In this document: piece by piece, positions 1 through 64,000 of the stretch
Position numbering within the stretch: position 1 is the stretch's first letter
Layout: each line of letters starts with the position of its first letter
NCBI GenBank assembly: GCA_026545225.1
Contig: CM048845.1
Span: forward strand, 84,657,033-84,721,032
Direction of reading: 5' to 3'
Source of the DNA: Cornus controversa
Taxonomy: Eukaryota; Streptophyta; Magnoliopsida; Cornales; Cornaceae
Length of the DNA stretch: 64,000 nt
The notes under the pieces: generated by a model
What the model was told of the DNA's origin: nothing
The model's input: the letters and a program-made list of their open reading frames with translations, nothing else
Database searches by the model: none
Program-made: the position numbers and the translations under genes

Positions 1-13
1 CTCAATTATTTAG

Positions 14-3000
14 GGTGACAAGGATAATTTCCTCAGCATAGCACTGGAGGGATATAAACGTTGCTTGGTCATAGGTGACAAATATGATTTAAGAGTGGTA
101 TGTACTTATTGTCCAGGTTAATATTTTTTGCTGCTTACTGATTGCATAAATGGTTACTGATACAATGAAATGAACTTGAGATTATAAATGATTAGTTTGA
201 TAGGGTTTGGAGCAGTAATTCGTTATTGCCTCTAGAAAGCAAGTGAAAATCATTGCCAGTGAGAGTATTTTCAAAGTGCACTTTTCTTTTAATTCTTATG
301 TCAAGAAAGCCTATGTCCTTGTGAATATGATTTTTGTTCTTTCAGGTATTTCGACTGGTTTCCTTGTGGTTCAGTCTTCCTTGTAGACAAATAGTTGTAA
401 ATGGCATGCTTAGCACTATCAAAGAGGTAAACAGGGAATGTCAGTAGTAGAATAGATATTGATTATAAAGATTTCGAAAATTCAATTTTTTCAGATTGGT
501 TGTGAGGTTAAGATGTGTGATTGATGGTGATTTTTGATTTCCTATCCAAACATTTTTGCAGGTTCAATCTTACAAGTTTATACCACTAGTATACCAAATT
601 GCTTCACGAATGGGTAGCTCAAAAGATGGTCAGGGACCTCATAGTTTCCAGGTGTAAAAACAATGGCAGCTTTTCTTGTTATTTTCTCAATTCTATATAT
701 TTTCCTTTTTTATTTCAATTTTGGTTTCAGTTCATATTATTGTAACTTTTCAAAGAAGCTCAAGTTCATTTCAGTCTGAATTACCGATTTGTGCAGTTTG
801 CTTTGGTTTCTCTTGTGAAGAAAATGGCGATTGACCATCCGTATCATACAATCTTTCAGGTATTTAAGCTAATCATTTCAAAAAGCCTCATGTGACTAGG
901 TAAAGATGTTTGTTCTTTTAAAGCAAACACTTCTCATTGCTTCACAAATTTGTACAAAGAAAATACTTCTCTATCAAATACATGCAGTCAAAGTTAAAAA
1001 GAGTTACTGAAATCCTAATGTCACCTGAATATAACAATAGGACCGACAAGTTAATTTAGTTTTAATAATGAATAGGTTGAATGTATTTTGTACACTTCTT
1101 CTTCTTTATGATTTATTTATTTATTGTATGCGTTTGTTTATTGTTTCCCAGCTTCTTGCTCTGGCTAATGGTGATCGGATCAGGGATAAGCAGCGTAGTA
1201 GAAACTCATTTGTGGTGGATATGGACAAAAAGCTGCAAGCGGAAAACCTCTTGAAAGAATTATCTTCATACCATGGAGCTATTATCAGACAGGTAATTTC
1301 ATTACCATTTTGATTATTCATTTTATTTGTTTCTGATTATTTTTTTTCAGTCTTAAATTTGTTGAAAGTTCTTTAAACAAGTTGTTTTCTTATTATCATA
1401 TAGATGAAACAAATGGTGGAGATTTACATCAAACTTGCTGAACTAGAAACAAAGAGAGAGGTTATTCATATGGCTGTATTTTTTGTTTTCTTTTTCTTTT
1501 CCCCTTTTTGTTCTTATTTCTTTTGTTTTGGTCATTAAAATCTTAGTTAGTTTTCTGTGCTCGATTCCCACTATCAGTAGCAATATGAAGTACTGTTTTG
1601 TTGGCAACTACTAACTAGATCGTGTCAACAGGATACCAATAAAAAGGTTACTCTACCTAGAGAAATACGCAGTCTTCGACAGCTTGAACTAGTAAGTACT
1701 GCATTTGATCAGTAATTCACAGTATTATCATTTTGTTCAGCAATGATCATTGACCATTGTTTCAAAATTGTTCTCAAAATTAGAGAAAGATTGTATGGGG
1801 GACAAAAAGATGTGGATAATTTCATATAGCAGATTGATGGGATACAATTTTCAAGCAAAACAAACTTTTCTTTTGTCATTTAAACTGGAAAGTTTTGTTA
1901 AAGTCAAATCAGAAACTCAAACTGTCTCATTAGAAGAATTCATGTTCATATGGATCTAACGAAAGATTACGCATTGTCTATTAAACACCATAGATAACCC
2001 TCCTTTTACTGGTCTTGGGATCTCACTGTAAATGTAAGACCTAAAAAATAAATAACAATTGTTCATATCGTGCTCAATGTTGAAAAATGTTGAGTTCTTA
2101 TTTTTATAAGATATATTTTATAGAGCTATATTAGAAATGTTCCTGTTGGGATATTAGGTGCTAGACTTTATAAATAGGCATCTTTGCGATCGGTTAAGAT
2201 TTATAAGAGTGTCAAGTCGTTAGAGATATGGATCTATCATCTATGTGAGCTTCACAATGTTTGCACGGATGTCGAGGAGAGATGGAAACAGCTGAACAGC
2301 AGGAGCAGAAATGGCCTATGTTACATGGACTCTTCAAAATTAAGTGAAGTACCCACGTCGGACACACAATACTCGGACATGGGTGTAGGATGTGTCTGGT
2401 ACTTTCGGTTATATAAAAGCATATCCAATAGTTCAATATTATTATATTATTGCTTCAAAACGAGTGAAATGCATATATTGAACATGATGTTACATAAAGA
2501 CTTATTTTACTCTAGAAAATAAAACAAAAATATTTAATAATATCAAAATTTAGCAGTGTCCATGTGTCCTGTTTTGAGATTTGAGTCATTTGACACATCC
2601 AGTGGGAAAATTAAGTACTAAAAATTGGCACATCAATAATTACAAAAGGTCTTTTAATGACAAGTATTTAATAATATGAAAATTTCAGCAAAGTGTTCTA
2701 TTGTGAAACTCCTTGTGTGGTGTTGATTTTCATAGGCTCGGCAGTAATGGATGATTCACACCTTGAATTCATACTCACTAAGCTATAGCAATGATGAATA
2801 TGAAATTAACAAAAACTCTAGCACTGAATTGCTAGAATGCACTCTCAACTCACTCTATATGCTTAGGTATGCTCAGGGAATAGGATGATGCTTTCATTGT
2901 TTCTCTAAACACGAGGTCTTTAAATAGAGTTTGGTGGTAAAAAAATCATTAGGGTTTTAAAAGAGATTTTGTTCAAAAAGGAAATTGATGTCGATCAATC

Positions 3001-6000
3001 GACACAAGGTCAGTGGTCTTCGATTGATCCCTAGATGGATTGAAGTGCCTTGTCCTCCAAATAGGATTTTGGTTTTAAGAAGTTTCCAAAAAACACTTTA
3101 TGCATATTAGAAATGATTTTTATTCATCAAATATGGAAAATTTGAGACCATAATTGATGAGTGCATGAACCCTAATTGGTAAGTGCATATAAGAGTGTCA
3201 AATTCACCTTTTTGCCCTTGAATGTATATTTGCTTTCTGAATTTGCCCTTCAACAAGAGGTAACCAACCAACTAAGTCTCTAACTACCATTTAAGAAAAA
3301 CTATCTCAAAATAAAATAAGATTACAGAGTCAACCTTTTGACATGAAATAAACCCAAGTCCTATTGACCTAACATGAAGCTTGGGTTCTCCAATTCATGA
3401 CTTGAGTTATTGACTATTTGTACAATGCAAAAATGTCTGGCAATAGAAAGCAGTGGTAATTTCATTCAGATGATTTCGTGAAGAACCTTCCCATGTTTGA
3501 TTAACATTGCTCGTGGTAGTATATGTTGTGAGTTCATTTATCAAGAAACTAATATACTTGTTTGCAGATAAACTTTACACAGAATGCATGTGGCAAGTGA
3601 TTACCATATATGATTAACTGAAAATGATAGCATCAATGGAGAAATAAGCTGTTCCTCGCATGAACGCTTTCTAATACAATCTTACTTATAAAAAAAATGG
3701 AGAAATAAGCTGTTAACAATCATCTACTCTAAAAACTTAAGCTGTTAGAGAGGGTGTAACTTTAATATTTAAATCATTCAACGCGTCCCCTCACGTGTGG
3801 CCTTCTTTTGGTCCAACACGTGTTTCAATTTTTAATTATCAAAGTGATGGTGAGGTTTGAACACATGACCTAGCCTGCTCTTATACCATTTGTAACGACC
3901 CGCTCCACCACATGGTATGATATTGTCTGCTTTGGGCCTAGCCCGCATGGTTTTGTTCTTGGGTTTTACCCCCAAAAGGCCTCATACCAATTGGAGAGAA
4001 CACACCACTTACAAGCACATCCCTTTCATCATACCCAGGCGATGTGGGACGTCACAATCACCCCCTCTTGGAACTCAACGTCTTCGGTGACGTCTCCCTC
4101 ATGGGTTTGTGCATGCCATCCGCCACATGTCTAGCTCAGGCTCTGATACCATATTAACAATCATCTACTTTAAAAGTTTAAGCTGTTAGAGAGGGTGAAA
4201 CTTTAATATTTAAATCATTCAACATAAGCCCTTCTCCAAAGAGAGAGAGAGAGAGAGAAGGGGGGGAGGGGTGGTGTGTTGGGGGTGGGGGAACTAACAA
4301 GACACACTTTAGTGCATTTCTGGAACTTCCTCCTTTTGGAAATGTTTATTATTTATTATGTAGGGAAACAGAACTATTAGCTTTGGTAGTCCCTCTTAAA
4401 TCATGCTTCTCTCACAAATTCAATCAGATGCTTCATGTGCCTCTTGTGGAAGACAAGATTGGTTTGCTCAAACAAGTATTCAGCTCAAGTCTTCTATAAA
4501 TTAAGCAGATCTTCACACTCTTTTCATCCCCTTTGAATTGATAGCTTCATTTAGTTTCCCCTTATAATATTGGTATTTTGTAGTTCTTTTTATCTTGTGA
4601 TGGATTTGGTGATCCAAAGGACCTCTTTATTAACTTTGGCTCCTCAGGTACCTGTAGTCACATCTACTTTTCCGGTTGATCGTAGTTGTCAATATTATGA
4701 AGGCTCTTTCCCACACTTCAAAGGATTATCAGATTCAATCATGTATGTCTTATTAACAAATGGGTCAGGTCAATTTTAGTTTCTTTTTATTTGTCGCTTA
4801 CCAATCTCTGCTGCTGATGTTTGTTCATATTGGTGAAAATAGGGTAATGAACGGTATAAATGCTCCAAAGGTGGTCGAATGCCTAGGTTCTGACGGTAAC
4901 AAATATCGACAACTAGCAAAATCTGGAAATGATGACCTGAGACAAGATGCTGTATGAATCCAAACTATGTGCTCTCTCTTTAATTTTCATTTGTGACATC
5001 TAACACTAGAGTGAATATGTTAGATTGAATATTTCAAGGGTGTAATGTGTTTGACTATTATGGAATAAAAGAACGATGGCTGAAGAAGATTATAAGGAAG
5101 GGAACCAAGATAAACCATACTCGGATGAGTAGATTATTAATTTACACTCAACTACAAATGTATGAAGGTAAATCCAAAAGAAAAGAAAATGGAAAAGAAT
5201 GGAAGAAAATAAATCAAAACTATACCCGGATGAGTAGATTATAAAAGAATAAATTCCTCTGAGCTAGTAATATAAGAGAATACAGTTCTAAATTTTACCA
5301 CTTTTGGGAAAGAACGAAGCTCAAACGTAACCGATTTTGGCAATACATATTGCATTACCTCATTCTCCTTTCCATATCCTACTTCCTACATCTCCACCTT
5401 CAGTAAGTCAGACGTTTTGTATACCACCATTTGCATTTTAATTTGTATGTTGCCCACACTTGCTATAATGCATATCAGAAACTCTTATCTTTAAGTTTTC
5501 TAGTGAGGGTATTCCTTATTGTCTTCAGTGGTTGAGAAGTGTACAGTTTAACATGAGTTGATTAAGTATATTCTTTCCTGTTCTATAAGAAGCCCCAATT
5601 TAGTTTGTCTATGCTGACATTGAAATATTGAATGATATGCAGGTAATGGAACAATTTTTTGGTTTGGTTAACACTTTTTTACAGAACCATCGGGATACAT
5701 GGAAAAGGAGATTAGGAATTCGTACATACAAGGTATTATGTATTTCATTTGAGCTGCTTCTTTAATGGAAATCTTGGCTTAAGATTGCAAGACTAATAAA
5801 TTTGGATGGTTTTCTTGATTAGTTGGGCTTTTCTTGGATATGATGACATTGCTTCCTCTAAATAATTTTTTATTGCTTGACTGTATGTATTGGGTTTTGA
5901 ATATCATTTAGAAAGAGTGCATGCATTCCAATGTTCAAACCTCGGCCTTGGCAAATGGGCGGGCTGGGGTCGGGTTTGGACCGGGTCAAATATGGGTTTG

Positions 6001-9000
6001 GACCCATTTTCAACTCACTTGTAGCTGGTCAAATATGGATCGGGTAAAAATGGGCTGTGTCGACCTATCATGACCTGCTTTTTTTTCTTCCCTTTTTCTT
6101 TTTAAAAAAGGGGAGAGAGAGACACATTCTTAAGATTGTTTTAGATTAATTCCATCATTATTTACCGAACAAAATTTGAAACAAAATTTCTTATTAACTA
6201 ATATTTAATGCAAGTTAGTTGAAACAGGTTAACCAAATCCACTTGATCTATGTTGCAACCTTTTTTTGCAGTTCTTTAAATTCTATATAAATTTATGAAA
6301 GTTGAAACTACAAATCCCATGAGCCGTTTACAACGATCCGACCCATTCAAGAACCCGACCCGTTAGAAATACCCGATCTATTGAGGGCAGAAAACCCACT
6401 TGATCCATGTTGCAACTTTTTTTTTTTGACAATTCTTAAATTCTATATTATTTAATGAAAGTTGAAACTACAAATCCCATTAACCATTTATGAGGATCTA
6501 ATCCGGCTACAAGGATCCGACCCATTCAAGAACTCAACCCGTTAGCATGATCCGATCATTTCAAGAACCTTCACTTAAACAATACCAATCCAAACTCATC
6601 ACAACCTAGTTCATTTTGCATTATATATATATATGTTTGTATACACGCATACATACAATTACACACAATACATATAAAGAGAGGAGTTTGAGATGCCCAG
6701 CTTCAGAGGATAAAAAATCAAAAAAGTGGTATCCCCAGAATCACCCAATCGATCACAAATTATTCGAATTATTCAAAAATCTTCAGGACCCAAATCACCA
6801 AATTTCATAAATAATAACCAAATGAATTCAAAAACTTCCATACCCAATTAACCAATAAAGAAAAACTCATTCAAGAACCCATTATATATTATATATTATG
6901 ATAGTTCGGCCGAGGAGGACCCCATCCCCGTGGCCCGCCCGATCACCAACTTCGATATCATCATCGACGCACTCCCATCGAGTCAATCAATGATCTACAC
7001 AAGATTGTGAAGCGGATGGTGGCCGTCGGATTTGGGAAGGAGTGCTCACATGCGTACAATAATTGTCGGGGAGAGTTCTTGGAGGAGAGTTTCTCAAGAC
7101 TAGGGTTACCAACTTTGATATCATTATCGTCGCATTTGCATCAAGTCAATCAATGATCTGCTCGAGATTGCGAAGTGGATAGTGGCCGTCAGATTCGGGA
7201 AGGAGTGCTCACATGCGTATAGTAGTTGTCGAAGAGAGTTTCTCGAGACTAGGGTTATCAAAGCTCAACATCGAAGAGAGAGGACAGAAAGAGGGGGTAG
7301 AAACCGTCAAATCAGAGAGAGAGAGAGAGAGAGGGGCAGCTGTGTCGGTCCAGCTAGGGTTATTGGGACGATCTCTAGCTCTATTAATTTACAGGTTGAA
7401 TATGGGTCCCCATTTCCAATCCAATTTAACACATGAATTTAGGGGTTTATTTTTATCCAACCTGTTTTTGACCCGCACAAAATATTAGTCACCCAAATCC
7501 ATTTATGATTGGGCGGGTTTGGGTGGGTTGGTGGTTCGTGTATAATTTGCCAGGCCTATAACCTATGAAATTATTAACTTCTTTGGATTGTGGCCATCAA
7601 GATTTTGTAATGTGCCTTTAAGTATTCCAATTTACAATTTATCTCATTCTCCCAATATTATTTTAGTTTGGACTTTTACCAAGTTGGGAATGGAAGACAG
7701 TTTCTGGAACAACTTCAAATCGTCTTTCTTTTCCTTGCCTTTTTTCTTGTGTGTGTGTGTTGATTGTGCTTTTTATTTTAAGTACTTGCCTTGAAGTTCA
7801 ATTTTGCAACTTTGTTTCATGGATATGTGATTGCTTCATGATTGTTGCAAATTACCATTGTAGTTTAATTTATCCACTTAAGAAACTCTTGTAAACCTTG
7901 AAGTTGTATGTCAACTTATTTATTTGATCTCTATTAAAGAAAACTTAGCAATAAAATTAGATATGTGGAGAAATTCTTTAGAATCAAAAGGATTGAGAAT
8001 CAGTCGAACTAAAACAGAGTATATGGAGTGTAAATTTTATAAGGACTCAATTCTTGATAATATAATGATAACACTTCAAAGTCAAAAGATGAGTCAAAAT
8101 AACCACTTTTGCTACCCAGGGTCGATAATGCAGAAGCATGGAGAGATAGATAGTGATATAACTAGTAGAATTGGATTCGGATGAACAAAATGGAGACAAG
8201 CTAGTCACTTCTTATGTGATAAAAGAATAACACGGGTTAAAAGGAAAATTTTTACGACCGATATTAGACCAACTATGTTATATGGAGCAGAGTGTTGGGC
8301 TTTAAAAAATAAATAAGAACAACGCATTCATGTTGCGGAAATGAGAATGCGAAGATGGATGATTAGAGTGACTAGAAGAGATAGGGTCACTAATGAAAGT
8401 GTAAAAGAAAAATTAGAAGTGACACCTATCAACAAGAAAATAAGAGAGAGCAGACTTAGATGATTTGGACACAAACAAGAGAGACCTATAAATGCACCGG
8501 TAAGAAGAGAGAAATTAGTTTCTACAGAAGGGAAGTGTAGACCAACTATGTTATATGGAGCAGAGTGTTGGGCTTTAAAAAATAAATAAGAACAATGCAT
8601 TCATGTTGCGGAAATGAGAATGCGAAGATGGATGATTAGAGTGACTAGAAGAGATAGGGTCACTAATGAAAGTGTAAAAGAAAATTAGAATTGACACCTA
8701 TCAACAAGAAAATAAGAGAGAGCAGACTTAGATGGTTTGGACACAAACAAGAGAGACCTATAAATGCATCGGTAAGAAGAGAGAAATTAGTTTCTATATA
8801 AGGGAAGTGGCAGAGAGTGCGACCAAAAATAACGTGAGATGAAGTTATTAGAAAAGACTTTAAAATGTTATACCTATTAGGTGAAATGGCGAGTAATAGA
8901 AAAGAATGGAGAAAGAGAATTCATGTCGCTGACCCTGTTCCTATGGGAATAAGGCAAGGATGATGACGATGATAACGACGACAACGACAATAATCACCGA

Positions 9001-12000
9001 AATGTATCACTCTATATGTTAGTCTAATATTATAAAATAAATAAATAAAAGAAAGAAAAGCACAGTTGGAATAATTAAATAAGCATAAGATTGCAGAGAT
9101 TTGCGCCATAGGTAGTTCACAGTTCACACACTTACAGAGAGCAGGGTACATAAAAATTTTGTTTTTTGCACATGGTTGCAACACAAAAATTAAGAATATA
9201 ATGTACCATCACCCTACGTAGATTAGTAGATGTAAAAGCCAAAGAAAATTGCTTAAGATACAGGTAGAAAATGGTCTACAACCTGCATGTGCTAGACATA
9301 TTGTTTACGTAACTGTTAAATTTTAACCCAATTTCCTCTAAAAAAATCCATGGTGATTAAATCAAGGGTTTGTCAAGTTGTGTTATAAATGCTAGGTTGT
9401 GTGAGGCGTCGTAGAAAATTTAGCATGCCAAGGCATTGAAAGCAGTAGAGTTAGCTAAAGAATTGTAATGAGACAAAAAATGATGACCAAATTACTTAGA
9501 AACAAAATGATGACCAAATTGACAATTAACTCATGATAGAAGCAATTTCGAAGTTGTTATAGTAGATGTTGTTAGGCCTGGAATTGGTGATCCTTGAATC
9601 GGCAATATAGTCTTAAATATTGGCCATCATGTAAGTGTTGTCCTTTAAGTAATAGATTTTCAAGGAGCGTTCCCTTCGCACCTTGATAAGTCATGGAGAA
9701 AACTTTCATGTACATAATGCCCGTTGAATACTAATACTGGTAAAGGTGATTGTTGGATGTATGGTATATTGTTCCGTAATGGAAATCATATAATTTTAAC
9801 AACCATTACAATGTGGCCCCGTCAAAAATCAAGATATGAGATGCCGAACTTTTTTTTGCCCACCTTCCTAGGTGCTAATGGGTTGAAACTCAAATTGGAA
9901 GCTTGATCTATTTGTTTCGAGGCTGGATTTACTAAATTGAAGGTTCTAAGATTGTTTTTAGGGAAAATTACCCATGACTGAAACTATTTGAAAAAATATA
10001 ATCACTCTGACCACCCCCGACGTCAGTCAAAGGTTAAGTCTTTCAGTGATAATTTTTAAATACCAAAACTACCCTTAAGTGGAGTAAAATGGCTTAAATA
10101 ACCCTATTAATATACCAAATGACCATTGTAACCAATTTTAATTGGACAAAAGTACCCTAGGCCACTTATTATTTTTTCTAACACTCCCCCTCTCTTTCTC
10201 GGCCTCTCTAGATATATATATAATTATCTATATGTATACATATATACACACATACACACAACCACCACCATCGCAACCACTCCCCTCTCTCTCTATAATA
10301 TATATAATTGGGTCTCTCTATCCTCCACCACCATGACCACCACCATCTCCACATCCATCCCTTATATGTATACACACATACACACAACCACCACCGTCGC
10401 CGCCAATCCCTTCTCTCTCTATAATATATATATAATTGGTTCTCTCTCCACAATCACCAAGACCACCACCATATCCACCCCCATCCTCTTCTCCTCAATC
10501 AAGTCTCCCTCTCCTCCACTACCATCACATTGGATTTCCCATGTTCCTTTCTCTCTCTAACCATTCATGGTGTAATCAATCAATCTTCTGTTCTTATAAA
10601 ATCATATGTACATTTACATCCTCAATCTACTACTCTGTCCTCAAGATTCGCAATGAGTCTCCTTCTCTGACATTGACACTTCGCACTGCTTATCACAAGC
10701 TTCCTCTAGTATTCTAATTTTCCACACCATTCTGATTTTCTCCTCTCTCTTTGAATTTGTTCAAACATTAATTGAAAGTTCAGATTTTCACTGATGTGTG
10801 TGTGTGTGTGTTTATATGTACCTATATGTATGTGATTTGTGCTTTTGTGAAGAAATGGCACTTGGACACGTGCCCCTCGGTGGCCGGAGAAGCTAACCAC
10901 CGTTTCAGAAAATTCAAGAAGCATGCTTCGGTTGTATATGTATATATATGTTTTAACAGAATTTTAACAGATTCTGATATCAATGGCGGATTCTGAATTT
11001 TTTGTTACATAAAAAAGAAGAATAAGAGAGGGGAGGTGGATAGAGGGTGCAGTGGAGAGACAAAAGAGATGTGGAGAGAGGGTGGGGAGTGGCGGCAACG
11101 GTGGTGGTTGAGTGCATAGAGATGATACTATATATATGTATATCATAGGGAGAGAGAGAGATATAGTAAACTGATGGGTCAAAAATCAGAAAGTGTGTTT
11201 AGCATTTTTAAGGTTACAAGGGTAGAGAAGTAATTTGGTATTCCTTTGATGACATCAACCGCTATATAAGCAATTTGTTTATAAAATATTTGGGCAAAAT
11301 GGTACTTTTGCAGCTGCCATTAAAGGAATTAATGGGGTTATCTCTGACATGGGTGTTAAAGAAGTTTCTCAAATAGTTTCATCCATGGGTAATTTGGACA
11401 AATCTCAGGAGAGATCAGGTAAGATTTAAGCTACAAGTGGTTCATTGTCTGTTTTTTTTTTTTCTTCTGCAAAGGAGGGGGCTCCGATTCATTCCTTAAT
11501 ATAGCATGAATCTTGTATTAGTGCACACATCTATCATGGTTTATGATCTTGTCAATATTTTTCTAATTTTAACACTTTTTGTTTTGTTATTTTATTTTAT
11601 AATTTATATTTTCACATGGCAAAACACATTATAAGATTATTTTTCTTAATTTTATTTTATTAATTAGGATGGCAATCATGAGAACATGGGTTCACTCCTA
11701 AGAATTGCCATTGTGTATAAATGAATGTAAATGAGGTTGATACCAAATCCACCATCATAACATCCTCGATCTAAGAAGCACGGACACTTCTATGAAGTGT
11801 TGTGTCCGTGTCGAACACGGTGTCGGATAGTGATACTTAATGGACACTCTTAGACACATCTCCGACACTTCATGGCCGTGTTCATAATTTAAAAATATTT
11901 TTTATTATTTCGGACCCTTGACCGACACATCTTGGATACTTGGCCGACACATCTCGGACACTTTGTCAGCACATTCCGAACACTTGACCAACACATCCCA

Positions 12001-15000
12001 CACTCCGTCTTTATAAAACAAACGCATGTCAGTCTTAGAAACAACATTATCAAAAAACATAACTTACCAAAAAAAAATGTAACAAAAAAAAAACATAACT
12101 ATAATGACAAGATAGGATAGCAATATCATATATAATATAAGATATTCTTTTTGAGATTCAAATAGCTTCAATTTCTAACTTATGTAACTTTAGTATAAAA
12201 ATTATAAATTAATTAATGTTCTATAATTGTCTTATTCAATAGATATAAAAATGAAAATTTACATTTATATTAGTCGTGTCCACGTAGTGTTCGTATCATA
12301 CTTTTTTAGAGTTTGACCTCTCGGCGTATCCATGTCGTATCGTGTTCATGTCCATGCTTCTTAGTCTTCAGTTAACCGTATTTTGGTCTTTTATGAGTAA
12401 GTGGTTAATTTAAATTTTAAATAGTAAGAATTTAGCAGCTAAGATGTCAAACTCTCATATATAGGGTGTTTAAAATATTTTTATCTTCAGTTGTCTTTTG
12501 TAGCTAAGATGTCACTCTAAGAAGACTCACTTGTATTATGGTAGTGCTTTTTATATGTAATTACATGTCGATCTCATTAAACGTCGTTGATACAAAAGCT
12601 GCTAGCGAGTCACTACTAGATGGAACTGGCCACAAAACATCTCTTATGATTTGAAAGTCTTCACTCGAAGTTCAACAGCAAATTATGGCTAAGGATCAAT
12701 GCCTCTTCGGTTTACCCTCCATCAGAATCCATATGCTTTTGTAGATACTGCCCTTCCAATCCGTTGAAAACTAATACCTGGCTGAAAAAAGCTACCTGTG
12801 GTAATTACACGCCTTTAAAACAAGTTTCTTGCTACGATGCAATAAATTAAGTGCTTTTGTACTACTAGTGTAAGTTTGATCAAAATAAGAGAAAGTAGAT
12901 TTAGGTGGTATGGGCATATTCAACACTAACCTATAAATGCACCCTAAGAAGCATGAATACATATACAGGACACGGATATGACACGATGCGGGTACAACGA
13001 TACGACAAATTTCAAAAAAACAAGATATGAGCACGGTAGGTTATGACAATATAAAAATAATAAATTATATTTTTCTATATACAAAAAAATTGATTTTATG
13101 TTATATATATTGTTATTAACATTTCTTTATAGAATATTATGATTAACAAACAAAATAAGAGTTAAGAGTCATATTGCATAATTTGCATGGATAAATTTTA
13201 TACTAAATCGTGATATATATATATTTCAATACTTATTTTTTAAATAAATTTTAAACTTTCTTTACAATTATACAATGATATTATTGTTGAAAAATTTACA
13301 ATTTAACGTTCCAAATTTGTTAAAATGTGTTTTGATGTATTTAAGAAGCATCGGATATGTGGTCGAAGTATTTGAGAAGTATCGGATACGTGTTAGAAAT
13401 AAAAAATTATATTTAAAAATTATGGATATGTTTAGGAAGTATCGGACACATATCTGTGAGTATCCGAGGAATATCAATACCCGATACAAGTATGTCACTC
13501 TTATATAAGTATATGTGCTTCCTAGGATGCACCCGTGAGGAGATCAAGATTGGTGTGCGTAGAAGGCAAGAGACAAAGAAGTAGACCAAAACTAACATAG
13601 AATGAAGTGATGAGAAATTGTTATGTTGTGGCTCGAAAAATAGGCTTTGTGATATCCTTACACCACGGGGGTCCGGGGGCAACGGCCTCAGGAAAAATTT
13701 TATGACCCGTTTTTTGCTTACGGGTTTTGAACCCGGATTAGGACTCTCTTGTAGCCCGATATATAAGGGCATCTAAGGGTTTGGAGTAAGTAATGAGAGA
13801 AAACACTCAAAACGCAGAAAGAGAGTGAGAGAGCGAGAGATAGGGTTTAGGGTTGAAACTTGTAATCTCCTAATTTTCACATAGTGAAAACTTTCGCTGG
13901 ATCTTCGCCGTGCACGTAGGTACATCGCTGAACCGCGTAAATTCTTGTGTTTTGTGTGTTGTGCTTGTTTCGTTTTGTGTTATGTTTTGTGGCTGTGCTT
14001 GCTTGGATCTTCGCCATGCACGTTGATCCATCATTTTTTGAACATTTTTAATTATCCCCTTTTAATCAAATACGCATGTCCACAAAGTGTCTGTAGTGTC
14101 AGTGTGTCCAAAAAGAAAAAAAATTCTGGCACATTTTTTGGCGTATCCGACATGTGTCTGACGTGTTTATGTGTCTCGTTTGACATGTGTACCTTTCAGG
14201 CATGTCTACCTAGCACAAACTTGTTTGGTGTATCCGACATGCGTCCGACGTGTTTATGTGTCCTGTTTGACATGTGTCTGACACAAACAGTTCAACCTTT
14301 TAGGCTTGTCTACCTAGCACAAACTTGTTTGGAAAGAGAAAAAAATAAATAAAAGAAAAAAGAACTCCCAATGTTCATTTCATTGATTTTGACGTTCTTT
14401 CTCCTTTTAGATTCTTCAAACTATGATATATCCAAATAGTTAACTAGTCCAACAGATGATAAGATAGAAACTTCCAACTGGAATCTTTTTTTCTATATTG
14501 TACATAGGATTTTGAGAGCGACAGAACAGTAGCCTTTTCTTGTTTCTCTTCCTAGACTTTGAATTACTTTCTTGAGTTTCTTGTTAATAGACCTTTTGTA
14601 TCAATAGTCTTATCTCCAAATGTTGTGTGTATACAGTTCTATTAACCTTGCTTTCAGGGATCTGCAGTTGTACTACAACCATGATTGATCTTGGTTTTTT
14701 ACTTGTTAAGGTTTCAAGTATGGTTGCCCGTCAACACTTTACAATCTGCAAAGTGCTTCAATTTCAACATATAGAAATGTGTGAAATAGACTACATTTAG
14801 AGCTTATTTATTTTTTCTTCATGTTCATGCTAACATATATTTTTTGCCTCATCATTAAATTTGATAAGTTTATTGTTGTTAATGAAACAGGTTGTTCCTT
14901 TTACCCCTAGTGCCGGTGTTCTTGAATGGGTAAATGGCACTCTTCCTCTTGGTGAATATCTTATTGGAAGGTCAGGAAATCACATTTCATGCAATCTTAT

Positions 15001-18000
15001 GGCAGTACTTTCATTACTTTGAAATGTAATACAATTGTTCTATGTTTGCAACTTTCAGCATGAGGAATGGAGGTGCCCATGGACGTTACGGAAAAGGAGA
15101 CTGGCCATTTCCCAAATGCCGGGAGCACATGACAAAGGCAAGTGCCATATCCTTTTTTTTCTTAAGAAAATTATTATTATCATTCATTTTTTTTTTACCA
15201 TTATTATCTTCATGATGATTTTGCGATTACTAATACACTCTTAAAGACTATGGTGAATCGCACCATATATTCTACACACCTATCAAAAGACTAGTATCCA
15301 GCTCCATCTCCACCTCTCCTCAGCCCCCACACGTTTTTCCCCCTTTTTCCATCTCTGTGGCTGATGAGAATAAAGGCAATTAACCAACTTTGAAACGGAT
15401 ATCTATGATCAATACACTTAAGTTATCCTACAACAACAATAAACTAAGTCTTTTCCAACTACTTTGAGTTGGTTATATAAATCTTATTTTTCCATTCTGC
15501 TCTATCTAAGGCCATAATCTCAGTCAAGTCACATTTCATCATATCTTTTCTTACTAACTCTACCAATGTTAATTGATCTTCCCTTCTCCTAGTATTACCC
15601 TCAATGTGGACCATATCTCTTCTTATTGGTGCATTTAGTGGCCTTCCTTGCACATTTCCAGACCACCTTAATTGATTCTCATTTTACCTCCAATGCGTGT
15701 ACTTCAACCGTCTCATGAATGTGTTCATTTTCTAATTTTTTCATTTCTTGTCTTCTCACATATCAATCTCAGTATCTGCATTTCCTTCACTCTCATGCAT
15801 GTGTTGTTTCTTAGCTGTCATTTTGTCCCTTAAAGAACGACTAACATTCTGTCCCATTAAGAATGACTGGTCAAATAGCTGTTTTGTAGAACTTCCCTTA
15901 TAATCTTAGAGGGATATATTGATCACACATTATTCCAAACGCACTCCTCCATTTAACTCATCTTGCCTTTGTTAGTCCCAAAATAGATCTAAATGGGAGG
16001 TGAATAGATCTTGTCGAATTTTAACTAAAAATAACTGATTTTTAAATTGTGTTATTTATAGTTTGAAGCAACAATATGAATTTGTTAAATATAGAGAAAA
16101 GAAATAAATAAATCATGCAACTACACAAGATTTTGTGGAAAAACCCTCAATTGAGAGTTAAAAAATCACGGGACCTAGTCTAGGCAACTAATCCACTGTC
16201 AAGAAAAAGATGTACAACCTAGGTCACAATTCAGTACCCTCGAACTCTTAGTTGATCTCTAGACACCAAACCTTCAGTACGGTCAGAGATTTCTAGGTCA
16301 TCCTTCTGATTTGTCTACAACCTTCGCTCCTCAAAAATTGCTTCTCTAGTGATTAGTTTTAGCAGCTAGTCGGTCCAGATTGTGTGTTTTGTGTAAAAAC
16401 ACTTTAGTGCTGATGACATTTAAGCTCCACAAGATAATGATCAACACTCAAAATAATAACCCACCATCTAATGCAGATGTAGATGATGAAAACAAAAATA
16501 TGCTCTCTAAAATATATGATCTCTCTAATACTCTATCAATAATGTGTGTAGATCTCTTATATATGTTAATAAGAGCCTAGAGGTTTTTATATAGTGTTTA
16601 GAGTCCAATTAGAAATTGATTAGGAATGGTTTGGACATGTTCTGGGATGTTTAGAAACTTTTTCAGACTTGGAAATGTGTTTTTTTACGAGTCTGGGTAT
16701 TGCACAAGTCGATCAATCGACCATTTGATTGAACTGGAAACTCATCGATCGATCGACCCTTCGATCAAGAGCTTCTGTTGTTGAACAGCTTGACTTTGGA
16801 CACTTTGTTGAGAGATCAAACGGACTCAAAATTAGGCATATAATATAACGTTGGAAAACTCAACAAAATTCAAATATTTTGTTTCTGGTGAATTTTTGAA
16901 GACGCAGATGTCAGTTTTCAGAACTTAAAATCTTCACCAGAAATTTTTTTATTCATTCAAAATATCTTTTTCATAAATCAAAACATGTATGTGAAGAACC
17001 AAGAGGGGAGGGGTGAATTGGTTCTTGGTGTGTTTTCTTAACTTATAAGCTGAATCTAAAACTTGCTAGGAGGCTCTACTAATCACTGCATTTAACCAAG
17101 AGGGGAGGTGTGTTTGATTAAATGCAGTACTGAAAAACTGAGGCTAAGGACACAAATTTATGAGTTACAACCCCTAGAATAGGGGAAACATCCTCGAGGC
17201 TGTGAAGTCAAGGTAAGTGATCCACTATGAATGAATTTGAGTACACCATTCTCACAATCTCACTAACATCACTCACCGACCCACAATACAATCACTCTCA
17301 CGCACTCCCCCTGTCCACAGCACTTGACTCACCACAAGTCTTGGACACTCACTCACCAATACATCAAATCACACTCACAAAGGATAATGAAGATCTCTCA
17401 AGCACATAAAATAAGAATTACAACACACTAGCTTGAGAATGGACAGCAGTGACACTTACTGCTGCAGTAAGGGCTGCAGACTGAGGTTTGAAAGGTCATA
17501 TTCTGTTGCAGCCTCAGATCTTGCTTGGTGATGGCTGGAGAGGTTAGGAAATAGTAATCAACACTTTCTTATGCCTGAGTAGCCTAAAAAGCACCATTTT
17601 TGTGCTTGACAGCAGCAGGTCTGTTCATCAACAGCAGCACACCAAGGTTGGTTGTATGAGAAACTGGTGCAGCCTTGATTCTGATGGAGTTTCAGCTGGA
17701 ATGGTCTTAGATTGATTCTAGACACATGCATGCGCATTCCAGAAATACACCTCACAAGACCAAAATGAAGCATTCTGTAGTAGCTCATGGTCTTGACAGC
17801 AGCTAGAGACAGATTCTGCAATATGAGCACCAGGACTGCTGCACTTCTTCAACCTTTTGATACCTCAATGAATTCTGGCATTTTGATCTTCAATATAACA
17901 TTCCCAGAATTCAAATCTATTGAAAACAACCCAGAAGTTGAAAACTATGAACCACTCTCCCAAATTTTCAAATTAAGCTCACACCCTTACTCAGCTGCTA

Positions 18001-21000
18001 CAGCCTCAATTTATAGAGATGGAATGCACAGTCAGCTAATGGATATATAGGCCAGCTGTCCCTGACTTGTCAGGGAATAATCCTGCCGTTGGAGGTGTAA
18101 AATGAAAACTTTGTCCCTCTTTCAACTTTCTAAAAGTGACATAACTACCCTCCAAAATTTAAATTCTGCTGAGCCAATACTAAAAACAGCTGAGACCTTT
18201 TTGTCTCTAGGATTCTTCTGGAATATCATGAGCTGGCACAGCACCTGAAATACCTGCAAAATTACCACTTGAAGGGTTGTTAGTGCACATCCGCTATATA
18301 AGGCTCTATATATATGTAGAACACACACATAAGCTGTCAAAAATGCTTGGAGAGTAAAAATTCAGCAATGCACATTTTCTGAGATGATTCAATATACTGA
18401 CGCACCAACTGAAATTACTAAACTACCCTTGGTATACAGATACAGAAAAATTGTTTGATGAGAAACTCAAAGGGATTTTGCATAGAGCTAAACTAATTCA
18501 CATGCTGCAGAAGCTCCATAGGGACTGATTTTGTCATTAACAAGGCAAACACAACCCTAGGCAATTACTGAACCAAACATAGCCCTAGGACATAGATCAA
18601 CAGTATGCATTGTGTCCTAAGATGGATCATGATATGCATGATTATTTATTCCTTATTGGTGAGTTAGTTATTCAAGAGGTGATTTTACCTTTTTATCCTT
18701 TGTTGTAACTTCAAGTTCGATTCTGCTCTTGGACATAAGTACCACCACAAACTAACTAACTTTTGACAACCTGATCAAAAGCTTAAACAAAAATATGAAC
18801 TCCGGATTTTGTTTTGAAATTTGCATACACTAAGTTCTAATCCTAACAGCCTTGACTCTATGATTAACATCATCTCCAATTTCTCCTTCATTGTGAATAT
18901 TTGAGTCACATCTAAGTTATCCTAACGGACAAAAATTTTGAAAGTACTTTTAGCTTTAGATGTATGAAGAACAGTAAGTTCTAATCCTAACAGCCTTGAC
19001 TCTATGATTAACATCATCTCCAATTTCTCCTTCATTGTGAATATTTGAGTCACATCTAAGTTATCCTAACGGACAAAAATTTTGAAAGTACTTTTAGCTT
19101 TAGATGTATGAAGAACAGTAGAAGATCAAGCTAATTAGTTCAAGGACTTATCATTCCATTAAAGTTGCAATGTGTACATTTTTAAGATGATTTTTGGAGA
19201 GGACAATAATTTTGACAGTAATCCCATGATTTATGCCCCTAGAAATCAAAAGTCTTATTAGAGTTAAAGATCAGATGTTCCATAGTTAATGATTCTGTAA
19301 TTATGTTCTTAAGTGCATCGTAAAAGCAAGATAACATGAGACACAGGGAGTTCAGCTTTGGCTGGTCAAAAAAACATGAATTTTTCTCTAGCCATTATTG
19401 ATTAATGATGTTTTTTTATAAAGGGAAATGCCAAAGTGAAACAACTTGAAGAGGAATGGGAGGGAAAAAGCACTAATTTTACAGAAGTAATGGAAAAACT
19501 TTAGCATTGCTGATTTTTTTTTCCGGTAAAACTTTATTATAGCTGATTTAGTTTGCAGTAAGCTCTCAAAAAAAAAAAAGGAAGAGGAAGGAAATTCTCA
19601 TAACAATTTAGATCTTGTAATCAAAGCTCGTGAAATCACTATGACAAAGAGAATAAAGGGATAACACTTATCTAAGGGATTCAAAAACCTCTCCATTTTT
19701 GAGCTAGTGTGCAAGTGTGTGTGTGTGTGTGCATGAGAGAGAGAGAGAGAGCATATCTCTTTCAGAAATATTTTTCTCTATGCTCAATTCATCATGCATT
19801 AGTCCTATTTTCCCCCAAAAAATGGGATGCTGTCTGGAACCTTAGGAGAACTAGAAACCTTATAAACTTACAGTGAAGTATGGAATCCCCAAAGTCAAAC
19901 GGTTGTTCTTTCTTCCCTGCTCCCTCTTTTTCTACATATGCGGTGGCGGGTTACCAGAGAAGAGGGGACAACTCCTTTCTCATTTGCCTTGCTCAATCTT
20001 CCTTTCTGATTGAAAGTTGCAAGCCACTCCACTACTGCGCCACTGGCACAGAGGCTAGATAGAAGGTTGCTTCTTCTATATGTTCAAGTGAAGAACATCT
20101 GGAAAAAAGAATATGAGAAGAACAAAGAAGAAATTTTGGAATTTCCAAATTAGTTTTCTGGTATCGAAATAAAAAATATTATGTATAACATGATCTGGAT
20201 TCTGGATATATTTGCCGGTATACTAGCCAATTGCGATGTGTTAAATTAATACTAACCAAAGAACTTATATCAGTGCATATGAGGGTTCCCTTATGGTAAC
20301 TTCTGGGTACTTTTATAATTGATCGAGTTTACAGCATTTCTAACCTATGTTCAAACATCAAATTTGACAATTCAAAATGTAAATGGCTAAAGCAGGTGAA
20401 TATTTTAAATATCAATTACCTTAACAGAAACAAACCAAATAATTGTTATGATTCTTTTTTTATTTTATTTTATTTTTTTTGTAGGAACAAAATAAGCGCA
20501 AGGCATTTCAAGAAGTCTGTGAGAACTTCAGGTTTCTATATATACATACATATATATACTTGTAAAAAATACCTAGCCCCAACAATTTAAGCGTATTAGG
20601 TTGAATTTCTTAATTGACATATCTTGCAGGCCTGTTATGCATTATTTTTTCTTAGAGAGATTTTTACACCCAGCTGATTGGTTTGAAAAGAGACTTGCTT
20701 ACACACGAAGTGTGGCAACTAGTTCAATGGTGAGTTTATTGTTCTTTTGAATCTGGAATTCAAGCATGCAATCTCATTTTGCTCAAAGTATCATAGACAT
20801 GAACACTAGACTCAGACATGATAGACATAGGCGCAGCAAAATTTCAAATCTTAAAAAAATCTAGGATAAGAACACAATGTTGACACAGCTATATATATAT
20901 ATATTTAATAAGACTATAAAAAAATCTAGGATAAGAACACAGTGTTGACACAGCTATATATATATATTTAATAAGACTATTCTACAACAAAACAAGTAAA

Positions 21001-24000
21001 GAATTTTCCCAGGTGTTAAGAGTTACATAATTTAGAAGACGAAGCTATGCGAATACCATAAAGATTATTATAATATATATATGCTGCTATATTAATTTGC
21101 TATTACAATTGTATTTTCTTCTTATTTTAATTTTTTATGCACCTGGTGAGTTATGGAATGTTTTTACTTTATAAAGAATTTTCTTGGATCCACCTTCAGA
21201 AAATTCTATTATAAAGAAAATGACTGTTAAATATATATTTTTTAATTTTTTTACTGTTAATGGCCCCCCTTGGTCCCTTAATAGTTCTGCCCGTGTATAA
21301 TGTCAATTTTTCTTCAAGAACAAATTGTTAGACACATTAAGTTGTATTCAAACTTTTTCAAAGATTGTTGGATTTGGCTACTCTTTGATGTATATATATA
21401 AGATGTGATGGTGAGTGTCTTGGATGTGCCGGCCATGTGTTCTGGATGTGGTGACTAAGTGTCCTAAATAATGAAATTTACTTTTAAATTATGGATGCGT
21501 TGTATAGGAGAATCTATGAAGTGTCGATGTCCGACACATGTGGCATCTAACTCGTGTCCAACATGGACACGTCGCCTTCATGGAAGTGTTTGTGCTTCTT
21601 AGATTGTGTTTGATAGAACGATGGAATAGAGTTGATCTTGGCTGCAAAGGGATTGCGATGAGTGTCGAGATGCAATGCGATGCTGCATGGTGGTTGATCA
21701 AAGTTGCAATGCGATGAAACTGATATTGGTGCTGTGTGATGAAGACTGCGATGCTAATTGCGCTGGAATGTGCAATTGATTAATGGATTAACTTGGCTCT
21801 GATACCATGATAGAACTTGTGCAAACAGAAGAGAAGATATCGGATTCTATATGTTGCTGTACAAAACTTGAATACAATACAATGAACATAAAATATAAAG
21901 TATGCCCTAAAGTAACAAAAGAGGGGAAAGTATAATATTGCCCTCAATAATAAAAATAATCCTCTAACAGTGTTGAATCTCTTTTTCGTTTGTTATGTGA
22001 TAATTAAATTTCATTCTCACTAAGAAAAAAATCAATGCTTCGTGATCAAATCACCTAGCATAGACTAAGTTGAGATGAGATTTATTGAGGTGATTCAGAG
22101 AACTGAAGCCTTCGCTTGAACTCAGGTGGGTTACATTGTCGGACTTGGTGATCGACATTCCATGAATATCCTAATTGATCAAGCCACTGCAGAAGTCATT
22201 CACATAGATCTCGGTGTTGCCTTTGAACAAGGGTTGATGCTCAAAACACCTGAGCGTGTAAGTTTCTTTTATCCTTTAATATTTCTTTTTTACTCTCACT
22301 TTGTGTTCGTCTGTTTCATCCTTGAATGTTTCTTTTTTATTATCACTTTATTTTCTTAGATCAGTCGTTATTTTGTATTGTCACTTTACCTCTTAATAGT
22401 TAAAGCAACCTTTGGTAGGTTCCATTCAGGCTAACAAGGGACCTCATAGACGGTATGGGTGTTACGGGAGTGGAAGGAGTTTTCAGAAGATGTTGCGAGG
22501 AAACTCTCTCTGTTATGCGGACAAATAAAGAAGCACTGCTAACCATTGTTGAAGTATGATTTATTGGAAATTTATCTTTTCAAAGTATGATTCATTGGAA
22601 ATGTATTTTTTTGACAGCAGGTGGGAATTCTTTGCAGGTTTTTATCCATGATCCTTTATATAAGTGGGCTCTATCCCCTTTGAAGGCTTTGCAACGTCAA
22701 AAGGTCTTTCAGAATCTCACCCTCTCATCAAAATTTATACTAATGCAATTTGGCCAGCTGCTATTTGCCTTTTCAGGAGAAAGACGTCATAGAAGATGGG
22801 AAGCATATATGCTAGAGTTTTCAAATCTGAGACATGGAAAACATCTCAAACTCTATATTGATTCTTTAGGGAAATTTCACGCTAATTTTAACTCTGACCT
22901 TTTTTTTTGAATTGGTGATCAATCCGCTAAAATTCCTTCATATTCATAGAAAATCATGATTTAAATGAAAGATATAACTTCATAATATGCCAAAGTGAAC
23001 AAGTGGTAGGGAGCCTTTAAAGAGAAGACTAAGCCACTGACGGTAAGAAACCGAACTGTCAGAAATATTAATTTGGCTCAAGTTCGAACCACTTGAGCTT
23101 TAAATTTTTTTTTTTTTGTCTTTATTTATATATATAATATATATTTTTTTTTTTGTGGATTGCTAAATGTTCTGGAAAATTGGATCGCAATATCGCATTC
23201 AACAACTATCATGAAAACCTATCATATAACTTATCTAGTGCCCTCAAAGGTGAGAGAACAACCCTAATCAAGTAATCAACCACATAATCCATTGTGGTAA
23301 CACCATAATTTTATGTGTTTCAAATTATGGGGCATTAAACAAAGTTCATCAGGTAGTGGTCACTAATCAAAAAAAATCTTCTTTTGTTTTTCGATTACCA
23401 TATGAAATTGTTTTTCTATGGCTACGGAGTCTCTTGACACAAATGTGTGATATATGTCGAACATGTGTTTCCAATATGCATATATTGCCTCTCACTTAGG
23501 GTTATATTTTACTTGACAGGAAACAGATGATGATCTGGATACAAGCTTGGAAGACTCAGAAGACGAATATGAAGGAAACAAGGATGCTACACGTGCACTG
23601 ATGCGTGTCAAACAAAAGCTAGATGGATATGAAGAAGGTGAAATGAGAAGTGTACATGGGCAGGTAAATTTCTAGGTCAATACTACATGCATCGACCTAG
23701 ATTCCAAATTTTTACCTCTTGACCTCTACCTCCTTTTGGTTGAGAAGTATGGAGTTTTAGTGTGACCATCCTCATTTCCAGTATATTACTATACAAGGTA
23801 ATAATCCTAGAACAAATATTGTCATTCAAAACAAGTTAGTAAGTCCGTCAGCTAGCATATTAGAGGCTTCTAGAAAGGGGGAGAAAGTAAAGGATATTGT
23901 TATGCTACTTATTTTTCTTTACTTTATGAACTTGAAATAAAGCTATGGGAAGAGTCTGTTGGAGCAAGAAAACAATTGAGTGGTCTTTATCTGTAACAAT

Positions 24001-24284
24001 GATCACCTTCCAAATGGTCACAACTAATGAGTAGATGGGTTTGTGGTTGTGGTGCTAAGTTCCTGAAGAATTAAAGGCAGATGTTGTTCTTTTGAAGTTT
24101 ATTTGGTTGGAGGATTGGATATGCTTTACACTTAAAGAGCGAGGTTTTTATTTTTATTTTTTATACCTTTATATGATGAGATTATTCTGATTTTTTTCTA
24201 TTGTAGGTTCAACAACTTATACAAGATGCTATTGATCCTGATCGTATGTGTCATATGTTTCCTGGATGGGGAGCTTGGTTGTGA
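14..24284 (+). CDS. ATM: ATM serine/threonine protein kinase, C-terminal 576 residues (5' part outside window)
   Basis: PIKK-family kinase that signals DNA double-strand breaks in the nucleus. Nineteen exons read in frame: 14-97, 346-426, 562-651, 797-859, 1152-1292, 1404-1460, 1632-1691, 4648-4742, 4843-4951, 5643-5732, 14891-14970, 15059-15137, 20485-20531, 20630-20729, 22126-22257, 22419-22553, 22638-22703, 23520-23663, 24207-24284. Window residues 1 to about 190 are the end of the FAT region. The kinase domain follows, with the ATP-site stretch [16 protein letters not shown] (244-259), catalytic loop GLGDRHSMN (D401, N406) and metal-binding HIDLG (D420). An acidic variable linker (about 504-551) precedes the FATC tail (about 552-576), which ends GWGAWL and stop. 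All catalytic residues are present and no frame break was seen, so the gene looks functional. The first exon starts after an AG at 12-13, so more exons lie upstream. The intron after 15137 uses a GC donor. Introns 7, 10 and 12 are enlarged by transposons. Confidence 0.96.
2330..2600. repeat. Degenerate repeat with hAT-MITE-like 'cgtcggacac' words
   Basis: The words 'acccacgtcggacacac' and 'ctcggacatggg' resemble the interior of the TIR elements at 11771-12364 and 12944-13525. No ends or target duplication were found, so this is only a remnant call. Confidence 0.3.
3711..4224 (-). mobile_element. Chimeric TRIM (family A LTRs enclosing a family B LTR), intact 5-bp TSD
   Basis: Terminal-repeat retrotransposon in miniature on the minus strand. 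Direct terminal repeats of about 73 bp lie at 3711-3783 and 4152-4224. The element is flanked by the 5-bp duplication TAAGC (3706-3710 and 4225-4229). A tRNA-type primer-binding complement (ggctctgatacca, 4139-4151) abuts the right repeat, and a pyrimidine run (rc of a polypurine tract) abuts the left one. Inside is a different LTR-like block, 3891-4056, running from TGTAACG to CGTCACA, with its own primer-binding-like and polypurine-like neighbours. It has no coding capacity. It is the same family as 56018-56272. Confidence 0.85.
3891..4056 (-). repeat. Internal family-B LTR-like block inside the TRIM
   Basis: A 166-bp block with TG...CA ends. Its reverse complement starts TGTGACGTCCCACATCG, ends CGTTACA and is followed by ATGGTATAAGAGC, a decayed primer-binding site. 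It shares words such as 'aggcccaaagc' and 'ataccatgtggtggagcgg' with the LTRs of the element at 52672-53159, so both belong to one family. Confidence 0.7.
6945..7107 (+). pseudogene. EXO70-like gene fragment, copy 1
   Basis: From 6992 to 7108 the frame reads [18 protein letters not shown] followed by [19 protein letters not shown]. This matches the part of plant exocyst subunit EXO70 proteins around 'DLH-IA-RMV-AGFGKEC' and 'R-EFLEESLSRLGL'. There is no start, no stop and no flanking EXO70 sequence. In the intact family this subunit tethers secretory vesicles at the plasma membrane; here it is only a captured exon piece inside a transposon-like block. Confidence 0.65.
7108..7290 (+). pseudogene. 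EXO70-like gene fragment, copy 2 (frameshifted)
   Basis: Tandem second copy of the preceding fragment, about 163 bp downstream. From 7155 it reads [18 protein letters not shown] then [14 protein letters not shown] small deletion relative to copy 1 then shifts the frame, and [14 protein letters not shown] continues in another frame up to about 7285. It extends slightly further into the EXO70 match than copy 1, so both derive from a longer captured segment. Confidence 0.65.
7918..8990 (+). mobile_element. RTE-type LINE, 5'-truncated, reverse transcriptase C-terminus
   Basis: Decayed reverse-transcriptase reading with the plant RTE-LINE signatures [51 protein letters not shown] and [13 protein letters not shown]. 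It has several in-frame stops. The end is a low-complexity GAT/GAC/AAC-rich tail (8958-8990), as in RTE elements. The segment 8266-8538 is repeated directly at 8539-8811. No target duplication was recognised. Confidence 0.85.
8266..8811 (+). repeat. 273-bp tandem duplication inside the LINE
   Basis: Two adjacent copies both begin 'agaccaactatgttatatgg' and differ at only a few positions. The boundary falls within 'gggaagtgtagaccaac'. It is an internal duplication in an already decayed element. Confidence 0.9.
9961..11397. mobile_element. Putative long-TIR (Mutator-like) non-autonomous element
   Basis: The left end 'aaaattacccatgactgaaa' with 'ctatttgaaaa' is the inverted counterpart of the right end, whose complement reads 'aaattacccatggatgaaac' with 'tatttgagaaa'. 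Weaker inverted similarity continues further in on both sides ('ctacccttaag' against 'ctacccttgtaacc'). The interior is AT and CT microsatellite-like with a ~130-bp duplication (about 10230-10440). No transposase and no 9-bp target duplication were identified, so the superfamily is a guess. Confidence 0.5.
11771..12364. mobile_element. hAT-like TIR element with CTAAGAAGC ends
   Basis: It begins CTAAGAAGCACGGACAC and ends with the inverse, GTCCATGCTTCTTAG. The interior is rich in 'cggacac', 'gacacatc' and 'cgtgtc' words. The 8 bp on each side match at only 5 of 8 positions, so the duplication is decayed. It has no coding capacity. Relatives lie at 12944-13525 and, as fragments, at 14075-14335 and near 21385-21602. 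Confidence 0.65.
12870..13623 (+). mobile_element. RTE LINE fragment split by a hAT-like insertion
   Basis: '[13 protein letters not shown]' coding similarity at about 12880-12943 continues after 13526 with 'RREEIKIG..GKRQ.SRPK'-like sequence, equivalent to the RTE segment that reads VRRE..L in the element at 7918. The interruption is the TIR element at 12944-13525. The right side is cut by an LTR starting at 13624. Confidence 0.7.
12944..13525. mobile_element. hAT-like TIR element, 582 bp, with 7-8 bp target duplication
   Basis: Ends CTAAGAAGC and GCTTCCTAG are inverted repeats with one mismatch. Flanks are aatgcacc on the left and gatgcacc on the right, an almost exact 8-bp duplication, which is the hAT length. 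Because it interrupts a recognisable LINE, its boundaries are well fixed. The interior carries repeated 'agtatcggacacg'-type words. It is non-autonomous. Confidence 0.8.
13624..14033 (+). mobile_element. Retrotransposon LTR (solo or 5' fragment), 3' end uncertain
   Basis: It begins TGTTGTGGCTCG, carries 'gggggtccgggggcaacggc', a TATA-like 'gatatataagggcatc' at about 13758, and a leader-like stretch with 'tagggtttagggttg' and 'gtgcacgtaggtacatcgctg'. This is the usual make-up of plant Copia-type LTRs. The right end is not defined and no coding part was seen. Confidence 0.5.
14075..14335. repeat. hAT-like family fragment with an 87-bp internal duplication
   Basis: 'gtatccgacatgtgtctgac' at 14143 recurs as 'gtatccgacatgcgtccgac' 87 bp later. 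Both copies are followed by 'gtttatgtgtc' and then 'gtctacctagcacaaacttg'. The 'ccgacatg' wording ties it to the TIR elements at 11771 and 12944. It has no defined ends. Confidence 0.45.
15428..15960 (-). mobile_element. RTE-type LINE 3' fragment with (TTG)n tail
   Basis: On the minus strand it reads [20 protein letters not shown], then [17 protein letters not shown], the C-terminal end of plant RTE reverse transcriptase. It ends in a ttattgttgttgt tail at 15430-15442. Upstream coding (to about 15960) is interrupted by stops. The element is 5'-truncated. Confidence 0.75.
15960..18100. repeat. Unassigned, probably retrotransposon-derived, non-coding
   Basis: No ORF resembles a known protein. 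Two polypurine-like motifs followed by similar text ('ccaagaggggaggggtgaat' at about 17000 and 'accaagaggggaggtgtgt' at about 17096), and cues such as 'caactacacaagattttgtg' with 'gtggaaaaaccctc', resemble non-autonomous LTR retroelements. Ends were not found. Confidence 0.3.
18831..19118. repeat. Exact 144-bp tandem duplication
   Basis: The copies at 18831-18974 and 18975-19118 start 'taagttctaatcctaacag' and end 'gtatgaagaacag'. They appear identical by eye. It lies in ATM intron 12 and has no coding content. Confidence 0.92.
20852..20981. repeat. 65-bp tandem duplication in ATM intron 14
   Basis: 'aaaaaaatctaggataagaa' is repeated 65 bp apart. Each copy runs through 'gttgacacagct' and an (AT)n run to 'taataagactat'. 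The copies differ slightly in the length of the AT run. Confidence 0.85.
21385..21602. repeat. hAT-like family remnant (right end only)
   Basis: It contains 'tgtccgacacatgtgg', 'catggacacgtcgcc' and ends 'gtgcttcttag', the same right terminus as the element at 11771-12364. The left terminus is missing. Confidence 0.4.
21603..21969 (-). mobile_element. Copia-type LTR plus primer-binding site and leader fragment
   Basis: LTR of 162 bp at 21808-21969. On the minus strand it starts TGTTAGAGGATTATTTTTAT and ends CTATCA, followed directly by TGGTATCAGAGCCAA, a tRNA-Met type primer-binding site. The leader then has 'gcatcgcattgcatc'-like words. The LTR start closely resembles that of the + strand element at 48928, so both belong to one family. 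It lies in ATM intron 14. Confidence 0.7.
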
Positions 24285-25350
24285 TAAAATGATAAATCTT
24301 TAGTCGCATTGGCGCTATAGTCTCAAATAGCACCCAATCACATTGCAAAGGCGGCTCTTTTTCTTTTTTTTTCCCCTTGTAATTTTTGTCGAGTTTTTTT
24401 TCCTTGTATGTTGTTTGAGGCTAAGTGTTGGGTGTAGTTGATGTATATATGATCCATGCGTCTTTGTGAAATGATCCGTATTAAACTATATAGAGGGATT
24501 ATAATTTTGTTCTAATTTTATGTGAAATTTCCTTTTCTTCTTCTGTCTTTTCCCTTGGATTTAAACTTCTTTCCAATTGAATTCCTCCCATCCCATTTGA
24601 CCTTGATGCACAGTTTACGCGGAGGAATGGAGTATGTAATTCATCAACTGATGTAATCAAGGATCGAGCGGGAATTATTAATATTCTGTAATATTTTTTT
24701 TTATAGATAATAGTCATAATTAACGATAAGTTTGATTTATCGTGACTTGAATATCACGAATTCGAAACAAAAAAAAGTCTTTTTACATGTGAAAAAGTCT
24801 CGTGTACTAGACGGGCCTTGACCTAAAATAGATAGTAAAATTTCAATTTTTTATTAAGTGCATTTGACCTTGAATGAGAAGGTTGTCTTTGGAGGAAGGG
24901 AGGTGAAAGACACCTTGTGAAGGTGAGATATTTACCTACACAAATGCCTTTTAAACCCTCCATGCCTTCCCTTTCAATTTTTCTGAATGTTCTGTGAGGC
25001 GAAAAACTGAGATCAGAATAGTGAACCTTCGATAAACCAATAAGAGAGAGAGAGAGAGAGCGTGCGGGTTATGAGAAGAAAACACATGCTGTTAATGCAA
25101 AATTTTGAAAAAAAAATCACATGCTGAGCAATTGTCATTAGATTTCAACTGTCCGTACAAATGCTGTCTTTTCAAACAGGTTACATAAGGGTATTGAAGT
25201 CATTTTATTTTCAAAAGTGGGGGTAATATTGTCTTTGCATTGATTGCAAGAGCTAATTGACATTTTTGAAATTCTACTTGGTGTCTTGGTGATGTTTTTC
25301 ATTGTTGACTCCGTTTGGTCAACATATTTAAGAAAGGAAAGCTTGTGTGC
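24285..25350. other. ATM 3' flank, no further feature
   Basis: AT-rich sequence after the stop codon, presumably including the 3' UTR. There is no clear AATAAA signal and there is a GA run at about 25046-25060. No coding sequence or complete mobile element was recognised. Confidence 0.5.
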
Positions 25351-25351
25351 T

Positions 25352-25423
25352 ACGTAAAACCTTATTAGGGTTTTGATAATAAAAAATAAAAGTGTAATTC
25401 AAAACCTTAACAAGGTTTTACGT
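25352..25423. repeat. Short perfect-type hairpin
   Basis: 'acgtaaaaccttattagggt' pairs with the complement of 'aaaccttaacaaggttttacgt', giving about 25-bp arms with few mismatches around a 22-bp AT-rich loop. It abuts the MITE starting at 25424. It could be a remnant of another MITE. Confidence 0.7.
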
Positions 25424-25640
25424 TAAGAGCAATGCTACACGTCATGAAATTATTTCATGAATTTGTATCACAAATGATGTGGCAGGTAACGTGGAAAGTT
25501 AGTATTGATGAGATTCCCACATACACAAAGTCCCATGATATTATCACCGAATCCTACCAATACTAACTCTCCACGTTACCTGCCACATCATTCATGATAA
25601 AATTCATGAAATAATTTCATGACGTTTAGCATTTCTCTTA
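25424..25640. mobile_element. MITE-like inverted-repeat element, 217 bp
   Basis: Arms of about 75 bp. The left begins TAAGAGCAATGCTACACGTC and continues with 'atgaaattatttcatgaatt'. The right is its complement, ending 'gacgtttagcatttctctta'. Inner arms carry 'gatgtggcaggtaacgtgg' and its complement. The central loop is about 60 bp. It has no coding sequence. A target duplication is not clear, so the superfamily is left open. Confidence 0.75.
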
Positions 25641-25645
25641 CTTTA

Positions 25646-25743
25646 ATTGTTAGGAAGGTCGGTATAATTTTTTTGAATTACTCTTTCATTGTTAATTGTT
25701 AGGAACGTCAATATAATTTTTTTGAATTACACTTACAATTCAG
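25646..25743. repeat. 49-bp direct duplication
   Basis: 'attgttaggaaggtcggtat' at 25646 and 'attgttaggaacgtcaatat' at 25695, both followed by 'aatttttttgaattac'. It lies next to the MITE. Confidence 0.8.
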
Positions 25744-26409
25744 AATTTCTTTATTTATTTATCTAATATTGAATTTCTTCTTTTCCTTTTCTTTTTTTCT
25801 TCTTGTAAAAGGTGATAAGTGCACTTCAATTTTTTTTATAGATGCACTCCAATTTTAATGTGAAATAATATTATTAATCTTGATTCAATTCATTCGAATA
25901 AGTATAAAGGGCATTTACATCATTTAATTTTAAAAAAAAGTGCTGTTTTAAATAATAACTACATATAAATTGATTTTCTTCACTGTTTTTTCATATTTGT
26001 GACAAAAAAAAATCCACACTTTTTAAATAAATTTCTTTTTGACATGGGTACCAAGAAATATCTATTTCTTACAATAATACTAGTTCGAGACGTGCAACTC
26101 GTCCGTTATATTAAAAGAATTATCCGGCTCACTTCAAATGAAATATATGCCACTGTTGCGTGTGTGTGAATCATTCTTGTATGGTATTATATATATGCGC
26201 CCGTTGTGTGTATAAATGTTTTTAATTAATATTTGCACATATGTTAAAGAGCATTATATATTGTGTAATAATAAAAAGTGAGTTATAATTAATCTTATTT
26301 ATTCTGTGTTGATAAATAAAATAGAGAAGGATTGTGTGACATCTAGAGTATTCATGGATGGATGGATGGAGAGAGAAAGAGCATGTGGCAGCACATATCA
26401 TGACACGTT

Positions 26410-26665
26410 GGATGTTGGGATTTGAAGCCTTCCAAAAGAGTTTTCCTAATCCTTCCAGAGTACGGTAAGAGAGCATATGGCATGACATATGTCATGAGTC
26501 ATATTGGATGTTGGGATTTGAAGCCTTCCAAAAGAGTTTTCCTAATCCTTCCGGAGTACGGTAAGAGAGCATGTGGCATGACATATGACATGAGTCATAC
26601 TGGATGTTGGGATTTGAAGCCTTCCGAAAGAGTTATCCTAATCCTTCAAGATAAAGGTAATGGGT
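26410..26665. repeat. 96-bp direct repeat, about 2.7 copies, upstream of SRO
   Basis: Copies start at 26410, 26506 and 26602 with 'ggatgttgggatttgaagcc'. Copies 1 and 2 each end with 'gtcatgagtcat' or 'gacatgagtcat', which contains TGAGTCA. The third copy diverges after about 55 bp. A partial earlier copy is visible at about 26378-26409. It lies 0.8-1.05 kb upstream of the SRO start codon. Because 96 is a multiple of three, a long reading frame runs through it, but this is not taken as a gene. Confidence 0.88.
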
Positions 26666-26902
26666 TAAATTGGAATTTCATATGGTTCAAAAATCAGGAA
26701 CCGCCCATGCCATTAATATATATATATATATATATAGAAAGTCGGCCCATAAAACAGTATCGCGGTCACACCGCCACTACACACACGGAAAGAGGAAACA
26801 AAAACAACCACCAATTCCAAAACGTGTGGCGGTTCCCTTAGTTTTATATTACTAATCCCTCCTCCCCAAGTAACGCTCCTAATCGATACCTACCGGCACA
26901 CG

Positions 26903-27458
26903 TATATATATATATTCGTCATTAGTCTACCTCTGCAACTTTATCAACCATTAAAACTCTTTCAATTCCCATATTGCTTTTTCTGATTTACTTCCTGGTT
27001 TTTTGCATCTCTTGATCCGATTTTTGCAAAAGTTCTAACTTATTAAAATTTGCTTTTAGTTCGTTCTCTGGTAAGCATTTAATTGATTTTCTTTAGATTG
27101 GTTTGTTGATATCCTTAATTCTTCTCTACTTTTTTGTTCTGATTTTTCCTTTTTATTCATCCTTTTTTTTTTCAAGCAATTAGATTGCAATTCTGGGTAG
27201 AGCTCGATTTCTCTCATCCTGTTGATTCAAATTTATCTCTGTTTATACACTTTTTTTAGCTTTCTCTATATTGATTCTTCTTCTTTTGTGGTAATTTTTC
27301 GTGGGTTAGTTTAGTTATTGTAGGATTAAGATGCAGAGAATCAATAAGCTCATCAGAGTTTCATTGCATTAGGATTTGGGTTTGTTTCACTCACTTCTAA
27401 ATTGTAATTCACTTCAGCTTTTGTTTCAAAATTCTGATTGTGCTAGGATTTCTCTGTT
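26903..27458 (+). promoter_or_regulatory. Probable SRO core promoter, leader and leader intron
   Basis: A TATA-type run (tatatatatatatt, about 26903-26916) is followed by a CT-rich leader. A consensus donor, ctctg/gtaagc, at 27070/27071 and an acceptor, ttgtgctag/gat, at 27446/27447 suggest a 376-bp intron ending 12 bp before the ATG at 27459. This is inference from splice signals; no transcript evidence is available. Confidence 0.5.
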
Positions 27459-29499
27459 ATGGAAAACATTAGAGAGCAAAGTCGGTTACTTTCAATTCCA
27501 ATGGGAAGCAATGATGGGTATGTAAATGGGTTTGGGCCCTTTAACGGTTTACTTTCTGACAGCACAAGAACACATACTTTAGATGATCCAAACAAGCATT
27601 CGGTTTCCGGAGATTCGGTCTCAAGGACTGTTCATGATCAAGAAAACCCATCAATCCCTGATTGTGAAAGTGGGATTTCCGGCCCACACTGTGTGCAATC
27701 TCAAGATTTTAGTGATCGATTGATCAAAGTAGATGAAGGGGATAGGGTGTTTGAAATTATGCAAAGCAGATTTTTTTCGGGTTTGGGTTCTCTTGGAGCT
27801 CATAGCAGAGTGGTGGCCATACATAGATATGCTTGTTCTGGCATTACAGGACAAGCCCGGCTTCGTTCCTTTCAAATTTTCAAGCAAGCTACGGAAAAGA
27901 AGTGTGATGGTAATGCGAATGTGAAGTTTGCTTGGTATGGTGCTTCTAGGAATGAGATTAGAAAGATAATTTCTCATGGTTTTGGTCATTGTGGGAAAGC
28001 TGAGAGCAATGGATTATATGGCTGTGGCATCTATCTCTCTCCTGAGGATTCTTCTATTGAAAGGTAAGCACATTTTTCTTAAATTGTTTTTCATTATCAG
28101 TTGATTAAAGTCATATGCAGGACATACACTGGGTAATACATAGTTGATTAATGTCCGAGTATTGTCGATTGTGTGTAATTCTTAAGCATACATCAAATTT
28201 TGTATGATTTTTGTTAATGGGTTTGTTTTACAGTGTTAAATCTTCCAATATTGATGAGGATGGTCTGAGACATCTACTATTTTGTCGCGTTATCTTGGGG
28301 AAGATGGAGCTTGTCCATCCCGGGTCTGAACAGTGTCATCCGAGTTCTGAAGAGTTTGATTCCGGCGTTGACAATCTTTCCGCTCCTAAAAAATACATTG
28401 TGTGGAGTACCCACATGAATACTCATATTTTGCCAGAATGTGTCGTCAGTTTCAGAGCTCCTCCTTGCTTAAAAGGTGAGAAATTTGACATACTTTTTTG
28501 AGTTAAATTATTTTAATGGTATTCTAGAATTTCAGAATAGTTGAAGATGTAACATTCATTTTTTTTTTTTTAAATTGCTTAGGGTTGCAAAGGATTCAAA
28601 ATCCATTGAGGAAACCAACTTCACCTTGGATGCCATTTTCTACTCTAATATCTGTGCTTTCAAAGTTCTTACCTCCTCATACCATCAGTTTGATCTCCAA
28701 TTATCACAGTTATCATCGAGTAAGTATCTATTGGTCGCATTTGTGGCATGATTCTAGAATATCTATGGATTTGTTTGATTGTCAAGAATATGAAGGAAAA
28801 GGAAAATAAAAAAACTGTCTTGCTAACTATTTTCAGCATAAATACTTCCATTGTCTATCTTTAGACTTTTGCATAATAGATTTTATTTTCCTCTAATCTT
28901 TCCTTCCAACCAAACACATGTGGGAAAATTACCCTCCTTTTAATTTTACCTTTCCTTTACTTTCATTTAAGTCACTCTCTCCTATAATATTCCTGGCAAC
29001 AGAATGAAGCATTAGGTATCTTCTATTTTTCTAATATACTTGATCTCAATTTTGTTCTCCAGGAAAAGAAGATCTCGCGGCATGAATTGATACAGCGGAT
29101 GAGACAGTTAACAGGAGACAAGTTGTTGATTGCTGTCATAAAATCATTCAGGGACAAGGTATGCTTTTGTTTGGGTACTTCTCTTTGATTGAACTTATAA
29201 TAATGTTTGTCTTCTGTAATTATTTTGGATGTGGTTGGCTGAAGTCTTTGCTCAACTGTAGTACTAACAATGGCTTCTTCAACCTCATTAAATCAATGAC
29301 CATGTATTAATAATAATGCATGCCCTTTATCTAAGCATTTCAATTTTATATTTTTATGCAATATTTCATGAAATTTAATCAACTTGTTGTGTTTCCTTTT
29401 TTGCAGAAACTTACGGCATCAACAGATTTGTCAACAACTAGCGGCTCAAATTGTAGCCAACAATGGAGAGGAAAAAACTCTGGGTTAGTGGCAGGATAG
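27459..29499 (+). CDS. SRO family protein (PARP-like plus RST domain), 390 aa
   Basis: Plant-specific SIMILAR TO RCD-ONE protein, a nuclear scaffold in stress and developmental signalling in characterised members. Exons: 27459-28063, 28234-28475, 28583-28719, 29063-29158, 29407-29499, all joining in frame. Residues 1 to about 88 are variable and carry no WWE domain. Residues about 90-282 are PARP-like ([33 protein letters not shown]). The position of the catalytic His in the PARP H-Y-E triad holds Tyr160, so ADP-ribosyl transfer is unlikely. The RST domain, about 293-360 ([43 protein letters not shown]), binds transcription factors in the family. The last 30 residues are Ser/Thr/Gly-rich and variable. 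The absence of WWE and the length fit the SRO2 to SRO5 group; the exact orthologue cannot be set. The start is the first ATG after the probable leader intron. Confidence 0.93.
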
Positions 29500-29901
29500 G
29501 TGACTTGATCTGTGTCGGAGTGAGGAAGCAGATACAACTTGTATGGGTTAGGGTTAGGGTTACGAGCAGCAGTAGATGTCTGCGTGCGTTTGCTAATGTT
29601 TTGACAGTACAGTACCTCTTTCTTTCTCTGTTGCAATCTGGCCTTAAGGTGGTGGTTGTAATAGTGGAAACTATGTTGGCAATTTTTTTTATGATTCAAT
29701 GAAACAAGTTTTTTCAGTGCTTGAACTCAGATAATGCTTATATTTCTCTAAGTCTCAAATTTAGCAAGGAAACAAATTTTTGTATATACAACGAATTTAT
29801 ACATGTGGTCCATAGTTTCTCGTGTTGTGATATTGCTTGATTCAATGGTAAAGTTTTGGACTGTGTGTAAGGACGCCAGCCAAGTATGATGACTTGACTT
29901 T

Positions 29902-29933
<32 letters not shown>

Positions 29934-31257
29934 GACACTTCTTCATTTGCCAACGTGACGAAAACTTTTACATTTATTGGATGCATGTGGTAGGTCTCAC
30001 TACATACACTCACCACATACATCTAATAAATGTAAAAATTTCTGCCTATGTATTCCGCTTAATAATTCTACTTGAGAATTATGAGGCCCAAAAGAAAAGT
30101 ATGCATGATGCTCTTTCTAAAATTTAAACTAAGAATTACAAAAGTTATGACTATGTAACAGAAGGTTGTGTTGTAATTAATTTGTAGAATGCTACAAAAT
30201 ACATATTCCCTGTCAGAAATGTTAGACAAATAAACAATCTTGCTCTTTTTAGAATAAAATAAAAAATAAATCTAACGGTAGTTCCCTCTGCACAATTGCA
30301 GTTCTCAAACCATTTAACTTTTAGTGTGATATTTTTCAAAATAATTGTTCTAAAACTCTTAATCATAGGAATATTGAATTTTCTTTTGACCGATGTTCTA
30401 TGGATGGATGATGATTCACAGTTGACAATTTCATTGATGGTCAATATTTTCCATTGTTATGGTTTGACTTGGTTTCCAATAAAATTCTTGTAACGGTCTC
30501 TACTCAACCACAGACAATAACTTCTTCCTAATTAGAGGTTACAATTTTCATCAATGTTCAAGGGTCACATGGACCACTTGAATTCAAATTGAAATAAAAG
30601 ATAGTGTATTAAATTTCTTACCACTTAATTTTTTATTTTTTGTTTTGCAAATATATATATATATATACTTGAATTTTAATGGAGGCAATTAACGTTTAAA
30701 ATAAGTCTATCAATGAAGAGGATCTACTTTAAAATTAGATGAGATTTCATTTAATCCGTTGGAAATATATAGTGAGATAATATTAGATGCATCTGTAACC
30801 TTTTTTTTAACATATATTGTGAATAATTTTCATGAATTATGTCATTTTTCTATATGCACCTGCTCAAGTTTTATTTTTACAACTCAACAGTACTTATAGC
30901 CTCAACAAATACATACATACACACGTCAGAAATTTTTTGAGGGGTGACCTTTAACAAAAATATTATATATATATTCAAACTATTGTAATAATTCTATTGA
31001 AAAAAAATATATATTTACTTTATTATTTTTTAATTAATTTATTAAAAAATTAACTAAAATTATTTTTATAGATAGAGAGAGAAAGAGGGGACAAAGAGAT
31101 AGAAAGAGAGGGGAAAAGAGAGAGATTTAAAAATATATACATTTTGGGGGGGGGGGGGGGCCTAGTGGTATTTTCTGGTATTATTTTTTTGTTTTTTTTT
31201 TTTTTTGAGGGGGAGGGGGTGCAAATATGCAATGTCTCATATACAAATATATCTATA
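29500..31257. other. SRO 3' flank and AT-rich intergenic sequence
   Basis: 3' UTR likely to about 29705 (ends around 'atgattcaatgaaacaag'). It includes the telomere-like words 'gggttagggttagggtt' at 29545-29561. Beyond lie AT microsatellites (29900-29926, 30650-30667), a G15 run (31146-31160) and T/G-rich low-complexity sequence. No gene was recognised. Confidence 0.5.
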
Positions 31258-31309
31258 TCTATACTACTATTAAAAGTACAAAAGGATTTTTTTAGTTTCA
31301 GTACATTTT

Positions 31310-31760
31310 TTTATTTTTAAATTAAAAAAATATAATTACCTAAGCAAAACCCTTTCTTTTTATTTGTAATTTCTAAATTTAGAAAAACAAAACCCTTTCT
31401 TTTTATTTGTAATTTCTAAATTTAGAAAAACAAAACTCTTTCCTTTTTTATTTTTAAATTAAAAAAATAGAATTACCCATGCAAAACTCTTTTTTTTTAT
31501 TTCTAAATTTTAAAAAAAATAGAATTATAACCCGCAAAATTCTAAACACCTAAAATCACTCTTCCCTTTCCTATTTTATTTATAAATTAAAAAAAAAAAA
31601 AAAAAGAATTACCCAAGCAAAACCCTAAACACCTAAAATCACTCTTCCTCTCGACTACGACTCTCCAAAAATAGAATTACTCATGCAAAACCCTTTCCCA
31701 AGCAAAACACTTTCTTTTTGTTCTAAATTTAAAAAAATAGAATTATAACCCGCAAAACCC
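31310..31760 (+). repeat. Helitron 5' internal repeats
   Basis: The phrase 'aaaccctttctttttatttg' with 'taatttctaaatttagaaaaac' is duplicated at about 31350 and 31390. Shorter variants with 'aaaaaaatagaattaccc' and 'aaccctaaacacctaaaatc' recur to 31780. It is low complexity and non-coding. Confidence 0.7.
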
Positions 31761-32179
31761 TAAACACCTATAAAATCATTCTTCCTCTCGGCTACGGCTC
31801 TTCATTCTTTTTCTCATGACTCTCAACTTTCTCTCAGATCTCATCAACAACGATTCGATTCGGTTTTGTCTCGACTTAGATGTGAGTTCTTTTCTTTGGC
31901 TTTTTTCTTCTACTCATTCTTTGCTATTAGCTTTTGAAATCAAATTTTTTTAATAAAGAATTACGTCTGTAATAAGTCATGTTATCAAATTGAATATCTG
32001 ATTAATAAATCGGACACAAATTTAATCATAAATAATCAGCCTATAATATAATCGTATTTGGTGTAGATTTTTTGTGTCTAGTTGAGAATATTAATTCTAA
32101 CAGAACATGATTGGATTTTATATGCATAATGCACTTAGAGATATATAATTGATAATGGTTGTGTAATAAATAATATTAT

Positions 32180-32830
32180 ATTTTAGGAGTTTGTGTTAGG
32201 AATGAAGTTAGAGAGTAAAGAAATAGAATTAGAAAAAAAAATACTTATTTAAATAATATTATATTTTAGGAGTATGTGTTAAGAATGAAGTTAGTGAAAG
32301 AATAAATGGAATTAGAAAAAATATCAATTTATAAGAATTATAATATATATTTTTTTTATTTTTTTTGAATTTTAAAAATAAAAAGATGGTGTGTTAGGGA
32401 TGAAGTGTGAGAGAAAGAATAAATAGAATTAGAAAAGTTATAAAAATAAGAATTATAATTTTATTTTTATTTTTGTTGAAATAGGAAGAATTTGTGTTAG
32501 GAGTGAAGTGTGAACTAAATTGGAATTCTAACCTAATTAAGTCACTCTAAATGGATTTGAAATTCTTTAGACATTTAAGGAAAAAAATAATTATAATTAA
32601 ATTAAATGATTTGAAACTTCGTAAATTATTTTTTCTAATCAAATTATTTAAATTTTAAAAATAGAAAGATTTTGTGTTAGGAATGAAGTGAAAGAGGAAG
32701 AATAAATAGAATTAGAAAATTTATAAAAGTATGAATTATAATATTATTTTTATTTTTTCTGAAATAGGAAGAGTTTTTGTTAGAGATAATGCGTGAGACA
32801 AATAATAAATAGAATTAGAAAAGAACACTT
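32180..32830 (+). repeat. Six degenerate interspersed repeats in the Helitron
   Basis: Words of the form 'gtgttaggaatgaagt' followed by 'agaataaatagaattagaaaa' occur near 32190, 32270, 32387, 32490, 32670 and 32770. They are irregularly spaced (about 80-180 bp) and all in the same orientation. Confidence 0.8.
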
Positions 32831-33229
32831 GGTGTTTAAGATTTATGGAAAGATTATGTTTCTATGTATTTATTAGAATAAATATATTATAATAAAAAAT
32901 AAGAATGCATTATAAAAATTAAAAAATTTACTAAAACTTTTGAACCTCTTTGTGCTTTTTATTATTTTGATGGTGAAATAATATAGTAATATAAAATTAA
33001 AGCTATAAGGTAAAACTTATAGAATTATTATCTAAAATAAAATTCATATGAGATGAGCTTGAAGTTGTAAGTTTAGAAAAAATAAAATATAATTTTGTGG
33101 ACCTAAAGAACTTGAACAAGTACATTGATAATAAAAAAAAAACTATAGGTTTGTTTTATTTTAACTTTTTACTCTCCTTATATATACTTTCTCTTATATA
33201 TAAATCTATAATTTTAATTTTTACTTTCG

Positions 33230-34340
33230 CTAGATACTTTGGGAATCCTTATTGAAGCATATCCTGCATTCAATAAAACTAAAAAAAATAATGGAGGGAC
33301 ATCCAAATTGCGAAACATCATTGTAATGGATATGAGGTACATCATTACAACACTACATAAATGCTCATAATTACCGTTATAAATTATTGAAGTAATTATT
33401 TTTATATAACAGTTCAAGTACTTGGACATTGTGGGATGATCTTGCTGAGAAAGAAGGAAATTTGATAATGAAACTAATAAACGAAAGATATATTATCATA
33501 GTTACACATTTGTCAATCAACACATTCAAAGGTAACTTATCACACAACATTGAGATTATTCACTTTATATTTTTTATTATATCTACAAGAACATAAAATA
33601 AAAAATAATATTATATTTTAAGTTTGGGTCTTCAAACACGATCGGGATCTACATTACAAATTAACATTGAAATTGAAAGAGTCAAAGTATTACGATATTG
33701 GTTGGTTATTTATTTCTTCTTACTTACATTAGGTTTTAATTATTTATTTTACTTAAAGAATATAATGACTGGTATAACATAATTGGTGAAAGCTAATCCA
33801 CTATCAATAGTTAAAAAATCAAACAGAAAATAAACAAAAATTATAACTTTCTTTGTTCATGAAACTCATAATAAGGTTTAATTAATGATTGTGTCTGTGT
33901 ATTTGTACATATCAACAACATATTGTTTTAATAATTTATTATATTTTGAGAGGTTTGACGAAAACGTAAATGACAAAGACATAAGCGCTCTCATTTCAAG
34001 TTCAAAATATCAATTATTCGAAGAGGCTAAAAAAATTTCACTTGAAGACATAATTGAAAAATCCGCAATGACATTCAAGGTATTAAATGATTATTATTAT
34101 TATTATTATTATTTTATATATTCATTTAATTTTTTTTTATTATATCACATGATTATAATTAATTTCTGTTAAAAAATATATTTTGTCACTCAACTTGTAG
34201 AAAATTAAACACATTACTTTTTTGAAGCAAGAATTATAGAGATTAAAAATGCATCCGAACCATGGTACAATGCATGTAAGCAATGCAAGAAGAAAGTTAA
34301 ACTACAAAAGATTAAAATGCTTTCAGTTCAGTTGTATTAA
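33230..34340 (+). pseudogene. RPA1-like (replication protein A large subunit) remnant inside Helitron
   Basis: Exon-like pieces separated by intron-like AT-rich spacers: about 33230-33331 (GHPNCETSLxxMDMR-type text, frame unclear); 33412-33530, reading STWTLWDDLAEKEGNLIMKL; about 33622-33700, reading LGLQTRSGSTLQINIEIE; 33951-34079, reading RFDENVNDKDISALIS then KISLEDIIEKSAMTFK; and about 34244-34300, reading EPWYNACKQCKKKVKL, a CxxC half of the zinc ribbon. Order and motifs match the OB-fold plus zinc-ribbon portion of the plant RPA1-like proteins often carried by Helitrons. Stops and frameshifts after the zinc-ribbon half, and no intact start, mark it as decayed. Confidence 0.7.
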
Positions 34341-34844
34341 TTGCAAAACAAAAGATTTAAATGCTTTCAAAAGTATTATTATATCTTTAAATATTCTATT
34401 TTTTAAAAAATATACAAGTTGCAAAGGAAAAATCGTTTCTTGTTATAATCAAGATAGACAACAGTAAAAATGATATAGTCAAAAATAGTTTTGGGCAGCT
34501 ATCAAAGAAGTTTCACTTGAGAATGATTTATTTGAAAAACTCAGAAATATAAAAAGGATAAAGTGTTGAGAATTTTTAAAATAATAGTAATAGATTGTTT
34601 AAGAATGGTTAGAATTATACCTTTTGATTTCTTATAGTTTATACTTGATTCTTTACATGTGAGTAATAGTTAATTTATAGTTTTATTTTTTTCAACAAGT
34701 GAGTTTATATTACCAAGGTTACATAATGGAAATAGTTTTGAGTGTTTTAATTAATGTATTTGGATGTGTTATAATAGTTTTGAATGTTATAATAAAATTT
34801 TAATTTATTTTTAATCAACGTGCATCGCACGTGCTTTAAACTAG

Positions 34845-37299
34845 TAATACTAAAAGTATAAGTATATAATACTAAAAAAAATATTTTGGCCCCAACGTGG
34901 GTTCGTGCCTACACACACATATATGATACTTTCATATTTGAGTAATATTATGCAGATGAATAAAATATACTAATTAAAAAACACAAACAAATAAATAATC
35001 AAAAATACATATTCACGTGAATTTCACATTATATATGTTATCTTGTCTTTTTTTTCTTTTTATTGGTTAATCGACCACTTTCTTTTTTTGGTAAATTTTA
35101 AATAAAAAAAATACTTTTCAAGTTTGGAAGTAGATTATTTCATATTTATTAGCACTTGAAAGTAGAATAGATTTGGATTGGATTCGTGTGAATCCCAATA
35201 ATGAAATGAATAATAATAATAATAATAATGATGAAGTTGCAAATCTAAGAGGTGGTGGTGTAATATAATTGAAAAAGCCTTGACTCAACTAACTCATGTA
35301 CCCCTTTACTTGCCCTCCAAGTATGCTTCATGCCTAAAATAAATCCAATAATGATTGATTGTGAACACAAGTTTGCTATAAGAAACATGCTAGCTAGCAA
35401 ATCTTCACTAGAATACCCAAAATAGTGACATGCACTGGGACATGTTTGGTCTAAGTTTATATAATTAGCTAGTAATAATGTTTGATCTAAATTTATAAAT
35501 TTAGTAAAGTAGCTATTCCTCGTTACCTCACTAAACATGTTTGCTTTAACAAAGATGGTAGCTCTTCATTACTTACCCACAGTAATAGCAATAATAGTGG
35601 AGATATAATTAATTATGTATATTTAACATGCCAATACTTAAGAAAGAGAGGATGTGTATCATTTCACATAAATTCATATTAACATGTAAATTACATATAT
35701 TATGCAACTTCTCAAATTTTGCTGTTCATTGCCACAGGCCCACATCAACTACTGTTTGTTTATATATATATATATAGTCAAACTCTCTTAAAGTCGCGCA
35801 AAAATACAGATGCACTCTTGTTAAGTTGTTATTAATGGACTATTAAGGGCATTAAAGTTTTTTTGTGTTGAATGACAAATTATACAGTTACATTTCTTTG
35901 AAACAAAATGCCGCAACTGCCCCTACTTATCATTCTGAAAATACTATTATGCCCATAACAGTTAATCACTCACCCTCCTCTTCCTAATTTTCCTCCTATA
36001 TATTCTCTCTCCATAAACAAACTCTCTAGTGAGTTTTATTTATTAAAAAAAAAAAAAATCAGCCAACTCCATCTTTCACTTTCAATTCTACATCTTTCCC
36101 TGAATTTTTTTCTGAAATTTTACAAATTGGCTCCCCCTAATTTGCAAAATTATTAATTTGTCTCTTTTTCAAAAAAAAAAATCAAGCAAACGTACACACT
36201 CGCACAAAATTTGGAACACTCAACGTTTATCCTTCCCGTGCTTTAATTTCCTTCATTTTCTTAGGTTCTTTGGGCTTGATTTGATTTTGTAGCCATGTGA
36301 TTTAAATTTGTTATCACATAATTAAATCAGTAATTGCTATATGTATTGTATTTTTATTTTAGTATATAATGCTGATTATCGCTCTCTATCATAATCATAT
36401 TGTGTGAGAGATAAATGATAGTAAATCTTGATCTAATTGTGTTTTTTTTTTCAAATAGAAAATGGATGATATCAAAACGACCAATTAGAAGATTCAATTT
36501 GTATAATATAAAAACAGTTATGTTTTGGACTAATTTAAATCGAAATAAGTTGTTGATTTACTCAAGTATTATATAAGTAGAATCTTGGTTGCCTTTAGAA
36601 GTGATTCCGAGTAAAAATAATTATAGTAGTAATCTTATATAATGAGAGGAGATGATTGAAGAATCTGTTCTATAATACAATCCAGCAAATTTCACCAATT
36701 CATTTGACTAATAATGTTATATTATCAAATAATTTTTTTATTTTATTGTTGCTCAAGACTGCCCCCTTCAAATTATTTTCTGGCACTACATACATTCGAC
36801 TAACAGCAAGTGTTTATTGTTTATAATTTATGTAAAATGAATGACATCGTTTCAGTTGAATAAACCTAAATTTTAACTTGATATGATAATGATTTTCAAA
36901 TCTAATAGTCTAATTAAAATTACTAGTCAAGCAATTTTTATTTTTTGAATGCATTAGCTAAAAATTTCTCGACTAGCATTTTTGGTTTGAATTTACGTTC
37001 TAAATAGAATTGTCCCAAGAGGGATACTTGGGCCGCAAAAAAATATATTAATTTGTCACATATATTAGATTCTATACAGGTGTGCCACTGTGTCAGTGAG
37101 GCGTTAGTGAATTGGATTGGATTGTGTTGTTTGGGGGCATAAGGTAGAAGAAAGAGAGGAGGTGATGGATTGGAAAAGAAAATTAGGAGGTTCATAGAGG
37201 GTAATGATGGTGTTTCCAGTTTTACTTATTTTTGTTATTTTTTCTTTAAAAAATACCAAAATAATTTGATAGTAAAATAGCAGATTATATAAATAATTT
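34845..37299. other. Intergenic AT-rich sequence, no gene recognised
   Basis: Contains a TAA trinucleotide run (35212-35230), an AT run (35760-35777) and a leader-like CT-rich stretch around 35960-36240 that leads into no recognisable coding sequence. It may hold decayed mobile elements, but no termini were found. Confidence 0.4.
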
Positions 37300-37557
37300 A
37301 ACACTATTTTAAGGACAAGAGCTGTCAAAATTATTTATAAAAAAGTTTAATAGGAGAGTACGAAGTTAAAACTTAAAAAAATATTAACACTGTTTTAAGG
37401 ACAAGAGCTGTCAAAGTTATTTATAAAAAGGTTTAATAGGAGAGTACGAAGTTAAAACTTTAAAGAATATTAACACTGTTTTGAGGACAAGAGATGTCAA
37501 AGTTATTTATAAAAAGGTTTAATAGGAGAGTACAAAGTTAAAACTTAAAAGAATATT
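37300..37557. repeat. 3 x 86-bp tandem repeat
   Basis: Units at 37300-37385, 37386-37471 and 37472-37557 start 'aacact(a/g)ttttaaggac' and end 'aagaatatt'. They differ at a handful of sites; units 2 and 3 are the most alike. The array lies about 0.3 kb upstream of the probable CNGC transcription start. Confidence 0.93.
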
Positions 37558-37659
37558 AGAGTAATTTACCAAAATAAAATAAAAAATAATTATACAAATT
37601 TACTTGTAAACATACTTCTAATACTCCATACTATATATATATATATATATATATACACA

Positions 37660-38876
37660 CAGAAACTAGAGCTTATATAGAAAAGCTTGAGCTACTCAAT
37701 CATTTTTCAGGAATAATAATAATGTATATAGGAGCTTAGGTTTTAACGGTTATACCGTTTATAACGGTCGGCATCTCTAAATTCTGTTACATACTATTAA
37801 AGCTCGATCTTCGCGGCTCTCTCCCTCTTGCGCGCCCATTTCCACCCGAAAATAGACGCCATCTCTCTCTCTCTCTCTCTCAAACCCTAGTTCTTCCATT
37901 AATCTTATCCTTTGGGTGGACAACTATTTGGTGGCAACACAAACCCCAGCTCTTCCATTATTCTTTTCTTCTTGCATTTGACAATTGTTGGAAATTTTAA
38001 ATCGAAATGAAGAATTTCACTGTAAGTTAATCCATTGTATTTACTTTGGTCTTCATTAGAATTTGATGCATTTCAATACGAGTATTGATATATATATATA
38101 TATATTCTCTGTATAGTACGGTCATTTTGGATTAGCCACAGAAAAATGAACAAATTTGTTTTCTTTTACTTTTAATTGGGTCTCTGCTAGAAATGGCTAC
38201 CGCATAATCGCAAATGAAATAAATTCATTTAAGAAAACCTAATATAAACCCCTCTAATTCGATTGGGGCCTTGGGTCCTGCTTTCTTTGACTGTCGAGTG
38301 TTGGAGCCTTCAATTTACAAGAGATTTCTAGACATGTCCTATATGAAGTTCTCAAATTGCATTTGAATATAATTCTTCTAACCTCTTCTCTCTTTCTTTG
38401 ACTCCTTAGAAATTTTTTCCATCTTTTATTTGCTTCTCTCTCACTCTGGTCTGTGTCTTTTCCCTTTCTGAAATGTTTCTCGCGTTATCTGAGATTTGGG
38501 ATCATTGAGTTCTAAGTCTGCATTTGACTTTGTCTCTGATGAACATTCATGTTTGAGCTTTGAGTCGTTGATGGCAAGTATAAAGAATAAGTAAATCTAG
38601 CCAAGGAATTAAAGATAAAAGAAGACAAATATGGTTGCTGACATATATAAGAGACTTAAAGATTAGTTATGATTAACATGTTTCTACTGCCACCTTCAAG
38701 TTTTTATTGCACTATCTGACATGTTTCAGTTTTTGATGCAGGGGACTCCATTAAAATGATATTCATTGTTTCCATATGCTGGTTGAAGCATTTATCTGCC
38801 CGATGCATTTTGCATTCTCTGGTAAATGCTGACATGTGGATAATCTCAAGATTATCTATGTAACCAGTAATACAAA
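37660..38876 (+). promoter_or_regulatory. Probable CNGC promoter and 5' leader with leader intron and uORFs
   Basis: A TATA-type 'gcttatatag' lies at 37671-37680. Three AACGG cores (two forward, one reverse) lie at 37745-37767. A CT-repeat leader follows (37862-37881). A probable leader exon ends at 38021 before GTAAGT, and the next exon begins after ATGCAG at 38741. Upstream ATGs: one at 38007, giving a 10-codon uORF across the splice (stop 38757-38759), and one at 38756, giving a 35-codon uORF that ends at 38863, 13 bp before the main ATG. Splice sites are inferred from motifs only. Confidence 0.5.
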
Positions 38877-41800
38877 ATGTTCGATTGTGGTTACAAGTCA
38901 CAGTTTATTGGCGGTCATCGAGAGAAATTTGTAAGGTACAAAATTTACTGTGTATTTTGTCATTGTTTTTGTTGAAATAGACTAGTACTAAGTCACATTT
39001 TTGCCAAAATTATATAAGCCACAACATTCTCGGGTTTTTGTTGTTAACGTGGTATTAGAGCTGAAAGGTCCGTTTAAACCACAATTCTTACTCATAACTT
39101 TATAGAATACATTTACATGGACAGACAACTCATAAGAGCCCACACTCAAGCAGTTTAAGCCTTTAGAGTAACATTTTTTTTGGAAATGGTAATGTCTTTT
39201 TTATATCTTAATTGAGAGTTAACCTGTTAGTTGGATTGAGTAGGATTTATCACTCACTTGCGCAAATTTGATTTGTAATTTTTTTTTACTGAGTTTCACT
39301 GCTTTGGCTTTTTATGATTGACAGATTGAAATCCCTGTTTATTATGAGTTTGTTACCAATTTAATTGAGACTGCAACTTTAGCCAAGTTGACAACCCCAG
39401 CAACCTTATATACAAGACCATCATAAATCAACTTGGCCACATGCCACCACTTTGTTTTAGATGAAATTCAGAGAAAGCTGAATTTTGTTTCGCTACCAAT
39501 CCACTGATTTAGAGATGATAGTTTTTCTTGTTTTTTTGGTGAGTGATGATAGTTTTTCCTAGTAAAATATTTTTTATAGTTCATGAGGCTGGAGCATTGC
39601 TAAAGAAAAAGTAAAAGGAGGCCCGAGGCTCTGCTTGGATGGAAAGTCTTCTTTAGAGGGCCATAATGGTATGAGTAGGCCATAATAGATTGGATTCAGA
39701 TTGGACCGAGGGTGATTAGTATCCTATCTGTATAGTGAAATAGTTCCAATTTGATCTGATCATCCAAAGAGCTCTCGTAATTCTACCTTAGTCCAAAGAG
39801 TTAATTTTCAGATGCCCACTTTGATTATCCAGTGTGATCCAGTAACACTGCACCTCAACCATTTAGATACTCAACAAAACAAAGTCCTTTTCCCAACTAT
39901 TTGGTGGCGGATGTATGAATCCTGTTTCTCCCATGGTCCGAAGACACTGATCGATTGCCAACGAGGACGTGGACAAGAAGGCAGTGTAATGGATGTGGGA
40001 TCGTTTTGGGCGTAACGAAATGGGATTCAATTATCTCGGTCGTGAAATTTTATTGACCTTGCACACTATCAGAAGAAATATGTAAAAGCTTGAATGAGAA
40101 TAATCACCCATTCATAGCTTTGGAATTTATATATTAAAATAGCACATGTTTAATATTAAAAAACGAAATCAAATAAAATCAGTACAGATTCTATGCTTAA
40201 ATATATGCATAAATAAAATCAAATCTCATAATTCTAGGCTAACATATCTCGATTAATACTCCTCCCTCAAGTTGGTGAGTGGATATCTAAGACGCCCTGT
40301 CACACCCCGATTTTCAACACTCGGTTAAGAGCGAGGAAAATGGGGTTGGTGATGATTAGCATATATGTGAACCGTCCTCTAAATCATTAATTCATTTGAA
40401 ATCTAATAACCGTGGAAGAATAATCTTAATTATGTATACATTGGGTGTGTGTATATGCATATAAGTCATCTCATACAAGTGGGTCACTCATAGGGGCATA
40501 TGTGTACTTAAGCCTCAACATTGGTCCTTACTGTTACACAGTGCAATTAATCGAAGCATGTCATTTGATTAATCGTAACTCCCCTTTTGATTAATCGTAG
40601 GTGGGATTTCGATCAATTGAAACTACGCTCAATCGCAGTTCTATCGAAGTACCATCGTAACCACACTGGAATTGATCATTATTTTTCAAACTAGAGTTGC
40701 GCTCAATCGAAAGGGCAACTTTGATTAATCGAATCTACGATTAATCGAAATCAGAACTTCGATTAATCGTAGGCCCTTCGATAGCAATTCCTACAGAACG
40801 CCTTACACATCCAATTTCACAAATTAATTCTCATCCTACGCATGCATCATTCTAGATATTTTTGCATACATCCAATTCAAATTACGGTACGCATAACAAT
40901 AATGGAATTGCAATTATATTATGCAAAAGGAAAATAATCCAAACTTAACCATAAATCCCAATCCCGTCCTCCTTTGTCTTCAAATACCAAACATGGCTCA
41001 AACATATAAAATCCAATACTTAAATTCAAATACAAAGTTTGACAAGTGCCTAAACATGGCATACAAAACATAAAGTAGATAATCTCGAACAAGAGGTCAA
41101 GTATCCCAATTCCATGCACCTCAAGCTCCGTCAACCACTGGTGCCTTATCTGTAAAAATTAATGTTTGAGGGAAAGGGGTGAGTGTCAACATGCCCAGTA
41201 GAGATACCCAAACCAACTTATGTATCGACTTGACGCGACCTACATGAAATGCAAGTATGACATTCCTATGCACTATATGGCATACTTCCAACGCTCATGA
41301 GATGCTATCATGGTATTCCTACACACTACATAGCATACATCAATGCACATGCTCAAGGGATCTCGATTCAATACTCAAATGGAACACATACTCACCAATG
41401 TTTAATTAACGTAGAAGGCCACACAAGCATCAACATGAATAACACAATTCAATGACAAGACTTAACACCAAGTCACGTAAATTTTGAAATCAAACAAAGT
41501 GGGAGTATTCGTAGAACCACCGGATAACCACTCATAGAGCCAATATCTTACAATAACTCCCCTTAGGATCAACCAATCGACGATTCTACTTAATCGGAGT
41601 ATCAGCAAGACGAGTGCCAAGCTAGCCAAAAGCAAGTCAAGAATGTACTTGCACTGAGAGATGAAAATGTCAGCATTGGAGCAAGCCACCTTAATTCCTA
41701 AGAAACACCAAAGGGGACCAAGATCCTTAATCTCAAACTAGAGGCCAAGGTAGCTCTTAAGCTCAGCAATCCCGACAGTGTCATCTCTGGTAAAAACAAT

Positions 41801-44800
41801 ATCATCCATATACACAATGAGAGCAACTATCTTACCGCTTGAATGGCGTAATAACAAGGTATGATCAGTTGCGCTATAATGGAAACCAAACTGAAGCATG
41901 GCAAAGAGATCAAATCAAGCTCGAGGAGACTATTTAAGGCCATATAGGAGAGCGAAAGGCCGGAGGGGAACCGTATATACCTCCTCATGTAAGTCATCAT
42001 TGAGAAAGACATTCTTGACATCTAACTGAAATAGTAACCTAGAACGAATTGCAGCATTAGTGATTGTGAGGAGGCTAAGGAGTTCAGGCCTTCTATTATA
42101 CTGAGCCTAAAAAGGGAGGCAAAGGATAATGAATTTGTCATTTATAATGTTGTTGATTGATTTGGAAATTGAGATATTCCAGCAATCTCTAACAAGTACC
42201 TTGATAACAATTACAATATGACTAAGGGTGATCACTTGTATTGTTAATCAACTAATCACTGAAGACTTGAAGCACAAAAGGTGTGAATGAATGTCAAAAG
42301 AGAATGATTTCTACCATTATTGATGATACCATGATGCATGACATGTTTGATAACAATGAAATACTTGGTGGTATTGCATTGGACTATGAAATGTTTCATG
42401 TGTATTCCCATGAAGAAGTAATAGTATCATCCTGAGAAGATTTTAAGGAATATATATCACATGGACATGTATCCAAGATATAAATATATATATGAATGCC
42501 AAAACTAAAGTGTGCATCATGTGTGGTGACATTAATGAATTCTCTATAAACTTAGGGTTGCACCAAGGATCGGTGTTAAGCCCATATCTCTTTGCAATAA
42601 TCTTAGATGAAATAACAAAATACTTTTAAAATGAGATTCCATGGTGCATGATGTTTGCCAATGATATCGTGCTCTTGGATATCTCTAAAGAGAACTTAAT
42701 AATAAAACTAGAAGGGTGGAGAAATGTTTTAGACTTGAAAGGATTGAGAATTAGTCGAACTAAAACTGAGTATATGGAGTGTATATTTAACAATGACTCG
42801 GACATTGATAATATAATGGTAGAACTTCAAAACCAAAAGGTTTCTCAAAACAACTAATTTCGGTATCTAGGATCGATAATACAAAATGATAGAAAGATGG
42901 ATAGCGACATAACTAGTAGAATAGTTGCGGGTTGGACAAAATGGAGGCAAGCTAGTAGGATATTATGTGATAAAAGAATATCACATAAGCTGAAAGAAAA
43001 TTTTCATAGGACCATTATTAGACCAACTATGTTGTATGGGGCGGAGTGTTGGGCCCTAAAAAAGATGACAACAATAAACTAAACTAAACTGCCTAATTAT
43101 ATCATTATCTTCCTCTACCTCATCAATGTCATTATACGTCTTCAATGCCCACAAGGTATGTGCAAATATGTCATTAACATTTACAGTAAAACCTTAATGA
43201 GCTTAAAATCTCACAATTTCCCCAAAATCCCACTTCTTTTTTAATCCACACAAACAAACGCACTGTACACTCCCTCCTTTCCAGCGAGCCATCACTTTCT
43301 TCACAAAAGAGGGGTATTTTCTGAACTAGAGGGGTGTTAAATACACAAATTTTATATAACAGGGTGTTTTCTAAACTTCACCCATTTTGAGTACCCAATA
43401 AAGGGCATTTTTAATTTCAATTACTCATGTGACCAAATTAACGGCCAAAAACAAACGGCTAGCTAATAGAACGTACCAACTCGTACAATTTTTCCAAATC
43501 TATGGGAGTTATTTGCACAATTTGAACTGGAGGGGTGGTGGTAAACGAACAAATTCTATATAACATGAGTGTTTTTTGAACTTAACCCAATATATTTTCC
43601 ACCCAGAGGGAATTGATGCAGGAGTATGCCACTAAAATAAATGAGGTTGAGGTTCATTTAGGTTGGGAAACCTTTTCTGAAGCACCACCAGAGTATGAAG
43701 GGGAAGCAAAAATAAAATTTAAGAAAGAAAAAAAACAAAAAATCACTTCTTCTCTTTAATTGCTATCAATGGGTCACTATGCGGTTCCACCCGTATTGGG
43801 TTTGTGGACTTTCTGGGCTAGATTTGTATTATGTTAGGAACTTCTAATAATGTAGCATCTTTTCACAACTCCACAATTTTGACTTCGTAGCACGTGAGAA
43901 GAACCCTTGTCGTTTCATGACTTATGGTGGCATTTCAGACAATGGGTTTCTATCATATCTTTAGTACCAGTCACCATATCTATATTCTAAAACTCCCAGA
44001 AGCTACATATAAAGCGTTATCAAGTCTGAGGCAAGAAATATGGGCTTGATGTTTTTTTTTTCTGCATGATTTTTTATAAACTTCCAATAATTTATTTACT
44101 ATTTTATGGTTGCTTAATTGCTTGAGAAATGTTAGTTAAATATTCTGTTGGCCCTTTTGTTGAAATATATGTGGTTGTTTTGATTATAGTGGGTTTTTGA
44201 ATATTAATTGCTAATTTTTGGTTTTCTCCAAACTGGTACTTTCTGTTATTACCCTACCGTATTAGTTTGAGATACTTTGCAGACTTTATTATTAATTAAA
44301 ACAGGAGAACACTTTGATGTGGCACTTTCTTTATGTGATCTTATGTTTATATCTAGTTTAAAGACATTATACAATTGGGTCTAATTACTATTTATAACTG
44401 ATGTTTGTTAAACACATGTAAGTACTGTGAACACATGGAAATAGCTTTGTCTGACTATAATTGCATAGTTTCTGTAGTACTATTCAATAAGAGATGCACA
44501 AAAAAAATTATTTGTCATTTTAGTGAAATATGTATGTGTAATTGATTACTAAGATACCTGCTCCCACATCTTGAAATTCTGACTTGAATTCTGCACCTTG
44601 TTTTTGGGAAGTGAGAGGGGGTTCCATTCAAGCTAACTACTGGTTCTATTCAATTGAATGGCAGTTTTTGTTACTTTTCTTTGTTCGTGTTGTATATATA
44701 CTAACCTTTTTTAATTTTCAGCATTAGGGTTTTGGTAAATTTGGCATCTAATACTATGTATTGCACTTGTTTTTATTGTAGGTTGGACTCTAAATTATCA

Positions 44801-45499
44801 TTGAATTCTGATACTGAAGGAATGAAAAGGTGTGGATTTAGCATAGATGGATTGGCCTCTGTAGGTCGTTCAAACAATAATAACACGTCGAAGTCTTTTA
44901 GCACAGGAATGAAAAGAGGAACTGAAGGAATTAAGACATTTGGTCGATCTTTAAGATCTGGAGTCACTCGGGCAGCGTTCCCAGAAGATCTTAAAGGGGC
45001 TGACAGAAAGATATTTGATCCTCAAGACAAGTCTCTCCTACTACTGAATAAGCTTTTGGTCCTATCATGTAGTCTTGCAGTGTCTATGGATCCTTTGTTT
45101 TTTTATCTTCCAGTTTTCGACAGTGATTCATCTTGCCTTGGTTTACATAGAAGTTTAGCACATATAGCTACCACTTTACGGTCAATAATTGATGCTTTCT
45201 ACCTTCTACGCGTGTTTCTCCAGTTCCGTACAGCTTATATTGCACCGTCATCTCGGGTTTTTGGACGAGGTGAACTTGTGATAGATCCTACACAAATAGC
45301 AGAGAGATATTTACGTCGTTATTTCATCATTGATATTCTTTCTGTGCTACCTTTACCACAGGTCTGAAGTTTTACGCTCCCATTGTTTGATTGATTAAGA
45401 GCTTACATACCATGCATGCACATGTTCTTATTAGCGTTTATTGTCTTGAAATAAATGCACGCACACACACACATATATGTATATTACTACATGTATTTA

Positions 45500-45545
<46 letters not shown>

Positions 45546-48500
45546 CCTTAATAATTTTCTACTGGGCCATTATTGGATTAGATACTTTTCCCATGCCATC
45601 ATGCTTGCCATATGATATATTGATTGGTTTTCTTTAGTTACCTGGTCAAACTTATGCTTGCCATATGATATATTGATTGGATTTCTTCAGTTACCTGGTC
45701 CAACTTTTTTTTCCCTATTAAACTTATCTATATCTCCAATATGAAGCAAAATTAATATTTGACAAGTAAATGACCATGAGAGTTTCATCATCTAGTGGTG
45801 GGAATGACTAAATGTGATTAACAAATAAAGTTACTCAGAAGTGTAGAAGTAGCAAGCTTTAAAATTTGATACTGATTCATATGCTCCTCTCCACACACAC
45901 TTTGAGATACATTTTCCTTTATAATTTTTGATAGAACAATGGTGTGCTTGAATGTGCCTTCGTCTTTGCAACATTTTGTTCCTTGAAATCTAGTGGTATA
46001 ATTATATTGTTATTGAATTATATTTCATGTTGAACTAATTACTTCTCCTGTGTTTGTTACATGTGCTTTTTGCATAAAGAATTATTAGTCTCACCTGATG
46101 GGAAGCTTATAGATTTATAGATGTATTTCCCTCTATTAGGTAAATTATTAAATCAAAATTCAGAACAGTGAATTTAAAATGAATTCTCTATGTATATTGT
46201 GTTGGCATATATCTGTTTTTTCTTTATTTTTTAAAATATTTGAACAAAAGGCTTTCTCAACATGCAGATGTTTATGTTATAGTAGTGACTATCTTATGTT
46301 CCCTCTCTATATAATAAGTTACCCTCTATGAGTATTAAATGGTAGATTGACTCATTTCATGATATAGGTGTCAAATGAGCTTATCTATTTATTTATGTCT
46401 TGGGAAGAGTTACCACTGTTAGTGAGGCATGACTAAAAATTGGATAATTTCAGTAAAATCAATTTGTATATTGAACGTTAAAGAGCATTATATAAAATGA
46501 GAAGAGTTTTTGTATTGTTTAACTTCTACTCTCACTTAATTTAGATAATGATTCCCTTTGATTTCCTCACATTCTAGGACTCATAAACCTATATCCATTT
46601 GTATTATGGTGAAATTTAGAGTGGTTCACTGGATATGAATTTGATATTGTTGAAATTATGCTTCAAAGAAAAGAGAACTCACTCCAATATCTTATATATA
46701 TAGACACACACACAAAAGTACAAAAATACCCCTATACGGTAAACTAATTACAAGTGTGCCCTAATATAACTATTCTAACACTTCCCCTCGAGCTGGAGAA
46801 TATATATCATATAATTCCAGCTTGGAATAAATAGCCTTCAACCGATTATAATCGAGAGGCTTAGTGAACTTATCAGCTAATTGATCTTCAAACTTCACAA
46901 ACGGAATAGAGATGTTTCCACTCAATATTTTGTCTCAAATGAAGTGACAGACAACTTCAATTTGCTTAGTCCTTTCGTGGAACAATGGATTAAAAGCAAT
47001 ATGGATTGCTGCTCGATTATCACAAAACAACGGAAGGGGAGTTTGAACTCCAGACCAATTTCTCAAAAGAAATGTCGTAGCCATGTCAACTTACTAGAGG
47101 TGTGAGCCATTACCTTGTACTCAGCTTCAGCATTACACTGTGCTACAACTGTTTGCTTCTTACTATTCAACATAACTAGATTACCTCCTGAGAAGGTGCA
47201 CTATCCTGTAGTGAATCTTTTATCTAAAAGCGAACCAGCCTAAACAGCATGTGTAATACCTTCTACCTTAAAGTGCCCATTAGATTTATAAAACCACCCG
47301 AGACTCGGAGCTCACTTGAGATAAAGGATAATCCGAACAACAACATTCCAATGTGGCACCCTATGAGTTCCCATGAACCGACTCACTACACTAACCGCAT
47401 ACGAGATAACAAGTCTGAGTTTTCCAACGAGTCGTCAAATAAATCACCATCATCATCTACAAGTTTTATGTTTGGATCCACAAGAACATCAACTTGACAA
47501 CCACCTAATAGACCTATTTCTTCTAATAACTCCAGCACATACTTTCTTTAAGACAAACTTATACCTTCCTTCGATCTAGCAACTTCAATTCCCAAAAAAT
47601 ATATGAGTTTAACCAAGTCTTCGGTAAGAAACCGATGTTGTAGAAACTCCTTCAACTTAGCAATGCCTGCAGAGTTATCACCTGTTAAAACAATGTCATC
47701 CATATACACTATAAGAAAAATGAAACATACTCTAGTATGTTGATGAAATACTGAATGATATGTTTGGCATCTGCGAAGACTGAATTCTAATCCTGCCTCA
47801 GAAAATTTGTTAAACAAGGCTCTTAGTGATTGTTTCAAACCACAAAGAGCCTTCTTTAAGTGACAAATACTATGTTGGTACTCCCCCTGAGCAACAAACC
47901 CAGGTGGTTACTCCATGAAGACCTCTTCAGCTAAGTCACCATGTAAGAAAGTATTCATAACATTCAACTGAAACAACTGTCAATTACGATTAGCAGCAAG
48001 AGAAATGAGAACTCAAATAGATGAAATCTTGGCAATAAGTGAAAAAGTCTCATCATAATAAACACCATAAGTCTGTGCGCCCCTTTGCAATAAGTCGAGC
48101 CTTTAAATGCTCAATAGAACCATTAGGAAGGTATTTGATAGTGTAAATTCACTTACAACCAACGGTTTTGGTACCAAGAGGCAAGGAAACAAGATCCCAT
48201 GTCTCATTGCAATAAAAGACATCCATTTCATCTTCTATTACTTTTCTGTATTTCCGATTAGAAAGAGCATCTTACATAGTCTTAGGAACAAGGGTGGTAG
48301 ACAATTAAGATAAAAAATATGAAAAAGAGGGTGATAAGGAATTATATGAGACATTATTGGTAATGAGATGATTAGTGACACAAGAACGAATACATTTACA
48401 AAGGGCAATAGGCGAAGTGTCGGACGTAACAGATGGTGTCAGATCCAAAGACTATGAAAAAAGCTGAGGGGCATGGCAACAAATGGCTTTGATCTCTGAG

Positions 48501-51500
48501 TATAAACCTGTAATGCAGCAGTGGGCTGTGATAGGCTAGACTAAGTGGATAACGATGGGAGAGAAAGAGGATTCGAGTGTGACAGAGGGCTCATGAGTAA
48601 TATCAAGAAGAGGACTTTTATAAAAAAAAAATACAGAATAGAATCACAAAATGAGTCATCAGTAATAGTGAAGTATCGCTCAAGGGTAGGATTATAACAA
48701 CACTAACCCTTCTGAAAATGAGAATAACCTAAAAATACATTGTTAGTGGCATGAGGATCAAGTTTATTCAGGGCCAAGATTGTGGACATAAGAGACACGA
48801 AATAGAGTGAGTGGATTCTCCATTCAACACAGAAGATGGCTAATGATTAATGAGGTGACATACAATAAGACATATCTCTAAAAACATTTTGAACATGTAT
48901 ATGAAACAAAATAGCACAAATCATTTATGTTAGAGGGATTTATTTTATTTTTAAGGGCAATATTGTATTTTCCTCTTCTTTAGTTAGTCATCCCACTTTA
49001 GAGCATTATATTTATTGTATTTGTATCATTCATGAATTATTCTATTTTAAAATATAGAAGCACGGCTTTTCTCTCTCTTCGATTCTCTTTGTTGACATGG
49101 TATCAGGGTTGTAACCTGGTTCTCTCAATCGAAACCCTGAACTTGGCAATCGCAAACTTGGCTCATTTGCATCTCGCAATCGCAATACCTTGCAATCAAC
49201 AATCACATCTCTCTCTCTCTGTTTGCAACTCATTTATTGGTTCTCGCAATTGTATCAGGATATCTCCAGTCGCAACCTCTCGCACTTCTCGTTTCTCTGT
49301 CTGAAGACTACTGGTTTCGCAATTTCTGTTTGGATATCGTCGTAGGACTTGCTTTGGTTTCGATTTCTGTTTAGCCACGACTTACTTTTGGTTTTGATTT
49401 CTGTTTGGCCCTAATTGCATTCAACAATCATCGCAACATCGTTTGCACCAATAGCATCACATCGCACCGCGATCGATTTCATCATAGCATTGTGATGCAG
49501 GACGAGCTATGATTTTCGAAGATGAACCGCATGTGTTCTGCCTCTACTCTTTGCAAAAGGGATAAAGACAAATAAAATTAGAAGTTTAATTTAATTAGAG
49601 TTCATTTGTATTAATTTTATTACTTTGGCATTGTTTTAGTTCTCAGAACAAAGTAGTTTTGAGATTTGAATAATATTAAGTGAGTTTGAGAATTCTTCTG
49701 TGTGTCTTCTTCTCCCTCTTGTTCTTGTTCTTCTTAACTTCTCAGTGTTCTTGTCTCCTTCGTCTGTCTTCTCACCTCCTTCTAGCCTTATCTCATCTTC
49801 TGTCTTCTCATTCCCTTCTTTCTCTGGTTCGTTGTCAATATGATATCTAAATATTATTAAGCTTCTTGTTCCGCATTATGTTGCAGTCTTCGATTGACTG
49901 TGTTCACAATTCCATCGCAACCATGATAGATTTTATGTTCGATACTCATCATAATCTCTTTCCATTGATTGTCTCAGTTGTTTGCATCTCTTAATGATCT
50001 TGATTCTCTATTTTATTTACTGTTTGCTTCGACTTTGGGGTTTGCCTCAACTCTGTTATTTATAAATATGGCAGAGGTACTGATTCTCTACAGGCTATTG
50101 GCGTAAAGTTAACCAGGGACAATTAGTTTATTGGGCTTATGTAATGAAATTTTTTTTGTTGGGAAAGAACCTGTGGAATTATGCTACTAGAACTATCTCA
50201 ATCCCAAAAGATAAGAAGAATGAAAATTATGCTGAACTATTGTCCACTTGAGAGGTGAATAATGCGAAAATAATTAGTTGGATAAATATTGTGTGGATCA
50301 ATCAATTGGTATGCATTTGGCCAAATTTTCTACAGCTAAAGAAATTTGGTATCATTTATCAAAGTATTATCTTCAATCCAATTTTGCTAAACGGTGTCAA
50401 TTAGAATATGAAATTCGGGTTACTCGACAAGGTGATAAAAGCATACAGAAATTTTATTTTGTTATGACTGGGTATTGAAATCAATTGGCTTTGACAAAAC
50501 CTGCACGATTGAGCTCCAATGAGTTGTATTGTACATACAAAGAAGAGTAGAGGTTAGTTTAGTTTTTGATGACTCTTAGGGATGATTTTGAGGGTCTTCG
50601 TGGCCAATTCTTCATCTGTGCCACTTCCTTCTGTTGATTCCGTCATTAATGAGTTGTTAGCAAAAGAAGTCTGTCTCAAAGCTGCTCTAAGAAAAGGACT
50701 TTTTCCCTTACCTAGTCAAACTGTCTTGGTTGTCCTGCCTAAGCCTAATTCTACTACACAGAGCAGACAGCATAATAGAGTTGGTTTTGATGAGTTCAAC
50801 TTTTGTCGATAGAAAGGTCACTGGAAGGCTGAGTGTCCTAAACTGGCAAATAAGGAAATTCATGGACAACATCAGTGGTACTCAAAGAGGAAGGAACATC
50901 ACACTGCAACAATTACACCATATGGGGATGAGGAATCTTCACCAACTCCTACTTTGTCGTTTATTGCAGAGCAGTTGCAGAAGCTTTTTTCCACCCATCA
51001 GCCAAATACTCTGAGTCTCTCCCTCTGTAAGTTTGTCTTCTTCAGCTCCCTCAAGTATATCTCAGACCATTTGGGTTTTTGACTCTGGTGCTACACACCA
51101 TATTACCAGTGATTGTTCTAGTAATGACTTTTTCTCAAAATTTTCCGTTGTTTCGTGTTGTTGGTGAAGTTCACCATGGTGAAATTCACCATTGAAAGTG
51201 GTGAACTTCAGCAATCGCGCAGAACAACAGGAAATCGTTACCAGAGAGGATTTTGATTCCCACCACCCAGCATCTTGCTGCCACCAGCTTCTTCATCATC
51301 ATCTCCTCTCTCTTCTTTCTTCCTAACTCACTGTAGCCATGACTTTTTCGCTCTACTTTTGTCCTCTTCTCACCCTCTACTTTTCTTTTTTCTATCTAAA
51401 ACTTTCCTTCTTATAAACCAATTTTCCATCTTTAACACAATTCTTTCTTTGAATTTCTCTCTACTTCTCTCTCTCTCTCAAATTTTCTTTAGCACAATTT

Positions 51501-54500
51501 TTGTATCTAGATGCTGCTATAAGGGTGTAATATGTGGGTTTGGAGGTTACTAAAATGGGTGTCCATAGATGTTGGGGAAACATGTACTTGGGTGAGAGAT
51601 CTCAGAAATAAGTTTGAAGACGATTTGGATAAGTGGCCATGGTTGGAGATCTTGAATGGAAATTCAACAAAATGAGAGATGGACCAGAACAAGTGAGATA
51701 GGTCTTCACAACGCCAGAGGTGGAAGGATGATTCTGTTGTAGTTTTGCTGAAGAGGGTTGGGGTTTACTTGTGTGTGTGTGTGTGTGTGTGAGTGAGTGA
51801 AAGAGAGAGAGAGGAGAGAGAGGCACTGGTGATCACTGTTCATGATGATTACTCTTCATTGCAAATATTTTCACACTATTCAGTTTTTGTTTAGTTTAAT
51901 AAAATTCAACTTCTCAAAATTTTCTCTTTGTTATTTCTCTTATGATTGTATTGGGTTATTGATTGGATATTAATTATTAGAATATTTGGATTCACATTAG
52001 TTTAACATTCATCCATCATATCATGGGATGGACCGTAAGATTTTTATTACTGCTAGATCTTAAAGGCCACAAAAAGGTGTTTTTCATTTTTTGTTTAATT
52101 TCTGATGATGTGCAGATTGTGGTGTGGAGATTTCTCTATCAATCAAGTAATTCAGATGTATCGTCTACAAAACAGGCACTACTAGTCATTGTCTTTCTTC
52201 AGTATATTCCTAGGTTTCTAAGGTTCTTGCCATTAACTTCAGAGCTGAAAAAGACTGCTGGTGTCTTTGCCGAAACTGCTTGGGCTGGTGCTGCATACTA
52301 TTTGATGTTGTTCGTGCTTGCTAGCCATGTAAGTAGCTGTAATATTGTGTGTACAAGTACAACCATGATAAAGGTTTATAGTTCAGTTTCCTTGCATGGC
52401 TCGTTTTTTATTTTATTGTTTATTTATCTATTTATTTTTTTATCTTAGTCTAGAGATCACATTGTTTGATTCTTTTGTTATTCCTTTTTACAAGGATTCC
52501 AACATAAGCTATTACTGTACATCAAGCAAAACGAATTCTGATAGAGGTGTCATCTGATGAGTCTGAGGCTGAAATAATTGCTAAATCAGTTAAAGAGGCT
52601 TTCCAACACTATTATATTCCTCAAAATGATTGTTATATATATATATCAGGTAAGTACTCACACACACATTGTGTGGTAACCCTTGTGGGCGGGTGTGAGA
52701 CACTAGGCAAGCTACCACACTGGCAGGTTACAGGATACTCAATCTCACATCGTCTGGGTGTGGAGAAGAGGATGTGCTTATATGTAGTGCGTTCTCTCCA
52801 AATGGTATGAGACCTTTTGGGGTAAAATCCAAGATCAAAACCATGCAGAATAGGCCCAAAGCGGATAATATCATACCATGTGGTGGAGCGGGACGTTACA
52901 AATGGTATCAGAGCTGAATCTAGCCAAAAGTGTGCCGACGGGGACGTCGAATGGTATCAGAGCTGGACCTAGCCAGAAGTGTGCCGACGGGGACGTCGAG
53001 GCGAGCTACCACATTGGCAGCTACAGGGTACTCAATCCCACATCGTCTGGGTGTGGAGAATAGGTATGAGGCCTTTCGAGGTAAAATCCAAGATCAAAAC
53101 CGTGCGGGCTAGGCCCAAAACAGACAATATCATACAATGTGGTGGAGCGGGTCGTTACACATTGCCCATCCTAGGGCTCGAACCCCTCCCCTCCTCTTTG
53201 AGGGTGGGTGGTTATAACATTGGATTAGAGACCCTTTGGTAAAATGCTTGTTATATTTAGTTGAAAGTAGTTGCTTTTTGATCTTTTAAATGATTTTTAA
53301 GCCACTGTTGACCAAACAATCTTGCCTCCTAAGAAGTATAGTAAGTAAATTCTTGTATGAGCGGTTTAAAGCATGCCTAATAAGTTATAACAGCATTATG
53401 ATGGTACTTCTTATGGTAACTTCAAGCATCTGCTTCAGGAAATTGTGTGGTATCTGACACTAAGAAAAACCCAAGTGCAGAATGAGCATGTAGGCTAGCA
53501 AAACTGTAATGGGTACATTTCAATTCGTATCTGAAACTCATCAATTCTCCATGGGCATCTAGATGACTCATTAGTTTTTGGGGTTGTTCTTTTCTTAACT
53601 ATTAATATAGATGATAAGTAGCTCATACAAATGCTAGAATAAAGGATTGATCTATTCTAAGCACCATGTACTTGGATATAACATCAATACAGCTTATTTA
53701 TTTGTGAATCTTAAGCACTCCTTGTTCTTTTCCAAGAACTATCAGCTAATATATAATATTGATGATCTTAAGCAGCATATTGAATTCATTTATTAATGTT
53801 ACTTGTAAAATTACAGATAACCGGGGCTTTCTGGTACCTATTTGCCGTGGAACGTACTGATACATGCTGGGAGGATGCTTGTAAAAAAAATGATAAATGC
53901 AAAATAAATTACTTGTATTGCGCAAATCAGGATGTAGCAGGTTATAAAGATTGGGAAAGCATTAGCAAGGATGTTCTTCGCTCAAATTGCTCTGCTGAGG
54001 ATGAAAAAAATCCACCATTTAATTATGGAATCTATAAACAAGCGGTAGCATCTGGAGTTGTTGCATCCGACAATTTCATCTCTAAATACTTTTTCTGTTT
54101 GTGGTGGGGCCTGCAGAATTTGAGGTAAGCTATCTCTTTTCTTCTTCACTTGTTATGATATACAATATGTTCTTTCTCTGGCAATGAGGATGCTTGTTGT
54201 TGGTCTGGGTTTAGACTTGTCAAGTTTCAGCTCAGATAAGCATTTTATTTTCATTAATGAACTTATTTAATATAGATAATGATGTTGCTGGTACTATCAG
54301 TAGATCCATAGATACCCATTCCACTATCCCAGGACTGTCACTTTGCATTCATATTACAGGATTTTGAGACGAGTTTTCTTGGAAGGCAATACAACAAACA
54401 AAAGCCCCGCTGGGGTGGCTTACTTTAGTAGAGTAGTTGTGCTAGGAAAAATCTCGACACTTGACAACTTTAGGAAAAATTCTTCCAAATAAATGTTCCA

Positions 54501-57500
54501 TGTAAAAGGATGATGCTCAAATGGTGAACCATCTTTCAGTTACCTAGTAGCTGGGGAATTGTGGGCTCTTCCTTTGGGACTCCAGTGGATCTTGAAGCTT
54601 TGTCTACCTGGAAAGGATGCAGATAGAACATTAGAGTTAAAGATGTTGGAGTAGCAGTGCCTTTATTCCTGAGTTGGTACATTTGGAAGAATTCAAAGAG
54701 GCACTAGTCCAAAGGGGGGTTGTCTATTTTGAGATGAATGCATATGATGTAAGTTCTCTAGTTTTTTGTGGCCTTTAGGAAGAGAAGAGCTTAGAGTTTT
54801 TGCATAGCTTGTTTTTGTGTATTCACCATGTTTACATGGGATGTGCCTTCTTGAGCACTTTTCAATTAATTACTTTTATTTTCCAAAAACCAATATATGT
54901 GGTAAAGGAATTATTAGGTATGAAAAACTATATTCATTTAAATATATGGGCCCTGGCTAGATTTTCATTAACATAAAAGACGTTTCTATGGAAGAAGTGG
55001 TAAAATTTTGATATTGCAATGGTTACTAGTTAAATATTTGGACATAGATACATTATTCATGTTTGTATAGTGAATGTTTAATACGGATATTAGGCATGTG
55101 TATTATGAGTGTTTAATGCGGGTTAGGCATGGCTTTCACCAGAAAGGTGGCAGAAATTTGAAAGCAATCCGTCTTTAATATTTGGTTGATTGGTTCAAGT
55201 TCTAATTTCCTTACTACTTCCAATCTCTTTCTTATCAAATCCTTTTCTCATTCCTTTTTACAGCCCTCTTACCAGGCAATTCAGTTATGCACCTGTGCAC
55301 TCATTTATGAATGTTAGTACAGTTACAGGCGTTGGTCTGCTCAATGCATTTGAGTGTCCTGAAACTCACTAATTTGATTGGTTTGTATTTTACTTTTCGC
55401 AGTACACTTGGTCAGGGGCTTCTAATTAGTACTTACCCTGGAGAGGCTCTCTTTTCCATAGCAATAGGCATTTTTGGACTGCTCCTATTCGCTCTCCTGA
55501 TTGGTAACATGCAGGTGCGTGCAAAAGGCTTCATAGATGTTGATTTATTTTGGATCAGAAATTTACGTATTCGAGACTGATGAAACCAATGGTGTTGAAT
55601 TATTTTGCACAAAAAAATTTCAACCTGTGCTGATCTTATTAGGGAAATCAGCAGGGGGCAAATGGATTTTGCACATAATAGTGTTGAAAGTTACTCTTAG
55701 GTGCTTGATCCTGAATTCTGGCTTTTATAAAATTTTAATGCATTCTTTGATTCTACACCAAGAATCTCATGGTAGTGACATTACATGATTAACTATTATG
55801 TCAAAATGATGTTGCTGTCATCAAAGAAGACCTGCGTGCCACAAATTTATTTTGCACGTAATCTTGTCACTAGTTATTTTATGTGTCTAATCCTGAACCT
55901 CTGGCTTATAGGAATTTAAGTCATATCTTTATCTAGTTAATTTTATATTAATGGAAGTGAATTAGGTATTAGTAAGTGTAGCTCATACAACAACAGCTGA
56001 TTGTAATGGTTGATTTGTGTTGAAGGATTTATACATTTAAGTTACACTCTCTCTAAAAGCTTAAGCTTTTGAAGTAGATGATTGTTGACATGGTATCAGA
56101 GCCAAAGGTCTCGAGGTCAAACCTCACCGTCACCCTGATAATTAAAATTGAAACACGTGTTGGACTAAAAAAAGGCCACACGTGAGGGGGGGGAAGGGGT
56201 GTTGAAGGATTTATATATTTAAGTTACACTCTCTCTAAAAGCTTAAGCTTTTGGAGTAGATGGTTGTTGACAATTTGCAACCCGGCATTGGAGGTGAGAT
56301 TAACAACAATAGTTGATTGTTGTTTGGTGACACAACATTGTAATTTAAATGATTTAAATAATTTTAATGAGTGAAGAGAAATGGTGGTTCTTTTAATGCA
56401 TGTAAAATGATATGTTCGAACAACGAGGATGTTCATCTTCAATCTAAGAGATTTAAGTCCTTTTTTCCATCCTCATGCTTGAGTTCCTCCTGGGGGCCCT
56501 TGCTTTGTACAATGGTAAAATCTCGGGCTGACAAGTTTTGAGGACCTAGTTTCGAGTGTAAGAGCAGCCGCAATATATTGTCAAATGTCATGTCTGTATT
56601 CAGTTTTCCTCCCATGGCACTCTCCAAAAGCTGGATTAGTACTGGCTTATGGTCTCTGGCCAGGATAACTCTTTGGGGTGCAAGGAAATTCTCGTTTTAT
56701 GGCAGTAGAGAGCAGTGAACGGCAAATTCTATGAATTGTATCCATCAACACTTGCTCGAATTTGGCAAGATATTTCCAAATTTTATGTGAAATGGTGACA
56801 TGGTGTCACTCAATCAATCAATTCTTGTTGTGCAAATGAATGCTTGCTAGCCCACTCACTCTCTCTACTTTTTTTCTCAATCGTTGCACTACACATAGGG
56901 AGAGTGAGTCAATGGGCCAGTACACTTTTGTGTGATAAAATTTATTTGGTTTGTAATACCATGCCAATGAAATGACATGGTGTTCCCATGGCATTGAGCA
57001 TTGACTTGAAATTCGCTCCCACTAGCAATGCACTAACCTGAACTTGTTGAACAGAAACTATTGTTACAATATTGGTGTTTGTTGTAGCAAAATTCTAGAA
57101 GTACTAGCATAGTAGATGCCAAGGGAGGGATGGGGTTAAGAGTTTGAACCTTTCCATCCATATTAATCTTTAAATAAATTATATATATATATATATGTGA
57201 CATTTCTTTTGTACTTATATGAAGTAAAAAGAACATAGTCAGCTTTTGTTCTCAAACCTAATTGGAGGACCAAATCTCTGGTTCAACTACAATATCAGAC
57301 TGTATAACACTACAATAGTAAATATATTCAGAAACTAATGTTTACATTAATATAGATATTTTTTTTTAAGAAGTCAATATAAGTTGATGTTATCTTATTT
57401 CATTGTTTCTTGAAATTGAAACCTCAAAATCTAATTAAAGATGTTCATTGTTTTCTTAACTTGAAACCTCAAGATCTGATTAAACATAGTTTTGTGTTAA

Positions 57501-59796
57501 CTGATTAAGGACAATTGCATAATGCAATATTAAAAGCTCACCTTTGCCATGTGTGTCAACACAAGTTTAAGTCTGGAGGCAGCCACAGATCTGAATAAAT
57601 CCAGAGCATAGTTCTGTTCCCTGTCAATCATTCTCAACAATCAAGTTTGATGGAGTGTTACTGGAAGGGCATTCCTATCAGCTCAAGGTTAGAATATAGG
57701 ATGATGTTGAAAATGTATCTGTAATACGTGTTTGTTGTTGACATATATATATTGTGTATGAGTGTGTGTGAACATTTTCTATTTTTACACAAAGGTAAAT
57801 ATATTCAGTGCTATCAATGGGAGGGAAAGAAGACAAACATAACGATCGGCATTATTTTTCACTAAAATGGTTATTCTCAAGAGTCAAACTCAGTTCTCAT
57901 GCTCAGTCCGAGCTTGTTGCCATTCATTAAAAGGATAGTAGAGTAGTGGCTTCTATATCTATAATACAGCTGAATTTCCTGTTTCAACATCAATAATGAT
58001 GAGTTCTTATAATTTTTGAATAACCTTGGATCAATTATACCCAGCCAGGTGAGAATTGTCAAAGCTGGTCAAGTCCATTGGCTTTTACTAGATTATAGTT
58101 CTAAGCGGTCTGAAGTTAAGTCAAATGGTCATATTTAATTTTATAACCGGCCAATCTAGTCTGAGTCTAGGTTTATTTATTGGTTTTAATTCTAGGCACA
58201 GATATAAATCTCCCAAATCTTCTGAATCATGGATATAAAGGTTGCTGCAAGTCAGTTCTTAAATGGATATTACTTAGCATTTGAAGTAGGAAATAAAGCT
58301 TTAAGGCTTGAAGCAAAATCAAATTGCAATGCCTGAAGCTTGGGGTATCTTGTGATTGCATCAGACTTATCTTCAGTCTCTTACGGTTCGTCTGGAGGAG
58401 ATGAGGATAAAAAGGCATGATTCCGAGCAGTGGATGCATCATAGAGTCCTTCCACAGGAACTTAGAGAAAGAGTTCGGCGCTATGATCAATACAAGTGGC
58501 AGGAAACAAGAGGAGTAGATGAAGAGAACTTGGTCCAAAGTCTTCCAAAAGACCTCAGAAGGGATATCAAGCGGCATCTCTGTTTAAATTTGGTGAGACG
58601 GGTAAGTATTTTGGTCATCTTTGTCATCATTTGTTAGTTCTTAACCATGTCATCTTTATGTGCATGTATAATGGATGTATGGGTTCAAACAAGGAAAATA
58701 TTCTAAAATCAGAATTCTCTTGAATTTTCAGTGTCTAAAGCTATGATCTGTAGACGCTGACACCGCAATATCTCCCAATATGAGATGCAGTCATATTATG
58801 TTGTCTGAGTATCATATTCAGAACATGCATATTTTGAATTTGAATCTGTACAAATTGTGCATTTTGAAAAACAATAAAATTTGACAGGATGTAGTACAGT
58901 GAAAATGCAAAACAAAGCCACATCAGGGGAATAATAATAGTTATGCTGTTGAGCCAGTAGAGCCACACTCATCGTTTGCAAATTTCATATCTGTAATCGA
59001 ATGCAGTAGTACATGGATATGAGTCCTTGGTATTCTGCCAGTCTTGCAACATTAATGACATGGCCTATATTCTATCATTGATGATGATCTAGTGTGGCGT
59101 TTGCAGGTCCCTTTATTTGAAAATATGGATGAACGGTTGCTTGATGCCATCTGTGAGCGATTGAAACCAAGTTTATACACAGAGAACACTTACATTCTCC
59201 GGGAGGGAGATCCTGTTGATGAAATGCTTTTCATTATTCGTGGACGCCTAGAGAGTGTAACTACAGATGGTGGAAGGAGTGGATTTTTCAACCGAGGTGT
59301 CTTGAAAGAAGGGGATTTCTGTGGGGAGGAGCTCCTAACATGGGCTCTGGATCCTAAATCTGGTTCTAGCCTACCTCCATCTACTCGGACTGTAAAAACT
59401 TTGATAGAGGTGGAGGCTTTCGCCTTAATAGCAGACGAGGTGAAGTTCATAACCAGTCAGTTTAAGCGCCTTCACAGTAGACAGGTTCAGCATACTTTTC
59501 GCTTTTACTCACAGCAGTGGAGGACTTGGGCCGCCTGCTTTATCCAAGCTGCTTGGCGACGGTATTCCCAGAGGAAAATTGCAGAAGCTAATCATGATGA
59601 AGTCAAAGAGGAAGGAGGAGAGAGTAAATCAAATGCAAAAATTGCATCCAGCTTTGGTGCAACTATACTTGCATCACGTTTTGCAGCAAACGCTCTTCGT
59701 GGGGTTCATAGGCTTCGTGGGTCAACAAGTACTACAGGCTTGGTACAACTGCAGAAACCTCCAGAACCCAACTTTTCTGCTGGTAGTGGAGATTAA
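38877..59796 (+). CDS. Cyclic nucleotide-gated ion channel (CNGC5/6/9-like, group II), 732 aa
   Basis: Plasma-membrane cation channel, in this family mainly a calcium entry path controlled by calmodulin and possibly cyclic nucleotides. Exons: 38877-38935, 44782-45361, 52116-52328, 53817-54124, 55403-55514, 58365-58601, 59107-59796; all joins keep frame. The N-terminus [20 protein letters not shown] plus exon 2 LDSKLS and [18 protein letters not shown] fits group II CNGCs, which fixes the start. S1 is about 105-128, S2 144-166, S3 200-211, S4 225-250, S5 265-290. A Cys-rich extracellular loop (about 300-350) precedes the pore GLQNLSTLGQG (382-392) and S6 (about 400-422). The C-linker is 425-503. 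The cyclic-nucleotide-binding domain (504 to about 625) includes FCGEELLTW and STRTV. The IQ motif [13 protein letters not shown] (648-660) binds calmodulin in the family. The protein has normal length and no broken motif. Assignment to CNGC5, 6 or 9 is not possible by eye. Confidence 0.94.
39860..39930 (-). mobile_element. RTE-type LINE 3' end scrap
   Basis: 'caacaaaacaaagtcctttt' then 'cccaactatttggtggcgg' is the complement of the 3' end shared with the RTE fragment at 15428 ('aactaagtcttttccaact'). Only the extreme 3' end is present. Confidence 0.5.
40298..41455 (+). repeat. LTR-like block with repeated inverted 'gattaatcg' words
   Basis: It begins TGTCACACCCCGATTTTC, a common start for plant Ty3-type LTRs. 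Near the end it has 'aaaggggtgagtgtcaac' followed by 'cccagtagagatac'. Between 40550 and 40790 the word gattaatcg or a close variant recurs about eight times. There is no coding capacity and the end is not defined. Confidence 0.35.
41460..42110 (-). mobile_element. Copia-type reverse transcriptase fragment
   Basis: On the minus strand, '[19 protein letters not shown]' followed by [20 protein letters not shown] and [17 protein letters not shown] is the Copia RT catalytic region (YMDD). Upstream minus-strand sequence (to about 42110) is the preceding RT segment with stops and frame changes. No LTRs were found, so it is a decayed internal fragment. Confidence 0.75.
42500..43082 (+). mobile_element. 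RTE-type LINE reverse transcriptase fragment
   Basis: Reads [19 protein letters not shown], then [18 protein letters not shown] (A-D-D motif here ANDIV, so the catalytic aspartate is altered), then [14 protein letters not shown] and [16 protein letters not shown]. Stops interrupt the frame (about 42627 and 42855). The 3' end passes into 'aacaataaactaaac'. It is related to the element at 7918. Confidence 0.8.
46648..48920 (-). mobile_element. Copia retrotransposon, 5'-truncated, minus strand
   Basis: The 3' LTR is 46648-46780 (133 bp): on the minus strand TGTTAGAATAG to TTTCAACA, preceded by the polypurine tract gctcgaggggaag. Coding remnants on the minus strand include [19 protein letters not shown] and [15 protein letters not shown] (RT, at 47548-47838). 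Further along is the integrase-RT linker [19 protein letters not shown] (about 48100-48260). Several stops are present. The 5' LTR is absent; the element stops near the LTR of its neighbour. Confidence 0.8.
48928..51160 (+). mobile_element. Copia retrotransposon, 3'-truncated, plus strand
   Basis: The 5' LTR is 48928-49097 (170 bp, TGTTAGAGGG to TTGACA), followed at once by TGGTATCAGGGTT, a primer-binding site. gag-like coding runs at about 50070-50530 ([31 protein letters not shown]). A zinc-knuckle remnant [15 protein letters not shown] follows at about 50800-50855, with a stop replacing one position. The protease start [12 protein letters not shown] is at about 51070-51110. Integrase, RT and the 3' LTR are missing. 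The LTR resembles that in ATM intron 14 (21808-21969). Confidence 0.8.
52672..53159 (+). mobile_element. TRIM family B with doubled primer-binding region, 5-bp TSD
   Basis: Flanked by CATTG (52667-52671 and 53160-53164). The left LTR is 52672-52900 (TGTGGTAACC to GACGTTACA). A matching right LTR segment ends GTCGTTACA at 53159; its first ~35 bp are diverged or replaced. Directly after the left LTR, 'atggtatcagagctg' plus about 35 bp ('gccgacggggacgtcga') is present twice in tandem, at 52902 and 52951. There is no coding capacity. It lies in CNGC intron 3. Its LTR is related to the block inside the ATM-intron TRIM. Confidence 0.8.
54125..55402 (+). other. CNGC intron 4 (1278 bp)
   Basis: Ordinary AT-rich intron with donor GTAAGC and acceptor 'ttcgcag'. 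No coding sequence was recognised. A short stretch around 54360-54720 has few stops but matches nothing known to me. Confidence 0.8.
56018..56272 (+). mobile_element. TRIM family A, complete, 255 bp
   Basis: Two 73-bp LTRs (56018-56090 and 56200-56272) start TGTTGAAGGATTTATA and end GTTGTTGACA or GATTGTTGACA, with about three differences. The primer-binding site TGGTATCAGAGCC follows directly at 56091-56103. The polypurine tract 'gtgagggggggggaaggggt' precedes the right LTR. The 5-bp target duplication ATTTG is exact (56013-56017, 56273-56277). There is no coding capacity. It lies in CNGC intron 5. Confidence 0.93.
56278..58364 (+). other. Rest of CNGC intron 5
   Basis: AT-rich intron sequence between the TRIM and exon 6. 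It has AT runs at 57180-57196 and 57744-57751. No further element or gene was recognised. Confidence 0.5.
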
Positions 59797-60130
59797 TCAG
59801 TGTCTGTATAGCAGATGATGACATTAACCGAAATGTTGTTTTGCTTCACCCTCCAGCTATTGAAAATGAATGTTACTTGTCATTCCTAATTGCAATGTTT
59901 CATTGCTAATTTTCTAAATGAGGAGAGGAGTGTTGAGGTGAAGGTGGATTAGATCGAATCCCAACGATGATGGAAATTCTCCAGAATCATGGGAAACCCC
60001 AAAAATCATGAATTTTATTGGTGATTGTAACGTATTAGATAACTGCTTATTGGTTATTGTAACTTCTATATATTTTGGGGCTCTTATATATGAATGAGAA
60101 AATTTTCTTCTTGGAGTGATCATATTTTCT
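59797..60130 (+). other. CNGC 3' UTR and flank
   Basis: Sequence after the stop with short AT-rich motifs. The run 'tatatatgaatgagaaaatt' near 60090 could be a far upstream polyadenylation element. No other feature was seen. Confidence 0.45.
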
Positions 60131-60134
60131 TCAT

Positions 60135-60290
60135 TGTACCACTCTATTGGAGCCAAAAGTCTCAAATTCAAACCTCCCTACCCAAATATTTTAATTGTCA
60201 CATGTGAGTTGGTGCATCGATAATTTAAATATTTAAATTACACCATTTGGATAAATGATTATAAACATGGTTTTAAATTCAAAAGGGTCT
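60135..60290 (+). mobile_element. Degenerate TRIM family A remnant
   Basis: 'ggagccaaaagtctcaaatt' with 'caaacctccctac' parallels the TRIM internal text at 56100 ('agagccaaaggtctcgaggt'). It is followed by a decayed LTR ('aatttaaatatttaaattac', 'gattataaacatgg'). There are no terminal duplications. It lies just after the CNGC gene. Confidence 0.45.
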
Positions 60291-60839
60291 TGAGTTCAAA
60301 TCTTAGTGTCGCCTAATATAAAAAATACGTGGAGATCACATGTAAAGAAATATTTTACACCCTCTTCATGGCATCTTAAACTTAAGGACATGGTAATTAA
60401 AATAGCATCAGAGCACGTTTTTGATTCCAGTGTCATGCATATTTACTATACTAAAAATACTAAAAATGTGAGCCAACAGTGAAAATAAAAGGCATCATTT
60501 GTGACGTATACCATTAAAGTTGCCTGGTGAAAATAGCATCAGAGCATGTTTTCGATGGACCAGGATCCTCTACAGTAATCGGTACATGCGATAATTGTGC
60601 TGTAATCCGAAAATAATAAAATATTATTATCTTCCCTTCTATCTCTCAGGGTATATATATATATATATATAATTCTTTTTATTCCTTTCATTTAAAAGTC
60701 CATAAATTCTCTTGCAATTGAAATTTTTTGATAAAACAATTTTTGCTCAATAGAACATCATGAGAGTTTCAATTTGAGTACCACTTAAATTATATTTTAA
60801 TTTTAAAAAAAATGGGATATGATTTTACCAAATCATGTC

Positions 60840-63800
60840 CATACAATTAAAGTCATTTTCACACCATCAAAGTTATTTTACACACAATTAAAGTGTTTTC
60901 GCACAAACTTAAAACATATACATTTTAATATTTTTTAAATATGTTTCTTAAAATATTGTGTCTAAATGTTTTTAAAAAAATTGAAAAGAAAAAATATAAA
61001 AATTTATTTATTTTCTTACATGTGCTAAAAATTACTTTAAATGTGTGAAAATATAATTTAAGTGTGTGGAAATTGATTTTAAGTGTGCGTAAGTGAGGCT
61101 TAAAAATATGAACATCAACTGCTATAATTTATTTGTATGCAAACATCCTTTTTAAGTGTGCCCAAAAGTTTCTAAAAATTTGGAAAGAAAAAACATAAAA
61201 AATTATTTATTTTCGGTGTGTGTAAAATTATATTGTGTGTAAAAATTTACTTTAAATGTGTGTAAATGTACTTTACGTGTGTGAAAAGTTATTTTAAGTG
61301 TGTGGAAGTGACGTTTCAAAATGTGAACATCAACAATTATGATTTATTTATGTGCAAACATACTTTATGTGTGCCCAAATGCTGCTAAAATCATAATAAT
61401 TGATGTTCACATTTTTAAGCATCACTTCTCCACATTTAAAGTCATTTTTCACACACTTAATGTATATTTCCACACATTTAAAGTCATTTTTTAAGACTCG
61501 TTGTAATAATTGTTTCCACACATATAAAACATAACATTTGATTTTCACATTTTTTAAGACTCATGTCCACGAACTTAAAGGTCTTTTTCACACATTTAAA
61601 GTCATTTTTGACACAGTTAAAATATTATTCCACACACTAAAAATATATAATTTTTTTTGTTTTTTCTTTCAAAAAATTTCAGAAACATTTAGACACATAC
61701 AATAAGTGTTTCCACACAAATAAAAAATAACATTTCATTTTCACATTTTTTAAGACACATGTCCACGAACTTAAAGACCGTTTCTACACATTTAAAGTAT
61801 TATTCCACACACTTAAAGTATTATTCGACACACAGAAAATTTATCATTTTGTATGTTTTTTCTTTTCAATTTTTTCAGAAACATTTAGACACATCCAATA
61901 AGTCACAAATAAAACATAACATTTGATTTTCTCACTTTTCAAGACTCATGTCCACGAACTTAAAGGCACTTTCCACACATTTAAAGTCCTTTTCGACACA
62001 GTTAAAGTACTATTCCACACACTGAAAATATATAAGTTTTTATGTTTTTTCTTCCCAAATTTTTCAGAAACATTTAGACACATCCAATAAATGTTTCCAC
62101 ACAAATAAAAAAATAACATTTGATTTTCAAATTTTTAAGACTCATGTCCACGAACTTAAAGGCCCTTTCCACACATTTAAAGTATTATTCCACACAAGTA
62201 TTATTCCACACACTGAAAATTTATCATTTTGTATATTTTTTCTTTTAAATTTTTTCATAAACATTTAGATATATCCAATAAGTGTTTCCACACAAATACA
62301 AAAATATATTTGATTTCCACATTTTTTAAGACTCATGTCCCCGAACTTAGAGGCCACTTTCACATATTTAAAGTATTATTCCACACACTTTCCACCCACT
62401 GAAAATTTATCATTTTGTATGTTTCTTCTTTTAAATTTTTTCAGAAACATCCAATAAGTGTTTCCACACAAATAAAAAATAACGCTTGATTTCAACATTT
62501 TTTAAGACTCGTGTCCATGACCTTAAAGGCCATTTCCACACATTTAAAATATTATTCCACACACTTAAAGTATTATTCCACACACTTGAAATTTATCAAT
62601 TTGTATGTTTTTTCTTATCAATTTTTTCATAAACATTTACACGCATCCAAGAAGTGTTTCCACACAAATAAAACATAACATTTGATTTTCTCATTTTTTA
62701 AGAATCATGTCCACGAACTTAAAGGCCCTTTCCACACATTTAAAGTCATTTTCGACACAATTAAAGTATTATTTCACACACACAAAATATATAATTTTTT
62801 ATGTTTTTTTTTTTTTCAAATTTTTCAGAAACATTTAAACACATCTAATAAGTGTTTCCACACAAATAAAACATAACATTTGATTTTATCATTTTTAAGA
62901 ATCATGTCCACGAACTTAAAGGTCATTTTCACACATTTAAAGTCATTTTCGACACAGTTAAAGCAATATTTGACACACAGAAAATATATAATTTTTTATG
63001 CTTTTTTTTTCAATTTTTCAAAAACATTTAGACACATCCAATAAGTGTTTCCACGCAACTAAAACATAACATTTGATTTCCACATTTTTTAAGACTCATG
63101 TCCACAAACTTAAAGGCCTTTTTCTACACATTTAAAGTATTATTCTACACACTTAAAGTATTATTCCACGCACTGAAAATATTTAATTTTATATGTGTTT
63201 TTTTAAATTTTCAGACACATTTAGACACATCCAATAAGTGTTTCCAAACAAAACATTTGATTTCCTCATTTTTTAAGATTCATGTTCACGAACTTAAAGG
63301 CCCTTTCCACACATTTAAATTAATTTTCCATGCACTTAAAGTAATTTTCCATGCACAAAAATTAAATAATTTTTTATGTTTTTCTTTCTAATTTTTTTAA
63401 CAGATTTTAGCCACATTTGAAGGATGTTTTCACACAAATAAATCATAACAATTTATATTCACATTTTAAAGTCTCATTTCTACTCACTTTCCACATACTT
63501 AAAGTACATTTTCACACATTTAAAGTAATTTTCCACACACTTAAAATAATTTTCCACTCACTGAAAATAGATAATTTTTTATGTTTTTTCTTTCTAATTT
63601 TTTTAACAACTTTTAGACACACTTGAATGATATTTTCACACAAATAGATCATAATAATTAATTACCACATTTTTAAACGGCATTTCTATTCACATTTTAA
63701 AGTCTCGTTTCTACTCACTTTCCACATACTTAAAGTACATTTCCACACCTTTAAAGTACTTTTCCACACACTTAAAGTAATTTTTCACGTTCGGAAAAAA

Positions 63801-64000
63801 AATAATTTTTTATGTTTTTTCTTTCTAATTTTTTAGCAACTTTTAAGCATATTTGAAGGATGTTTTCACACAAATAAATCATAACAATTTATATTCACAT
63901 TTTTAAGTCTCATTTCCACTCACTTCCCACATACATAAAGTACATTTCCACACATTTAAAATATTTTTCCATACACTTAAAGTAATTTTCCACGAACTGA
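60840..64000. repeat. Satellite-like tandem array, about 195-bp monomers, with inverted junction
   Basis: From about 61400 to the window end, a monomer recurs about every 185-230 bp. Its parts are an AT block ending 'tatgttttttctttc', 'agaaacatttagacacatcc', 'gtgtttccacacaaataaaa', 'aagactcatgtccacgaact' and several 'ttccacacacttaaagt' subrepeats of about 18-20 bp. About 13 monomer marks lie at 61513, 61714, 61908, 62092, 62285, 62459, 62656, 62853, 63044, 63238, 63428, 63634 and 63863. From about 60950 to 61345 the same words appear as reverse complement ('tttaagtgtgtgg'). The last monomers (from 63428) are more diverged. Open frames here only reflect the repeat. Confidence 0.9.

What the first reader, a model, noticed from the sequence alone, without database searches (positions are those of the whole stretch)
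3711..4224. Chimeric TRIM: family-A LTRs around a family-B LTR with its own primer-binding and polypurine motifs
Read on the minus strand the order is: A-LTR, primer-binding site, B-type internal sequence, polypurine tract, B-LTR, decayed primer-binding site, A-type internal sequence, polypurine tract, A-LTR. The whole is enclosed by one exact TAAGC duplication, so it inserted as a single unit. A nested insertion would give two B LTRs or a B target duplication; neither is seen. This fits template switching between two co-packaged TRIM RNAs during reverse transcription, or B solo-LTR formation followed by mobilisation. Recombinant TRIMs of this layout would show how such tiny elements diversify.
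Basis: partly seen in the sequence, partly recalled or inferred. Interest (0 to 1): 0.72.

Follow-up and report, generated by a model that had tools for sequence, protein, structure and literature searches.

The report
Two-family miniature retrotransposon joined at PBS
A half-kilobase plant jumping element here is a hybrid of two unrelated miniature retrotransposons, spliced exactly at the short site they share for starting DNA copying; this suggests that such elements can swap parts while being copied.

Summary
The layout is real. Read on the minus strand, 3711-4224 is A-LTR, PBS, B internal, PPT, B-LTR, decayed PBS, A internal, PPT, A-LTR, with exact TAAGC outside and no duplication around the B-LTR. 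Both A/B joins fall inside the 12-bp PBS, the only same-strand exact word of 9 bp or more shared by the pure A and pure B copies compared. Other loci show such joins: a decayed A-B-A (L001), a B-A-C (L002), a complete C-B-C with exact ACTGA (L021). Over 75 fetched loci plus the window, type switches are 14 of 86 typed LTR-to-internal (PBS-side) joins and 0 of 108 internal-to-LTR (PPT-side) joins; only five involve A, in three loci. Best reading: reverse transcription jumped from one RNA's PBS to another's. DNA recombination at the PBS after insertion is not excluded: the outer duplication would survive it. No close copy of the B-to-A junction appeared. A heterotypic form of known tandem TRIMs.

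The parts
4225..4229 (.). target-site duplication TAAGC (element's 5' side, minus-strand reading)
   Evidence: direct reading; exact match
4152..4224 (-). A-family 5' LTR, 73 bp (inner end TA)
   Evidence: 67/73 identical to 3783-3711; 62/73 to pure A LTR 56018-56090
4140..4151 (-). PBS TGGTATCAGAGC; A-to-B join lies within it
   Evidence: exact match; flanked by A LTR and B internal
4057..4139 (-). B-type internal region ending in polypurine tract AAGAGGGGGTGAT (5 bp shorter than in L003)
   Evidence: PBS+internal+LTR block 82-90% identical to 41 of 52 other B blocks, 71-82% to the other 11
3891..4056 (-). complete B-family LTR, 166 bp, TG..CA, no flanking duplication
   Evidence: 149/165 and 150/165 identical to the two LTRs of B element L003
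3877..3888 (-). second, decayed PBS TGGTATAAGAGC preceded by spacer AA (3889-3890); B-to-A join lies within it
3784..3876 (-). A-type internal region with polypurine end
   Evidence: with its PBS, 90/108 aligned sites identical to pure A
3711..3783 (-). A-family 3' LTR, 73 bp (begins CG)
   Evidence: 63/73 to pure A LTR 56200-56272
3706..3710 (.). target-site duplication TAAGC (other copy)
56018..56272 (+). pure A element, 255 bp, duplication ATTTG (comparator)

Best explanation
It is a single non-autonomous TRIM insertion built from two families during reverse transcription. Inferred steps: A and B RNAs were packaged in one particle. Minus-strand DNA was started on A, made the normal jump at R, and copied A's U3, PPT and internal region to the PBS, where its template ends. 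There the nascent end paired with the identical PBS of a B RNA and went on through B's U5 and R, made a second ordinary R-to-R jump, and copied B's U3, PPT and internal region to the PBS. A's plus-strand strong-stop DNA (A LTR plus PBS) then paired with that terminal PBS in the usual second transfer. This gives A-LTR/PBS/B-int/PPT/B-LTR/PBS/A-int/PPT/A-LTR with unmixed LTRs. Shown here: the order of parts, joins confined to the PBS, outer LTRs of one family, one outer duplication, PBS-side joins between other partners. Not shown: co-packaging, the RNA intermediates, and whether the join came before or after insertion.
For: Both A/B joins lie inside the 12-bp PBS with no visible loss of bases. 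The PBS holds the only same-strand exact word of 9 bp or more shared by pure A (L041) and pure B (L003). Over L001-L075 plus the window, type switches are 14 of 86 typed LTR-to-internal joins against 0 of 108 typed internal-to-LTR joins, Fisher P 6e-6 (13 and 7 untyped joins left out); without the window's own three PBS-side joins, 12 of 83, P 3e-5. L021 has the same layout with other partners: C-B-C, 778 bp, exact duplication ACTGA, both outer LTRs of one C subtype (191/228 identical). L015 is C-LTR/PBS/B-int/B-LTR with exact TCATG, as a second transfer in trans would give. Precedent: template-switch complexes in grasses (PMC1950507, whole text) and template switching by Tnt1 in tobacco cells (PMC2923131, passages).
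Against: The outer duplication and same-family outer LTRs would also survive a DNA exchange after insertion. The two outer A LTRs (67/73) are not each other's unique best match: of 69 other A LTRs compared, 1 is at least as close to the 5' one and 9 to the 3' one, so their likeness says little about one copying cycle. No close copy of the B-to-A junction was found, so nothing shows that the composite moved as a unit (40 of 376 candidates scored). Nine of the 14 switches are B/C, which share about 145 bp of LTR, so ordinary recombination could explain those. The five that involve A lie in three loci, the window, L001 and L002, and the last two were fetched because they resemble the window element. 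L024/L029 look like a duplicated pair. L002 (B-A-C) has different outer LTRs and a truncated 5' end, which the simple model does not predict. No A/B or A/C switch was seen in the 38 A-rich loci. The A-to-B junction was never searched genome-wide (tool unanswered).
Confidence: 0.55

Rival explanations
1. DNA recombination after insertion: a plain A element (TAAGC) later took up a B one-LTR circle, or exchanged with a B tandem array, by a crossover or microhomology repair at the PBS.
For: A one-LTR circle opened at the PBS is exactly PBS-int-PPT-LTR, and TAAGC would be kept. B arrays of three or more LTRs occur at several fetched loci (e.g. L005, L012, L014, L027, L036). The authors of the maize Wukong paper explain its multi-LTR TRIMs by recombination (PMC4528315, passages). 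The outer A LTRs are no closer to each other than to some other A copies.
Against: A and B share only about 12-13 bp, short for homologous exchange. PBS-side joins recur with different partners, and none of 108 typed PPT-side joins is switched.
Confidence: 0.29
2. Heterodimer by R-to-R jumps between two RNAs, as proposed for Triticeae complexes.
For: Same gross order: three LTRs, two internals, outer duplication, similar outer LTRs (PMC1950507, whole text).
Against: That route makes every LTR a U3/U5 hybrid of the two parents. Here the outer LTRs are A-like and the inner LTR B-like to their last bases. It survives only if R ends almost at the LTR end; R and U5 were not mapped.
Confidence: 0.06
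3. Nested B insertion in A at the PBS, then deletion down to internal plus one LTR (or a nested solo LTR).
For: Intact A elements without the B block exist (33 typed). The AA before the second PBS need not be B's: of 23 A-type LTR ends read just before a PBS, 20 end CA, 2 AA and 1 TA, so AATGG could rarely be A sequence.
Against: No duplication around the B LTR. It needs an insertion exactly at the PBS plus a deletion between short repeats, and the same again for L001 and L021.
Confidence: 0.07
4. Assembly error or chance adjacency.
For: None found.
Against: 514 bp inside a 129-Mb contig, exact outer duplication, and other loci with the same kind of join.
Confidence: 0.02

Closest known systems
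Tandemly arrayed TRIMs (TA-TRIM, L3I2) of Gao et al. 2016, PMC4717578
   Same: [quoted passage not shown] common in plants (129 subfamilies, 35 of 43 genomes; section 8 read).
   Different: The arrays described there are given per subfamily; here the middle unit is a different family with no similarity outside the PBS. I saw no mixed-family array in the sections (8, 18, 22) and passages that I read.
Template-switching LTR-retrotransposon complexes, Sabot and Schulman 2007, PMC1950507
   Same: Internal LTR, two cores, flanking duplication, similar outer LTRs, read as a co-packaged RNA heterodimer.
   Different: Complexes within large families (Angela-like, Squiq, Opie) joined at R; here unrelated miniature families joined at the PBS with unmixed LTRs.
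Intra-family recombination of ONSEN in Arabidopsis, PMC5668417 (abstract and outline only)
   Same: Retrotransposon family members recombine pairwise during bursts.
   Different: Members of one family; no three-LTR product is mentioned in the abstract.
Cassandra tandem arrays, PMC7215508 (passages)
   Same: TRIM concatemers; the authors offer recombination or template switching.
   Different: One family, carrying 5S rRNA-like LTRs.
OsajLTRA10 / OsajRetroS10 'duplicated internal sequence', PMC4717578 section 18
   Same: A 25-bp stretch containing TGGTATCAGAGCC (PBS-like) is duplicated at the breakpoint between a TRIM and a larger element, recalling a PBS-located join.
   Different: TRIM and a coding copia element, not two TRIMs; the link is my inference.

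Membership tests
[quoted passage not shown]
   73-bp LTRs, 67/73 identical; outer ends TG..CA, but the inner edge of the 3' LTR reads CG and that of the 5' LTR TA. Shorter than the 100-250 bp I recall as typical
[quoted passage not shown]
   exact PBS at 4151-4140; GAGGGG tract before the 3' LTR
[quoted passage not shown]
   TAAGC both sides
[quoted passage not shown]
   no stop-to-stop frame of 90 aa or more lies inside; one (4182-4496) overlaps by 43 bp and has no Pfam match
TA-TRIM (L3I2) | three LTRs and two internals, head to tail | tested here: met
TA-TRIM (L3I2) | all units of the same TRIM subfamily (implied by the per-subfamily description, not stated as a rule) | tested here: not met
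   middle LTR and first internal are B, the rest A
Template-switching complex (Sabot and Schulman) | internal LTR, two cores, flanking duplication, similar outer LTRs | tested here: met
   criteria from PMC1950507. Outer LTRs 67/73, not unique best matches
Template-switching complex (Sabot and Schulman) | chimeric (U3/U5 hybrid) LTRs from an R-region switch | tested here: not met
   LTRs unmixed to their last bases; R/U5 borders not mapped
Nested solo LTR | own 5-bp duplication and host sequence on both sides | tested here: not met
   GTGAT/AATGG flanks; B internal on one side
Product of co-packaged RNA recombination | two RNAs in one particle | not testable with these tools
   needs particle RNA or new-insertion experiments

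The most novel reading that the evidence does not exclude
The shared tRNA-Met primer-binding site is a general exchange joint. TRIM families with no other similarity form one recombining pool whose [internal-PPT-LTR] cassettes are strung together at the PBS during reverse transcription, giving XYX hetero-trimers and mixed-LTR elements that insert as units. The same route would explain why tandem TRIMs are so common and how new TRIM combinations arise.
Probability: 0.33. Interest if true: 0.62.

Novelty: new variant of a known kind. Interest (0 to 1): 0.44.

Why it matters
How non-coding TRIMs form tandem arrays is explained in the papers seen here by DNA recombination or by template switching. 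Joins between unrelated families can be located to within a dozen bases, which homotypic arrays do not allow. Here they point to one site, the PBS, and the contrast of 14 of 86 against 0 of 108 is a pattern that can be tested in other plant genomes. If it holds, sharing a tRNA primer site would be enough for unrelated elements to recombine.

Tried and rejected
Nested solo LTR: rejected in its plain form (no B duplication, one-sided B internal); a two-step nested route is kept as a weak rival. R-region heterodimer: disfavoured, LTRs unmixed. Treating 52672-53159 as family B: rejected, it is type C. Mobile A-B-A family: not supported; the 71-bp B-to-A junction query gave no other full-length match in 40 of 376 candidates scored, and the two 60-of-71 hits are C-type LTRs of a gypsy-like element. 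Outer LTRs as each other's closest kin: tested and not borne out. Tree of 53 B blocks to test common descent of the window and L001 blocks: mostly unresolved (29 of 50 inner branches open), no conclusion. Searches that led nowhere: exact patterns in viral contigs and genome contigs, plasmids, phages, Rfam and tRNA scans. Paper searches returned capped lists (8 to 20 rows each), of which I saw titles and abstract starts; no listed row names a mixed-family TRIM array. Yin 2014 and Maiwald 2021 were not held.

Full report
WHAT WAS CLAIMED AND WHAT IS THERE. Reading and alignment confirm it. On the minus strand: A 5' LTR 4224-4152; PBS TGGTATCAGAGC 4151-4140; B-type internal 4139-4057 with a purine tract at its end; B LTR 4056-3891; spacer AA and decayed PBS TGGTATAAGAGC 3888-3877; A-type internal 3876-3784; A 3' LTR 3783-3711. 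TAAGC stands on both outer sides. The B LTR has no duplication (GTGAT/AATGG). The outer LTRs are 67/73 identical to each other and 62-63/73 to the window's pure A element. Against 69 other A LTRs in fetched loci and the window, however, 1 is at least as close to the 5' LTR and 9 to the 3' LTR, so this likeness is no more than family-level.

CORRECTION OF THE FAMILIES. The genome search (answered) placed the window in an unnamed 771.7-Mb assembly (C1, 129 Mb) and gave 118 matches, 40 of 5750 candidates being scored. By my grouping these lie in the window and 37 other loci; all 37 were fetched. Typing of modules shows three kinds: A (about 250 bp, 73-bp LTRs), B (432 bp in L003 with duplication TAGCA, 165-bp LTRs), and C (about 230-bp LTRs that share about their last 145 bp with B, with their own head and internal). 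The chimera's PBS+internal+LTR block is 88.7% identical to L003, and 82-90% to 41 of 52 other B blocks.

THE JOINS. Both A/B joins are confined to the 12-bp PBS: everything 5' of it is one family and everything 3' of it the other. A pure A (L041) and a pure B (L003) share no same-strand exact word of 9 bp or more except ATGGTATCAG in the PBS. Of 23 A-type LTR ends read just before a PBS, 20 end CA, 2 AA and 1 TA, so the AA before the second PBS fits B but is not proof.

OTHER CASES. L001 holds a second, decayed A-LTR/PBS/B-int/B-LTR/PBS/A-int order, with further rearranged A pieces, a deletion, and no clean outer duplication. L002 is B/C-type LTR (head missing)/PBS/A-int/A-LTR/PBS/C-int/C-LTR. 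L021 is a complete C-B-C of 778 bp with exact duplication ACTGA; its outer LTRs are 191/228 identical and of one C subtype by eye. L015 is C-LTR/PBS/B-int/B-LTR with exact duplication TCATG, so its two LTRs differ in family. Of the 37 B-rich loci, 2 show a switch involving A and 8 a typed B/C switch (L010, L015, L019, L021, L024, L029, L031, L037; L024 and L029 are near neighbours with nearly the same sequence). These loci were the best matches to the chimera, not a random sample. From the A-rich search (40 of 3648 candidates scored) I fetched 38 further loci: 0 of 38 show a typed switch. Among 33 two-LTR A elements (window's pure A included), 18 have an exact 5-bp duplication, allowing 3 bp of slack at each end.

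A COUNT THAT BEARS ON MECHANISM. Over L001-L075 and the window, LTR-to-internal joins: 72 same type, 14 switched, 13 untyped. Internal-to-LTR joins: 108 same type, 0 switched, 7 untyped; Fisher P 6e-6 on typed joins. Without the window's own three PBS-side joins it is 12 of 83, P 3e-5, the 108 being left as they were. Limits: the reference modules come from these same loci, loci are not all independent (L024/L029), nine of the 14 switches are B/C and could arise anywhere in their shared LTR part, and a broken PPT/LTR border may be selected against. The five switches that involve A (two in the window, two in L001, one in L002) cannot be explained by shared LTR sequence, but L001 and L002 were found by their likeness to the window element.

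MECHANISM. The place of the joins is more telling. In reverse transcription the PBS is where the minus strand reaches the end of its template and where the plus-strand strong-stop DNA is transferred (general knowledge of LTR retrotransposons). A jump from A's PBS to B's PBS, a second R-to-R jump, and the ordinary second transfer give exactly this order with unmixed LTRs. The published R-region heterodimer (PMC1950507, read whole) gives U3/U5-hybrid LTRs, which are not seen. Tnt1 in tobacco is reported to use more than one RNA per cDNA (PMC2923131, passages). L015 fits a second transfer in trans; L002, with different outer LTRs and a lost 5' head, is not explained by the simple form of the model. 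I put the reverse-transcription reading at 0.55 and DNA recombination at 0.29.

WAS THE COMPOSITE MOBILE? The 71-bp query across the B-to-A junction matched fully only at the window; 40 of 376 candidates were scored, and L001 and L002 were not among those listed. So there is no close second copy of that junction at this sensitivity. The A-to-B junction search did not complete.

KNOWN OR NEW. Tandem TRIMs with three LTRs and an outer duplication are common (PMC4717578, section 8), and recombinant retrotransposons are well known (PMC5668417, abstract; PMC7215508, passages). I found no description of arrays that mix unrelated TRIM families at the PBS in the capped lists of searches; the library lacks most subscription papers, and two likely papers (Yin 2014, Maiwald 2021) were not held. 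I rate it a new variant of a known kind.

SIDE FINDING. The two 60-of-71 hits led to C-type LTRs followed by the same PBS and a gag-pol region. Stop-to-stop pieces of one copy match RVT_1, RNase H, integrase zinc-binding, aspartyl protease, Tf2-like SH3 and, below cut-off, chromo domains. In the opposite copy, whose internal part is 93% identical over about 4.5 kb, a C-type LTR lies at each end about 6.4 kb apart (3' LTR 87-89% identical over 223-225 bp to the two C LTRs of L076). C TRIMs therefore seem to have a coding Ty3/gypsy relative here. Gao et al. found only Ty1-copia relatives in six flowering plants (PMC4717578 section 22); that this plant is a flowering plant was not established. 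Whether A uses the same proteins is unknown.

Noticed in passing
L076 449-682 (-) through L079 608-859 (-), and L076 1367-1596 (+) into L077: C-type TRIM LTRs bound a ~6.4-kb Ty3/gypsy-like element (RVT_1, RNase H, integrase zinc-binding, sub-threshold chromo domain): a candidate helper for C/B TRIMs, unlike the Ty1-copia relatives reported for flowering plants (host clade not established).
   Followed up: partly
L001 about 1226-1622 (read on the minus strand): An A LTR and PBS followed by an internal region that matched no module, then an inverted A piece whose reversed PBS abuts a sense A LTR: perhaps a further, inverted PBS-located join and a fourth internal type.
   Followed up: no
window 3635-3653 and 3696-3714: A 19-bp exact direct repeat AATGGAGAAATAAGCTGTT whose second copy includes TAAGC and the first four bases of the element, although those four should not predate the insertion.
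   Followed up: no
L049 and L070: Both A elements carry duplication TAAGT and a nearby B fragment, suggesting a copied segment on two contigs.
   Followed up: no
window 8265-8809, 18827-19120, 26378-26660, 60818-63989: Local repeats spaced by 92-273 bp (273-bp pair at 97%, 150-bp pair at 99%) and a dense set of ~50-135-bp repeats near the end of the window.
   Followed up: no
window 44705-45364, 59059-59793 (+): Frames with an Ion_trans match (below cut-off) and a cyclic-nucleotide-binding match, as in a plant cyclic nucleotide-gated channel gene; a copia RVT_2 fragment at 47551-47907 (-).
   Followed up: no
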